From positions 1 to 39,990 of IMG/VR virus record IMGVR_UViG_3300025598_000078: a DNA stretch of 39,990 nucleotides. One strand, written 5' to 3'. This stretch comes from a virus. Positions 1-39,990 of this stretch are shown piece by piece (within the stretch, counting starts at the first letter, position 1; each line of letters starts with the position of its first letter). The notes beneath the pieces were generated by a model that searched no databases, had not been told where the DNA came from, and worked only from the letters and a program-made list of their open reading frames with translations. A program made the position numbers and the translations under genes.

Positions 1-16
1 AAATAGTAGTAATCAT
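1..16 (-). CDS. 5' end of next tail gene (partial)
   Basis: An ATG on the minus strand at base 16 overlaps the stop of the baseplate J gene in an ATGA arrangement and reads M-I-T-T-I before leaving the window. By position it should be the gene after baseplate J, often a DUF2612/gpI-type baseplate or tail-fibre-connecting protein in phages with this gene order. Only five codons are visible, so its identity is inferred from order alone. Confidence 0.4.
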
Positions 17-1221
17 ACTTTATTGATAATTACGCTAGTTGTTGCTGTTGATCCAGCAGTTGTATTGTAATAGCCTTCTACATCAGCTAAATATAAATGC
101 GTACCAGTAATAGGAGATACAGCAGATCCAGCTATATAAACAGTTACAGATATATTTGAAATTAAATTAGTAGGCAAAACACTAGCTACTGATGTTTCAA
201 ATATACTTTCAATTTCATATAAATTAATAGGCTGACCAACATAAATATTATTAATATAATTAATAATTGCAGGTTGAGCCAAGGATACAATAGATGCATT
301 AGAAGCCACATTGGTTGCTTGAGAACTCCAATTTAAAGTAATACCAGTTTGTTGAACCACTGGATTTACAAAAATAATATTATAAGTATCAGGATAATTA
401 TTAATCGTTACAGTGACATTCCTTGTACTGGAAACTGTTGATCCTACCAAAGAAGATATATCAGGTACAGAATTAAAAATTGCATTGGCTATCTGATAAG
501 GATCTGCACTACCACCACAAATAATTTCCCATTGATTTGTTGCTACATTTCTGACAGATACTAAATTAGGCTGAACTCCACTTACATTTAATAAAGCTGT
601 TTTAATAAATGCTGGAACTCCTTGTGCTGTTGATAATCCAGCTTGAATAACTTGAGCTTGATAGGATTGAATAGTTTGTGCTGTAGCTCCAGCAGTACCG
701 GGATTTATATTAGTACAAGTTAGAGTAATCCCTGAAGGAACAGAAGTAATTAAAGTAGTAACTGTACCAGCAGGAACAGCCCAAGATCCTGAAGAAATGG
801 CTAAACAAAATAGTGCAGAACTTTGACCTGTATTTCCTATAATTCCACCATCTTGAACTGTATATTGATGCGTACCATCAGATACTACAAAACCAATTGG
901 AATCACAAATCCAGCACTTCCTGAAAAAGTTACATAGACAGAAGTATTTGATCCTTGCCCTTGTCTTACTCCATAAACTGCACCTAATTCATACAAAATA
1001 AATGGATTAGCTGTATAGGGTGAAATTGAGTTCACTAAATCAACATAGGCTTGATCTTGAATGACTACAGCACCTGCGGCTGTTGATGCCATATCTTCAA
1101 TAAGAGAGCCCGGTAGATTTGCAGTAAGACCGGGGCTTAAAGCAGTAGCGGCAGAAATTTCAGCATTTAAAAGATCTGTTGGACTTGCAGGAATAGCACC
1201 TGCTGTGGTTAAAGTTGCCAT
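13..1221 (-). CDS. Baseplate J-like wedge protein
   Basis: A 402-residue protein placed after the spike and gp25-like genes, where the baseplate J/gp47 family sits in contractile tails. It forms the wedge arms linking the central hub to the fibres. The N-terminus (residues 1-60: long helix, then a GSLIEDMA-type segment and an IQDQAYVDLVNSISPYTANP stretch) and the beta-rich middle (VYVTFSG, VPAGTVTTL, TCTNINPGTAGA) are typical of this family. The length fits. The gene lies 3 bases downstream of the gp25-like gene, and its stop overlaps the start of the next gene, so it is translated in the same late operon. Assigned from family pattern and gene order. Confidence 0.85.
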   Translation of the reverse strand: MATLTTAGAIPASPTDLLNAEISAATALSPGLTANLPGSLIEDMASTAAGAVVIQDQAYVDLVNSISPYTANPFILYELGAVYGVRQGQGSNTSVYVTFSGSAGFVIPIGFVVSDGTHQYTVQDGGIIGNTGQSSALFCLAISSGSWAVPAGTVTTLITSVPSGITLTCTNINPGTAGATAQTIQSYQAQVIQAGLSTAQGVPAFIKTALLNVSGVQPNLVSVRNVATNQWEIICGGSADPYQIANAIFNSVPDISSLVGSTVSSTRNVTVTINNYPDTYNIIFVNPVVQQTGITLNWSSQATNVASNASIVSLAQPAIINYINNIYVGQPINLYEIESIFETSVASVLPTNLISNISVTVYIAGSAVSPITGTHLYLADVEGYYNTTAGSTATTSVIINKV

Positions 1222-1224
1222 GTA

Positions 1225-1545
1225 TTAACTCGCTACAGTAGTTTGAATTGTTGTACCATTTTGAAATATTGCACTTATATTATAGGTTGGGTTTACAACA
1301 TTTTGCTGTTTTATAACACTTAAACTTGCAAAATAAGGAGCATATTGTTGCTGTGTTCTATTGATTGCAACATCAGGTGGTATTTGTGTTTGTACAGATT
1401 TTTGAGCAGGGATGCCATAGTTTGCATAAAAAGGACTTTCATTCTCACTTAATCGCAAAGTTTGTGCAAGAGTAGCTAACCAAATATAAGAAGTTTCAGT
1501 TATTTCTACCCATTGTCCTTTTTCATTAACTCCATAAGATCTCAT
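1225..1545 (-). CDS. gp25/gpW-like baseplate wedge protein
   Basis: A 106-residue protein between the spike and baseplate J genes, the standard position of the small lysozyme-like gp25/gpW wedge protein. The central segment (about residues 20-50, with YIWLATLAQTLRL, then SPFYANYGIP) resembles that family: a helix followed by the F(Y)-A-N-Y-G-I-P motif. The family nucleates sheath assembly on the baseplate. The start ATG overlaps the stop of the spike gene by a few bases, so the two are probably translationally coupled. A DUF2634-like protein of the same role is the alternative. Confidence 0.7.
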   Translation of the reverse strand: MRSYGVNEKGQWVEITETSYIWLATLAQTLRLSENESPFYANYGIPAQKSVQTQIPPDVAINRTQQQYAPYFASLSVIKQQNVVNPTYNISAIFQNGTTIQTTVAS

Positions 1546-2261
1546 ATTGGTGTTCCTGTATTTGATGTACCTGTTTGAACTCCTGAATGTTTATGCGTAC
1601 TTCCTATTGATACTCCATTATTGGTAATAGTTCCAGTAGTATCAATATTACCAGTAACACTCATGGTGCTACCTGTACCACCACTAATATTAAATCCATC
1701 TTGACCTGTAATGCTACCTTTTACCAATAAATTATTATTCATTACAACATTTCCATCAATTGTTATACCAGTAGAATCAATTGTAATTTTGTTACTAGAA
1801 TAAGCCAATTCTATTTTGTCATTGCCTATCGTTGCTACAGCAGTTGTATTGGGAGAAGTAATAACAATTGAATTTAGATCCGTAGCAGTCCAATTAGCAT
1901 TTCCTACAGGAACAAAAACCAATGCTCCTAAATTACTAGGTGGAATTAATGAGGGTAAACCACTACCCAATCCAGTAATATTTCCTATTTTTGTACTTGC
2001 TGAAATACAGATTCCAGTATCTCCTACTTGTACAGGAATTCTAATATATTTACTACCAATAATAGGGCAAGTGATTTGAGGAAGTGTGGTTGAATCACCT
2101 GTATCTACTTCAAAATTGACAGTGACGATTGCATTAATTGAATCAACTTTTATAACTGAACAAGGGTAAACCTGACCTAATTGTTCCTGATAAGCAGATA
2201 TTTTCTGTTCAGCAAAATTATTTAATGAAACAGCAAAGGGGGTTTTTTGGGCTGAACTCAT
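1542..2261 (-). CDS. Baseplate spike protein (gpV/gp138-like)
   Basis: A 239-residue membrane-piercing spike. Residues about 20-120 form the OB-fold N-terminal domain seen in gp138/gpV-like spikes (VYPCSVIKVDSINAIVTVNFEV, then the PVQVGDTG motif). Residues about 130-215 are rich in T/S/N/G/V and form a triple beta-helix (repeats such as NNNLLVKGSITGQ and VTGNIDTTGTI). The C-terminal tip has H-K-H at residues 223-225 followed by GVQTG, the H-x-H motif that binds an iron ion at the tip of phage spikes. It follows the hub gene directly and overlaps the gp25-like gene. Confidence 0.88.
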   Translation of the reverse strand: MSSAQKTPFAVSLNNFAEQKISAYQEQLGQVYPCSVIKVDSINAIVTVNFEVDTGDSTTLPQITCPIIGSKYIRIPVQVGDTGICISASTKIGNITGLGSGLPSLIPPSNLGALVFVPVGNANWTATDLNSIVITSPNTTAVATIGNDKIELAYSSNKITIDSTGITIDGNVVMNNNLLVKGSITGQDGFNISGGTGSTMSVTGNIDTTGTITNNGVSIGSTHKHSGVQTGTSNTGTPI

Positions 2262-2262
2262 A

Positions 2263-3297
2263 TTAATTAATTGTAGAAGGTAAATTAGATGAAACTACAC
2301 AATCAACAACTGTTACCCAGCTATTCCCATCAGCTTGTCTACTACTTCCTACATTACGAACACGATTGATTTGGAAAACACCTTGAAACGATACATTATT
2401 TCTTTGTTGAGTATTAGCTGATGCGGCAGTATTTACGATGGGTGATTTACTTGGAAAAATAATGTAATTGCCAACTTGTAAATCTCCTCTCATTGTTAAT
2501 TTTGCTTGAATAGTTACATAATCTATCCAAGTTAAATTGCCAATAATATCTTGAAAATCAACTATTACTGTTTTTTGAGTAACAAGTTCTTCCTGAGAAG
2601 CTGTGCCATCATTTAAGAAAAATCCTCTATTAGTAGCAACAATACCAACTCCAAGGTAATTAGGTAATTTTAAAATGTCTTTACTGGTTTGATTTAAATA
2701 TTTATTAAAACTTTCTAAATTAGTATATTTTGCAGATTGTGTTTCAGTAGCAATAAGATTAGGACTGATGCCACCAAAGATAACTAACTCTAACCCTGTT
2801 TTACTTTTTGGATAAGCCTTCTGTAAAGTATTTTTAATCGCATCTTCTAAAAATGTTCCTTTTGTCCAAGTAAAATCCAAATTGACATTAGCACTTGGAC
2901 TAACAGTTGAATTGGTAATAACTAAATCTAAAGTAACAAGATTGCCTTGCCAATTTGCATAAGATTGCAAGATAGATCCATTGATTACCAATCCTTGTTG
3001 TGCTGGATTAGCAAAGGGTAAACCTTTAGACATTCCTAATTTAATTTGTATAGTAGCAAATAAATTATTGATGTAATCAGGGTTTAAATTAGCTGATTGA
3101 TTTAAATCTTCAAAACTAATTCCATAAATTTTTACATACCCTAAACCTTGTGGTTGATAATTCCAAGATTGTGGAATATCAATATCTATTTTTAATGCTT
3201 GAGTATTATTCATTCCATTAGAATATAGCGTACTATAACTTAATGGTGCTCCACCTAATCCTGATTTTGGAACAATTGTAATATCGTAATATCTCAT
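2263..3297 (-). CDS. Baseplate hub protein (gpD/gp27-like)
   Basis: A 344-residue protein upstream of the spike, in the usual place for the trimeric hub that holds it. It starts MRYYDITIVPKSG and contains many short beta strands (YVKIYGISFEDL, VTLDLVITN, IQAKLTMRGDLQVGNYIIFP). The GDLQVGNYIIFP segment near residue 275 resembles the late domain of hub proteins. The start overlaps the stop of the plug gene by 4 bases (ATGA), so translation is coupled. No catalytic motif is visible. Confidence 0.7.
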   Translation of the reverse strand: MRYYDITIVPKSGLGGAPLSYSTLYSNGMNNTQALKIDIDIPQSWNYQPQGLGYVKIYGISFEDLNQSANLNPDYINNLFATIQIKLGMSKGLPFANPAQQGLVINGSILQSYANWQGNLVTLDLVITNSTVSPSANVNLDFTWTKGTFLEDAIKNTLQKAYPKSKTGLELVIFGGISPNLIATETQSAKYTNLESFNKYLNQTSKDILKLPNYLGVGIVATNRGFFLNDGTASQEELVTQKTVIVDFQDIIGNLTWIDYVTIQAKLTMRGDLQVGNYIIFPSKSPIVNTAASANTQQRNNVSFQGVFQINRVRNVGSSRQADGNSWVTVVDCVVSSNLPSTIN

Positions 3298-3566
3298 GGA
3301 TTTATTTCAAAACTAGAACTGCTGACACGATAAACTAAAGTTGATGTTTTAAAATATCCAAATACCAAATTAATATCATAGTCATCAGGAGATCCAATAA
3401 TAGGTCTACTAACAATCAAATTTCTTGAAGTATCATAAATAGAAACATAATATCTTGGTGAATAGATATTCCAAGAACATACAGCTACATAAGTAACCCC
3501 ATCTAATACAGGATTAAACTGAAAATTAGAAGTAGATTGAGGAGTAAATTTAATATAAGTTGTCAT
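3294..3566 (-). CDS. Baseplate plug-like protein (Pam3 gp18 type)
   Basis: A 90-residue all-beta protein between a baseplate protein and the hub. The pattern of residues (YIKFTPQSTSNFQFNPVLDG near the start, then W-N-I-Y-S-P-R-Y-Y-V-S-I-Y-D, then DYDINLVFGYFKTSTLVYR) is like the small baseplate plug family first described in cyanophage Pam3, which closes the hub channel beneath the tail tube. Its length fits that family. It overlaps both neighbours by one to four bases, so it belongs to the baseplate operon. Identification is from recalled pattern and synteny. Confidence 0.65.
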   Translation of the reverse strand: MTTYIKFTPQSTSNFQFNPVLDGVTYVAVCSWNIYSPRYYVSIYDTSRNLIVSRPIIGSPDDYDINLVFGYFKTSTLVYRVSSSSFEINP

Positions 3567-4228
3567 CAGAATGGATAGTATTGATCAACAGTTGGAGCAG
3601 AAGTTGGTGGAACATTATTCCATCCTGTACTTCCACCTAAATTGGGAACAGTAGGAGTGCCATTTGTGATACTTTGCATAACAGTTCCTAAAGTTTGCTG
3701 TAAAAAACCACCTGTGCTAATTAAAGGTTGTACAAAATCCCATTGAAACATATATTGGACTTGTTTATCGCTAATACTACTTACATCTTTAATACTGGTT
3801 AAAAGACAGTTTGTATAAGTATATGCAGGAGTAATCACACTAAATGATCCACCTGAAGAAAGGTGTAAATCTAAAGCTAATTTCATAGCTGTCAAAATAG
3901 CTTGCTTATACACATAGCCACCATTACTTTGTGCTGGACATATCATTAACATACTAATAGTTAAAGGTTCTTGAATAATCGCATTGGAAGCTACTTGTAA
4001 ACTTGCAAATGGATATTCTGCTACTTGCCATTGTTGTAATGTGCCACCGGGTAATGGTTTCCAATGTGCAAACAAAGATTGATTCTCAATCCCCGGAACA
4101 TCAAACAATTCTGTAATAGCGACAATAGGTAAAGTCTGCCCCGGTAAAAATTGTGCAATTCCACCTTGCAACAAAATAGGAGATTGTTCATAAGCTAATG
4201 AAAATATTGTTTGCGTTAAAGAAGTCAA
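3566..4228 (-). CDS. Baseplate protein, unidentified family
   Basis: A 220-residue protein between the tape measure and plug genes. The first half contains FSLAYEQSPILLQGGIAQFLPGQTLPI, a pattern seen in baseplate or tail proteins of phages with a DUF3383 sheath. The second half is beta-rich and ends in a flexible segment rich in P/G/S/T (about residues 185-220). Position suggests a tail-tip or tube-initiator role, such as a distal hub ring. No enzyme motif is visible. The ATG overlaps the tape measure stop by 4 bases. Confidence 0.5.
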   Translation of the reverse strand: MTSLTQTIFSLAYEQSPILLQGGIAQFLPGQTLPIVAITELFDVPGIENQSLFAHWKPLPGGTLQQWQVAEYPFASLQVASNAIIQEPLTISMLMICPAQSNGGYVYKQAILTAMKLALDLHLSSGGSFSVITPAYTYTNCLLTSIKDVSSISDKQVQYMFQWDFVQPLISTGGFLQQTLGTVMQSITNGTPTVPNLGGSTGWNNVPPTSAPTVDQYYPF

Positions 4229-5922
4229 TTTGCACCCCTTGGGTTTTGTATAGCATTAGCAGAAGTATTAATATCAGCACCAGCATTATTATTGATTTGA
4301 ACTTGAACTTTATTCTGAGGAGATAATTTGTTTTCCAATTTTGTTAATGGATTAACATAATTAAAATGCACTGGATCTTTAGCACCAATACCTTGAAATC
4401 CTTCTTGAGCCATGAATGAATTAATATTAAAACCTTTTGGTATTTGATTAATGCCAATATCGACAGCATTTTCGTGAAACCATTGTTGATTTGGATAGTC
4501 TGCTGGATTTGTAGGCATATAAATTCCTTTTTCTCCAGCTAACCATCTATCATATAAATTTTGTTGTTCTTTTCGACTTCTTTTTAAGCTAGTTATAGGT
4601 AAATTTTGTCCAGTTTGTGCTTTATAATCTTGTTTAGCTTTTTCTAGTGCTTGATTAAAATTACTTACTGAACTGCTAGATGGTGATGCTTTATCACTTA
4701 AACCATATTGTTTTCTTAACCATCTATCTATAGCATCATCAATACCACCAAAAAATCCCTGCTCTGCTTTAGAAGATGGAGTATCTAATTCAGGGTTTCT
4801 TGAACCACCAAATAAATTTTTTAATCTTGTTAAAAAACTTTCTAGTTGATCAACAATTGCACCCAATTTTGTTGAGAATTCTTCAATCTTTAATCTTAAA
4901 AATTTTATGGTATTCCAAAATTCATCAACATCTTTTTTAAATTCACCACCTGTTAAATAAATAGCAAATTTTTTAATGCCTTGAACTAAACTATCTAACC
5001 ATTCTTGTAATTCAGGATGACTTAAAAAAGTTTCAATGGCATCAGCTACAGCATCAGATAATTTACCTAAAGATTCAGGTAATTTTTCTAATACATTAAT
5101 AAGTGTAACTTGTAATTTTTGACTGGTTTTATTAAGATTTACCCAAAAATCTTGCCATGCTTTATCTAATTTATCAAAAGTAGCAAATTGTTTATTTCCA
5201 TTTTTTAAATTTTCAATAAATTCTTTAAATTCTTTTTCTTCTAAATTTCCTAATCTTCTTAAAGTTTCATAGTCTATAACTTTAGTAACACCTGTAGCAT
5301 CTAAAATACTTTTTTCACCACCAAATTGTTTAAATAATTGTCTACCTTTTGTTAAAGTATCAGGTAAAAGTTCTGCCGCATTTTTCCCCTGTGTTTGACC
5401 TAAACCAAATGGATTTAATAAATATCTTTTAGTAATGTCACTTTGTATATCAGCCAAATTACCAAGAGTTTGTAGAGGATTAATATACCTTCCACCATAA
5501 ACTTCTGCTGATCGTAATTGACCAGTAGTGATCCCTAAACCTTGAGCAGTTCTTCTTTGACCACTTGTTGCAGAAGCTAAAGCTCCTAAACCAAATCCAC
5601 CACCTATAGCACCTAAAGTTATAAATTTAGCAAAAGAAATAGCTGTATTTGCCATATTCCTTGCAATATTAGCTGTAATTCCAGCCATATTCTTTAATGC
5701 TTGTTCACCATCTTTAATAGATTTATTAAAATCGTCTTGTTTTTTCTTGGCATCCTGTAGGCTTTTACCTACTCCTTGAATACTTTTAATGCCACTTGAA
5801 TTTGCTTTGCTCCAATCTGAAGGCATTTGAGCAAGAGCTTTTTTAATTTTTTCAAATTCTTTAGCAAAGGCTTGAAATTTATCATCTAATACATCAATTT
5901 CAATGACTGATTTTGTTGCCAT
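4225..5922 (-). CDS. Tail tape measure protein with C-terminal M15 peptidase domain
   Basis: A 565-residue protein after the tail chaperones. Residues 1-370 are helical and Lys/Glu/Ala-rich, with a hydrophobic Gly-rich stretch at about 80-120 (ITLGAIGGGFGLGALAS), as in tape measure proteins, which set tail length and cross the membrane. Residues about 420-525 resemble an M15 (D,D-carboxypeptidase or L-Ala-D-Glu) peptidase. Predicted zinc ligands are H483, D488 and H519, and D516 is in a DPVHF motif where EPWHF or DPWHF is usual. The gap between the first His and the Asp is two residues shorter than in most M15 proteins. The domain would cut peptidoglycan during DNA entry. Confidence 0.85.
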   Translation of the reverse strand: MATKSVIEIDVLDDKFQAFAKEFEKIKKALAQMPSDWSKANSSGIKSIQGVGKSLQDAKKKQDDFNKSIKDGEQALKNMAGITANIARNMANTAISFAKFITLGAIGGGFGLGALASATSGQRRTAQGLGITTGQLRSAEVYGGRYINPLQTLGNLADIQSDITKRYLLNPFGLGQTQGKNAAELLPDTLTKGRQLFKQFGGEKSILDATGVTKVIDYETLRRLGNLEEKEFKEFIENLKNGNKQFATFDKLDKAWQDFWVNLNKTSQKLQVTLINVLEKLPESLGKLSDAVADAIETFLSHPELQEWLDSLVQGIKKFAIYLTGGEFKKDVDEFWNTIKFLRLKIEEFSTKLGAIVDQLESFLTRLKNLFGGSRNPELDTPSSKAEQGFFGGIDDAIDRWLRKQYGLSDKASPSSSSVSNFNQALEKAKQDYKAQTGQNLPITSLKRSRKEQQNLYDRWLAGEKGIYMPTNPADYPNQQWFHENAVDIGINQIPKGFNINSFMAQEGFQGIGAKDPVHFNYVNPLTKLENKLSPQNKVQVQINNNAGADINTSANAIQNPRGAN

Positions 5923-5931
5923 TATTTTTCT

Positions 5932-6234
5932 CTAAAATAGTGATTTGTTATTAATTGCTTTAATAAGATGTCTTTGCCTAAATTCTTCTACATCTGACCA
6001 CTTATTACCAATTTCTTCCATAAAATCTTTAAAGCCAATACTACTAATATAATCTAAGATACTAGCAATGATTCCTTCGCCTTCTTGCCAGTAGATTCTT
6101 TTTTGGTCAATATCGGTAAACCATTCTGATATTCCATAATGTCCGAGGATGTAAGTTCCCAACCTCTTAGTGACCCAGCCATCTCCAAGAAAGAATTTTT
6201 CAGATCCTTGGGTGCTACCTTGGAGATTGCTGTA
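5932..6234 (-). CDS. T-like extension of the tail assembly chaperone (made by -1 frameshift)
   Basis: This second reading frame is open from the slippery run at 6234-6240 to a stop at 5932 and has no convincing start of its own; the first possible one is a TTG without a ribosome binding site. Ribosomes slipping back one base on T TTT TTT would add about 100 residues to the first 136 of the chaperone, giving a product of about 236 residues. This matches lambda gpG/gpGT and the frameshifted chaperones of most long-tailed phages. The extension contains ISEWFTDIDQKRIYWQEGEG and ends just before the tape measure gene, the standard position. Confidence 0.8.
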   Translation of the reverse strand, partial: YSNLQGSTQGSEKFFLGDGWVTKRLGTYILGHYGISEWFTDIDQKRIYWQEGEGIIASILDYISSIGFKDFMEEIGNKWSDVEEFRQRHLIKAINNKSLF

Positions 6235-6641
6235 AAAAAAACGAGTGAACTTAATATTTCTGCTTCTTCATCTTCGTCTATAACTTCTCTTTTAATTGCT
6301 GTATCAAGTGTTATAGTTTCCCAGCCATTTTCACCAGTAACCATAATGTTTGTTAAACGAATAATTTCATTGACTAAACCTGCTTTAACCCCACCTGCAC
6401 CATCCCAATTACCAGCTTGATTTGCTATTGCTTTCAAAGCTGGATAAGCGAGTTGAGGTGCAGATAAGGCTAAATGTTCAGCTTTATTATTTGCATCAAA
6501 ACATTGACTAAATACTTTTCCTAATTCAAGATAAAACTGTTCAAATATCGCCCTGCTGATAGAAGAAGAATGTACATATATTATTCCTTTTTCAACAGTT
6601 TGAATTTGCATCACTAAATTCAACTTACGATCAATTTTCAC
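6054..6641 (-). CDS. Tail assembly chaperone (G-like, unshifted product)
   Basis: A 195-residue protein between the tube and tape measure genes. It begins at GTG with AAGGA seven bases upstream. The protein is mixed helical with an acidic patch (IDEDEEAEILSS) just before the slip site and a Lys-rich tail beyond it. G-like chaperones coat the tape measure protein before tube polymerisation. The frameshift extension in the overlapping frame is the best evidence for the assignment. The unshifted frame continues 59 codons past the slip site, longer than in lambda. Confidence 0.8.
   Translation of the reverse strand: MKIDRKLNLVMQIQTVEKGIIYVHSSSISRAIFEQFYLELGKVFSQCFDANNKAEHLALSAPQLAYPALKAIANQAGNWDGAGGVKAGLVNEIIRLTNIMVTGENGWETITLDTAIKREVIDEDEEAEILSSLVFFTAISKVAPKDLKNSFLEMAGSLRGWELTSSDIMEYQNGLPILTKKESTGKKAKESLLVS
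6234..6240 (-). promoter_or_regulatory. -1 ribosomal frameshift slippery site
   Basis: On the minus strand the heptamer T TTT TTT lies in frame with the chaperone codons GTT TTT TTT ACA (6242 down to 6231). It is part of a run of eight T residues, a canonical slippery sequence. The -1 frame is open from the site through 5932 and has a stop upstream at about 6267, so the two frames overlap exactly around the slip point. Confidence 0.8.
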
Positions 6642-6653
6642 TTTTTTTCCTTA

Positions 6654-7097
6654 TTAAGATATTGCAAACAATGATGAGTTAATAGAGTAGACACCACGCA
6701 ATCTAACAATTAATCCAGCTTGCGTACCATCAAAAGCCACTTCTTGAATACTTGATAAAACACAGTTATTCAATTGAAATGGTGATAATGCTACAGAATC
6801 AGGATAAATCGTTACAGATCCTAATGTAGTATTAGTTTCAATTTGAGTTTTATATGCATTACCAAGAGCTTGCGTTCTTAATAAATGCATGGTGACATTT
6901 CCATAAATGTAAGGTTCAGGACTGGTTACTGCTCCAGTTAAAGTACCTATTAATAGAGATGTATCACCATCAAATCCTAAACTAATAGCTTCTCTTGATA
7001 AATAAGAAGAAGTTACATTGAGATTTGCGAAATTTGCGTAAACTACGCTTGCTAGTAGTCTATTTAATGTACCTTGTACAACTTGTGGATTTGCCAT
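6654..7097 (-). CDS. Tail tube protein (putative)
   Basis: A 147-residue protein between the sheath and the tail chaperone, which is the tube position in contractile tails. Its make-up fits a beta-barrel tube subunit: alternating strands such as ISLGFDGDTSLLIGTLTG, NVTMHLLRTQALG and AGLIVRLRGVYSIN, and no Cys in structural positions apart from one NCVLSS. A strong ribosome binding site (AAGGAG) stands before its ATG. DUF3277-like tubes of this size are the likely family, but the match is by position and fold pattern only. Confidence 0.7.
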   Translation of the reverse strand: MANPQVVQGTLNRLLASVVYANFANLNVTSSYLSREAISLGFDGDTSLLIGTLTGAVTSPEPYIYGNVTMHLLRTQALGNAYKTQIETNTTLGSVTIYPDSVALSPFQLNNCVLSSIQEVAFDGTQAGLIVRLRGVYSINSSLFAIS

Positions 7098-7109
7098 TAT
7101 TTATTCTCC

Positions 7110-8432
7110 TTAAACTGGGATATTTGAAGCAGTTAGGTAAATAGTAATGGAACTGAATCCTCTTAATGGTACAAAGGTACAACTTAAACCTTTATAAATA
7201 CCTACTGCATAGTCTGATGGATTTTGAGCTACATAAGTAGCAAAAGATACAGCATTAACTGTAGCAGGTGAGAGAATTAAGCCAAATGAAATACCATTAT
7301 TAACTGTTGCTTGAGCTACTTTTTGTAAAGTATTAATACCAGCCTGATTGTAATACAAAGGATTTGTAGGAGTATTCGATCCATTAATAATTGCACCAGC
7401 TAATGAAGTTGCAACATTGATAGATAGCCAATCTACTGAATACCAGTAATTAAATGGATTATCATCCATAAAATTACCACCTTCAATTAATGTATTACTG
7501 ATTTGACCTTGAGCACCTGTAAATACAAAATTAGCTCCAACCGCTAACACTTGTGTTTGTTGCGTTAGAGTTAAAGTTGAATAAGGTGTTACTGAATAAA
7601 TATAAGTGTATTCTAGCGGTGAAGCTAAATTACTTGAACTTGGATTATATTCTAATGTTGCCCAAAAGAAAGCACTTGTACTAAATTCAGTAGCAGGAGC
7701 ACTAGGACTTGGTAAAACAGCGAATACTGATTTAATTCCAGCATACAAATTATAATTTGCTAATGTAGTTGTTACATAAAAATACTGTTGAGCAGTTGTT
7801 CCTTCATATAACTTGTACATATTAATAGCATTTGTATTAGCATCCCAACTCTTAGGAACTAAATAACTATAAAACTGTGGAGTTAAAGAACTTGCTGGTT
7901 GTCCTACATTTGCAGTAATGTAACTCTGTAGTGCTGTTACACCATTTGCTACAGTATTAGTTCCTAATTCAAGAACATAAACTCCTAAACTAGCACTTTG
8001 AGCAAAGAATGTATTTGCCATTGCTTGTAGTTCAACTGCTGAATTTAATTGGAATGTTCCAAGAGTTGATTCAGCACCGGGGTTTGTTGTTAATGGATAA
8101 GTAACAGTATTTGTTCCTGTAGCTGTTCCAGCAAAAGTACCATCATATCCTGATGGAAGTGTACCAGCAATCACGATTTGCACTGTTGCACCACTTGGAA
8201 TTCCATGAGGTGTAGAAGTTGTTACTGTCACTACTGATGATGACCAAGTAATTGCAGTAATATTAATTGCTGGATTAATGATTGATGTAAGACTACTCAA
8301 GCTAGTTAATAGCTGAGTAGAACCTGTAGCTAATGTAGTACCCCCTTGGCTAACAAATGCACCTGTCCTTTGAAGGGTATTAGGAGCACTTGCTACCTGT
8401 TGAGATACTACTACATTGACAATGTTGGGCAT
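7110..8432 (-). CDS. Tail sheath protein (DUF3383-like)
   Basis: A 440-residue protein with the order of segments seen in DUF3383 sheath proteins: start MPNIVNVVVSQQV with an APNTLQRTGAFVSQGGT segment, a middle with AVELQAMANTFFAQSASLGVYVLELG, and a C-terminal domain with FSSITIYLTASNIPV. Residues about 60-120 hold an inserted beta domain (STPHGIPSGATVQIVIAG, FAGTATGTNTVTYPL), a fold often added to the outer face of sheaths. The sheath contracts to drive the tube through the envelope. AAGGA precedes the start. Confidence 0.85.
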   Translation of the reverse strand: MPNIVNVVVSQQVASAPNTLQRTGAFVSQGGTTLATGSTQLLTSLSSLTSIINPAINITAITWSSSVVTVTTSTPHGIPSGATVQIVIAGTLPSGYDGTFAGTATGTNTVTYPLTTNPGAESTLGTFQLNSAVELQAMANTFFAQSASLGVYVLELGTNTVANGVTALQSYITANVGQPASSLTPQFYSYLVPKSWDANTNAINMYKLYEGTTAQQYFYVTTTLANYNLYAGIKSVFAVLPSPSAPATEFSTSAFFWATLEYNPSSSNLASPLEYTYIYSVTPYSTLTLTQQTQVLAVGANFVFTGAQGQISNTLIEGGNFMDDNPFNYWYSVDWLSINVATSLAGAIINGSNTPTNPLYYNQAGINTLQKVAQATVNNGISFGLILSPATVNAVSFATYVAQNPSDYAVGIYKGLSCTFVPLRGFSSITIYLTASNIPV

Positions 8433-8453
8433 AATGCTTCCTTATTTAAAAAA

Positions 8454-8771
8454 TTAAATGAAGCTGATAGATACAACTTGACCAGTTCCTACTTCGTACA
8501 CGATGCCATTTTTACAAGGAAAATCAATTGTATAAGTACCTACAGTATTAGGGATGACAGCAACTAAATTTGAAGCACTTGCTCCACCAATAGTTGCAGA
8601 ATCATAAATTCCACCTGTTGTTGATCCTGCTGTTGTTACATTGACTTTAGCGATACGACCACCTGTTGATTTAACTAAAGTATTTGCTGATACATTCAAG
8701 AATGTATTGATGCCTTGTGCTGTAATTAATGCACCATTAATTACTGCTGGTTGTCCATTTCCAATTGCCAT
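8454..8771 (-). CDS. Small virion structural protein (unknown)
   Basis: A 105-residue protein between the 361-residue neck/tail protein and the sheath. It has a short N-terminal helix and a beta-rich remainder (IAKVNVTTAGSTTGGIYDSA, NLVAVIPNTVGTYTIDFPCKNGIVYEVGTGQVVSISFI). Proteins of this look occur among small head-decoration or tail surface proteins of phages, but the family was not identified. It has its own AAGGAG ribosome binding site, which suggests abundant expression. A virion role is inferred from position. Confidence 0.55.
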   Translation of the reverse strand: MAIGNGQPAVINGALITAQGINTFLNVSANTLVKSTGGRIAKVNVTTAGSTTGGIYDSATIGGASASNLVAVIPNTVGTYTIDFPCKNGIVYEVGTGQVVSISFI

Positions 8772-8811
8772 GATAACTCCTTATTTAAACTGTTAAACAC
8801 ATAAAAAAAAA

Positions 8812-9897
8812 CTACACTGGTACAGTACCTCTTGTAAGCGTAATAAATGCTTGCTGTATCAGTTTTAATGCTACATCATTTACTGTATTTTGATAATAAC
8901 TAACTTCAAAAATAATTGACTTTTTCTGAGCAATAATACCAAATTCAGGTTGAGTAACCTTTTCATCAAAAATGATAGGCATATTCATCATGCCAATGTT
9001 ATCAGTATTCAAACTGTATTGATAGATGTAATTTACGAAATTTAATGCTTCTTGATTTCTAATTCCAAATATATTAATTTTTACTGTATCTTTAGCTAAT
9101 TGTTGAATACTTGATTGAGTTGCAATTTCATTTTCCCCTGCAACAGCATAACCAGCAACAGCATATCCAGCAACAGCAGTTTTACTTTGATTTGCTTTTG
9201 GAGCAATATTATTAACAATAGGAAACTGTCCAAGTGCTATTGTGGATTGAATATCTACAGAAGCATAAGGGGGTGAAATATTTTGCCCTACCAAATACGA
9301 TGGATACATTTGAAAGAATTGATTTAAAGATAACCAAATAGGTAAACTATTAGAAACAATCACACTTGTAGAATCAAAATCTGTCATCGAGTTAATCAAC
9401 TGTGTATTCATAATAGAATACAAAGCATCACCACGATAATGGTATAAATCTGCTTGTTTATAATAGTTATCTCTACGACTGAAAGCAAAAGTTAAATCTT
9501 CATAATTCGCTACATATAACAAATTAGGATTTAGTAAATTGAAATCTTGTATAAGTTGTGGAGAAGTAAAAATAGTATGGTTATAAGCTGTTGTACGATC
9601 TTCCAATTGATGCATTTCAGTATTAAAATGGAATGATCCATTAACTGTAATTTTCCTCGATGGAAGGGTACTCCCTTTGTTGTTGAATTCAGCAAAACCA
9701 TAAGTTAAGGCATTATAAATTGCTGTATCATTTAAAAGTGTTGCATTTACCCAAAAAACATAGCCATCCAAAGGCAAAATTAACTTCACATACAAAGTAA
9801 AAGTAACCTGTTCATTTCCTGACAGAGTTTGCATACCCTGAGTTAAACCAGCACCTAATTGTGGTTTAGCTCCTGAAGTTTCATTAACTGTGGTCAT
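8812..9897 (-). CDS. Neck or tail-completion protein (putative)
   Basis: A 361-residue protein between the HK97 gp10-like neck protein and the small structural protein before the sheath. Tail terminators or completion proteins usually sit here, though this one is longer than typical terminators (about 150 residues). The first 60 residues include FTLYVKLILPLDGYVFWVNATLL. Residues 240-256 carry three tandem AVAGY-type units encoded by a 15-bp repeat. The C-terminal third (VKINIFGIRNQEALNFVNYI, IIFDEKVTQPEFGIIAQKK) looks like a compact alpha/beta domain that could be the terminator itself. The start overlaps the upstream stop by a base. Confidence 0.5.
   Translation of the reverse strand: MTTVNETSGAKPQLGAGLTQGMQTLSGNEQVTFTLYVKLILPLDGYVFWVNATLLNDTAIYNALTYGFAEFNNKGSTLPSRKITVNGSFHFNTEMHQLEDRTTAYNHTIFTSPQLIQDFNLLNPNLLYVANYEDLTFAFSRRDNYYKQADLYHYRGDALYSIMNTQLINSMTDFDSTSVIVSNSLPIWLSLNQFFQMYPSYLVGQNISPPYASVDIQSTIALGQFPIVNNIAPKANQSKTAVAGYAVAGYAVAGENEIATQSSIQQLAKDTVKINIFGIRNQEALNFVNYIYQYSLNTDNIGMMNMPIIFDEKVTQPEFGIIAQKKSIIFEVSYYQNTVNDVALKLIQQAFITLTRGTVPV
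9137..9181 (-). repeat. 15-bp tandem repeat, three copies, within a CDS
   Basis: Three in-frame 15-bp units (core CCAGCAACAGCATA on the plus strand) at 9137-9151, 9152-9166 and 9167-9181 encode A-V-A-G-Y repeats, probably a flexible or length-variable linker in the neck/tail protein. Confidence 0.8.
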
Positions 9898-10370
9898 TAT
9901 TCAACCCATGCTTTTAACGAATGTTCAAATAAACCTGAATACATAAATGATGGCCTACGGGCGCCGTAATACTCTTTAAATTTTTGACCTTTTTTCGGCT
10001 TTTTAATATTTCGACCATTTACAGTTCTAAGCGTTTTTCCTTGTAACGCGGCTTGTGTAGGTATGCCATATTCTCCATATCTACTCGCTACTTCTTCTAC
10101 TTGCTGTTGCGTAATAAATTCATGCAATTTATCAGTAATATTTTCGCTACTTTTAGCAAAAACTTTTCCTACATCAACAGTGTCGCCTTTTATTAATGCA
10201 GCTATACCATCCGCCGCATCTTCAGCTAAAGCATTTGCTATAAAATCTTTTCTGTAATTAGAAAACATAGAAAAAATACCATAAGTTTCTTCTAGCTTTT
10301 TACCTACAGTGTAAGTAGTTTCGCCTTCTTCTACTTCAGGAACTTCATTTACACCTAATTTAAGTTTCAT
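9897..10370 (-). CDS. HK97 gp10-like neck protein
   Basis: A 157-residue protein, taking the ATG at 10370. This start overlaps the upstream stop as TAATG and has GGGGG about nine bases upstream; a start 15 bases earlier is possible. The central region (FITQQQVEEVASRYGEYGIPTQAALQ) and a basic C-terminal part (NGRNIKKPKKGQKFKEYYGARRPSFMYSG) resemble minor tail or neck proteins of the HK97 gp10 type, which connect head and tail. It sits between the DUF4054-like adaptor and the 361-residue protein, the usual position. Confidence 0.6.
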   Translation of the reverse strand: MKLKLGVNEVPEVEEGETTYTVGKKLEETYGIFSMFSNYRKDFIANALAEDAADGIAALIKGDTVDVGKVFAKSSENITDKLHEFITQQQVEEVASRYGEYGIPTQAALQGKTLRTVNGRNIKKPKKGQKFKEYYGARRPSFMYSGLFEHSLKAWVE

Positions 10371-10828
10371 TAAGTTAGCCCCCATAATGTACCAAGCGAT
10401 TGCATATAGGCTATAGCTTGACGGCCATAAGGGTTTTTTATGGCTTCTAAACTAATTAAATCAAGATTTTGTAAACCTTTACCAACAGATAAAGATTCGC
10501 TGGTAGTAACATCGCTCGCAGCATTAACAACTCCAGCCACGAAATTATTCATACCATAAGCTTTTCTTGCATCAGCAAAAAATGTTTGGCCAGCATAATC
10601 TTGTTGAAATTGCAATAAAAGACTTCCCCCGTAGTTATATACAGTTATTGTGTATATATCCGGTAAAGTATTAGAGAAATCTAAAGGTACTAAATCTAGC
10701 GCTACTTGAAACGCGTATGTGTAGCCGGGATCTGTAGGACTTATGACTACAGAATTTAATCCCATTACAGCTTGTGACCAAGCTACAAAACCTGCTAAAG
10801 TTGGCGGAGAAGTAATGGGATCACTCAT
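10370..10828 (-). CDS. Head-tail adaptor (DUF4054-like)
   Basis: A 152-residue protein beginning at the ATG for MSDPITSPPTLAGF; an upstream TTG at 10834 is less likely. The pattern of a long helix containing AFQVALDLVPLDF, then DIYTITVYNYGGSLLLQF, then FFADARKAYGMNNFVAGVVNAASD and a C-terminal helix with L-E-A-I-K-N-P-Y-G-R-Q-A-I-A-Y is characteristic of DUF4054 head-tail connector proteins of this phage type. These proteins bind the portal ring. Neighbours on both sides support the assignment. Confidence 0.75.
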   Translation of the reverse strand: MSDPITSPPTLAGFVAWSQAVMGLNSVVISPTDPGYTYAFQVALDLVPLDFSNTLPDIYTITVYNYGGSLLLQFQQDYAGQTFFADARKAYGMNNFVAGVVNAASDVTTSESLSVGKGLQNLDLISLEAIKNPYGRQAIAYMQSLGTLWGLT

Positions 10829-10859
10829 AATCAAATTGTACCTAAGTTAAATTAAAAAA

Positions 10860-11366
10860 TCATGCTTTTCTTGGCCTACCTCTACCTTTTGGAGCAATGC
10901 CTTCCTTGACTACTTCAATGGTTTGTTCAAACTTAGGTTCATTATCAGCGTAATTCTTTTTTTCTTCAATAATTTCTATTTCTAAAGGCGCTTTTTGTTT
11001 TAAACCCATCTGTTGAGCAGTTTCAGATATTTTTTGATCTGATGCTACTGCTGTAATTTTTCTAGCTTCAGTTGCTCTATCAATCATGGTCTGATCTCTA
11101 ACAGAAATACCATTCTCAATAGCTTCAACATTAATAGGCTTGTCAATGCGATAAGCCATTCCTGAAAAATTACCTTTAATTTTATCTACAGGAATTAATC
11201 CATAAATTTCATGCTGTTTAATAATCTGATCAATTTCATCGTTCGATCCTTTGATCTTAATCTGAGATCCAGCCCTTATTCTTTCCATGAAAGGCCTTGG
11301 ATTTTCCAGCAACATATAAGTGAATTGATGATCCTGTTTTGTACAATTAGCTATATAAAGTTCCAT
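10860..11366 (-). CDS. Conserved head-associated protein (unknown function)
   Basis: A 168-residue protein. The start at 11366 (MELYIANCTKQDHQFTYMLL) is preferred because it has GGGAA seven bases upstream and because this opening is typical of a common capsid-adjacent family. The reading frame is open back to a GTG at 11429 without a ribosome binding site. The N-terminal half is a compact domain (ENPRPFMERIRAGSQIKI). The remainder is charged and ends in a Lys/Arg/Gly-rich tail (APKGRGRPRKA) that could contact DNA or the capsid interior. Function is unknown. It lies between the major capsid module and the adaptor. Confidence 0.6.
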   Translation of the reverse strand: MELYIANCTKQDHQFTYMLLENPRPFMERIRAGSQIKIKGSNDEIDQIIKQHEIYGLIPVDKIKGNFSGMAYRIDKPINVEAIENGISVRDQTMIDRATEARKITAVASDQKISETAQQMGLKQKAPLEIEIIEEKKNYADNEPKFEQTIEVVKEGIAPKGRGRPRKA

Positions 11367-11474
11367 AATATTTTCCCAGTTGGGTGGGTGACAGATGATG
11401 CGGCACTTCTTTTGAAAGTACCCTGCCACCCATTGTTACAAACTTGGCATCACACAAGTTTTAATACTATAACA

Positions 11475-11630
11475 TTAACTTTTTGAAGCTGGTTGATCTA
11501 ATTTAGCGTTTTCAGATACTTCAGGAGCAGGTGTATCGTTTACAACTGAATTACCATTCGCTTTTCCCATAAATTCACGAACTTCTTCCATGAACTTTTC
11601 TAGCTCTCTAAGAACATTTTCAATCATCAT
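11475..11630 (-). CDS. Small acidic helical protein after the capsid gene
   Basis: A 51-residue protein, MMIENVLRELEKFMEEVREF then a polar tail. The start at 11630 has AAAGGA seven bases upstream; the frame opens further upstream, but that stretch runs into a terminator hairpin. It is a likely coiled-coil helix plus a disordered tail and is not recognised. It sits directly beyond the terminator that follows the major capsid gene. Confidence 0.5.
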   Translation of the reverse strand: MMIENVLRELEKFMEEVREFMGKANGNSVVNDTPAPEVSENAKLDQPASKS

Positions 11631-11643
11631 AATTTTTTCCTTT

Positions 11644-11671
11644 AAAAAAAACCCCACAATGAAGTGGGGTT
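11644..11671 (-). terminator. Rho-independent terminator after the major capsid gene
   Basis: An 8-bp perfect stem (AACCCCAC at 11650-11657 paired with GTGGGGTT at 11664-11671) has a six-base loop and, on the minus strand, is followed by seven T residues (11644-11650). It lies 20 bases past the capsid stop. It would end most transcripts after the capsid gene and let some through, giving more capsid mRNA than mRNA for downstream neck and tail genes. Confidence 0.85.
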
Positions 11672-11692
11672 AGTTTACTTCGCGCATTAAAA

Positions 11693-12718
11693 TCAATAAG
11701 CCGCAGATAGCAAATACATTGCTTCAGGTCTTAAACCCCAACCTGATGTAGATCTCATTGTGTATAAAGTTGTGATGCCGCCGTCAGGGATCGGAGTAGG
11801 GATCTCTGTAGGAGCAGACACATCAGTAAGCATCAATGATGTTGCAGTTTGATTTGGAGTTAAAGTTGCAAAAATGTTAGTGTTAATTTGTGCGTTAGCT
11901 TTAGGAATCTTAAGTTCAGGAGCAATTAAAAGAATTGCATCTGTACCGCCAGCGCCCTGACCAATGAGAGTATCATCGGCTGCAAAACTAACATCATCGC
12001 CACCTGCCCATGAAGCAACAGTTTCAACTAAACCTGCGGCTGTTTCAACACCAGCACCAATTCTTTGGAACTGAGTTAAAGAAACAACGCCTGAGTAGCT
12101 GATTTGGCTAATAAAGCGTTGTGGAGCTAAGAACACTAAACGCAATGGCTGACCAATTTGCAATGTATTGGTTTTTAAAGTACCAATCATGTTTAGCATA
12201 TATTGAGCCAATTGTCCTGAATCCCACTTAGAATAGCCTGTATTACCATTTGTATCAGCACCTAATGTAGATGTTGTGATACCAGCAGTATTGAGCAAGC
12301 CTTCGCCATTGGCAGGATTGTAACCATACAATAGTGCATTACGCAACTGTTGTGCAATACCTTGACGAGCAGCAAGACGCATAGCTTGTGGTAAAGCATA
12401 ACCCCAAGCGCCAGTAGCGGCTTCATCAAAGTTATCATATTGTGCTCTAGTTTGAACACGATATGTAGCAGTGCTGATCATAGAAGGGATGACTGAAGCA
12501 CTTGGCAATTGGTTAAATTGAGATTGGTTAGCTTGAACTTGAGTTGTAAGTTGTACTTTTTTAGCGTACACATACAAATCAGCTTCACCTAATCTAGCCA
12601 TTGGGTTTTCTGTAGCAAGAGTTGTAAACGCACCGGAAGCCAAACTGTACTGCATAATCAGTTCAGGCATCATAAAGTGCGGATTAGCTGTTACAAATGA
12701 GGGAGCAAAGCCTGACAT
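11693..12718 (-). CDS. Major capsid protein (DUF2184-like)
   Basis: A 341-residue protein downstream of the protease/scaffold and cement genes and directly before a strong terminator. Visible segments match the DUF2184 major capsid family of HK97 fold: an N-arm (MSGFAPSFVTANPHFMMPEL), an E-loop region near residues 50-90 with YRVQTRAQYDNFDEAATGAW, and a P-domain helix with PQAMRLAARQGIAQQLRNALLYGYN. The C-terminal part ends WGLRPEAMYLLSAAY. It forms the icosahedral shell after scaffold removal. No cleaved N-terminal delta domain is obvious, so maturation cleavage may act mainly on the scaffold. Confidence 0.82.
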   Translation of the reverse strand: MSGFAPSFVTANPHFMMPELIMQYSLASGAFTTLATENPMARLGEADLYVYAKKVQLTTQVQANQSQFNQLPSASVIPSMISTATYRVQTRAQYDNFDEAATGAWGYALPQAMRLAARQGIAQQLRNALLYGYNPANGEGLLNTAGITTSTLGADTNGNTGYSKWDSGQLAQYMLNMIGTLKTNTLQIGQPLRLVFLAPQRFISQISYSGVVSLTQFQRIGAGVETAAGLVETVASWAGGDDVSFAADDTLIGQGAGGTDAILLIAPELKIPKANAQINTNIFATLTPNQTATSLMLTDVSAPTEIPTPIPDGGITTLYTMRSTSGWGLRPEAMYLLSAAY

Positions 12719-12733
12719 AGTAAAGTTCCTTTA

Positions 12734-13381
12734 TTAAATTAGGCAAAGAGCCACATATTGATTGTAAATCCAGTTAGCAGTATTTGTTCCTGAACTATAG
12801 GAAACAGTTTTATTGCCACTGGTGCTAACTGCGATAACCTTTACAGGGAAAGCAGCTTGTGTACCGGGTTGTGTTGTTGTTACCCAGTTGTTTGTGTAGT
12901 TAAAGTAAACAGTAGTTGTAATCAATTGTCCATCAATACCTACAGAAGCAGGGTCAAGAACCAAAGGAATACGAGCGCCGCTACCAAAACGATAGAAGTT
13001 TACTGACATACCGGGGCTAAATAGAGGCGCTGTACTCTGTGGAGTAGTAATACCTGCATAAGCCTGATTGTAGACTGCGATACCTGTTGGGTTTGCAGAG
13101 CCAGTAGCTTGAAGAACTGAAGAACCAAGAGTTGCAGTGCCGGGCTGTACGTTGCCTGATAAAGTACCTTGGCCATTCTGTCCAACAGCAGAAAATTCCT
13201 GAATTGGAATACCGCCCCAAATAGGTGTAGTTGCTGATGTAGAAAGAACACCACCAGCTAAGTAAAACTTAACTGCTGGATCATCTTGTGCATCACCTTG
13301 CGTAAAACCAGCGGAGTTGGTATTAAATAAACCAGCCGCGTTGGTTGTTTGCATAGGATTTAGTGAAATGAGTGCTGACAT
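12734..13381 (-). CDS. Capsid cement/decoration protein (putative)
   Basis: A 215-residue protein between the protease/scaffold and the major capsid gene. Its make-up is almost all beta-forming, with many Thr/Ser/Gly/Asn and few charges (GTLSGNVQPGTATLGSSVLQ, SPGMSVNFYRFGSGARIPLV). Position and composition fit a structural cement protein that stabilises the expanded capsid. The family was not identified beyond that. The intervals to both neighbours are short (10 to 16 bases), so all three are in one operon. Confidence 0.65.
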   Translation of the reverse strand: MSALISLNPMQTTNAAGLFNTNSAGFTQGDAQDDPAVKFYLAGGVLSTSATTPIWGGIPIQEFSAVGQNGQGTLSGNVQPGTATLGSSVLQATGSANPTGIAVYNQAYAGITTPQSTAPLFSPGMSVNFYRFGSGARIPLVLDPASVGIDGQLITTTVYFNYTNNWVTTTQPGTQAAFPVKVIAVSTSGNKTVSYSSGTNTANWIYNQYVALCLI

Positions 13382-13391
13382 AATCTAATCC

Positions 13392-14252
13392 TTATTTTCT
13401 GTTGTTGTTGAGGTTAAAATCTTTAACTCTTAAAGATGGTACTTTAAATGAATCGAGCCATCCAAATCCACCTTTAAATCTGCTGATAGTACGACCTGAA
13501 GCATCTCTTTCCTTAATTTCGTATTCAGCATCAGCCGCATACATAGCTGGAGATTTAGCCGCAACTAAAGCATCATTAAAAATTTGCTTTTCTGCAATAG
13601 AAAGCATCTTTTCACCTTTGATTTCTTTAAGAAGATTTACATCTTTATAAGTATCAGAGTATGCCTGTAAACCACGCAACAAACGCTTACGATAAGCAAC
13701 TAAACTTTCACCTTGTAATGGTCTTGAAGCAGATTTACCAAAAGCGGAGAAAACGCTATCGGCTTTAGCTTGTGCATCAGCATATTTAGCTTCTTCTTCA
13801 TCCATCTTCATAGCTTCTTCATCTTTCTTAGACATTTTTTTGTCATCGTCATCATCATCATCGTCATCATCTTTTTTGAATTCCATGTGACCGGGATGTT
13901 CAACTTTTCCTTCATCGTCAGGCTTCATTTCTCCAGCCTTTCCATGTTCTTTAGGATCAGAGCCTTCTGCGTCTTTACGATCATCATCGTCATCTTTACG
14001 CTTTTTAGCATCCATCTTTCTTTCCATGAATTTTTTAGCTTCTGATTCTGATTCTTCATCATCATCATCGCACATTGCATCATCATCGTCTTTTTTAGCT
14101 TTCTTTTTGTCAGCCGCAGTAACCAATGGTGGTGCTGGTAAGTTTTTCTCCATACTATCTACACGATAAGCAAGATTGCTCAAGGCTGATAGAATGGCAT
14201 CTAATTTTTCACCTTGGGCATCTGCCTTTGGTGCATTTACATTTTCATTCAT
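13392..14252 (-). CDS. Scaffold protein from internal start (predicted)
   Basis: An in-frame ATG at 14252 (residue 581 of the long protein) has GAGG at 14261-14264, eight bases upstream, and begins exactly where the scaffold-like part begins (MNENVNAPKADAQ). Translation from it would give a free 286-residue scaffold alongside the protease-scaffold fusion. This is the arrangement known for lambda C and Nu3, where the scaffold is read from an internal start in the protease gene. The prediction rests on ribosome binding site and domain boundary; no expression evidence is available. Confidence 0.6.
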   Translation of the reverse strand: MNENVNAPKADAQGEKLDAILSALSNLAYRVDSMEKNLPAPPLVTAADKKKAKKDDDDAMCDDDDEESESEAKKFMERKMDAKKRKDDDDDRKDAEGSDPKEHGKAGEMKPDDEGKVEHPGHMEFKKDDDDDDDDDDKKMSKKDEEAMKMDEEEAKYADAQAKADSVFSAFGKSASRPLQGESLVAYRKRLLRGLQAYSDTYKDVNLLKEIKGEKMLSIAEKQIFNDALVAAKSPAMYAADAEYEIKERDASGRTISRFKGGFGWLDSFKVPSLRVKDFNLNNNRK

Positions 14253-15992
14253 ATTTGATACCTCAGGGTTAGTTAATAAAACTCCGGCTGGATCGCCACC
14301 TTTATCCCATACTCCTTTAGATCCTCTAGCTTTGGTAACAATAGCTATATGATCTAAAAGAAATGGAACACCTTCTATTAAGAGTGGCTCACCATTCTCA
14401 GTAGTAAGTGTAGTGTTTCCTGCTGTATTGTCAAATACAACAGAAGGGGATGTACTAATTTCACCTTCGCAAATCTCATTAATTGCGTCTTGATCGTAAA
14501 TTTTAGCAATACCCCAAACCTCGTCACCTTTAATATAAGGCAACATAATACTTCCAACTGCTCTATCTTTGAATTCTTTTCCATTCAATACAGCAGTTTC
14601 AGGATGATCCATGATCACCATTAAACCATTACATCTTCTTAAAAATTCATCATTCAAATACAGTGATGAATCTCTCCAAACATATTCACCTATAGAACCT
14701 CTATATGCTAATCCAGTTCCAGTAATACGAATTGCCAATAGCATAATATTCGCATACATTTGTGGACTTGGCAAAACATTTGCTTTAACTAATTCTGCAA
14801 CATCCAATTCAGTTTTAATACTTGCTACTTTCATTGCTATTTCTAAACCGGGGTGCAATGGCTGTGGTGGTTGATTAACAGGACACCAATCGTATCCAGT
14901 AGATTCATAATTTAGCTTCACATCGCACTTTTCAAAACCTCTTGCAATGTAAGTACAAAATTGACCATCATCATGCAATACTTCTAGCTTGCCCTTGTAG
15001 TCAATTCCTGTTTCCTCGAAACATTCTCTACGAGCACATTCCTCTAAACTTTCATCTTTTAAATTTTGATGACCACCGGGTACTGCCCATGTGTAAGGGT
15101 AATCCCCACCATCACCTCTGCGAATCATTAAAACTTCGCCACCATCAGTTAAAAATAATATTCCTGAAGCTCTACCTTCTGCTCCAGCATCTTTAGCTAC
15201 AGGCTTGGATTCTTGAACAGGAACTTGTTCCCCATGAATATCTGAAATACTCATTGCTGAATCAGGTACACAATTAGGAACTTGTTTACCATTTTTTTCT
15301 TTCATGCCTATTTGATGATAATCTTCCCAGCATGGATCTTCATCAGGGATAGATTCTGCATAATCAATTAAAGCATCCAAGATATTGGTTAAATCATGCT
15401 TGACATCATCAGCATCACATTTCCACTTACGCAAAGATTTATTAATTCTTGAATCAGGGTCGTTAGCTGTCTTTTCTGAAGTTAATTTTTCTTTCATGCC
15501 CTTCATGCGGGCGCAAAATGACTGCTTGCGAGAGCCACCTTCAGGTTGAGGCGCTTTTAAATGCGCGCCATGTTCTCTATTGTAAGATTCGCGGCCTTTT
15601 TCATTTAAACCGCCATTTTTATTTTTACCTTCTTTAGTTTGCCATGCTTCAGAATCAGATCCAAAACGAGGAACTGGCTCGCCATTTCTAACCATAACAT
15701 CATCAGATTGCATGGCTTTTTGAAGATAATTATCTACTTTTACACCTAAAATTTTACGGCTGATCGCTTCTATCTCATGCCTAATTGAAGCAAGCTGATG
15801 CTTCGCTTCGCTTAATTCAGAGCTTTCATCTTCTATAAATTCAGGGGTACTTAATGGGGTGGGTTCTTCGGGAATTTCATCAGTAGAGTGCTTAATGAAT
15901 TTTTTTGCCACTTCTTTAGGGATGCCAATATTGCTCTTACCGCTTGCGGCAGCGTACATAGCTTTTCGTTGGGCTTCTGACTCAAATGGCAT
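13392..15992 (-). CDS. Prohead protease-scaffold fusion with DUF6321-like and Nudix domains
   Basis: An 866-residue, multi-part head maturation protein. Residues 1-35 have the MPFESEAQRKAMYAAASGKS opening. About 90-195 match DUF6321-like sequence (GLNEKGRESYNREHGAHLKAP; SRKQSFCARMKGMKEKL; TANDPDSRINKSLRKWKC), and 222-243 carry the short GMKEKNGKQVPNCVP motif. A Nudix domain occupies about 272-392, with its box at 306-330 (E314, R322, E323, E326, E327, G329) and one extra residue before E314 relative to the GX5E pattern. Residues about 402-575 look like a DUF2213 prohead protease. From 581 a scaffold follows with a run of ten Asp (708-717) and basic segments. The fusion puts nucleotide hydrolysis and capsid maturation in one chain. 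A second start probably lies at residue 581. Confidence 0.85.
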   Translation of the reverse strand: MPFESEAQRKAMYAAASGKSNIGIPKEVAKKFIKHSTDEIPEEPTPLSTPEFIEDESSELSEAKHQLASIRHEIEAISRKILGVKVDNYLQKAMQSDDVMVRNGEPVPRFGSDSEAWQTKEGKNKNGGLNEKGRESYNREHGAHLKAPQPEGGSRKQSFCARMKGMKEKLTSEKTANDPDSRINKSLRKWKCDADDVKHDLTNILDALIDYAESIPDEDPCWEDYHQIGMKEKNGKQVPNCVPDSAMSISDIHGEQVPVQESKPVAKDAGAEGRASGILFLTDGGEVLMIRRGDGGDYPYTWAVPGGHQNLKDESLEECARRECFEETGIDYKGKLEVLHDDGQFCTYIARGFEKCDVKLNYESTGYDWCPVNQPPQPLHPGLEIAMKVASIKTELDVAELVKANVLPSPQMYANIMLLAIRITGTGLAYRGSIGEYVWRDSSLYLNDEFLRRCNGLMVIMDHPETAVLNGKEFKDRAVGSIMLPYIKGDEVWGIAKIYDQDAINEICEGEISTSPSVVFDNTAGNTTLTTENGEPLLIEGVPFLLDHIAIVTKARGSKGVWDKGGDPAGVLLTNPEVSNMNENVNAPKADAQGEKLDAILSALSNLAYRVDSMEKNLPAPPLVTAADKKKAKKDDDDAMCDDDDEESESEAKKFMERKMDAKKRKDDDDDRKDAEGSDPKEHGKAGEMKPDDEGKVEHPGHMEFKKDDDDDDDDDDKKMSKKDEEAMKMDEEEAKYADAQAKADSVFSAFGKSASRPLQGESLVAYRKRLLRGLQAYSDTYKDVNLLKEIKGEKMLSIAEKQIFNDALVAAKSPAMYAADAEYEIKERDASGRTISRFKGGFGWLDSFKVPSLRVKDFNLNNNRK
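13842..13871 (-). repeat. GAT/GAC triplet tract encoding ten aspartates
   Basis: A 30-base run of aspartate codons within the scaffold part of the fusion protein. It could vary in length by slippage without loss of frame. Confidence 0.85.
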
Positions 15993-16001
15993 ATATAAAA
16001 C

Positions 16002-16802
16002 CTACTGTTGTTTCTCGGATTGTAATTCTTTTTTACCTTTTGTGGTTAAAAAATCTTCAGGTAAATCTTTTATTTTATAAATATACACATAACGACACCT
16101 ACAAAAAACAGCTTCTCCGGGCGCTATGACTTCATCAGTATATCCATTAACTGCTTTTATTAAACGCTTTTCAACAGCCCAACTACCTCTAACCAAATAA
16201 ATAATGCCATCTAACTCTTTGTGATCTTCTCGATAATTGTAATTTGCTTGACGCCAATTGCTATGCCATCTTGCTGCAATTGCGCCGTTATCTACCGCTA
16301 CAATCTCATTAATATTATTAATCAATTTATGTGTTTGGTCAATAATGACTCTACGTTCTTTAAAGTCAATAGTGGCCAAATCTTTTCGTATATTTTTCTT
16401 TTCTTTTTTCTTATCTACAATGTCAGTTCCGCCGATAGGGATACTGGTAGCCCAGCCGGCGAAACGTCTTAAAGTATTGCTGATAGTTTCTTCGCGATTA
16501 TATTTTATTAAGTTTGCTGAGGCCATGATGCGTCGATCAAGTTCGGCGCGGAGTTTAGGCTTTAATTTATCGAGAGTAAATTTAGAAACATTGTCATTAA
16601 TTAATCCGCCTTTTGTAACTAAACGTGAATAAGCTTGACCTAAAGAGCGCTCAATTTCTTTTTGCATCTCTTTTTCTGTAATTAACGATTTTACGGCGGC
16701 TTCGCGTAGTTTTTCTATCCAAAAATCAAGTCTTTTTTGGCTGTCAAAGCCATATCGCATAAAATCGGCGATGGCTGCGGTGACTACCTCATAAAAAGTC
16801 AC
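16002..16802 (-). CDS. Phage head morphogenesis protein (Mu F/SPP1 gp7-like)
   Basis: A 266-residue protein immediately downstream of the portal gene, the usual position for minor head protein F/gp7. The C-terminal part has the family's sign: W-R-Q-A-N-Y-N-Y-R-E-D-H-K-E-L-D-G then I-A-P-G-E-A-V-F-C-R-C-R-Y at about residues 230-245, a motif shared by Mu F-like proteins and thought to bind metal. The N-terminal half is helical. The protein is thought to be a few copies in the prohead and to travel with DNA into the cell in relatives. The start is 3 bases from the portal stop. Confidence 0.8.
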   Translation of the reverse strand: MTFYEVVTAAIADFMRYGFDSQKRLDFWIEKLREAAVKSLITEKEMQKEIERSLGQAYSRLVTKGGLINDNVSKFTLDKLKPKLRAELDRRIMASANLIKYNREETISNTLRRFAGWATSIPIGGTDIVDKKKEKKNIRKDLATIDFKERRVIIDQTHKLINNINEIVAVDNGAIAARWHSNWRQANYNYREDHKELDGIIYLVRGSWAVEKRLIKAVNGYTDEVIAPGEAVFCRCRYVYIYKIKDLPEDFLTTKGKKELQSEKQQ

Positions 16803-16804
16803 GT

Positions 16805-18217
16805 TTAATCCTTGGATGGTGGCTCAGTTGGTGCGGTTAGTGGAGTAGGTGGTTCATATTCAGCGATGGCTTCAATATCCAAATGCATAGTGCTTTTAAA
16901 CATATCAGGCATTTCGGCCAAATTGTCTTGCGCCCACTGAATTGCTCTTGCTCTATTTTCGCCATCAATGACAGGTAAGAGAGTTCTAAGCATTTCAGTC
17001 ATACCTTTGAGTTTAACTTCATCAGTTTTCACGCGTTCAGAAACAGGTTCTTCCATTAAACTTTGCCAACTAGGCTTAAATGCATCCTTCCAACTGTAGA
17101 AAGCTTCTTTATATGTCATATTGGCATACTTGTCAGGGTACGCTTGTTTGACTGACTCATAAAATTCTTCATTCCATGCGCGGTGTTGTACTATATTGTC
17201 AAAAAAGTCGAACAAAGTTTTCATGTCGGCTCTTATTCCTTCGACATATTGCACAATAGCTTTACTATCTTCTGTACCTTCACCAAAACCATTAGTAAAT
17301 GCTTCATCTTTAATTAACATAGCAGGTACATCTGAAGCAGCAGCAATATTGGCAATAATGTTATCTCTTGCAGTAGTCATTGCTGTATCTGTATTATTTA
17401 AATCTACAGATTCAATATCTTCATCTACATCAATACTTAAAACATTACCTGTAGTACCCTGTTGTAAATACGTACGTTTAATACCCGATGCAATTTGCAT
17501 TGCCCGATTGACAATTGACCCAGCTTGCTTTTGTTTAATAATTAAAAGTCCAGCTTTCATTGTCACCATGTCATCGGTAATCATGGACTGAACAAAAGAT
17601 TTTAAAGGGTAGAGCGCTCTTTGAAAAACTGAACGGCCAGTAAAACCATACGCTGAAGATTGAAAACTTAAATAGATGGGCGTATTGTTAAACACAACCA
17701 CAGATCTACTTGGGTGATACGGCTGACCGGCGGCAGTTACGAAAGGTAATGGTTTTTGAAAGTCGGGCGCATTAGGGTTTTGATTAGTAACAATGGATCC
17801 TGCGGTGTTTAGCGGATCGAGTTGATTAAAATACAAATTTAAATACGGCAATTTCCAAGGATCAATCGGTTCTGTTGTAGGTATGTTCTCCGCCCCAACG
17901 ACAATGGCGGCCGCGCCATATACTCTTTTTAAATATGTTACGTCGCGAATGTGGTTTGTTGCACCTAATGAATCCCACTCTCTTTGAAACGCATCGGTTA
18001 GCATTTCTTTAGGTTGAGCGTCGATATTGATACTTCTTGGTTTAGATAAAGCTAAAGTAATCGGTTTTTCAATTAATTTACCAGCTAAAGGATGGTATTC
18101 CCAAATGGTTTTGCATAACTCATATCCAGCGGGAGTACCCGGCTCAATAGTTTGAGCACTTAAAAGTTGCATTAACTGTGATGGTACTGATGAATTAGTA
18201 ACTGATAGATCAGACAT
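16805..18217 (-). CDS. Portal protein (DUF1073/gp6-like)
   Basis: A 470-residue portal. The N-terminus reads L-C-K-T-I-W-E-Y-H-P-L-A-G-K-L-I-E-K-P, and later come VYGAAAIVVG, an L-D-P-L motif and PYHPSRSVVVFN. These are typical of DUF1073 portals, in which twelve subunits form the vertex that packages and ejects DNA. It lies 10 bases after the terminase stop and just before the MuF-like gene. The C-terminal 40 residues are Pro-rich (EYEPPTPLTAPTEPPSKD). Length and order fit the family. Confidence 0.85.
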   Translation of the reverse strand: MSDLSVTNSSVPSQLMQLLSAQTIEPGTPAGYELCKTIWEYHPLAGKLIEKPITLALSKPRSINIDAQPKEMLTDAFQREWDSLGATNHIRDVTYLKRVYGAAAIVVGAENIPTTEPIDPWKLPYLNLYFNQLDPLNTAGSIVTNQNPNAPDFQKPLPFVTAAGQPYHPSRSVVVFNNTPIYLSFQSSAYGFTGRSVFQRALYPLKSFVQSMITDDMVTMKAGLLIIKQKQAGSIVNRAMQIASGIKRTYLQQGTTGNVLSIDVDEDIESVDLNNTDTAMTTARDNIIANIAAASDVPAMLIKDEAFTNGFGEGTEDSKAIVQYVEGIRADMKTLFDFFDNIVQHRAWNEEFYESVKQAYPDKYANMTYKEAFYSWKDAFKPSWQSLMEEPVSERVKTDEVKLKGMTEMLRTLLPVIDGENRARAIQWAQDNLAEMPDMFKSTMHLDIEAIAEYEPPTPLTAPTEPPSKD

Positions 18218-18226
18218 AATTACCCT

Positions 18227-19519
18227 TTAGAATCCTAGTTTATTTCCAACGCCGATAGCGATACTATACACCACCGCATCGAGCAAGTCATCAGCCCTTT
18301 TATGAGCATCTTTATCACCAATTCTGAATGATGCTAATTGATTTAGCAAGTGATTGCGCGATGAACCTTTAAAATTAACAGTTTTATCGTAAGCAAACTC
18401 GCTTATTTTTATCTTTTCTTGATGATAGTAACCTGACACGTCGATAGCGCGTTCATCTTTCCCCATCTGCGTTAGCTTGCTGTCAATCTCATGCACATTC
18501 CACCCCCGACTGCGGCCTTGTTGCAAAAGTATCGTGCCCGCCGCCGCATCTTCGATAAATGTTCCAGCCACGCCGTACCTTGCTCTTGTTAATCTAGCGA
18601 ATTCTTCCAAGCGCATAAAAACGCTAGGCATATAGTTTTCTAATAAAGAGCCATCAATTTGAATAATGTCCCAATCCAAGATAGTCAGCGGTATGCCAAG
18701 CAACTCATTGTAAGCACAATAGACGATGGCCGTTCCGTCGTGATCTTTACCACCTTTCACAGCGCAGTCCATCACGGCGAACACAGAGTCACAGCGTTCG
18801 GGGTAGGGTACGGGGTTGTGATTGACTAATAATTTATCGATTGCAAAAAAGGCCACCCCTGACCAGTCTACAAATTCGGCCAAATACTCTTGCTTAAAGA
18901 CTAAAGGGTGGTTGCGTACTCTTTCGCGTTCTAACTCATCAAGAGGGACATACGGGTTGGTGCTAGTGGGCGCATGGAACGAACTAAAGCCCATATCTTC
19001 ATCATTACACGCGGCGTAGAAAAAATTATCAGGATCCACGCCGTTCGGGGTAGAAAATACCCAAGCAATCCCGCGAGTAGTTAGCATGGTTGGCTTGATT
19101 GATTTGAACCAAATTTCTTCTTTCATCTGCGGTGATTTGGTAAAGCCCGCCTCGTCAATCAGCACCATGTCATACTCACGGCCTCGGCCAGCGAGTTCGT
19201 TGTCGTTTAATGTCCAAAAATCAACTTTTCCGCCATTAATTAATTTCATCGTGCCATCATTGCGATTGGCAGTTTTTACCACAGGATCAAGAATATCGCG
19301 CAAATGATCCCAAGGTTCAGCTAACTGCTTATGTTCCGGTGCAAAAATTCCAATTGACTTGCGATTACAGGCGTTTTTGGCAGCTAACCATTCTAAAAAA
19401 CGCGTTTTACCCCATCGCCTACCGCAACGCGTAACATTTAATCGATTTTGCTGGTTAAATAAAGCTTCTTGTCCAGTATGTAAAACGGGCAATACTACCC
19501 GTTTGATATTTTCTGTCAT
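18227..19519 (-). CDS. Terminase large subunit
   Basis: A 430-residue packaging motor. Residues 33-39 (GRRWGKT) form the Walker A, with an Arg-Trp before the Gly-Lys-Thr as in many terminases. Walker B is at 117-123 (DMVLIDE, D122 and E123), followed by a coupling S-T-P-N-G at about 156-160. The nuclease domain has D251 (AVMDCAVKGG), E323-D324 and D411 or D414 (RADDLLDAVVY), the acidic triad of the RNase H-like fold. The ATG overlaps the stop of the small subunit by one base. It cuts and translocates the concatemer into proheads. Confidence 0.92.
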   Translation of the reverse strand: MTENIKRVVLPVLHTGQEALFNQQNRLNVTRCGRRWGKTRFLEWLAAKNACNRKSIGIFAPEHKQLAEPWDHLRDILDPVVKTANRNDGTMKLINGGKVDFWTLNDNELAGRGREYDMVLIDEAGFTKSPQMKEEIWFKSIKPTMLTTRGIAWVFSTPNGVDPDNFFYAACNDEDMGFSSFHAPTSTNPYVPLDELERERVRNHPLVFKQEYLAEFVDWSGVAFFAIDKLLVNHNPVPYPERCDSVFAVMDCAVKGGKDHDGTAIVYCAYNELLGIPLTILDWDIIQIDGSLLENYMPSVFMRLEEFARLTRARYGVAGTFIEDAAAGTILLQQGRSRGWNVHEIDSKLTQMGKDERAIDVSGYYHQEKIKISEFAYDKTVNFKGSSRNHLLNQLASFRIGDKDAHKRADDLLDAVVYSIAIGVGNKLGF

Positions 19520-19926
19520 TAGTTTATTTTAGGCTCCGGTAATGCATTTTCTACAATAATGCGAATATCTTGAGAGCTATCACCATCCGGTTTAGCCGGT
19601 TTCCAGCCATGTAAGTGCGTCATAATTACTGTCGCCGCTTTAGTATCGCCGCTTAATGCATTTTTCATCAATGCGCCGCTAACTTCTGCTTGATTTACTG
19701 CGCGCGCGTATGTAATCATATTCGCTGCGCGGTCGTCGGCAGCGCACAAAATAGCAAAATCTGTAGGTAAATACCCTGACGATAGCGCTAAAGCATCGCC
19801 TGTAAGCCCTCTGTAAGCACTATCATAGATACGCTCTAAATCTTCTTCCGTCGCCGTTATCTTTTTGGCTTTAAAGTCAATTGAGTAAAATAAAGGGTCG
19901 GGTGAAAAACGATTTTTTGTACTCAT
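19519..19926 (-). CDS. Terminase small subunit (putative)
   Basis: A 135-residue protein immediately upstream of the large subunit and overlapping it by one base, the position of the DNA-recognising small subunit. The sequence is helical, with DLERIYDSAYRGLTGDALALSSGY near residues 30-55 and many Ala/Lys/Arg. A helix-turn-helix is plausible but not clear. It opens the late operon, directly beside the large control region, so late transcription probably starts just before it. Confidence 0.7.
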   Translation of the reverse strand: MSTKNRFSPDPLFYSIDFKAKKITATEEDLERIYDSAYRGLTGDALALSSGYLPTDFAILCAADDRAANMITYARAVNQAEVSGALMKNALSGDTKAATVIMTHLHGWKPAKPDGDSSQDIRIIVENALPEPKIN

Positions 19927-19958
19927 AATAACTTCCCGCTATTTAACAAATATGTACG

Positions 19959-19987
19959 ATATTAGCATAAAGGTTAAAAAACGCCAA
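19959..19987 (-). promoter_or_regulatory. Candidate late promoter
   Basis: On the minus strand TTGGCG (19982-19987) and TAATAT (19959-19964) are 17 bases apart, about 30 bases upstream of the small terminase start. Each matches four of six positions of sigma-70 hexamers. A 19-bp palindrome lies just upstream of the -35. Confidence 0.4.
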
Positions 19988-20000
19988 TGTAGGTTTATAG

Positions 20001-20019
20001 TGTAAAAGAATCTTTTACA
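20001..20019. promoter_or_regulatory. Operator-like palindrome, left copy
   Basis: TGTAAAAGAATCTTTTACA is a 9-bp inverted repeat around a single central base, the size expected for a dimeric repressor. A related site occurs at 20847-20865. The two lie near the two edges of the control region, beside the late and early promoters. Confidence 0.65.
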
Positions 20020-20168
20020 GTATATTTTTTAAAAAATTTTTTTTGGCTTTTTTCTAAAATGCTTTTAGCTAATGGCTAGGTGCAAAAAGGCATATAGCCA
20101 CGCAGCGGTGTGGGTAGAAAAGGAGGGGGAGGCTCATTCGATTTTGATAGACTAAAAAATCCCTTTAT

Positions 20169-20184
20169 AATCAATAACTTACGG
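20169..20184. repeat. Border repeat, left copy 1
   Basis: AATCAATAACTTACGG is the exact reverse complement of 24734-24749, on the far side of the CpG-rich gene block. It lies just before a 7-bp hairpin. Confidence 0.75.
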
Positions 20185-20212
20185 CTTTTAGCCCGCAAGC
20201 CGTCGGCCGCAA

Positions 20213-20483
20213 GCCCCTAGCTAAAAGCTAAAAGCCCCCGCCCGCAAGCCGTAAACTCTAGTAAAATCAATAACTTAGGGGCTAGATAACGCCGCCTTAT
20301 GGATTGTCAAATTGTCATAAGCCCTTAAGCCGATAGCATGAAGTTAAAAACTAGGGGCGTGAAAATTAAGGGCTAGGGGGCGGGGGTAAAAAATTAGTAA
20401 AAATACATTAGCCCCCTAGCTCTTAGCCATAACTTTTTAGCTTTTAACCCCTAACATTTAGCCCCTAGCAAAAATCCCCTAGC
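20213..20483. repeat. Cluster of CCCCTAG motifs
   Basis: The word CCCCTAG or its complement occurs at about seven places (near 20213, 20276, 20351, 20373, 20412, 20461 and 20476) within 270 bases. Two of them form a 9-bp perfect inverted repeat (CTAGGGGGC at 20373-20381 and GCCCCCTAG at 20411-20419). It could be a set of binding sites (iterons) for a phage initiator or regulator. Confidence 0.65.
20262..20276. repeat. Border repeat, left copy 2
   Basis: TAAAATCAATAACTT is the exact reverse complement of AAGTTATTGATTTTA at 24799-24813, and the same word also occurs at 24738-24752. It belongs to the inverted border repeats on both sides of the CpG-rich gene block. Confidence 0.75.
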
Positions 20484-20526
20484 ACGGCCAAAAAAGCGCC
20501 GCCCTATTTATTGCCATATTGGCAAA

Positions 20527-20557
20527 TTGTCATTACCTAAAAATTGCTCGCTATAAT
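20527..20557 (+). promoter_or_regulatory. Candidate rightward promoter upstream of the LexA box
   Basis: TTGTCA (20527-20532) and a perfect TATAAT (20552-20557) are separated by 19 bases, slightly long. Transcription would start near 20564, and the LexA box lies at about +10 to +29, where bound LexA would block the polymerase. Confidence 0.5.
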
Positions 20558-20572
20558 TACACAGTAATTTTA

Positions 20573-20592
20573 TACTGTATATATATACAGTG
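20573..20592. promoter_or_regulatory. LexA (SOS) box
   Basis: TACTGTATATATATACAGTG matches the E. coli SOS box consensus at 19 of 20 positions, including the full CTGT-N8-ACAG core and the alternating AT centre. The core is an 18-bp perfect palindrome. It lies just downstream of a TATAAT promoter facing the early genes. The alternative is a chance AT-rich palindrome, but the exact core match makes this unlikely. Confidence 0.75.
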
Positions 20593-20621
20593 GTATTTTT
20601 AAAATCTAAATAAGTAATAAG

Positions 20622-20639
20622 CATAACAATTTAACCAAT
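20622..20639 (+). repeat. 18-bp direct repeat, copy 1
   Basis: CATAACAATTTAACCAAT occurs here and again at 20755 and 20892, at spacings of 133 and 137 bases. All three copies are on the plus strand, upstream of the early operon. Confidence 0.85.
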
Positions 20640-20754
20640 TAGCCCCGCTTCCCCGTATGCTATAAAGCCCCGCCCATTGTCATAAGCCCTATTTTCATAA
20701 CCTAAAAATTGACAATAAAAACCCCTATTTTGCCAATACTAGCAAGCCCCCCGC

Positions 20755-20772
20755 CATAACAATTTAACCAAT
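20755..20772 (+). repeat. 18-bp direct repeat, copy 2
   Basis: Exact copy of the CATAACAATTTAACCAAT element. It precedes an AT-rich stretch with two TTGACA words (20807 and 20815). Confidence 0.85.
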
Positions 20773-20838
20773 GCCAAAAATAAAAAACAACAACAACAAA
20801 AATATTTTGACAATTTGACAATTATTTAAAAAAAGCGC

Positions 20839-20867
20839 TTGCAAACTGTAAAAAAATCGTTTACATT
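20839..20867 (+). promoter_or_regulatory. Candidate early promoter overlapped by operator
   Basis: TTGCAA (20839-20844) and TACATT (20862-20867) are 17 bases apart and each matches four of six sigma-70 positions. The space between them is filled by the palindrome at 20847-20865, the layout of a repressed promoter. It lies about 55 bases upstream of the first early gene. Other starts in this AT-rich stretch are possible. Confidence 0.5.
20847..20865. promoter_or_regulatory. Operator-like palindrome, right copy
   Basis: TGTAAAAAAATCGTTTACA shares the outer TGTAAAA/TTTACA half-sites and the central AATC of the site at 20001-20019 and has the same 19-base length. It sits between the -35 and -10 of a candidate early promoter. 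Confidence 0.6.
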
Positions 20868-20891
20868 AACAATATGGCGCAAGTAAAACGC

Positions 20892-20909
20892 CATAACAAT
20901 TTAACCAAT
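20892..20909 (+). repeat. 18-bp direct repeat, copy 3
   Basis: Third exact copy of CATAACAATTTAACCAAT. It ends two bases before the AGAGGG ribosome binding site region of the first early gene, so it lies in the leader of the early transcript. Confidence 0.85.
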
Positions 20910-20923
20910 ATAGAGGGCTTAGC

Positions 20924-21016
20924 ATGATAGATAAAATTTTTTATTACTTAATGGCCGCAAGCTTTACGGGCTTATTTTTATGTTTAATTGAAATGTTTAC
21001 GAGGGTATATAAATGA
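20924..21016 (+). CDS. Tiny membrane peptide, early gene 1
   Basis: A 30-residue peptide (MIDKIFYYLMAASFTGLFLC...) with one hydrophobic segment over residues 5-24. AGAGGG lies nine bases before the ATG and the stop overlaps the next start (ATGA). Not recognised. Its position as first gene of the early operon suggests a membrane-targeting or leader role, but nothing shows this directly. Confidence 0.55.
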   Translation: MIDKIFYYLMAASFTGLFLCLIEMFTRVYK

Positions 21017-21114
21017 AAACAAAAATAATTGATTATGTATTAGGCGGCCTATTTATGGCCATAACGGGCGCGCTATTGGCCTTAGTTTATATCTATAAAA
21101 CGGGGGGATTTTAA
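21013..21114 (+). CDS. Tiny membrane peptide, early gene 2
   Basis: A 33-residue peptide with a short Lys-containing N-terminus, MKTKIIDYVLGG, then a hydrophobic segment (LFMAITGALLALVYIY) and a KTGGF tail. It overlaps the previous gene by 4 bases and is preceded by GAGGG. One membrane pass is predicted. Function unknown; both tiny genes look like paired membrane peptides. Confidence 0.55.
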   Translation: MKTKIIDYVLGGLFMAITGALLALVYIYKTGGF

Positions 21115-21116
21115 TC

Positions 21117-21353
21117 ATGTCTTTACTACAAGAGATAGCAGCGCACGGCCTCGCGTATTGCGCCTATAATAACGCGCTCACTAATATTGATCAAATAAGC
21201 GATAGTCAAAAATTACGGATAGCGCAAGCGATACTGTCGGATTTATATCATCAATACGGCCATAATTGGAACAATAGCGCCGTGATCAACGCGCTATCAT
21301 GCGCGGATTCTTGCATTATCGAAGTAATTAACTTTATAGAGGAAGCGGCCTAA
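21117..21353 (+). CDS. Early protein, unknown function
   Basis: A 78-residue, mostly helical protein with several Cys (HGLAYCAYNNAL, CADSCIIEV). The ATG is 2 bases after the stop of the previous gene and the stop overlaps the next ATG, so it is translationally coupled. No family recognised. Confidence 0.65.
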   Translation: MSLLQEIAAHGLAYCAYNNALTNIDQISDSQKLRIAQAILSDLYHQYGHNWNNSAVINALSCADSCIIEVINFIEEAA

Positions 21354-21466
21354 TGTATATCGTATTTTATTCAATTCAAGGTGAGGAATATTCTATCCGC
21401 TTCAATACATTAGAGGCGGCGCAGCTATTCGCGCGCAAGTATAACGGCAAAATTCAAACCAATTAA
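21353..21466 (+). CDS. Tiny early protein, unknown
   Basis: A 37-residue peptide (MYIVFYSIQGEEYSIRFNTL...) whose ATG overlaps the previous stop. It has a beta-like start and a short helix (EAAQLFARKYNG). The mix of one strand pair and a helix resembles a very small regulator fold, but it is not recognised. Confidence 0.45.
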   Translation: MYIVFYSIQGEEYSIRFNTLEAAQLFARKYNGKIQTN

Positions 21467-21486
21467 ACAGAAAAGAGGGCGTAAAA

Positions 21487-22230
21487 ATGAGCGATAAAAC
21501 GAATGATTTTAAATTAAAAAATACAATTCATAAAATGCTAATTGAAAACACGGGGCGGCATTTTTTAGACAGTGGCGGCGCGTATGGCCGCCAATGGGAA
21601 AAGAATCAAGGTAAAACTTTAGAGGATTTTCAAAACGAAGCGCCCGCCTACTTGGATATATCAAGCGGTGTATATAACGGCGTGAAAAGCTATGATTTTA
21701 GCGTCGGCGTTAGTTTATACCATAAGCTTGTAGCTTGCTTAGAATTAGATCAATATTGTATAGAGTTTAATTCTATGGCCGTCGATAATTGGCAAAATGA
21801 TCAATTTTACGGAGTTAGCGATAGCGGCGGGGAATGGCTAGAAAATAAGGGCTTTACAGAATCGCGCGAATGGTTTACGGGCGGGTTTAATTCTTACAAT
21901 TTTAATTCTAACTTATCGCAAGATATTCAAGGGCATATTTTAGACAGTGAAAACGGGGATAAATACGTATTACTACAAATTCACGGCGGTTGTGATATTC
22001 GCGGCGGCTACACTGACGCCAAGCTTTTTAAATTTGTGGATTATTGTGAGCCATATAATTTATTTGATAGTTTTTGTTTTTTTGATGTAGGCGGCACGGC
22101 CTTAGATTACCGCGACAACGACGGCTTCACGGATAGCGAGGGCGCTTATATCAATACTGAAAAGTTAAACGAGATCGGCGCGCGAATTGGTGATTGTTTA
22201 ATTAACGGCTTTTTTAATACTGATTATTAA
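21487..22230 (+). CDS. Conserved phage early protein, unknown function
   Basis: A 247-residue protein beginning after GAGGG. The segment MLIENTGRHFLDSGGAYGRQWEKNQ at residues 18-42 resembles a conserved hypothetical family I recall from phage and plasmid accessory regions of many bacteria. Many Asp, Tyr, Asn and Gly residues (DNDGFTDSEGAY, GGCDIRGGYTDAKLF) suggest a compact, acidic, soluble fold. It is acidic overall, as DNA-mimic or host-inhibitor proteins can be, but that role is not shown. Its usual partner family is the next gene. Confidence 0.7.
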   Translation: MSDKTNDFKLKNTIHKMLIENTGRHFLDSGGAYGRQWEKNQGKTLEDFQNEAPAYLDISSGVYNGVKSYDFSVGVSLYHKLVACLELDQYCIEFNSMAVDNWQNDQFYGVSDSGGEWLENKGFTESREWFTGGFNSYNFNSNLSQDIQGHILDSENGDKYVLLQIHGGCDIRGGYTDAKLFKFVDYCEPYNLFDSFCFFDVGGTALDYRDNDGFTDSEGAYINTEKLNEIGARIGDCLINGFFNTDY

Positions 22231-22243
22231 GAGGGGCTTAAAA

Positions 22244-22528
22244 ATGATTACTCAAAGCGATTTTACAAGAGTTAATAATGATGTAAACGGGAACCCGCGT
22301 TATGTCGCGCACTTCCTAAGCTTTACACGGCCTAGCGATCTAAGCGAGTATATGGGCTTAGATAAAATAGCGCAAAAATATAACCTAGCATTAAGCCGCG
22401 CGAAAACGCTAGGCGGCCGCAAATTTAGCAATAAACAATACGGCGGCGGGATTGTGTTCACTTCTTACAATTTGCGCGAATTATGTGAGCGCGTCAATGC
22501 AATTTTAGAGGGCTTAGAAAATGAATAA
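22244..22528 (+). CDS. Conserved phage early protein, unknown
   Basis: A 94-residue protein that follows the 247-residue protein in the same operon, after GAGGGG. It contains V-N-G-N-P-R-Y-V-A-H-F-L-S-F and, near residue 65, the KFSNKQYGGGIVFTSYN segment. I recall a small protein family with this pattern near the previous gene's relatives in phages and mobile elements. Likely a single alpha/beta domain. Role unknown. Confidence 0.7.
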   Translation: MITQSDFTRVNNDVNGNPRYVAHFLSFTRPSDLSEYMGLDKIAQKYNLALSRAKTLGGRKFSNKQYGGGIVFTSYNLRELCERVNAILEGLENE

Positions 22529-22712
22529 TTATCAAAATAGATTAACTTTAGAAAAGCAAGTATTTGAATTAACCCTTGATAACTGTATGAATGATACGGC
22601 CTATAACGATAATACGCTATTCGATATTTTAAATTATGGTTTTAAGGGCTTTAAAAATATGAGTTTAGAGGAATTAAAACGCGAATTTTTTATATTAAAT
22701 GAGGGGCGCTAA
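22521..22712 (+). CDS. Small early protein, unknown
   Basis: A 63-residue helical, acidic and aromatic protein (NNYQNRLTLEKQVFELTLDNCMND...FKGFKNMSLEELKREFFIL) whose start overlaps the previous stop by 8 bases. Not recognised. Confidence 0.55.
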   Translation: MNNYQNRLTLEKQVFELTLDNCMNDTAYNDNTLFDILNYGFKGFKNMSLEELKREFFILNEGR

Positions 22713-22714
22713 AA

Positions 22715-22879
22715 ATGCGAGAATATGAAATAAAAATAAAAATTAAGCTTGATGATGAGGGTTATATTCTCAAAAATAATTGGATATATACCGCGATCGA
22801 GGAACAATTAACCTATGAGGGCGTGAAAGAGGAAATAACAGAATTTAAAATCCGCGAAATAGGGGGCGCGAATGAATAA
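22715..22879 (+). CDS. Small early protein, unknown
   Basis: A 54-residue protein (MREYEIKIKIKLDDEGYIL...), with AGGGG before the ATG. An alternating strand at the start and a helix (YTAIEEQLTYEGVKEEITEF) give a beta-alpha-beta look. It is embedded in the operon with an 8-base overlap of the next gene. Role unknown. Confidence 0.55.
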   Translation: MREYEIKIKIKLDDEGYILKNNWIYTAIEEQLTYEGVKEEITEFKIREIGGANE

Positions 22880-23075
22880 CTACTATATAAATTATAAAAA
22901 TTATCTAATAACCCTTGATCATACGCCCGCCGCCATTGTCGCAAGCGCCTTGCATGATAACGGGGATTATTTTAAACGATCGTATATATTTTATACAAAA
23001 ACGCAAATAATACGCGATATAAAGCGCGCTTGTAGTGAGCGCATTAAAAACAATTTTAAATTAGAGGATTATTAA
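22872..23075 (+). CDS. Small early protein, unknown
   Basis: A 67-residue protein with a Tyr/Asn-rich start (MNNYYINYKNYLI) and a basic second half (IRDIKRACSERIKNNF). The ribosome binding site AGGGGG lies in the preceding gene. Not recognised; the basic tail could bind nucleic acid. Confidence 0.5.
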   Translation: MNNYYINYKNYLITLDHTPAAIVASALHDNGDYFKRSYIFYTKTQIIRDIKRACSERIKNNFKLEDY

Positions 23076-23077
23076 AA

Positions 23078-23293
23078 ATGAGAAAAAATAGCAAGTATTT
23101 GACTAAACAAAATTACACGCCGCGCACTGTTAGGCTAAAAAACACGCCCTATAAAATAGCTTTACCCTATTGGTTTAATAAAGGCCTAGAATTTAATATT
23201 GGTAATATTCGCTTTAAATATGACGGCCTTGAAGTTATCGCTCTCGATAAAATCCCCGATTCATGGTTAATTGATCTAAACGCGGCCGATTAA
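23078..23293 (+). CDS. Small early protein, unknown
   Basis: A 71-residue basic protein (MRKNSKYLTKQNYTPRTVRLKNTPYKIALPYW...). It has AGAGG before its ATG and ends 19 bases before a strong terminator, so it closes the first part of the early operon. Not recognised. Confidence 0.55.
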   Translation: MRKNSKYLTKQNYTPRTVRLKNTPYKIALPYWFNKGLEFNIGNIRFKYDGLEVIALDKIPDSWLIDLNAAD

Positions 23294-23312
23294 AAAATTA
23301 TCAGTTAAAACG

Positions 23313-23334
23313 CCCCGCGCTTGCGGGGTTTTTT
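23313..23334 (+). terminator. Rho-independent terminator, early operon part 1
   Basis: A 6-bp stem CCCCGC (23313-23318) with GCGGGG (23323-23328), a GCTT loop and six T residues. It lies 20 bases after a stop and would end or weaken the early transcript before the next two genes. Confidence 0.88.
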
Positions 23335-23377
23335 GGCGGGTAATTTTGCCCGATTTTAGACAATAGAGGGTTTAAAA

Positions 23378-23512
23378 ATGAATGATGATCTATACCGCTA
23401 TATTGCGGATTATATTCTATATGAATTATTTGAGCTTAAGAAAACACGCGCGGATATTAACGCGGATATGATCGCCGCCGCGATCGAAGCTTACAACGGG
23501 GGCGCTCGATAA
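23378..23512 (+). CDS. Small acidic early protein, unknown
   Basis: A 44-residue helical protein (MNDDLYRYIADYILYELFEL...) with AGAGGG nine bases upstream. The stop shares a base with the start of the next gene. Not recognised. It begins a second transcription unit after the terminator, unless some transcripts read through. Confidence 0.5.
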   Translation: MNDDLYRYIADYILYELFELKKTRADINADMIAAAIEAYNGGAR

Positions 23513-24237
23513 TGAATAATCAATATATGAGATCGGCGCACCGCCTAGCGATCTATCGCAAGCGCGCAAGCGAAGCAAAAACTGAATATTATAAAAATTG
23601 GCGACAATGCCGCTATGGTTTAATGGCGGGTTATCGTAAAAATTTTCAACAATTTACTATGAGAGATAATGGCCGCATTTATGCCGATAGCCTCGAAGTC
23701 ATAGGCCAATATATCGGGGCGGCGGGGGATTATATGCGCCTTAAATACACGGGATATTATGCCGATAATAGCGGATTTTCTACAATCACGGGCGGCGTGG
23801 TTAAACTGCGCCATTCGCGGGGAGTGGATTATATTCCCGTTACATTTTCGAATGAATATGACGGCGTTACATTGTATTTCAACGATCGCGAGCGCGTAGA
23901 AAAGGGCGCGCAAGACCATGAAAACGCAATACGCGCGGCCGCAAGTGGCGCGGATCACCACGCCGAGCGCGAGGCCGAGCGCGAGCGCGAAAACGACGCA
24001 AAAAACGCGGCCGAGAATGAAATATACGATCTTCAAAATGAGATTAGCGAGGCCAAAAAAGCCGCGCGCGAGCTTATCCACGCGATACGCGCACAACGCG
24101 AGGCGGGCGCGATACAAGCGCCAATATGCGAGGCGCTAATCAGTAAATTAAAACAATACAAAAATGATGTTAAGGCCGCCCGCGCGCGAATCGCGGCGCT
24201 AAATGATAATTTTTGGTTATCAATAGGGGCTTATTAA
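23512..24237 (+). CDS. Early protein with long coiled coil, unknown
   Basis: A 241-residue protein. The first 135 residues form a mixed domain (MRSAHRLAIYRKRASEAKTEYY..., RIYADSLEVIGQYIGAAGDYM, VDYIPVTFSNEYDGVTLYFND). The rest (about 135-235) is very rich in Ala/Arg/Glu with long heptad-like helices (AEREAERERENDAKNAAENEI, AKKAARELIHAIRAQREAGA) and is very GCGC-rich in DNA. It is probably a dimeric coiled-coil protein. Function unknown. Confidence 0.6.
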   Translation: MNNQYMRSAHRLAIYRKRASEAKTEYYKNWRQCRYGLMAGYRKNFQQFTMRDNGRIYADSLEVIGQYIGAAGDYMRLKYTGYYADNSGFSTITGGVVKLRHSRGVDYIPVTFSNEYDGVTLYFNDRERVEKGAQDHENAIRAAASGADHHAEREAERERENDAKNAAENEIYDLQNEISEAKKAARELIHAIRAQREAGAIQAPICEALISKLKQYKNDVKAARARIAALNDNFWLSIGAY

Positions 24238-24238
24238 A

Positions 24239-24328
24239 ATGGCCATTAAAAAAGCGCGTTTTATTTTGAAATGGAAAATTTACAAACAGTTTAAATATAA
24301 ATTACACAATAGAGGGCTTTTAAAATGA
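24239..24328 (+). CDS. Tiny basic early peptide
   Basis: A 29-residue Lys/Arg-rich peptide (MAIKKARFILKWKIYKQFKY...) starting directly after the previous stop and overlapping the next start. Short and not recognised; its basic residues could bind nucleic acid or membrane. Confidence 0.4.
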   Translation: MAIKKARFILKWKIYKQFKYKLHNRGLLK

Positions 24329-24360
24329 ATGATTTTGAGATTAAACAAGAGAAAAAATAA
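24325..24360 (+). CDS. Very short early ORF (11 codons)
   Basis: MNDFEIKQEKK follows an AGAGGG element like the other early genes and overlaps the previous stop. Its coding status is uncertain; it may be a remnant or leader peptide. Confidence 0.25.
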   Translation: MNDFEIKQEKK

Positions 24361-24381
24361 AGCTATGAATTAAACCAATAC

Positions 24382-24405
24382 GCCGCCCTTAGAGGCGGCT
24401 TTTTT
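24382..24405 (+). terminator. Rho-independent terminator ending the early block
   Basis: A 6-bp stem, GCCGCC (24382-24387) with GGCGGC (24394-24399), has a CTTAGA loop followed by six T residues. It ends the rightward early operon. Confidence 0.85.
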
Positions 24406-24453
24406 ATCCGATAGCAATAAGCCCCCGCCATAAGGCGCGGCGCTTAGTAGCGG

Positions 24454-24517
24454 GCTATTGTCGCAAAAATCGCGGGCGCTAGATAGTGAAGCCGCGCGGG
24501 GTTTTTGCGAGAATAGC
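24454..24517. repeat. Imperfect inverted repeat
   Basis: Arms of 16 bases (24454-24469 and 24502-24517) match at 15 of 16 positions, enclosing a GC-rich 32-base loop. Confidence 0.6.
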
Positions 24518-24733
24518 GCCCGCGCTAGATCAAAAACGGGCGCTATTTAAGCGGGTATTGTCGCGCCTATACGCAACGCCGCGCCCGTAAGCTAACGGGC
24601 GGCGGCCTTGATCATAAGCGGCGGCCTATACCCTTATGATTAACCGCAAGCCCTAAGCCCGTAAGCCTATGATTTTAAAGCAAAAAAGCAAAATAGCGGG
24701 GGATTTTCAGTTTTTGAAAAATCCTAAAAAAGC

Positions 24734-24749
24734 CCGTAAGTTATTGATT
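24734..24749. repeat. Border repeat, right copy 1
   Basis: CCGTAAGTTATTGATT is the exact reverse complement of 20169-20184. It is part of the shared word AAGTTATTGATTTTA (24738-24752). Confidence 0.75.
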
Positions 24750-24798
24750 TTAAAAAGAAAAGAGGGTTTTCCTAGAAAATACTTTAGAAAACACCCGC

Positions 24799-24813
24799 AA
24801 GTTATTGATTTTA
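24799..24813. repeat. Border repeat, right copy 2
   Basis: AAGTTATTGATTTTA is the exact reverse complement of 20262-20276 and a direct repeat of 24738-24752, 61 bases away. Confidence 0.75.
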
Positions 24814-24991
24814 AAGGAAAAAATGAAAATCTAGGGGTTTACCCTTAGATGCACTGCAACATGATGGCCAAAAAACGGCAAGCACGCAAGCAAAATAAAT
24901 AAGCAAAGCTACAAGCCGTTGGCCATAATCTCTCACGTGTACAACTGTCATTATAACTTTTTGCGTTCGCTTTGCAATATTATGGTATCAA

Positions 24992-25153
24992 TTAAACTTT
25001 GCTAGGTCTACCGCCTTGATTACCATTGCTGCGCGACGCGGCTTCTTTGGCTGGCGATGTAGATTTACCGCCCTTTTGCCCTAAGGCCTTACCCGCAGAT
25101 GATAGCTCTGTGTACTTTAAACCACCTGAATCATTTCGTTTTGGAGTTGCCAT
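24992..25153 (-). CDS. Small basic Gly-rich protein, conserved
   Basis: A 53-residue protein (MATPKRNDSGGLKYTELSSA then GKALGQKGGKSTSPAKEAASRS). It ends in a GGRPSK-type tail like the small basic proteins I recall near replication genes in many phages and plasmids (the KGG and NGxxGGRP pattern). AAGGAAA precedes the ATG. It lies downstream of the primase on the same strand, after a pair of palindromes. Function unknown; nucleic-acid binding is plausible from its charge. Confidence 0.55.
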   Translation of the reverse strand: MATPKRNDSGGLKYTELSSAGKALGQKGGKSTSPAKEAASRSNGNQGGRPSKV

Positions 25154-25180
25154 TGTTAGTTTCCTTAATTTTCATAACCT

Positions 25181-25231
25181 AAGCGTTTGGGTTAGTGTCT
25201 ATCCTAGCACACTACCCAAGCGTTTGGGTTA
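25181..25231. repeat. Pair of operator-like palindromes
   Basis: AAGCGTTTGGGTTA occurs at 25181-25194 and at 25218-25231, each forming the right half of a near-palindrome (ACCCAAGCGTTTGGGT at 25214-25229; one mismatch in the first). They sit between the primase stop and the small basic gene and look like paired sites for a regulatory protein. Confidence 0.5.
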
Positions 25232-27571
25232 AGCACTCTTTCTTTTTATATCAAGCAATACTGCTTTAGGTTCTTGTGCAATCTCAACAGCCCTACGTAT
25301 CTCCGATTTAGTCATACCTTCAATCACATCGGGCGCTGCAAAGATATGCTTTTTGTTAGGATAATCAGACGATGCAAGGCGGCCACAATCAATCCATCCA
25401 GCTTCCTTGAGGGCATGGAGCAATGCAGCTTGCGGTATCTTCACGCCCGATGGCACTAAGGCCGATACGCGATCACATACTACATGGAACGGGCTACCAA
25501 TGATGCCACTTGCAAAATCACCACGCCGTGACTTTAATAGCTCAACGATATAAGACTCTGCCATTGAGCGACCATGCTCAATTAAGTTCATCTTGAATTC
25601 AGTTGTTTCAGGTGTTGCACCCGGATTGAACTGGCTCACATTACGCGCCTTTAGCCAAGCAGATATTTGGCCAAAGCCACCTGCGTTATACCAATCCCAC
25701 ATGTCTTTACCGGCATCATCGCTCATACGCGGTGCATTAGAAGTCAAACAAAACCAACGACGATCTTGGGATGATAAACTGATCGGAATTTGCTCATTCG
25801 AGAACGCCAGCACAAACAAACGATTGGCCATCTGATAAGGATGCAAGCCCTTACGATTAATGTTCAGCATTTCCGGTGGCGCTGCAATGATTGGCTTAAG
25901 TTTGTTAGCAAGCGCCCGACGCGATGCGGCGTCAGGCTCCTTAAGTTCATTGATGATAAGAATCTCAGATTCAAGATCATAGCCCCACTGCGAGCCGATG
26001 GTATCGTTATCCATGTAGCCACGATTTTTAAGGCGTGAGCCACAAACTGACCAAATAAAAGGCGCCCACATCGTGTCTTTACCACAACCCTCATCACCCA
26101 CATGCAATACGGCATGGTTAATTTTAATGGCTGGGTTCTGCAACTTAAAAGCCATCAAATCAAACACGTGCTTACGGCTATCTTCATCAGGGATTAATCT
26201 TTCTACAAGATCAAACCAACGGCTAATATCACCTACCTTAATATTAGATACATCAGGCCGCGCATCCATCCAGCGGTTGCCGTAAATGTCACTCTCGCGC
26301 CCTACGAACACAGACTCTCCAGCAGCGTAGGTTAAGCCAACTAACGCCTTAGAATCATGCGCCTGACGGCCTTCGTCAAACGCGATAGAGGCCTCTACCT
26401 TACGCCCTGTGTGAATCGATTTGCAATGAATATGACGGAACAGCGCGTTAAATGTTCCACGTGAAACTTCACGGCGGTCAATAATATCAAAGTAAGCATC
26501 ATCATCTTGCACATAAGCGAAACGCTCATACCAATGCTGACGCTCGATGCGACCTAACTCCTTGCGCTCGATCTCGGCTAACAACTCCGTAGTGGTGTTA
26601 GAGAACATATCGGATGGTGTGATCTTAGCAAGCGCGTTACTAAATACTTCCGTGAGCAACTCAGGTCTAACTCCCGGCTCATGCTGCGGCGCGCCTTGCA
26701 GTGCTGCCCAGTTCAAAAAGTCACGTGAGTTAAATCCCGTGCAATGTTCATGGTAGCAACAGTAAGCGCGGTTCACAGGATGATAGCGCCCCATTGGATT
26801 GCCATCACTATGTTCGGCATAGTTAGGGCATACCACACCATACCATCCTGATGGATTGGCGTTCTCTAACAGCAAAGAATTCTCGCTCAACCAGTTCAAA
26901 ATATCATCGCTGCCATCATCCACAAGCTGAATGGTTCGCATCGAGGAAGTATCCGCTATGTCAGGCTCAACGCCCAAAGCATCGCAGATTTGGTCTAAGG
27001 TGAATTCGTTAGCAGGGTTAAAAAACACTAACTTGGATTCAAAATTATTTTTACCGGGCTTGAGATTAATCGAGCCGGGGATACGGAAGTTACGCACTGC
27101 GTTAATTGCTCCGCCATCCGTAAATCCTGCATTAGCGATTGCTTTGATAGCCGCGCAGAATTCGCCCTTCGTTGGCTGCTCAATAAAAACATAACCCCAC
27201 TGAAAGTTATTCGGTGAGGTTTCTATTTTCCATGTTGGCTCAAGTGGGGGCATCTTAGATTTAGTGCCAATGTCATCTAGCACCATGACCGCAACGTATT
27301 CGCAATTAGCGGCGGATGCAGCTACACGCCCATCGACAAAACGATCAATCATAAAAGATCCCGTGTTGCCGTACCAAGCACCGCCCGGTCTAAATCGCTC
27401 CGGCAGATAGGCTGGCCATGTGTATTTTAAAGTTCCATCGTTGTGAGTGGCTTGTTCACCAGCAACCATCACAGGCTTTTGACGCACTACTAAGAGAGTT
27501 TCTCCTTCAACCGCTAATTTTTGTAGGTATTCAACAAATTCTAATGATGTGATATTATTATTTCCAGCCAT
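25229..27571 (-). CDS. Primase-helicase (RepB-like primase + DUF5906/SF3-type ATPase)
   Basis: A 780-residue replication protein. The N-terminal part (about 60-215) resembles RepB-like primases of the archaeo-eukaryotic primase fold, with the motifs T-W-K-I-E-T-S-P-N-N-F-Q-W-G-Y and R-N-F-R-I-P-G-S-I-N-L-K-P-G. A Cys/His segment (RAYCCYHEHCTGFN, about 275) may be a zinc-binding site. The helicase part has Walker A GDEGCGKD at about 490-500 and then a D/E-rich LIINELKEPDAASRRALANKL segment with arginine motifs (SSQDRRWFC). Such fusions open origins and lay primers. It is the last large gene of the replication block. Confidence 0.85.
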   Translation of the reverse strand: MAGNNNITSLEFVEYLQKLAVEGETLLVVRQKPVMVAGEQATHNDGTLKYTWPAYLPERFRPGGAWYGNTGSFMIDRFVDGRVAASAANCEYVAVMVLDDIGTKSKMPPLEPTWKIETSPNNFQWGYVFIEQPTKGEFCAAIKAIANAGFTDGGAINAVRNFRIPGSINLKPGKNNFESKLVFFNPANEFTLDQICDALGVEPDIADTSSMRTIQLVDDGSDDILNWLSENSLLLENANPSGWYGVVCPNYAEHSDGNPMGRYHPVNRAYCCYHEHCTGFNSRDFLNWAALQGAPQHEPGVRPELLTEVFSNALAKITPSDMFSNTTTELLAEIERKELGRIERQHWYERFAYVQDDDAYFDIIDRREVSRGTFNALFRHIHCKSIHTGRKVEASIAFDEGRQAHDSKALVGLTYAAGESVFVGRESDIYGNRWMDARPDVSNIKVGDISRWFDLVERLIPDEDSRKHVFDLMAFKLQNPAIKINHAVLHVGDEGCGKDTMWAPFIWSVCGSRLKNRGYMDNDTIGSQWGYDLESEILIINELKEPDAASRRALANKLKPIIAAPPEMLNINRKGLHPYQMANRLFVLAFSNEQIPISLSSQDRRWFCLTSNAPRMSDDAGKDMWDWYNAGGFGQISAWLKARNVSQFNPGATPETTEFKMNLIEHGRSMAESYIVELLKSRRGDFASGIIGSPFHVVCDRVSALVPSGVKIPQAALLHALKEAGWIDCGRLASSDYPNKKHIFAAPDVIEGMTKSEIRRAVEIAQEPKAVLLDIKRKSA

Positions 27572-27597
27572 TTAATCCCTCTATTTAACTTGGTTAG

Positions 27598-27632
27598 AAA
27601 AGGTTTGAATCTTTGTCGGGTTCAAACCTTTT
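27598..27632. repeat. 12-bp perfect inverted repeat between polymerase and primase genes
   Basis: AAAAGGTTTGAA (27598-27609) and TTCAAACCTTTT (27621-27632) pair over 12 bases with an 11-base loop. On the minus strand the hairpin ends in TTTT. It may be a weak terminator or mRNA-stability element tuning primase versus polymerase levels, or an operator. Confidence 0.6.
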
Positions 27633-27647
27633 CGGTTTATCAGTTTA

Positions 27648-29585
27648 CTACTTTCCATATCGAGTCATAACATTTACTTCTACGTCTAAGGGTAAATCAG
27701 TAGCCCATGCAGGGGGCGTACACATGACGCGTTTTAATTCTTCAGCATCTTCTTCAGGGTTATCTGTTTCTAAAACGATTTCATCGTGGACATGCAACAC
27801 TACATTATCTAATTGACGCAAGGTGCTACGCAATATGTCATTAGCAACAGCTTGTGTAATGTTTTCACAAGCAAGTCCTTTCCATAAACGTGCGCGAGGC
27901 CACTCTTTAGCATCTGCGGCAGGTTTCCAAGCAGCTTTAGCATACGATACGCCATCCTCATCTAAACGCGCGTATGGATAGCATAGCACACGGCCTGATG
28001 GTAAAGCGTACCAAAGATGTAAACCATCAAAAAGATAGGTTACACGCCCTGCAACAAACTCTGTGTTAGGGTTTCTTAGCGCACGTGTATAGGCAGTTTC
28101 TAGTTCTTGCCAATAGTGAACAGCCCACGGATTAGCTCTACGCCAAGCATCCACAGTTCTCTTAGCGTCAGACTCAGGAAGATGAATCCCGTAGCCACGA
28201 CCCATAGCAGCAAAAGCACCGATACCACCGCCGTAGCCACAAGATAATATAGCAACTTTACCAATCTGCCTACGATCAGAAGTAATCTCTGATTCGCTAC
28301 ATCTGAATATCCCGGCTGCTTCTCTAACATAAATATCTCTCCCTGATCTAAAAACATCTAACACTTCTTCTGCTGAACTTTGATTTGATAGCCAAGGATT
28401 TGCACGCGCCTCGATAGCTGCCCAATCCGCTACGACCAACGACTTACCTTTAGCGGGCAATAGCGCAGGTCTTAGCATACCTTTCAATACATCCGTCACG
28501 CGCTTGCCATACATAGGCACAATCGCTTGATTAGATACCATAGCTTGACGCACTGCCTCAGGATTTTTAGCGCACTTGCGTGTAAAGTTATGCACTTGTA
28601 AGCCAAAGCTAGACACCCTACCTGTTGCGCTACCGCCATTAAACACAAACGCACCACGCACTCTTGCATCTTCATCATCGGCCAGCTTTACCATGCGCTC
28701 AAACTTCGCTACAGACGACGCCCACAAATCATCAGCGCATTGAATAACATCAGCGACATGCGGTGGCACTTCATCAGCATCATCCATGATTAATAAGTTA
28801 GCGCGGACAGTCTTATCAATGGAGTATTTTTTACGGCCTTCTTTATAAGACTCCATCAATTTTAATGCTTGCTCTCCAACGCGTGCCTGTACCCACTCGC
28901 GCATTTTAGGTGATCTCACGCTAGTGATTTCGCCCTCAGTGATTTCTGAAACTAAGTTTTGTATTTCTTCTAATTCAGTCGCAGCGTAACGCATGGCTGC
29001 TTTAGCAAGTGAAACATCCACTAACACGCCACGATCATTGATGCGCTCGTTGATATGGTAATCATGCAATTCTTCAGCCGATAATTGACGTTGGCTAAGA
29101 CTAATAACACGCATAGCGCGAACGTCTTGTTCACAGTATTCAACCATTTCCTTCATCAATTCAGGATCATTATTGAACGTGCCATCTGCCTTAGGAATAG
29201 ATAGCAAACGAATTAATTGACCGCCTCTGTAATCCTTTTGCATCGACGCCCCTGCAAACCGACCAACATCTTCGAGTGAGCCGGGCGCACAATTGGCTCT
29301 TGCTTGCGCTGCCGTGCAATAAAATTGTTCTAATTTAAAGTTAATACCCAATACATACCAAAATATTAAACGCTCAAACGTAGCATTATGAGCGTAAATA
29401 ATGCCATCGTAATCTTTAACTTCTTGAGGAAAGGTTTGGTGAGGAAGCCATGTTTTAACTTCCTCATCATCAAACGCATACGACATGCATAACACTTCGG
29501 TAGTAATATCTTGCGCGTAATTGTAAACGCCCTTTTCAAGCAAGTTGCATTTACTACGCGTTTCAAAATCAACCCAAAGTGTCAT
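27648..29585 (-). CDS. Family A DNA polymerase with 3'-5' exonuclease
   Basis: A 645-residue polymerase without a 5'-nuclease domain. Exonuclease motifs: W-V-D-F-E-T with D6 and E8, A-H-N-A-T-F-E near 65-71 and Y150 with D154 (YCEQDV). Polymerase motif A is V-V-A-D-W-A-A-I-E-A-R (D387, E392), motif B is RQIGKVAILSCGYGGGIGAF (438-457, with K443 and Y451) and motif C is H-V-H-D-E (H600, D601, E602). The length is typical for polymerases in phages with a DUF2800 neighbour. It copies the phage genome with proofreading. It follows the conserved 220-residue gene after 3 bases. Confidence 0.93.
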   Translation of the reverse strand: MTLWVDFETRSKCNLLEKGVYNYAQDITTEVLCMSYAFDDEEVKTWLPHQTFPQEVKDYDGIIYAHNATFERLIFWYVLGINFKLEQFYCTAAQARANCAPGSLEDVGRFAGASMQKDYRGGQLIRLLSIPKADGTFNNDPELMKEMVEYCEQDVRAMRVISLSQRQLSAEELHDYHINERINDRGVLVDVSLAKAAMRYAATELEEIQNLVSEITEGEITSVRSPKMREWVQARVGEQALKLMESYKEGRKKYSIDKTVRANLLIMDDADEVPPHVADVIQCADDLWASSVAKFERMVKLADDEDARVRGAFVFNGGSATGRVSSFGLQVHNFTRKCAKNPEAVRQAMVSNQAIVPMYGKRVTDVLKGMLRPALLPAKGKSLVVADWAAIEARANPWLSNQSSAEEVLDVFRSGRDIYVREAAGIFRCSESEITSDRRQIGKVAILSCGYGGGIGAFAAMGRGYGIHLPESDAKRTVDAWRRANPWAVHYWQELETAYTRALRNPNTEFVAGRVTYLFDGLHLWYALPSGRVLCYPYARLDEDGVSYAKAAWKPAADAKEWPRARLWKGLACENITQAVANDILRSTLRQLDNVVLHVHDEIVLETDNPEEDAEELKRVMCTPPAWATDLPLDVEVNVMTRYGK

Positions 29586-29588
29586 GGA

Positions 29589-30251
29589 TTACACCGCAGT
29601 TCTACGACGACGAACAGGCGTAATTGTTTCTTCTACTTCAGTTGGTTCTTCCATTTCTAATTGTTCATCTATTTCGTTTTCAACTTCCATAGATACCCAA
29701 TCTACAATCGTAAATACAGGCGTATAGATACGACCATACGATTTATGATTGTAATGCTCTTTACCAAGCGTAATGATGGCTACAGGCTTCGATGGATCTT
29801 TATCAATCTGTTGTGCAATAGCAACACCTAAAGTTTGAACCGCACGTTTGCCACCAACAGATGTTGTTGTATAGCGTGCTTCCATATCTTTATCATCGCC
29901 ATTAATACATTTGATTGATAAACCAACTTGTGTTTCCCAACCCTTTTTAGCGCCCGGCGGAGCTACATCAAGTTCAGGTAGAGGCTGACTAATAGGTGCC
30001 ATTTTTTCACCTAAAACATCACCATCACCCCATGCGATATAGCCATGAATAAAACTGAATGGATTAACCGCCCACTTAGAGTCAGGCTCAATCTCAGTCA
30101 TATCACCACCAAACACCCAGTGACCTGTCTTATCCATCTTAATAATCACAGTGCCAGCACTGGCTACAGATGGTAAGTTGGTCTTTAATGCACTTGCTAA
30201 ATCTTTTACTGCTGGTAAACCTGCTGCTTTAAATGTTGTTAATGAGTTCAT
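29589..30251 (-). CDS. Conserved replication-module protein (possible ssDNA binder)
   Basis: A 220-residue protein between the DUF2800-like nuclease and the polymerase. That position is held by DUF2815/gp2.5-like single-strand binding proteins in many phages with this module, but the motifs of that family are not clearly visible. It has a VIIKMDKTGHWVFGGDMTEI segment, a WETQVGLSIKCINGDDKDME segment and an acidic C-terminal tail (EQLEMEEPTEVEETITPV) that ends in RRRRTAV. Acidic tails are common in single-strand binding proteins. The role is inferred from synteny and tail only. Confidence 0.5.
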   Translation of the reverse strand: MNSLTTFKAAGLPAVKDLASALKTNLPSVASAGTVIIKMDKTGHWVFGGDMTEIEPDSKWAVNPFSFIHGYIAWGDGDVLGEKMAPISQPLPELDVAPPGAKKGWETQVGLSIKCINGDDKDMEARYTTTSVGGKRAVQTLGVAIAQQIDKDPSKPVAIITLGKEHYNHKSYGRIYTPVFTIVDWVSMEVENEIDEQLEMEEPTEVEETITPVRRRRTAV

Positions 30252-30266
30252 CTTTACTTTCTTTCT

Positions 30267-31391
30267 TTAGTTTAGTTTATTAAGGGCTGCATTTAATTGC
30301 TTCCCGATTTGCAAAACCGCTGGGCGGGGATCGCTCTCCGGTGCCAACGTACTACCTGAAGAAATCGATACAACTAATTCCTTCGGCAATTCTTTTTTAT
30401 GTTTCTTTAATTCTTTTTCAAGTTGCGCAGGCGTACGTAATTTGCGCTCATAAATTACACTGCTATCTAAATCGCTCGCCCATTTTGCAACTTCTAGTTC
30501 ATCTACCCACTGTCTAGTAGCACGTTTGGCTACTAATTTATAACCCGGCACAGGTATATTAGCTTCTAACATTTGATGCGCCAACGCTCTTAAATCTGCA
30601 ATCCATTGCTCAAGAGTGTCGGCGTGGTCTAAAAAATAGCTGATCTGTTTCGCATCAATGGATTTAAGTTGCGTATTCATCGCGCGATCTACTGCACCAG
30701 TCATTACAGGACAAACAGGTTTAGCAGCGCACCAACGGCAATGACTACCTTGTTCAATTCTAGCATCACGCTTTTCGGATTCTTTAACCGCTACAATTAA
30801 GTCACGCTCGAACTCTTTGATACGTGCAACAGTCGTCACCCAACGCCGCATCATAGGCGGTTGGATAATAACAATCTCAACTTCATCCACATCTTCAAAT
30901 ACCCAATTAACTTCAGGCGTATGCATCGCTGCTGCGGCATAAAACATACCTTGATAATTTTCTTCAGCCTCAACAATCACGCCATCGCCAAATTTCCAAT
31001 CAATAACAAAGGCTTTTCTATTGAGCTTACCCAATACGTCGGCTGATCCAAAAACGCCCGGCAACAAATCACCAAAGTGAACTTCTGTTTCAATGGCCAT
31101 ATCCATTAAACAATCAGGATCTATTTCATTGAGTTTTTCTAACGCAGGGAAAATTTTATTATCCAAATGTTCTTGGACTAACACATGTTCTTTATACTTT
31201 GTGCCTAAAAGATTCGCTGGCGGTATGTCGTTTTGAAGAATTTCTGCAATCGTATTGTGCAATAGTGTACCCTCATCAGCATATTTGCTTGATGGCTTTG
31301 GTGGCATCTTAGCTACTAATGCAACTGAACCGGGGCATTTTATTACACGGGAAGCGGTGGAACCACCGACGATAGAAGAATGATTGGCCAT
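30267..31391 (-). CDS. DUF2800-like PD-(D/E)XK nuclease
   Basis: A 374-residue protein. The ATG at 31391 (MANHSSIVGGSTASRVIKCPGS) is preferred because AAAGGA lies about ten bases upstream; the frame opens 11 codons earlier without one. S-x-x-x-R-V-I-K-C-P-G-S at the N-terminus, D-E-G-T-L-L-H at about 45, V-I-D-W-K-F-G-D-G at about 170 with the catalytic Asp and Lys, and a Cys cluster C-R-W-C-A-A-K-P-V-C at about 220 are the pattern of Cas4-like/DUF2800 nucleases. It probably acts in recombination or DNA-end processing with the polymerase. First gene after the strong leftward promoter. Confidence 0.85.
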   Translation of the reverse strand: MANHSSIVGGSTASRVIKCPGSVALVAKMPPKPSSKYADEGTLLHNTIAEILQNDIPPANLLGTKYKEHVLVQEHLDNKIFPALEKLNEIDPDCLMDMAIETEVHFGDLLPGVFGSADVLGKLNRKAFVIDWKFGDGVIVEAEENYQGMFYAAAAMHTPEVNWVFEDVDEVEIVIIQPPMMRRWVTTVARIKEFERDLIVAVKESEKRDARIEQGSHCRWCAAKPVCPVMTGAVDRAMNTQLKSIDAKQISYFLDHADTLEQWIADLRALAHQMLEANIPVPGYKLVAKRATRQWVDELEVAKWASDLDSSVIYERKLRTPAQLEKELKKHKKELPKELVVSISSGSTLAPESDPRPAVLQIGKQLNAALNKLN

Positions 31392-31426
31392 TAGTTTTTC
31401 CTTTACTTTAACTTTATTGAACATTC

Positions 31427-31456
31427 AGTATACACAGAAAAATAAAATAATGTCAA
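31427..31456 (-). promoter_or_regulatory. Strong leftward promoter for the replication operon
   Basis: On the minus strand, TTGACA (31451-31456) and TATACT (31427-31432) are 18 bases apart: a perfect -35 and a five-of-six -10. It lies 36 bases before the nuclease start. The plus-strand genes start on the other side, so the region is a divergent promoter. Confidence 0.8.
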
Positions 31457-31475
31457 AAACTTTTGTGTTATATTT

Positions 31476-31760
31476 ATGCACATGAGAGAACGTGAGATAG
31501 AAAAGTATTTAATTTGGGCAGTTGAATGTAGGGGCGGAAAAACATATAAGTTTAAATCTGTTTCGCAACGCGGCGTAGCTGATCGTATTGTTTGTTTGCC
31601 CGGTAGCACGTGGTTCATTGAATTAAAAAGTCCCACTGGCTCACTATCTGCGCTTCAGATTATTTTTGGAAATGAAATGAAACAACTGCAACAAAATTAT
31701 GTTGTTTTAAAAACAAAACAAGAAATTGATGATTGGATAAAACAATGCGATACCAAGTAA
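31476..31760 (+). CDS. VRR-NUC nuclease
   Basis: A 94-residue protein of the VRR-NUC class. Its E-x-x-I-E-K-Y-L-I-W-A-V-E at the N-terminus, S-Q-R-G-V-A-D-R-I-V-C-L at about 30-40 and F-I-E-L-K-S-P at about 50 are the motif set of these small PD-(D/E)XK Holliday-junction-type nucleases. The Asp in V-A-D and the E-L-K are the likely active site. The exact start is unsure (31476 or 31482) because no clear ribosome binding site is visible. It is the first rightward gene from the divergent promoter, overlapping the next by 16 bases. Confidence 0.82.
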   Translation: MHMREREIEKYLIWAVECRGGKTYKFKSVSQRGVADRIVCLPGSTWFIELKSPTGSLSALQIIFGNEMKQLQQNYVVLKTKQEIDDWIKQCDTK

Positions 31761-31903
31761 ATGATGAAACAGGCACTATGTTGCGTAGGTTTCATACTAA
31801 ACAAGAAGCCCTTGCTTTCATGCAACACGATTACACTTTAATTCGGTTGCCACGCAAAGCTAAACCTAACGTATTTGAACTTCTTGGCGAGGCACCATTT
31901 TGA
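31745..31903 (+). CDS. Small protein before the helicase, unknown
   Basis: A 52-residue protein (MRYQVNDETGTMLRRFHTKQ then a basic segment) whose start lies within the nuclease gene and whose stop overlaps the helicase start. It ends F-E-L-L-G-E-A-P-F, a hydrophobic tail. Not recognised. Close coupling suggests a partner of nuclease or helicase. Confidence 0.55.
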   Translation: MRYQVNDETGTMLRRFHTKQEALAFMQHDYTLIRLPRKAKPNVFELLGEAPF

Positions 31904-33237
31904 AGTTACGTGACTATCAAGAGAAGGCCGTTGATTTTTTATATGAGCGTGATCGCGCGATGATTCTTGCATCGGTGGGGGCAGGGAAAACCCTAATAGC
32001 ACTAACCGCCATGCAAGAAATGTTAAAGACTAAGCTTGTTAAGCGTTGGTTAGTGTTAGCACCCAAACGCGTGTGTACCGATGTATGGCCACAAGAGTTG
32101 GCTAAATGGCAACTCAACATGACGCTATCATTGGCTATTGGCACGCCTGCGCAACGCATGAAGGCCTTAGAAAGTTCATCCAACATCGTCGTAATGAACT
32201 ATGAAAATATTTCTTGGTTAAAAAAGCAAGCTTTAAATTTTGATGGCATTGTGTTTGATGAATTAACGCGCTTGAAAGATCCGTCAGGCGTACGCTTTAA
32301 AGATTTGCTTTCTATCATCGAGCCTATGAAAATACGCTGGGGGCTAACGGGTAGCTTTACGAGCAACGGCCTTGAAGATGTCTTTGGCCAATGCAAGATT
32401 GTAGATCAAACATTATTAGGCCGCAGTAAGGGCGCGTTTTTACAGACGTATTTTGTTTGTATTAACCGCGATTTTGGCCAATGGGAGCCACGCGTAGGTT
32501 CTTTACAAGCAGTGATGCAGCGCATCAGGCCTTCTACTTTTGTTTTAGAGTCGAGCGAATACAAAGATAAACTACCGCCCTTGCATGTCGTCGAAATGCG
32601 TTGCGATTTACCTGATCGTGAACCTTACGAGCGCATGAAAAAAGATTTTGTAGTGGAATTCCCTGATGCGAAAGCCATTGCATCTAACGCAGCGGTGGTA
32701 ACGCAAAAGCTACAGCAGATGGGTTCAGGGTTTATCTATGACACCACGCGTCAGGCTGACGTTAATGCGCCCGGACAGTTCATCATGCATCAGCAAGCGA
32801 TATGGTTTTCTAGCCATAAGTTTGATTTATTAGAAGATCTATTGGCAGAAAACCAACGTGCAAACACTATCCTTGTCTACAACTATCAAGAAGAATTAGC
32901 AGAACTCAAGCGTCGCTATCCCCATGCAGTAACTTTAGACGCGCCTTGCGCCATCGAGCGTTGGAATGAGGGCAGTGTTGAGTTGCTTTTACTGCACCCA
33001 AAATCCGCAGGGCATGGTCTTAATCTGCAAATGGGCGGCAATAAGATCGTGTTCTTATCTTTGCCGTGGAGCCTTGAATTATATGAACAAACTATTGGCC
33101 GCTTGCATCGAGGCGGTCAAAAACATGATGTTTGGTGTTATATCTTATTAACCAATAAAACCATCGATGAAAAAATTTGGGCAGCTTTAGATACTAAAAA
33201 AGCCATTTCTGACATTGCACTTGAGGAACTAAAATGA
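31900..33237 (+). CDS. SNF2-type DNA helicase
   Basis: A 445-residue superfamily 2 helicase with a TTG start at 31900. The TTG overlaps the previous stop and has GAGG about eight bases upstream, so it is probably a coupled start. Walker A is G-A-G-K-T at 27-31, Walker B is D120-E121 in an F-D-E-L-T context in place of the usual DExH, and later motifs are G-L-T-G-S-F-T-S-N-G and Q-T-I-G-R-L-H-R-G-G-Q at about 395-405. It closes the sequence with a short helical tail. Such helicases accompany VRR-NUC in phage replication modules. Its leader, Q-E-K-A-V-D-F, is the Q-motif region. Confidence 0.88.
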   Translation: MKLRDYQEKAVDFLYERDRAMILASVGAGKTLIALTAMQEMLKTKLVKRWLVLAPKRVCTDVWPQELAKWQLNMTLSLAIGTPAQRMKALESSSNIVVMNYENISWLKKQALNFDGIVFDELTRLKDPSGVRFKDLLSIIEPMKIRWGLTGSFTSNGLEDVFGQCKIVDQTLLGRSKGAFLQTYFVCINRDFGQWEPRVGSLQAVMQRIRPSTFVLESSEYKDKLPPLHVVEMRCDLPDREPYERMKKDFVVEFPDAKAIASNAAVVTQKLQQMGSGFIYDTTRQADVNAPGQFIMHQQAIWFSSHKFDLLEDLLAENQRANTILVYNYQEELAELKRRYPHAVTLDAPCAIERWNEGSVELLLLHPKSAGHGLNLQMGGNKIVFLSLPWSLELYEQTIGRLHRGGQKHDVWCYILLTNKTIDEKIWAALDTKKAISDIALEELK

Positions 33238-33377
33238 AACGACAAGAACTATATAGCATTAAATTAAAAGCGGCTAAAGAAGAATTAAAAATAGCCCAGC
33301 GACAAGCTAACTCTGCAAATAAATATGTTGCAAGGTTGCAACATTCGATAGATAATTTAAAAAAGAAAATAAAATAA
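33234..33377 (+). CDS. Small coiled-coil protein, unknown
   Basis: A 47-residue basic helical protein (MKRQELYSIKLKAAKEELKI...) whose ATG overlaps the helicase stop (ATGA). Heptad-like hydrophobic spacing and many Lys suggest a coiled coil. It closes the helicase operon before the next promoter. Not recognised. Confidence 0.5.
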   Translation: MKRQELYSIKLKAAKEELKIAQRQANSANKYVARLQHSIDNLKKKIK

Positions 33378-33379
33378 AG

Positions 33380-33408
33380 TTGTCAAAAACTTTTTTACGT
33401 AATACTAT
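33380..33408 (+). promoter_or_regulatory. Rightward promoter for the small-gene block
   Basis: TTGTCA (33380-33385) and TACTAT (33403-33408) are 17 bases apart, five and four of six matches. It lies 23 bases before the GTG of the next gene and just after the previous stop. The following TGTCAAAAACTTTT word also occurs in the divergent promoter at 31451. Confidence 0.55.
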
Positions 33409-33431
33409 TAAATTTAACAAAGGAGAAGTTA

Positions 33432-33626
33432 GTGAAAACATTAAGTTGGCGTGGTTTGAATGATGTAATTAATACCTTAAGCGAGGAAGAAGTTTTTAGC
33501 TTATTGGAACAAGAACGAATTCAAGGCAAGCGTTTATCGATGCTACAGCGTTTGCATCAGCGGTATAACACATTGCGCGTTGCTAGAGAGCGTATTGAAC
33601 TTTTACAAGAGGCGCGCAATCCGTGA
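33432..33626 (+). CDS. Small helical protein, unknown
   Basis: A 64-residue protein with a GTG start preceded by AGGAG at 33421, a clear ribosome binding site. The sequence is strongly helical (NDVINTLSEEEVFSLLEQER, then RLHQRYNTLRVARERIELL), a probable coiled-coil dimer. The stop overlaps the next gene's GTG. Not recognised. Confidence 0.6.
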   Translation: MKTLSWRGLNDVINTLSEEEVFSLLEQERIQGKRLSMLQRLHQRYNTLRVARERIELLQEARNP

Positions 33627-33778
33627 CAGACTTTGATTTATGGGACAGGGGCAACTTAGTGCAGTTAGCTAAAGATTCCTTAGCGTTAATTAAGCAACAA
33701 CGCGATCGCATTGAACAGTTAGAAGAAGATTTAAAGGCCGCAATAGAAGCGTATAGACAACTAAACAGGGAGAGATAG
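33623..33778 (+). CDS. Small helical protein, unknown
   Basis: A 51-residue protein, starting from GTG at the stop of the previous gene. It has a helical region L-A-L-I-K-Q-Q-R-D-R-I-E-Q-L-E-E-D-L-K with coiled-coil heptads. Probably paired with its neighbour. Not recognised. Confidence 0.5.
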   Translation: MTDFDLWDRGNLVQLAKDSLALIKQQRDRIEQLEEDLKAAIEAYRQLNRER

Positions 33779-33780
33779 AA

Positions 33781-33990
33781 ATGAAAGCATTTCCAACAAA
33801 CATAACACAATCTACTGGCGGTGATGCTTGGCAAACAGATTATGGCATGGATTTAAGAGATTACTTTGCTATTCGATTTGCAGAAGTACAACTTAATTTA
33901 ATAAAAGACGAACAGTTTGATGCTTTAGAAACATTTAAAACATCATACAAATTGGCTGACATTATGATGAAAGCGAGGGAACAAAAATGA
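33781..33990 (+). CDS. Conserved small phage protein, unknown
   Basis: A 69-residue protein with the segment G-M-D-L-R-D-Y-F-A-I-R-F-A at about residues 22-34 and Y-K-L-A-D-I-M-M-K-A-R-E near the end. I recall this pair of motifs from a very common small phage protein family of unknown role. GGGAGAGATAG lies upstream. It overlaps the next gene by 4 bases. Confidence 0.65.
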   Translation: MKAFPTNITQSTGGDAWQTDYGMDLRDYFAIRFAEVQLNLIKDEQFDALETFKTSYKLADIMMKAREQK

Positions 33991-34151
33991 GCATTCCATA
34001 CGATACTGGTAAAGTAAAAATAGGTATTAATTATCAGCCTAAACCTTATATTGAATATGATAAAGATATGTTATTTATTCAAAGATGTTTGCTGGATAAA
34101 AATGATAAAAATAAATTTCTTCAATTTTTATATAGGATTGTATATGGATAA
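33987..34151 (+). CDS. Small basic protein, unknown
   Basis: A 54-residue Lys/Tyr-rich protein (MSIPYDTGKVKIGINYQPKP...LDKNDKNKFLQFLYRIVYG). The first half has a strand-turn-strand look. The stop overlaps the next ATG by 8 bases. Not recognised. Confidence 0.5.
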   Translation: MSIPYDTGKVKIGINYQPKPYIEYDKDMLFIQRCLLDKNDKNKFLQFLYRIVYG

Positions 34152-34314
34152 TCAAATCGAATATTTAAGAAAAGTTGTTAATGATTTAAAAAATGAGATC
34201 CTTCAGCTTCGCTTGCAAAATGTTGATATTCAAACTCAAATGAGAATGTATAAACATCATGCTGAACAACTGGAAGGACAATTAATAATGTTAAAAAACT
34301 TAATGGATCAATAA
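34144..34314 (+). CDS. Small coiled-coil protein, unknown
   Basis: A 56-residue protein from the ATG at 34144 (MDNQIEYLRKVVNDLKNEIL...); the frame is open further upstream. Continuous helix with leucine and isoleucine heptads, likely a short coiled coil. Its stop overlaps the next start by one base. Confidence 0.55.
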   Translation: MDNQIEYLRKVVNDLKNEILQLRLQNVDIQTQMRMYKHHAEQLEGQLIMLKNLMDQ

Positions 34315-34550
34315 TGAAAAAATTAATTGTTGTGATGCCAATGATTTTTTTAGTTGCTTGTGCTCATAAGGCTGAACCTTATCCTATTCAAAATTTTAAT
34401 GGAATTGTGGCACTTACTCCCTATCAAGTTTTACAAGATAGCAAAGGCTGTATTCTAAATAAAATGAAGCCAAGAACTGAGTTTATCTATTTACAAACCC
34501 AATATGGAAAAGTAAGTGTTCCTATTAATGTGTACTGTGATCCCTACTGA
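34314..34550 (+). CDS. Small lipoprotein
   Basis: A 78-residue protein with a typical lipoprotein signal: K2-K3, hydrophobic core to residue 15 and the lipobox L-V-A-C with Cys16. The mature part holds two further Cys (GCILN and YCDPY) that could form a disulfide in the periplasm. Inner or outer membrane lipoprotein, processed by signal peptidase II. Its tight coupling to a second lipoprotein suggests a shared role, perhaps in superinfection exclusion or spanin-like lysis. Neither is shown. Confidence 0.65.
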   Translation: MKKLIVVMPMIFLVACAHKAEPYPIQNFNGIVALTPYQVLQDSKGCILNKMKPRTEFIYLQTQYGKVSVPINVYCDPY

Positions 34551-34753
34551 TGAAATATATTTTTTTAGTTATTTTTATTTTTGTATTACATGGATGCTAT
34601 TGTTCTTGTCATCAGGATGCCCTTGTAGAGAAAAAAGAAGCAGTTATTGAACCTACACCAGCAGAATCAAGAAAAATGGCTTATTTGCATGATTGTGTAA
34701 GTTATGGGTTTGATATAAAACAATGCGAAAATATTTGGGATGAAAAAAATTGA
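34550..34753 (+). CDS. Small lipoprotein, second of a pair
   Basis: A 67-residue protein with an M-K-Y start, hydrophobic core and lipobox L-H-G-C with Cys16, unusual in having H and G before Cys. Three further Cys (C18, C20, C49) and another at C59. It starts at the last base of the previous stop. The second half is charged and helical. Role unknown; it may form a complex with the previous lipoprotein. Confidence 0.6.
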   Translation: MKYIFLVIFIFVLHGCYCSCHQDALVEKKEAVIEPTPAESRKMAYLHDCVSYGFDIKQCENIWDEKN

Positions 34754-34929
34754 AAGATTATTCTTTAGTTTGGTTTGGTTTTTTATTTAGCTTATTAATT
34801 TGCTCATTCATTATATTTTTGAATGAATTTAGCCAATATAAGATGAAATATGATTGTCGCATGGTTACTTATCCCTATGCTATTGATATTCCTAAAGAAA
34901 TAATTAAACAATGTAAGGAGAAAAAATGA
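34750..34929 (+). CDS. Small membrane protein, unknown
   Basis: A 59-residue protein read from TTG overlapping the previous stop; no better start exists. Residues about 4-24 form a hydrophobic helix (SLVWFGFLFSLLICSFIIFL), followed by a charged tail with two Cys. The stop overlaps the next ATG. Start choice uncertain. Confidence 0.45.
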   Translation: MKDYSLVWFGFLFSLLICSFIIFLNEFSQYKMKYDCRMVTYPYAIDIPKEIIKQCKEKK

Positions 34930-35195
34930 AAACAAACCACGATGGAACAATTACTTTAAATGCTTATGATACATGGATTGTTTGTACATTATGTGGACAA
35001 AAAGTATCAAGTGATTCTGTTCATACCTGTTCACCACAATTGAAGTTTGCACCATTAAATCCACCTTATGCTGGATCTTGGGTTATTGGTGGAAATTGGC
35101 ACATGAATGTTACAGAAAAGCCTACAGAAGAACACATCAAAAATACCGAAGCATATTTTGGTTGGAAATGGAAAGATAATAAGAAAGGCGAGTGA
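34926..35195 (+). CDS. Small protein with Cys cluster, unknown
   Basis: An 89-residue protein with AAGGAG before the ATG. Residues 20-35 hold C-T-L-C then S-V-H-T-C, a likely zinc-binding site. The Trp-rich middle (GSWVIGGNWHMNV) and charged end resemble no family that I can name. Cytoplasmic zinc-ribbon protein likely. Confidence 0.55.
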   Translation: MKTNHDGTITLNAYDTWIVCTLCGQKVSSDSVHTCSPQLKFAPLNPPYAGSWVIGGNWHMNVTEKPTEEHIKNTEAYFGWKWKDNKKGE

Positions 35196-35198
35196 GAA

Positions 35199-35510
35199 AT
35201 GACTTTAAATGACCTAATTAACAGGCTTGAGCAAATGAACCAAAACCATACATCAATTGGCTGGGAAACACTACAATTTGTAGCACCTTTGCTACGCCAA
35301 CAAGCCAAAGAGATTGAGGAGTTGAAAGCTGACGCAAAAAGATATAGATATTTAAGAAGTCATTGCTACAAATTAAAGTATCCAAATAGTGAAATTGATA
35401 GGGCAATGGAATTAAAGTTTGTTGTTAGTGGAGTATGGGCTGATAACAAAAATCCTGAAGTATTAGATGGTTTAATTGATTTTATGCATAAAGAGGCGAT
35501 AAATGACTGA
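35199..35510 (+). CDS. Small helical protein, DUF551-like region, unknown
   Basis: A 103-residue protein that contains the D-A-K-R-Y-R-Y-L-R-S segment at about 45-55 and L-N-D-L-I-N-R-L-E-Q-M at the start. It resembles the end part of a phage protein group seen near DUF551, but the match is loose. It begins after the same GCGAGTGAGAAATGA junction that recurs in the next gene. Confidence 0.5.
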   Translation: MTLNDLINRLEQMNQNHTSIGWETLQFVAPLLRQQAKEIEELKADAKRYRYLRSHCYKLKYPNSEIDRAMELKFVVSGVWADNKNPEVLDGLIDFMHKEAIND

Positions 35511-35940
35511 TAAAGAATCTGCTATCTACGCAACTGGTTATTGGAATGGTATTCAGAAAGCCAAAGAAAAGAATGAAATCTTAGATACAAGGTCTTACTT
35601 GATTGGTAGATATGATGGTTTGCGTGAACTAAGTGATGCAACAATACGAGAATTGTCAGTTGCTTTTATGTTGGTATTACGCAGAACTCCTGAAGATGAA
35701 CTTTTTGAAAATGTATATGAATATTCAAAATTACTATTAAAGAAAGCGAGTGAAATGACCGACAAAGAATCTGCTATTTACGCAACAGGTTATTGGAATG
35801 GTATTGCTTCTAAAAAACTTCGTGAACTCAGCGATGAGGAAATAATAGAGTTTGCCGAGAAAAAATTATCACAATCTCCAAATGGTGACGAAATAATTGA
35901 TTTTGCAAGAGCAATACTAAAGAAAGCGAGTGAGAAATGA
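35503..35940 (+). CDS. Small protein with fused internal duplication
   Basis: A 145-residue protein made of two copies. Each begins M-T-D-K-E-S-A-I-Y-A-T-G-Y-W-N-G-I and each ends A-S-E-(M or K), and the R-E-L-S-D segment is repeated. The second copy begins at 35755. At the junction AAAGCGAGTGAAATGA, two bases are missing compared with GCGAGTGAGAAATGA at the end of the second copy. Restoring them would put in the stop and separate the two genes. Thus two tandem paralogues look fused by a 2-base deletion. Function unknown. Confidence 0.65.
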   Translation: MTDKESAIYATGYWNGIQKAKEKNEILDTRSYLIGRYDGLRELSDATIRELSVAFMLVLRRTPEDELFENVYEYSKLLLKKASEMTDKESAIYATGYWNGIASKKLRELSDEEIIEFAEKKLSQSPNGDEIIDFARAILKKASEK

Positions 35941-36020
35941 ATTGGTCAGCAATAACAATTGTTTTTATGGGTGCTTTGTTGCTTATTCAGTCGTATTTAA
36001 TGCTTACCCATGTTTGTTAA
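35937..36020 (+). CDS. Tiny membrane peptide
   Basis: A 27-residue peptide with a hydrophobic run (ITIVFMGALLLIQSYLML). It starts at the stop of the previous gene and overlaps the opposite-strand zinc-finger gene at its 3' end. Coding probability modest. Confidence 0.4.
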   Translation: MNWSAITIVFMGALLLIQSYLMLTHVC

Positions 36021-36168
36021 ACAATCCAAATTTAGTAGCTAGTTCAAATTCTTCTGCACATTCTTCGCTACAAAACTTATCATTGCTAATAGGAGTATTA
36101 CAATAAGCACAAAAGCCTGAAAAGCCATTTAAATGCTTTTTAGGTTCTTGTTCTAAATTCTCATTCAT
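36004..36168 (-). CDS. Small zinc-binding protein, unknown
   Basis: A 54-residue protein with C-A-Y-C and C-S-E-E-C, spaced like a small treble-clef zinc finger. It starts in the stop region of the endolysin gene on the same strand and ends in the tiny membrane gene on the opposite strand. It could bind nucleic acid or protein. Not recognised. Confidence 0.5.
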   Translation of the reverse strand: MNENLEQEPKKHLNGFSGFCAYCNTPISNDKFCSEECAEEFELATKFGLFNKHG

Positions 36169-36764
36169 GCAAGTATAGATAATACTTTTTTAATGTTGGC
36201 AATTCTTTGATCTAAACCTAAAGTCCCACCATTAATTTTTTTCGTCATTGTAAGATAATCTTCTTTATCAGCTAGATCATTTAAATGATGTGTACTGAAA
36301 AACCAGCCAGCAGATAGACAAGCATATTCAGGAGTTGCTAATAAAGCTGGATTACTAATAATTTCATCATTACCTATGGAATGGGCAAAAGAAGTATAGT
36401 TCGCACGACCAGTAAGCTGAATCAAACCCCTTCCAAAAAAAGATGCTCCATCCCCATCTTGTGTATTACCAAGATCTAATCTATGTCCATACATACCTTC
36501 AGCAATGCCTTGTTTGCCTTTGGCAACACATTCTTCTGCTTTAGCCAATGTAAACCTATTAGGGAATACTTGCGTTAATCGTACAGCAGAATAATTAAGA
36601 TCTTCTTCTAAATGTGTAAAATCTCTACTTTCATGCATACATTGACCTATGAAAGATGCCATTCTTACTGGAGTATTGATTTCAAACTTATCAAAAGTAT
36701 CGTTTAATGGTTGTAGCCATTTTTGATCAATACCTAACTGTGTTAATTGTTCACTTGTTATCAT
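36165..36764 (-). CDS. GH19-type endolysin
   Basis: A 199-residue lysozyme-like chitinase-family 19 protein. E45 in C-M-H-E-S and E53 in H-L-E-E-D-L-N-Y are the likely catalytic pair. R-V-A-L-E-like parts are replaced by Q-V-F-P-N-R-F. The F-F-G-R-G-L-I-Q-L-T-G-R-A-N-Y segment at about 115-130 is the family's substrate-binding motif, and the C-terminal helix has K-K-I-N-G-G. It degrades peptidoglycan at lysis. No signal peptide or membrane segment, so it needs the holin encoded just upstream. The start overlaps the 72-residue membrane gene. Confidence 0.9.
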   Translation of the reverse strand: MITSEQLTQLGIDQKWLQPLNDTFDKFEINTPVRMASFIGQCMHESRDFTHLEEDLNYSAVRLTQVFPNRFTLAKAEECVAKGKQGIAEGMYGHRLDLGNTQDGDGASFFGRGLIQLTGRANYTSFAHSIGNDEIISNPALLATPEYACLSAGWFFSTHHLNDLADKEDYLTMTKKINGGTLGLDQRIANIKKVLSILA

Positions 36765-36969
36765 CTTCTTCGCTTCCTATTTTGATGCCAGTAATAAGCC
36801 CTATAAATCCACCAATCACAGTTTGGAAAGCCGGACCAATAATATCGAATACTTTAGTATCATCTACAGCAGGATCAATAATGGCATAAATAAACATCAG
36901 AATAAATGCACCAACTACACCAACCAAAGCATAAGTAGCAATTAATAAAATATGTTCTTTAGGTTTCAT
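36751..36969 (-). CDS. Two-segment membrane protein (possible holin or partner)
   Basis: A 72-residue protein with two membrane helices (residues 7-29 and about 40-66) and a charged end (GSEEDDNK). It lies between the endolysin and a three-segment holin, typical of accessory holins or pinholins. Coupling: its start overlaps a small upstream frame and its stop lies within the endolysin start. Role inferred from position and membrane topology. Confidence 0.55.
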   Translation of the reverse strand: MKPKEHILLIATYALVGVVGAFILMFIYAIIDPAVDDTKVFDIIGPAFQTVIGGFIGLITGIKIGSEEDDNK

Positions 36970-37043
36970 TTTTTTACAGGTTTTTCTTTTTTACAAGCGT
37001 AACAAGTTTTAACGATTGCCTTCAACATCTTTTGATTTCTCAT
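36966..37043 (-). CDS. Very small CxxC peptide
   Basis: A 25-residue Lys-rich peptide with C-Y-A-C whose stop overlaps the start of the 72-residue membrane gene as ATGA. It lies mostly within the holin 3' end in another frame. It may be a coupling peptide; coding is uncertain. Confidence 0.3.
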   Translation of the reverse strand: MRNQKMLKAIVKTCYACKKEKPVKK

Positions 37044-37422
37044 AGGTTCTCATTGCACCAAGACCTAATATTCCCATCATAACTTGCATAGTAAAATTAG
37101 TATCTATTACTGGAAATGAACCTGTGTAGCCATAAATGACAGTTGCTACAAATCTTAAAATAGGTTCTAACAATGTGCAATAAAGCATGGCAAAACCACA
37201 TATCCATAAAATAAAAGGTCTAGCACCTGCTACAAACCAATTTGTGCTTTTAGCTTCCTCTTTATTAATATCAGTTTGTGCAGTCATTGTGGCTAATTCA
37301 CCACTTTGTTGCAATTCTAAAAGTTTTAATTTTGCATCAGCTTGTTGTGCAGGATCAGGAAAAATTCGAGTAATTAAAGTATTACCTAAATCGAGGACTG
37401 CTGATAATGGATCTAATGCCAT
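37009..37422 (-). CDS. Three-segment holin (holin_3TMS-like)
   Basis: A 137-residue protein from the ATG at 37422, which has AGGAG seven bases upstream; an earlier in-frame start is less likely. The first 55 residues are helical and polar with FPDPAQQADAKLKLLELQQ, then two to three membrane helices (F-I-L-W-I-C-G-F-A-M-L-Y; L-R-F-V-A-T-V-I-Y; M-Q-V-M-M-G-I-L-G-L-G). This layout and the AGARPF segment (about 70) match the holin_3TMS family. It would form lesions in the membrane that release endolysin. Confidence 0.82.
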   Translation of the reverse strand: MALDPLSAVLDLGNTLITRIFPDPAQQADAKLKLLELQQSGELATMTAQTDINKEEAKSTNWFVAGARPFILWICGFAMLYCTLLEPILRFVATVIYGYTGSFPVIDTNFTMQVMMGILGLGAMRTYEKSKDVEGNR

Positions 37423-37424
37423 AA

Positions 37425-37502
37425 CTACTCCTTTAAAAGAATAATTAACATCATACAAATTAACGCAAATATTGTCCACCATTTGAAAAGATCATCATCC
37501 AC
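37425..37502 (-). CDS. Tiny membrane peptide before the holin
   Basis: A 25-residue peptide read from GTG (VDDDLFKWWTIFALICMMLI...), one hydrophobic helix. It lies in the leader of the holin gene and its last codons include the holin ribosome binding site. Possibly an antiholin-like or leader peptide, uncertain. Confidence 0.3.
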   Translation of the reverse strand: MDDDLFKWWTIFALICMMLIILLKE

Positions 37503-37671
37503 GCACTATATCCTTTTTGGTTCGAACAATTACTTTGTGTTCTTTATCAAACTTTGGTTTGGGTAATCGTATTTTCTCTAATTCTTTAATTTCAAAATGA
37601 AGATAAATAACATACGACCAAATAGCTAATTCAATTAAAAATACTGCAAACCAGTATTTCACCCAGTTCAT
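37495..37671 (-). CDS. Small membrane-anchored protein
   Basis: A 58-residue protein (MNWVKYWFAVFLIELAIWSY) with one N-terminal membrane helix and a basic, charged tail. Its start overlaps the stop of the previous gene as ATGA. It could be a spanin-type subunit or membrane protein. Not recognised. Confidence 0.5.
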   Translation of the reverse strand: MNWVKYWFAVFLIELAIWSYVIYLHFEIKELEKIRLPKPKFDKEHKVIVRTKKDIVRG

Positions 37672-38120
37672 ACTAAATCAAAATAAAACAACAAACTGGT
37701 AATAATAAAAGCTACAAACCAACACCAAAATTGTACTCGCCTTACATCTTCCAACTTATGACCATAATATTTTTTGCTTTCTTGGTGCTCTTTCTCTACT
37801 ACTGCTTTTAACTCTAATACTTTTGACCACTCTTTAGCACCATACTTAGCCTTAAATTCTTTTTCAGCTTCATTTTCTGCTTGAATAATGGCACTCTGAT
37901 TTTTATACTCTTGAATAGCTCGATAGATCATCGAGTTTTCCATTGCTTCTTCATGGATTTTGTGCTTCTTTCGTGCTTCTAATTCTTGTAAAGCAACCTC
38001 TGTACCATCATGCTGAATATTTTCAATGGTTTTAGTAAGTTTTTTCCCAGCTTGCCTACTTTGTTCTAAGCTATCAGCTAATGAACTTGCTCCTTCAGCA
38101 ATAGGATTAAACTCAGCCAT
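37668..38120 (-). CDS. Coiled-coil protein with C-terminal membrane anchor
   Basis: A 150-residue protein that is mainly a long charged helix (QQSRQAGKKL..., EARKKHKIHEEAMENSMIYR, EAEKEFKAKYGAKEW) followed by one membrane segment (V-A-F-I-I-T-S-L-L-F-Y-F) at the C-terminus. Long helix plus anchor is the topology of i-spanin-like proteins but inverted, as those have the anchor first. It lies in the lysis/virion tail part of the late region. Role unknown. Confidence 0.5.
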   Translation of the reverse strand: MAEFNPIAEGASSLADSLEQSRQAGKKLTKTIENIQHDGTEVALQELEARKKHKIHEEAMENSMIYRAIQEYKNQSAIIQAENEAEKEFKAKYGAKEWSKVLELKAVVEKEHQESKKYYGHKLEDVRRVQFWCWFVAFIITSLLFYFDLV

Positions 38121-38121
38121 T

Positions 38122-38349
38122 TCATTTCATTAAATAATGCTTGATCAAATCCACCACAAACTCTTTTCCAAATAAAACTGAAAATATAACAACATACAGC
38201 ATATATTCAATTTTTTGCATACGCTTAGTACCATTAGCAAATGCTTTTTGTATACCTTCATATCTCTCTGCACAAACTTGCTCATGGACAGAAAGCCTTT
38301 TATCTGTATCGTATACGATAGATTCGATTCCATCCATGAGAAGTTCCAT
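38122..38349 (-). CDS. XhlA-like membrane-associated protein
   Basis: A 75-residue protein with a charged helix (RLSVHEQVCAERYEGIQKAF) and a single C-terminal membrane helix (YMLYVVIFSVLFGKEFVVDL). Helix plus a C-terminal transmembrane segment resembles hemolysin XhlA, which acts with a holin in lysis. The match is by shape rather than sequence. The gene overlaps the 56-residue gene by one base. Confidence 0.5.
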   Translation of the reverse strand: MELLMDGIESIVYDTDKRLSVHEQVCAERYEGIQKAFANGTKRMQKIEYMLYVVIFSVLFGKEFVVDLIKHYLMK

Positions 38350-38519
38350 TACTGTACTGTAGATTCAGTAGGTTCAACAGGTGCTTCTTGCTGAATTTGA
38401 GGTGCTACTTGAGTTTGTACTGCATTGATCAATTGTGCAACTTCAGTAAAAGGTTTAGTACCTAAATAACCAAGAATTGCATTGACGAGTTCAACTGTTA
38501 AATTTACGGATTGCATCAT
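38349..38519 (-). CDS. Small conserved phage protein, unknown
   Basis: A 56-residue protein (MMQSVNLTVELVNAILGYLG then a Q/P/E-rich tail) with AAGGA before its ATG. Sequence V-N-L-T-V-E-L-V-N-A-I-L-G-Y-L is like a short, common phage protein of unknown function near fibre and lysis genes. The Q/P/T-rich C-terminus is disordered. Confidence 0.55.
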   Translation of the reverse strand: MMQSVNLTVELVNAILGYLGTKPFTEVAQLINAVQTQVAPQIQQEAPVEPTESTVQ

Positions 38520-38568
38520 TGTTCCTTAAAAATATAGGCAAAATTACCTAAAAACATTATATACAAAA

Positions 38569-38895
38569 TTAAGATTGTGACCAAGGTAAAGGTTGTGCTG
38601 ATGGTGTAACAGGTGGATTAACAATGCTGTTAATTTGACCATCAATATTTGCATAATAATTTGCTTGATTATCAGTTGCAGAATTAATCCATCCCAAAAC
38701 TTCAGCTTGAGTTAATTCATTGTAAGGTATGTAGTTTGGTTCATTTTGCTCAGGTGTAAATTGAATGTTGCCACCAATTTCTGCTGTATGTGTACCATCT
38801 GTACCTGATACTGTAAAGATAACATTTACAACATAACCTGTTGGGTTAGGTACTGTAAACATCTGATTGATTGTGGTTGTATAAGTTGTTGCCAT
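38569..38895 (-). CDS. Small fibre-associated or virion protein (DUF7936-like)
   Basis: A 108-residue beta-rich protein (MATTYTTTINQMFTVPNPTG..., GGNIQFTPEQNEPNYIPYNELTQAEVLGWIN, then PPVTPSAQPLPWSQS). A similar small protein is common next to tail-fibre genes in water-borne phages; DUF7936-like is my best guess. The W-I-N segment preceded by an E-L-T-Q-A-E helix looks like that family. It lies downstream of the HNH gene. Confidence 0.45.
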   Translation of the reverse strand: MATTYTTTINQMFTVPNPTGYVVNVIFTVSGTDGTHTAEIGGNIQFTPEQNEPNYIPYNELTQAEVLGWINSATDNQANYYANIDGQINSIVNPPVTPSAQPLPWSQS

Positions 38896-38906
38896 TATTT
38901 ATTCTC

Positions 38907-39389
38907 CTATTTGTGCTTTGCAAAATTGCCGTGATATTTTTCTCTTGCCATGTGCGCCACTAAGTCGGCAAGTTCTAAATCTTCAAATACTCCAATGTAT
39001 TGACGCTGTTTATTTACCTGAACAGATACTTCATATTTCTTAATTCGTTCATGCCATTTAACATTTTTTGAGCCTGTAGTGTTATTGACTTGTATGCCTT
39101 TATTGCAATTATTTTGAGAATCAGTAGCAATACGCAAGTTCTCAATTCGGTTATCTAAACGATTGCCGTTAATATGGTCAATAATTTTAGGCAAAACACC
39201 ATGAAACATAAGGTAAATTAAATGATGTGTGCGGTACATTTTGTAATTGAAACGAACAGTTCTATAGCCAAAAGCATCTTCTCTACCAGCTTCTTCACCA
39301 GCTTTGATGCGGATTGACTTGACATACTTCCAATACAGCTTACCTTCTCTGTATTCAAAAGCATCTAGGACTTGTTGTTGAGTAATCAT
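38907..39389 (-). CDS. HNH homing endonuclease with AP2-like DNA-binding region
   Basis: A 160-residue protein starting at ATG 39389 (an in-frame TTG three codons earlier is unlikely). The central H-H-L-I-Y-L-M-F-H-G-V-L-P-K-I-I-D-H-I-N-G-N-R-L-D-N-R-I-E-N-L-R region is the classic HNH-3 motif with His-His, Asp-His-Ile-Asn and Asn. The C-terminal part (G-S-K-N-V-K-W-H-E-R-I-K-K-Y-E-V-S-V-Q and the Y-I-G-V-F segment) is an AP2/ERF-like DNA-binding domain. It probably invades phage genes near the fibre and is selfish rather than structural. Confidence 0.85.
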   Translation of the reverse strand: MITQQQVLDAFEYREGKLYWKYVKSIRIKAGEEAGREDAFGYRTVRFNYKMYRTHHLIYLMFHGVLPKIIDHINGNRLDNRIENLRIATDSQNNCNKGIQVNNTTGSKNVKWHERIKKYEVSVQVNKQRQYIGVFEDLELADLVAHMAREKYHGNFAKHK

Positions 39390-39390
39390 A

Positions 39391-39990
39391 TTATGCAAGA
39401 GTTAAAGATACTGAACGAGTTGTTCCGTCTGTTCCACGCACTTTAATTTTTAAAGTTGTGTTATTGGTTAATTCAAAAGTCATTTGAGAATTTGTGCCAA
39501 GAGTAGGCGCAGTTCCAGTAACAGTTTGAATTAAATTGCCATTATTGTCTATTTGTGTTCTTGGGTTGCCATCTCCATCGCTTAATACAATCCAGTTACT
39601 TGATGTACGGATGTCTAAGCCACCTTGATTGCCGTTAAACGAACCAAGAATTGCGTTTTTAGAGCCAGTTGTAATACTAGCTCCTGAATTAATACCAATA
39701 CAAGTGTTATATGTTCCGCTTGAAATATTAAAGCCAGCTACAGAACCAAGCAAAGTATTGTAACTACCAGTAGCATAATATCCAGCTTGATAGCCCATAA
39801 GGGTATTTTGTTGCGCTGTTGAGCCTGTGTATCCTGCTTGAAAACCAAATATAGCAAGTGAAGCACCAGTAGTATTACTATACCCAGCACTATAACCTAC
39901 TGCTGTGTTATTAGATGCGGTGGTATTTGCACCAAGAGAAAATTGTCCTATAGCAGTATTATTAGAACCACTTGTTACTACTCCAAGAGC
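39391..39990 (-). CDS. Tail fibre or adhesin-like protein, C-terminal part (partial)
   Basis: The reading frame enters from the right edge and stops at 39391, giving at least 199 residues. It contains several short repeats of the type N-T-A-x-G-x-x-A-G (NTAIGQFSLG, NTAVGYSAGYSNTTG, YNTLLGSVAGFN), like the trimeric YadA head. The C-terminal part has the T-G-T-A-P-T-L-G-T-N-S-Q-M-T-F-E-L segment of many phage fibre ends. Such fibres recognise the host surface. The start lies outside the window. It precedes the HNH gene by only a few bases. Confidence 0.7.
   Translation of the reverse strand, partial: ALGVVTSGSNNTAIGQFSLGANTTASNNTAVGYSAGYSNTTGASLAIFGFQAGYTGSTAQQNTLMGYQAGYYATGSYNTLLGSVAGFNISSGTYNTCIGINSGASITTGSKNAILGSFNGNQGGLDIRTSSNWIVLSDGDGNPRTQIDNNGNLIQTVTGTAPTLGTNSQMTFELTNNTTLKIKVRGTDGTTRSVSLTLA

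What the first reader, a model, noticed from the sequence alone, without database searches (positions are those of the whole stretch)
20169..24813. CpG-rich gene cassette bounded by inverted repeats
Seen: AATCAATAACTTACGG at 20169-20184 is the exact complement of 24734-24749, and TAAAATCAATAACTT at 20262-20276 is the exact complement of 24799-24813. The repeats lie at both ends of a cassette of about 14 rightward genes. CCGCAAGCC and CCCTAGC words are also shared by both borders. The cassette differs from the rest in base use (GCGC and CGCG are dense, while they are rare in the first 9.9 kb). Inference: a separately acquired module or a replication or recombination unit with paired border sites. 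None of the genes has a function I can name.
Basis: partly seen in the sequence, partly recalled or inferred. Interest (0 to 1): 0.75.

Follow-up and report, generated by a model that had tools for sequence, protein, structure and literature searches.

The report
Early-gene island of a lake phage
A 4.6-kb block of small genes in an uncultured contractile-tailed phage differs sharply in DNA composition from the rest of its genome, is edged by matching inverted repeats, and carries relatives of genes that other phages keep at their genome ends and use first, so it is probably the phage's own host-takeover module rather than a recent arrival.

Summary
Two exact inverted-repeat pairs flank the cassette. 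The 12-mer AATCAATAACTT occurs four times in the window, all at the borders (0.015 expected), and a relative (G1, TerL 94%) has the four sites at the same positions, order and spacing and nowhere else in 47 kb bar one chance-level match. CpG o/e is 2.0 in the cassette, 0.28 in tail genes, about 1.1 in neighbours. Segmentation places the island at 19,850-24,835, so the right edge meets the repeat. One detail is wrong: CCCTAGC is only on the left.

A recent, separately acquired module is not supported. Relatives that cover the slot hold a rightward, CpG-raised cassette there, with partial gene turnover; more distant ones lack the repeats. No integrase, invertase, HTH_3 repressor or ParA was found.

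Best reading: a resident early accessory (host-takeover/counter-defence) module beside terS, at the expected first-injected end. One gene is a TreK homologue (kayvirus terminal-repeat protein); another belongs to a family found near genome ends, next to an anti-restriction gene in one phage. A LexA consensus box lies once per genome in the divergent promoter region of most relatives. The repeats are conserved DNA sites, possibly marking the terminal region; that step is inferred.

The parts
20166..20184 (+). R1, outer left border repeat TATAATCAATAACTTACGG
   Evidence: present at the same place in L020 as TAAAATCAAATACTT
20262..20276 (+). R2, inner left border repeat TAAAATCAATAACTT
   Evidence: identical core in L020
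24658..24679 (-). F0, diverged third copy at the right border (CCCGTAAGCCTATGATTTTAAA on + strand)
   Evidence: family D2; conserved in L020
24734..24752 (-). F1, inner right border repeat
   Evidence: one search shows the L020 counterpart
24799..24813 (-). F2, outer right border repeat
   Evidence: in L020 it shares the variant TAAAATCAAATACTT with R1
20573..20592 (.). LexA-type SOS box TACTGTATATATATACAGTG, one mismatch to the E. coli consensus
   Evidence: perfect 20-mer once each in G1, G2, L006, L007, L008, always in the terS/cassette intergenic region
20619..20909 (+). three direct copies of ATAACAATTTAACCAAT (20619, 20752, 20889), leader of the cassette operon
   Evidence: family D6
20833..20871 (+). 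candidate cassette promoter TTGCAA-17-TACATT overlapping a TGTAAA-N7-TTTACA dyad; a sister dyad is at 20001 before terS
   Evidence: read by eye, conserved in L020; dyads; not called by the consensus scan
20924..21115 (+). two tiny ORFs (30 and 33 aa), hydrophobic, probably membrane peptides; first genes of the cassette
   Evidence: translation; similar short hydrophobic first ORF in L020, L008 and L126
21117..21353 (+). 78-aa protein, no family
   Evidence: dN/dS 0.19 against L020
21487..22230 (+). 247-aa protein of phrog_11344, found mostly near genome ends in isolate phages
   Evidence: AF2 model pLDDT 90, no PDB match
22244..22528 (+). 94-aa TreK homologue (PF24229)
   Evidence: 69.5 bits against a cut-off of 22
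22521..23293 (+). four small genes (63, 54, 67, 71 aa), no family above threshold
   Evidence: three tested have dN/dS 0.06-0.34
23378..23512 (+). 44-aa ORF
23512..24237 (+). 241-aa coiled-coil protein, phrog_8188-like
   Evidence: homologues in L020, L008, L010, L122; low-confidence model
24382..24408 (+). intrinsic terminator of the cassette operon
   Evidence: conserved in L020
24448..24527 (.). long conserved hairpin, noncoding
   Evidence: I4; region z -3.8; kept in L020, L008 and L011
20140..20165 (.). conserved element upstream of terS (CGATTTTGATAGrC-A-rich-CCC)
   Evidence: exact or near-exact in L006, L008, L010, L012, L021
19519..19926 (-). terS-like gene, left neighbour
   Evidence: position next to terL; conserved in relatives
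25229..27571 (-). primase/helicase, right neighbour beyond a 53-aa ORF (24992-25153)

Best explanation
The cassette is the phage's own early accessory module: a leftover-free operon of about 14 small genes, divergent from the late operon (terS leftward) and convergent with the replication operon, serving host takeover or counter-defence just after DNA entry. Shown: position, orientation, conservation of the slot, gene turnover, TreK and phrog_11344 homology, purifying selection on the genes, the compositional island and the conserved border DNA. Inferred from established knowledge of lambda-like packaging, where the start site lies beside terS: DNA just upstream of terS is packaged last and injected first, so the cassette enters first. 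Inferred: expression is driven rightward from the 20.55-20.87 kb region, is at least partly under host LexA, and ends at the 24.38 kb terminator. Inferred and weakest (about 0.25): the paired inverted repeats are sites read by a phage protein at the two edges of the terminal region, as the inverted 12-mers at the edges of Twort-like terminal repeats are.
For: Slot conserved with partial gene turnover in L020, L008, L010, L011, L012 and probably L126. CpG is raised in the slot in each. PF24229 TreK match; isolate homologues are 230 Staphylococcus records, 3 Aeromonas and 1 Oceanotoga, with TreK annotated inside the 8455-bp LTR of Staph1N. Kayvirus LTR genes are the earliest transcribed (PMC11598898). 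phrog_11344 relatives lie at 45.8 of 49.2 kb and 89.1 of 92.6 kb in Saintus and ClubL, and in Saintus next to an annotated anti-restriction gene. Twort-like phages carry inverted 12-mers at the LTR/unique junctions (PMC7596081). All four border sites conserved in G1 in place and spacing (95/61 against 96/61). dN/dS 0.06-0.34 for seven cassette genes; right-border DNA has dS 0.27 against about 0.7-1.6 in the genes, i.e. DNA-level constraint. LexA 20-mer once per genome at the same place.
Against: No transcription, injection or end-mapping data. No cassette protein has a demonstrated function; the 247-aa model matches nothing solved. TreK itself is of unknown function. In Aeromonas phage 4L372D the TreK relative lies in a small-gene cluster not annotated as a terminal repeat. 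The repeats are missing in L008/L010/L011 and L012, which keep the slot, so they are not needed for it. Contig ends in relatives do not converge on one point beside terS.
Confidence: 0.55

Rival explanations
1. Regulatory reading: the border repeats are operators for a phage or host DNA-binding protein that isolates or coordinates the divergent and convergent transcription units, with no role in DNA ends or recombination.
For: Both borders are intergenic control regions between operons; the left one is dense in other control elements (LexA box, TGTAAA-N7-TTTACA dyads at 20001 and 20847, three 17-bp direct repeats). R1 overlaps the best sigma70-like match of the region, TTGATA-16-TATAAT. R1 and F2 share the same two-base variant in L020, as expected of sites read by one protein.
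Against: R2, F1 and F2 have no recognisable -35 partner. No HTH_3 repressor was detected. F1 and F2 lie downstream of the cassette terminator, an odd place for operators.
Confidence: 0.3
2. Mobile or recently acquired module: the cassette was inserted as a unit with its border repeats, or is exchanged or inverted by recombination at them.
For: Sharp compositional island whose right edge meets the repeat; codon usage unlike the rest (CGC 0.67 of Arg against 0.00 in tail genes, GGC 0.59 against 0.08); partial gene turnover in the slot.
Against: Relatives hold a raised-CpG cassette in the slot; noncoding borders share the signature; no empty slot found; same orientation in both lineages that have the repeats; no PF00589 or PF00239 hit in four genomes; repeats absent from other lineages with homologous genes.
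Confidence: 0.08
3. SOS-controlled dormancy: the phage is temperate without integration, with host LexA acting as the repressor of the divergent region, as in GIL01, and the cassette is the switch module.
For: Consensus LexA box exactly once per genome at the switch-like position in most of the closer relatives; no integrase, HTH_3 or ParA detected. GIL01 uses host LexA plus a small phage protein (PMC4551915).
Against: The box is degenerate in L010 and absent in L012, which are otherwise alike. No maintenance genes recognised. Host unknown, so its LexA motif is unknown.
Confidence: 0.15
4. Chance plus low complexity: the repeats are fortuitous in an intergenic region rich in short repeated words.
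For: The left region is built of short words; relatives carry 7-bp tandem arrays there.
Against: 4 copies against 0.015 expected; all four kept in G1 at the same positions.
Confidence: 0.04

Closest known systems
Kayvirus (Twort-like) long terminal repeats with tre genes
   Same: Cluster of small genes, mostly in one direction, including a TreK homologue, bounded by short inverted repeats; in kayviruses it is transcribed first.
   Different: 4.6 kb against about 8 kb; only one of the genes is recognisably a Tre protein; phage of about 47-50 kb (G1, G2) with unrelated late genes; terminal redundancy not shown here; border sequences unrelated.
[quoted passage not shown]
   Same: Small early genes of mostly unknown function in one block (PMC6873191).
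   Different: No sequence match to its genes was found; no evidence of redundancy.
Right-end early accessory region of Fromanvirus (cluster A) and Smoothievirus phages
   Same: phrog_11344 gene among many small genes close to one genome end, next to an anti-restriction gene in Saintus.
   Different: Other genes unrelated; those phages have defined ends in the record, this one does not.
LexA-regulated phages such as GIL01
   Same: A host-LexA-type box in the phage's switch-like promoter region (PMC4551915).
   Different: Different phage class and LexA motif; no evidence of lysogeny; binding untested.
Late-gene relatives: Pantoea phage PdC23 (Certevirus), Klebsiella phage Chronis, Yersinia vB_YenM phages
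   Same: TerL 54-55% identical, similar head-tail gene order.
   Different: In the Yersinia phage the region upstream of terS holds lysis genes and a lambda-like early region with cI, cII, N and O; no such cassette seen.

Membership tests
TreK (PF24229), for the gene at 22244-22528 | Profile match above the curated cut-off | tested here: met
   69.5 bits against 22, E 2.4e-19
Twort-like long terminal repeat | Cluster of small, mostly co-directional genes including tre genes | tested here: inconclusive
   About 14 small rightward ORFs, one Tre homologue
Twort-like long terminal repeat | Inverted repeats at the repeat/unique junctions | tested here: inconclusive
   Inverted repeats flank the cassette and are conserved in G1, but that they are junctions is unknown
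Twort-like long terminal repeat | Present at both ends of virion DNA | not testable with these tools
   Needs reads or virion DNA; G2 assembles as a circle with a 120-bp overlap, which fits terminal repeats, permuted headful DNA and cos alike
Twort-like long terminal repeat | Transcribed first | not testable with these tools
   No transcriptome
Mobile element with terminal inverted repeats | Recombinase in the unit or the genome | tested here: not met
   No PF00589 or PF00239 in G000-G003; transposase families were not searched separately, but the cassette proteins show no such Pfam match
Mobile element with terminal inverted repeats | Relatives with an empty site | tested here: not met
   No relative covering the slot is empty
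SOS-regulated operator (LexA box) | CTGT-N8-ACAG close to the consensus in a promoter region | tested here: met
SOS-regulated operator (LexA box) | Binding by host LexA and induction by DNA damage | not testable with these tools
   Host unknown

The most novel reading that the evidence does not exclude
The repeats bound a long direct terminal repeat of about 4.6 kb carrying takeover genes in a phage under 50 kb of a Gram-negative host, built on the same plan as the kayvirus terminal repeats, with the cassette under host LexA and kept in a DNA composition of its own by DNA-level selection.
Probability: 0.15. Interest if true: 0.75.

Novelty: new variant of a known kind. Interest (0 to 1): 0.45.

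Why it matters
It gives an uncultured lake-phage group a defined early module to test for counter-defence genes. It links a Staphylococcus terminal-repeat protein (TreK) to small phages with Gram-negative relatives. It also shows a phage genome in which CpG content and codon use change sevenfold between modules and are kept that way across diverged relatives, in coding and noncoding DNA alike, which argues against reading every compositional island as a recent transfer.

Tried and rejected
Recent acquisition or mobile unit: rejected on slot conservation, dS of about 1 and absence of recombinases. Genome end located by contig ends: ends in relatives scatter, and two fall in tandem arrays, so no terminus could be read. 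CCGG avoidance as a sign of first entry: CCGG is absent from the cassette of W and L020 against about 15 expected from trinucleotides, but a codon-preserving shuffle expects only 2.9 in the window's genes (P 0.03), so I do not lean on it. Translational adaptation as the cause of the composition: unlikely, since ATA and CTA rise together with CGC and GGC and noncoding DNA shows the same signature. Protein-coding explanation of the right border: the 59-codon ORF 24669-24848 is open in both genomes with dN/dS 0.42 but a very low dS, so DNA-level constraint is more likely. Border repeats as promoters in general: only R1 has a -35 partner. Rfam: nothing above gathering scores. Structure search of the 247-aa protein: no match. 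Model of the 241-aa protein: low confidence. PADLOC: no hits. TreK in bacterial genomes: none found. Plasmids with the 247-aa gene: none. Search for further phages with the right-border DNA: only G1, G2 and L008. Paired repeats of another sequence in L008 and L012: none clearly above shuffles.
Full report
What the window is. It is a 39,990-base virus record of a contractile-tailed phage. Late genes run leftward from 19.9 kb (terS-like, terL, portal, protease/NUDIX fusion, capsid, sheath, baseplate). The cassette runs rightward from 20.9 to 24.3 kb. A replication block runs leftward from 31.4 to 25.2 kb (DUF2800/PD-(D/E)XK protein, family A polymerase, primase/helicase), and an SNF2 helicase and small genes run rightward from 31.9 kb. 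TerL is 54-55% identical to Pantoea PdC23, Yersinia and Klebsiella phages. Relatives come from IMG/VR contigs: L005 and L026 (98% DNA), L020 (TerL 94%, record G1, 47,309 b), L006-L011 (84%; G2 is a circle of 49,477 b judged by a 120-bp end overlap), L012 (81%) and others. The host is unknown.

Check of the repeats. The coordinates are exact. The core AATCAATAACTT occurs four times in the window, at 20169 and 20265 on the plus strand and at 24738 and 24799 on the minus strand, against 0.015 expected in shuffles. A third, diverged right-hand copy precedes them. G1 has the same four sites in the same order, with spacings of 95 and 61 against 96 and 61, and only one other match with up to two mismatches in 47 kb. 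In G1 the outer left and outer right sites share the variant CAAATACTT where the window has CAATAACTT at both. This parallel change hints that the outer pair is read together; with two genomes it is only a hint. G2, L008, L010 and L012 do not have the sites. CCCTAGC is not shared by both borders as claimed; CCGCAAGCC is.

Check of the composition. CpG o/e is 2.0 in the cassette, 1.0-1.5 in its flanking noncoding DNA, about 1.1 in the packaging and replication blocks, 0.6 in the head block and 0.28 in the tail block. GpC is 2.0 in the cassette and both borders; AC and GA are low throughout the island. A likelihood segmentation trained on the inner cassette returns 19850-24835 in the window, 11552-16928 in L020 (outer repeats at 11936 and 16798) and 11786-15809 in L011. 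The right edge meets the repeat in the window; the left edge lies about 300 bp outside it. Codon use follows: CGC is 67% of arginine codons against 0% in the tail block, GGC 59% against 8%, GCG 50% against 2%, while ATA and CTA rise too. The signature covers coding and noncoding DNA and is not what translational selection would give. In L008 and L010 the cassette stands at about 1.6-1.9 against 0.8-1.1 elsewhere, in L012 at about 1.3-1.4 at its peak against 0.7-1.1. The regime belongs to the locus and not to one event.

Is it acquired? Each relative that covers the slot between terS and the primase region has rightward small genes there. Some are homologous: the 247-aa protein in L020 and L012, the 241-aa protein in L020, L008 and L010, the TreK homologue in L008 and L010; others are replaced. 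Synonymous divergence between the window and L020 genes is about 0.7-1.6 and dN/dS is 0.06-0.34, so the genes are old residents under purifying selection. No empty slot was seen. No tyrosine integrase, serine resolvase, HTH_3 or ParA-like AAA_31 family was found in four genomes, while the control genomes gave hits. I judge acquisition as a unit unlikely.

What the genes say. The 94-aa protein at 22244 matches PF24229, Staphylococcus phage terminal repeat-encoded TreK, at 69.5 bits against a cut-off of 22. Its isolate homologues are 230 Staphylococcus phage records, three Aeromonas and one Oceanotoga; in Staph1N treK lies inside the annotated 8455-bp LTR. In phage K these LTR genes are the first transcribed and are linked to host takeover (PMC11598898). 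Twort-like genomes carry inverted 12-mers at the ends of the non-redundant part (PMC7596081). The 247-aa protein belongs to phrog_11344, widespread in viral contigs (151 relatives) and absent from the plasmid set. In Mycobacterium phage Saintus it is gp90, about 3 kb from the right end and next to an annotated anti-restriction gene; in Gordonia phage ClubL it is about 3 kb from the right end; in Erythrobacter phage vB_EliS-L02 it is about 9 kb from the end of the record. A confident AF2 model (pLDDT 90) matches no solved structure. No other cassette protein has a Pfam or PADLOC match.

Control DNA. The divergent region between terS and the cassette holds a 20-bp palindrome, TACTGTATATATATACAGTA, which is the E. 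coli LexA consensus (motif from general knowledge; the string occurs in LexA papers). It is perfect in G1, G2, L006, L007 and L008 and has one mismatch in the window and L005, once per genome or fragment and always in this place; it is degenerate in L010 and absent from L012. Whether the unknown host's LexA binds it, and which operon it controls, is untested. Three direct 17-mers and two TGTAAA-N7-TTTACA dyads, one before terS and one over the likely cassette promoter, are also here. An element upstream of terS, CGATTTTGATAGGCAAAAAAACCCC, is exact or nearly so in L006, L008, L010, L012 and L021; its role is unknown, and terS binding or packaging is a fair guess. The right border holds the operon terminator and a long hairpin kept in L020, L008 and L011 with a few compensating changes. 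Between the window and L020 the right-border DNA around the repeats is 87% identical, against 66-82% for the genes.

Mechanism proposed. In phages of the lambda plan the packaging start lies at or beside terS, and the DNA on the far side of it is packaged last and injected first. If that holds here, the cassette is the first DNA to enter, is transcribed rightward at once, and its small products act on the host or its defences; the late operon fires later in the other direction. The pairs of inverted repeats would be sites for one protein at both edges of this terminal region. An inverted arrangement would suit opposite-strand nicking at the two ends of a direct terminal repeat, as may be the case for kayvirus LTRs. 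I put the early-module claim at 0.55 and the end-site claim at about 0.25; an operator role is about as likely.

Verdict. A real, well-described compositional and architectural unit, ordinary in kind (an early accessory module), unusual in its composition, its conserved paired repeats, its TreK gene and its LexA box. New variant of a known kind; interest 0.45.

Noticed in passing
L018 1-278; L021 339-395; L017 right end (oriented): The intergenic region upstream of terS carries 7-bp tandem arrays in relatives (TACCGGC x39, GCTAACA x8); contigs L017 and L018 end inside them.
   Followed up: partly
window 1-9900: The tail block has no GCGC, CGCG or GGCC at all, and CATG is low (9 against 24 expected), which may reflect restriction avoidance different from the rest of the genome.
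   Followed up: partly
window 19596-25621; L020 oriented 11307-17041: No CCGG over about 6 kb around the cassette in both genomes; partly explained by codon use.
   Followed up: partly
window 24448-24527: A long conserved noncoding hairpin beyond the cassette terminator, found in only three other viral contigs.
   Followed up: partly
window 4225-5922: A tape-measure-like protein matches an endolysin family at its C-terminus (phrog_2649, residues 423-539).
   Followed up: no
window 13392-15992: A single 866-aa ORF joins a segment widespread in phages, a NUDIX hydrolase and a head maturation protease.
   Followed up: no
L126, L127: Close TerL relatives (79% and 68%) lie in metagenome bins labelled Mucilaginibacter and Bacteroidetes; this may be mis-binning and does not fix the host.
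   Followed up: no
L031 319-3720 (G1): G1 carries ORFs that look like glycosyltransferase and methyltransferase genes beside its tail genes; not searched against a family library.
   Followed up: no

Follow-up and report, generated by a model that had tools for sequence, protein, structure and literature searches.

A putative operator for host LexA recurs upstream of an early operon in a large group of uncultured phages

The stretch of viral DNA analyzed here (39,990 nucleotides; the window) carries a LexA box (SOS box) of the beta/gammaproteobacterial type, TACTGTATATATATACAGTG, at positions 20573 to 20592. Judging from the sequence, this site is probably an operator for the LexA protein of the host that gates one early operon of the phage, a reading to which we assign a probability of roughly 0.7. 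The E. coli LexA-box consensus is TACTGTATATATATACAGTA; the site agrees with this consensus, which may not be that of the host, at 19 of 20 positions and at all 8 core positions. It is the sole match in the window with three or fewer mismatches when both strands are read, with 0.01 expected in shuffled sequence, and the only perfect CTGT-N8-ACAG. Six further CTGT-N8-ACAG sites have one mismatch, so that the total of seven is at chance level (10.4 expected). The sequence ACTGTATATATATACAGT is a perfect 18-nt palindrome.

The window encodes the proteins of a contractile-tailed phage, among them sheath, baseplate, major capsid protein, portal, and large terminase, together with a DNA polymerase of family A type, a primase, an exonuclease, a DNA helicase, an endolysin, and a holin. 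The box has a leftward late operon on one side and, on the other, small early-type genes that form a rightward operon. The late operon begins, on the minus strand, with a gene resembling that of the small terminase subunit (TerS; 19519 to 19926), which has no Pfam or PHROG match, aligns with the TerS-position genes of relatives, and adjoins the gene for the large subunit (TerL; 18227 to 19519, minus strand); structural genes lie further along. On the plus strand, the first open reading frame (ORF) after the box encodes a 30-aa single-TM-like peptide and has a Shine-Dalgarno sequence (20924 to 21016). It is followed by a second single-TM-like peptide of 33 aa (21013 to 21114), with similar short peptides in loci L002, L017, and others; a 78-aa protein with no function attached (21117 to 21353); a 37-aa ORF with a Shine-Dalgarno sequence (21353 to 21466); a 247-aa protein of PHROG 11344 (21487 to 22230); a 94-aa protein matching Pfam PF24229 (Phage_TreK; E value of 2.4e-19; 22244 to 22528); and four small ORFs of 63, 54, 67, and 71 aa (22521 to 23293). 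A 44-aa ORF and a 241-aa protein of PHROG 8188 (23378 to 24237) end the rightward module. The structural model of the 247-aa protein (pTM of 0.68) has no PDB match at an E value of ≤0.001, its three matches all being unnamed or uncharacterized viral proteins, and the first third of the 241-aa model is poor. PADLOC identified nothing among 10 proteins, and none of these searches gave the operon a function.

The two operons are separated by a divergent region, apparently noncoding, that extends over about 1 kb (roughly 19,930 to 20,920). TATAAT at 20552 to 20557, 15 nt 5' of the box and facing rightward, is the probable -10 element of the early promoter, and TTGTCA at 20527 to 20532 is a possible weak -35 element that also stands before the block in L017 and L231; both are on the plus strand and were read from the sequence. 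This pair is missing from our promoter scan because its 19-nt spacer falls outside the 16 to 18 nt that the scan accepts. With the usual start, the box would span about +8 to +27, a position at which a repressor, once bound, would obstruct RNA polymerase. The -10 block GCTATAATTACAC is found again in L017 and, as GCTACAACTACAC, in L231 and L232, and in podovirus-type relatives the box comes right after an AT-rich stretch that is often -10-like, for example, CATATAAT. An earlier note on this DNA had described a LexA box matching 19 of 20 positions just 3' of a TATAAT that faces the early genes; both elements are borne out, and "switch region," the term used there, is a fair one.

The divergent region also contains other palindromes and repeats. 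TGTAAA-N7-TTTACA occurs as an exact palindrome at 20001 to 20019 on the late side and at 20847 to 20865 on the early side, with a further copy in the window at 38812 to 38830. Both flanking copies are kept in L002 and G001, and single copies are found in G003, G791, L230, and L234; a phage regulator may bind these palindromes. Between the box and the first early gene lie three direct repeats of CATAACAATTTAACCAAT, possible iterons (20619 to 20639, 20752 to 20772, and 20889 to 20909).

As the earlier note had advised, the motif was sought in related phages, and it recurs at the equivalent place in many of them. Relatives gathered by TerL numbered 23 loci in a first scan and 80 in an alignment-based search. 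Eight of these 80 carry a box of 19 or 20 of 20 positions (L002, L003, L004, L005, L008, L017, L231, and L232), which in L231 and L232, at 63% TerL identity, reads TACTGTATAGATATACAGTA. No box is present in the other 72, several of which end short of the place upstream (e.g., L006); L007, which falls in the TerL clade of L008, lacks one, and the box is absent from the named relatives DSL-LC05 and MW202483. Between the window and L017, the box is 95% identical and the flanks are 53% and 58% identical; between the window and L008, the box is again 95% identical and the flanks, at 40% and 43%, are hardly alignable.

Loci collected by polymerase (n = 79) contribute six sites at 17 to 19 of 20 positions and two core-only sites at 11 of 20, and in the six whose neighborhood was read, a row of small early-type genes again precedes the box. 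On its other side, L367, L372, and L394 have the TerS gene. Two of these, L372 and L394, encode a different large terminase of 506 aa, and the box arrangement therefore spans phages with other virion modules. The 80 loci collected by exonuclease, whose 6-kb flanks mostly stop before the region, have no near-consensus box and three core-only sites. Among whole records, 9 of 25 have a site of at least 16 of 20 positions, one each. None of the alternative LexA motifs GTTC-N7-GTTC, GAAC-N7-GAAC, GAAC-N4-GTTC, and TTAG-N6-TACTA occurs in 30 upstream regions.

Other sites were seen along the way. A GTTAGT-N4-ACTAAC palindrome recurs upstream of TerL in the box-less loci L199, L200, L177, and L014. 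Record G003 has no box at the usual region; at its replication divergent region (29320 to 29339, in L175) it carries TACTGTTTGAGTTCACAGTA, which matches at 14 of 20 positions with a core of 8/8 and both six-letter half-sites perfect. L147 and L164, Rahnella and Kluyvera loci that have a distant TerL in common, contain paired LexA boxes of 17 to 18 of 20 positions about 6 kb before TerL.

Two further samples come from TerS and from the box itself. A scan with the L372 TerS returned 80 loci. Where at least 900 nt of upstream sequence was available, 31 of 60 have the box; at 650 nt or more the figure is 33 of 63 (27 of 47 clusters), with 11 hits in 6,300 first-order Markov resamples, and the other 30 of the 63 are without it. 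L463, L467, and L470 have two or three boxes. The exact 19-mer, searched in the IMG/VR viral collection regardless of phage identity, was found at 119 or more loci. Among the matches listed, 60 of the 119 carry the TerS of this group, forming 33 clusters, and in all 60 the box lies 318 to 998 nt upstream of TerS; the remaining matches listed comprise 3 loci with only polymerase or primase relatives and 56 with neither. A few exact-19-mer records overlap the terminase set (e.g., L004, L038, L042, and L098).

Within this group the box appears to have been gained and lost. In some box-less close relatives the half-sites are broken in place and the TA core is kept, as in L455 compared with L416; one box-less close relative, for example, has ACCTATATATATATACATTT at the spot where ACCTGTATATATATACAGTA stands in L416. 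On a TerS tree of 62 rows (L433 left out), the box label changes 13 times, at least 6 of these changes being forced by well-supported branches. The cargo genes behind the box vary among phages while the operator stays. A short hydrophobic peptide is also encoded early in the operon behind the box in L017, L008, and L231, and many podovirus-type relatives have no such peptide. In L372 (13459 to 14040), and as similar ORFs in L406, L416, and L424, an early protein of about 193 aa gives a weak match to the DNA polymerase III beta clamp (E value of 0.0055, below the family cutoff).

We propose that host LexA bound at 20573 to 20592 would block the promoter of the rightward early operon (20924 to 24237), and that DNA damage in the host would lead through RecA filaments and LexA self-cleavage to expression of that operon. 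We infer LexA binding, repression, and damage induction at this site; the sequence evidence covers the site, its position, its recurrence, the conservation of its half-sites, and the lack of a recognizable integrase or S24 repressor. The earlier note had placed the early gene expression of this phage under LexA. That idea holds insofar as the site resembles a real LexA operator whose position and half-sites are conserved across a wide phage group in which no S24 repressor was found; it is too broad in its scope, as the box precedes only the rightward operon from 20924. LexA control of lysis genes was mentioned there as background; the box here is not before the endolysin and holin genes (36165 to 37482). 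A second divergent region (31425 to 31475), with no LexA box by inspection or in the whole-window scan, is the starting point of both the helicase gene and the operon for primase, polymerase, and exonuclease. Since this replication promoter is box-free, LexA alone should not silence the whole phage. In our opinion, LexA gates an accessory or host-takeover operon and would thereby let a largely virulent phage sense damage; it would not be the keeper of a full lysogenic state. Counting against a LexA operator are the poor -35 element and spacing, the roughly half of the TerS set that is box-less, the 72 of 80 TerL relatives (some too short upstream) and two named relatives without a box, the differing genes behind the box, and the chance that the host has LexA of another type.

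Signs of lysogeny were sought in the genomes themselves and in cellular DNA. The hallmarks of a lambda-type temperate phage, an integrase and an S24 repressor, were not found: matches to PF00589 (integrase) and PF00717 (Peptidase_S24) number 0 of 24 each, with positive controls included, among records some of which may be fragments. One of the 24, G002, is probably complete because it has 120-nt end repeats. Neither gene was found in the window itself, in agreement with the earlier note. A repressor of a non-S24 type could still be encoded, because many small proteins belong to no known family. A TerL scan of a cellular genome collection returned no close integrated relative; apart from two metagenome-assembled genome (MAG) contigs of 16 to 26 kb (79% and 68%), its relatives are at ≤56%. 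Searching window positions 1 to 20000 against 300 Burkholderiales genomes gave matches in 11, which were weak, resembled low-complexity sequence, or fell in conserved genes, and no clear CRISPR spacer. A scan for tRNA genes gave none, either in the window or in 18 loci. G778 (92.9 kb, L508 to L512) was considered as a prophage with host DNA and set aside, since its first ~39 kb mainly match other phages and the remainder is second-phage-like; it resembles two different phages joined in assembly.

LexA-dependent lysogeny, in which host LexA would act as the main repressor of an extrachromosomal, DNA damage-induced prophage like GIL01, is a rival reading that we think unlikely. The operator logic would be that of GIL01, where the LexA site at promoter P1 is needed for lysogeny (PMC4551915), and no other repressor or integrase was found. 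However, the window has a single boxed operon and a box-free replication promoter, and no partition gene was recognized among the window proteins searched. Further, polymerase relatives at an E value of ≤1e-60 were found in none of 399 Burkholderiales genomes and in only 2 of the 369 searched for the class, and the frequent loss of the box would be odd for the sole switch of lysogeny. With moderate confidence we favor gating of one operon over full lysogeny, because no integrase, S24 repressor, or close integrated relative was found and the replication promoter has no box.

The pattern of conservation bears on whose protein reads the site. Across 22 distinct sites, which were picked with a core of at least 7/8, C3, T4, and G5 and T14, A15, C16, A17, and G18 are invariant and the center is variable. 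A nearly fixed CTGT/ACAG with a free center is, on these sequences, the pattern of natural LexA boxes. The palindrome might instead be the operator of a phage-encoded regulator, of a family not known, its likeness to a LexA box being coincidental. A palindromic site between divergent operons would suit such a regulator, many small phage proteins are unassigned, and the flanking TGTAAA-N7-TTTACA copies may serve it. Yet several lineages keep the LexA half-sites despite different centers and neighbor genes, the exact consensus belongs to host LexA, and the window proteins searched include no helix-turn-helix or S24 family; we hold this explanation to be improbable. Less probable still is that the AT-rich palindrome, together with the nearby repeats, belongs to a replication origin or to some other structural element of the DNA: the apparently noncoding AT-rich 1 kb with its three CATAACAATTTAACCAAT copies would fit, but what is kept is CTGT/ACAG rather than AT content, many relatives have G and C in the center, and the flanks of boxed podovirus-type relatives show no such repeats by eye. 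A chance match is hardly credible even in so AT-rich a region, given the expectation of 0.01 in the window and the same placement in many lineages.

Bacterial groups differ widely in their LexA motifs, with other S24 repressors in use in Bacteroidetes (PMC8565304). The Mucilaginibacter/Bacteroidetes labels of the two MAG contigs were rejected as an indication of the host: the early genes have Shine-Dalgarno sequences, the Mucilaginibacter MAG has no LexA match, and both contigs are box-less. Of 200 Burkholderiales genomes, 14 contain strict TACTGTATNNNNATACAGTA boxes and none the reversed pattern; a plausible group, Burkholderiales, therefore does include hosts with boxes of this kind, which does not identify the host of this phage. 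In two proteobacterial genomes, CTGT-N8-ACAG sites adjoin the match to lexA. Lake water is the source of the named relative DSL-LC05, and the metagenome numbers presumably point to lakes and bogs as sources.

Temperate phages of the 186, N15, SPC32H, and CTX type have their own repressor and lysogeny genes. A LexA operator read by the host and switched by the SOS response occurs in 186 (tum), N15, and SPC32H, with the LexA box before an antirepressor, and in CTX phage, examples that are named in PMC9437464 and PMC4551915; the present group would share such an operator but differs in that no S24 repressor or integrase was found. GIL01 of Bacillus thuringiensis is similar in having a host LexA operator at an early/lysogenic promoter and no lambda-type repressor as first control. 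There, LexA acts with gp7 at promoter P1, the box is needed for lysogeny, and mutants in the LexA site dinBox1 fail to establish it (PMC4551915). GIL01 is also a linear-plasmid prophage with a Gram-positive host and LexA motif and a phage co-repressor, gp7. In contrast, the present group consists of tailed phages with a Gram-negative motif, one boxed operon only, and no co-repressor known.

LexA is used by phages of several unrelated groups, and the host regulators CtrA and Spo0A act on others (PMC9437464). The CtrA-controlled phages of Alphaproteobacteria ("lytic deferment") have, repeatedly and independently, placed a few uncharacterized genes under the control of a global regulator of the host, as may be the case here, except that CtrA follows the cell cycle and LexA senses DNA damage (PMC9437464). 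Lytic deferment would entail a host regulator that delays lytic genes in a phage lacking lysogeny genes; of this, the analysis covered the lysogeny genes, with none found in 24 records of the present group. Phi29 likewise is a virulent phage with host-regulator sites in its promoters, differing in that Spo0A and sporulation take the place of the SOS response (PMC9437464). A further paper predicts the SOS dependence of prophages from LexA-box heterology (PMC12527982). A literature search that left most subscription journals outside its range found no publication dealing with LexA boxes in these phages.

We give even odds to a wider view of these phages: that a widespread uncultured lineage with no integrase or S24 repressor of its own couples an early operon to the DNA damage state of the cell through host LexA ("SOS-gated" virulent infection), the coupling being repeatedly gained and lost by operator mutation and the genes behind it exchanged. 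The use of LexA by phages is known mainly from temperate phages that carry lysogeny genes. Here, the operator stands in front of an early operon, and the phages concerned belong to a large uncultured group with no lysogeny genes found, which accounts for half of the exact-consensus viral loci among the matches listed (60/119). The question is directly testable because close relatives offer a natural series of intact and broken boxes. If LexA does bind, natural DNA damage, for example by ultraviolet light, would directly affect the course of infections, and DNA damage in the host would be a signal to apparently lytic phages, as CtrA or Spo0A is to others.
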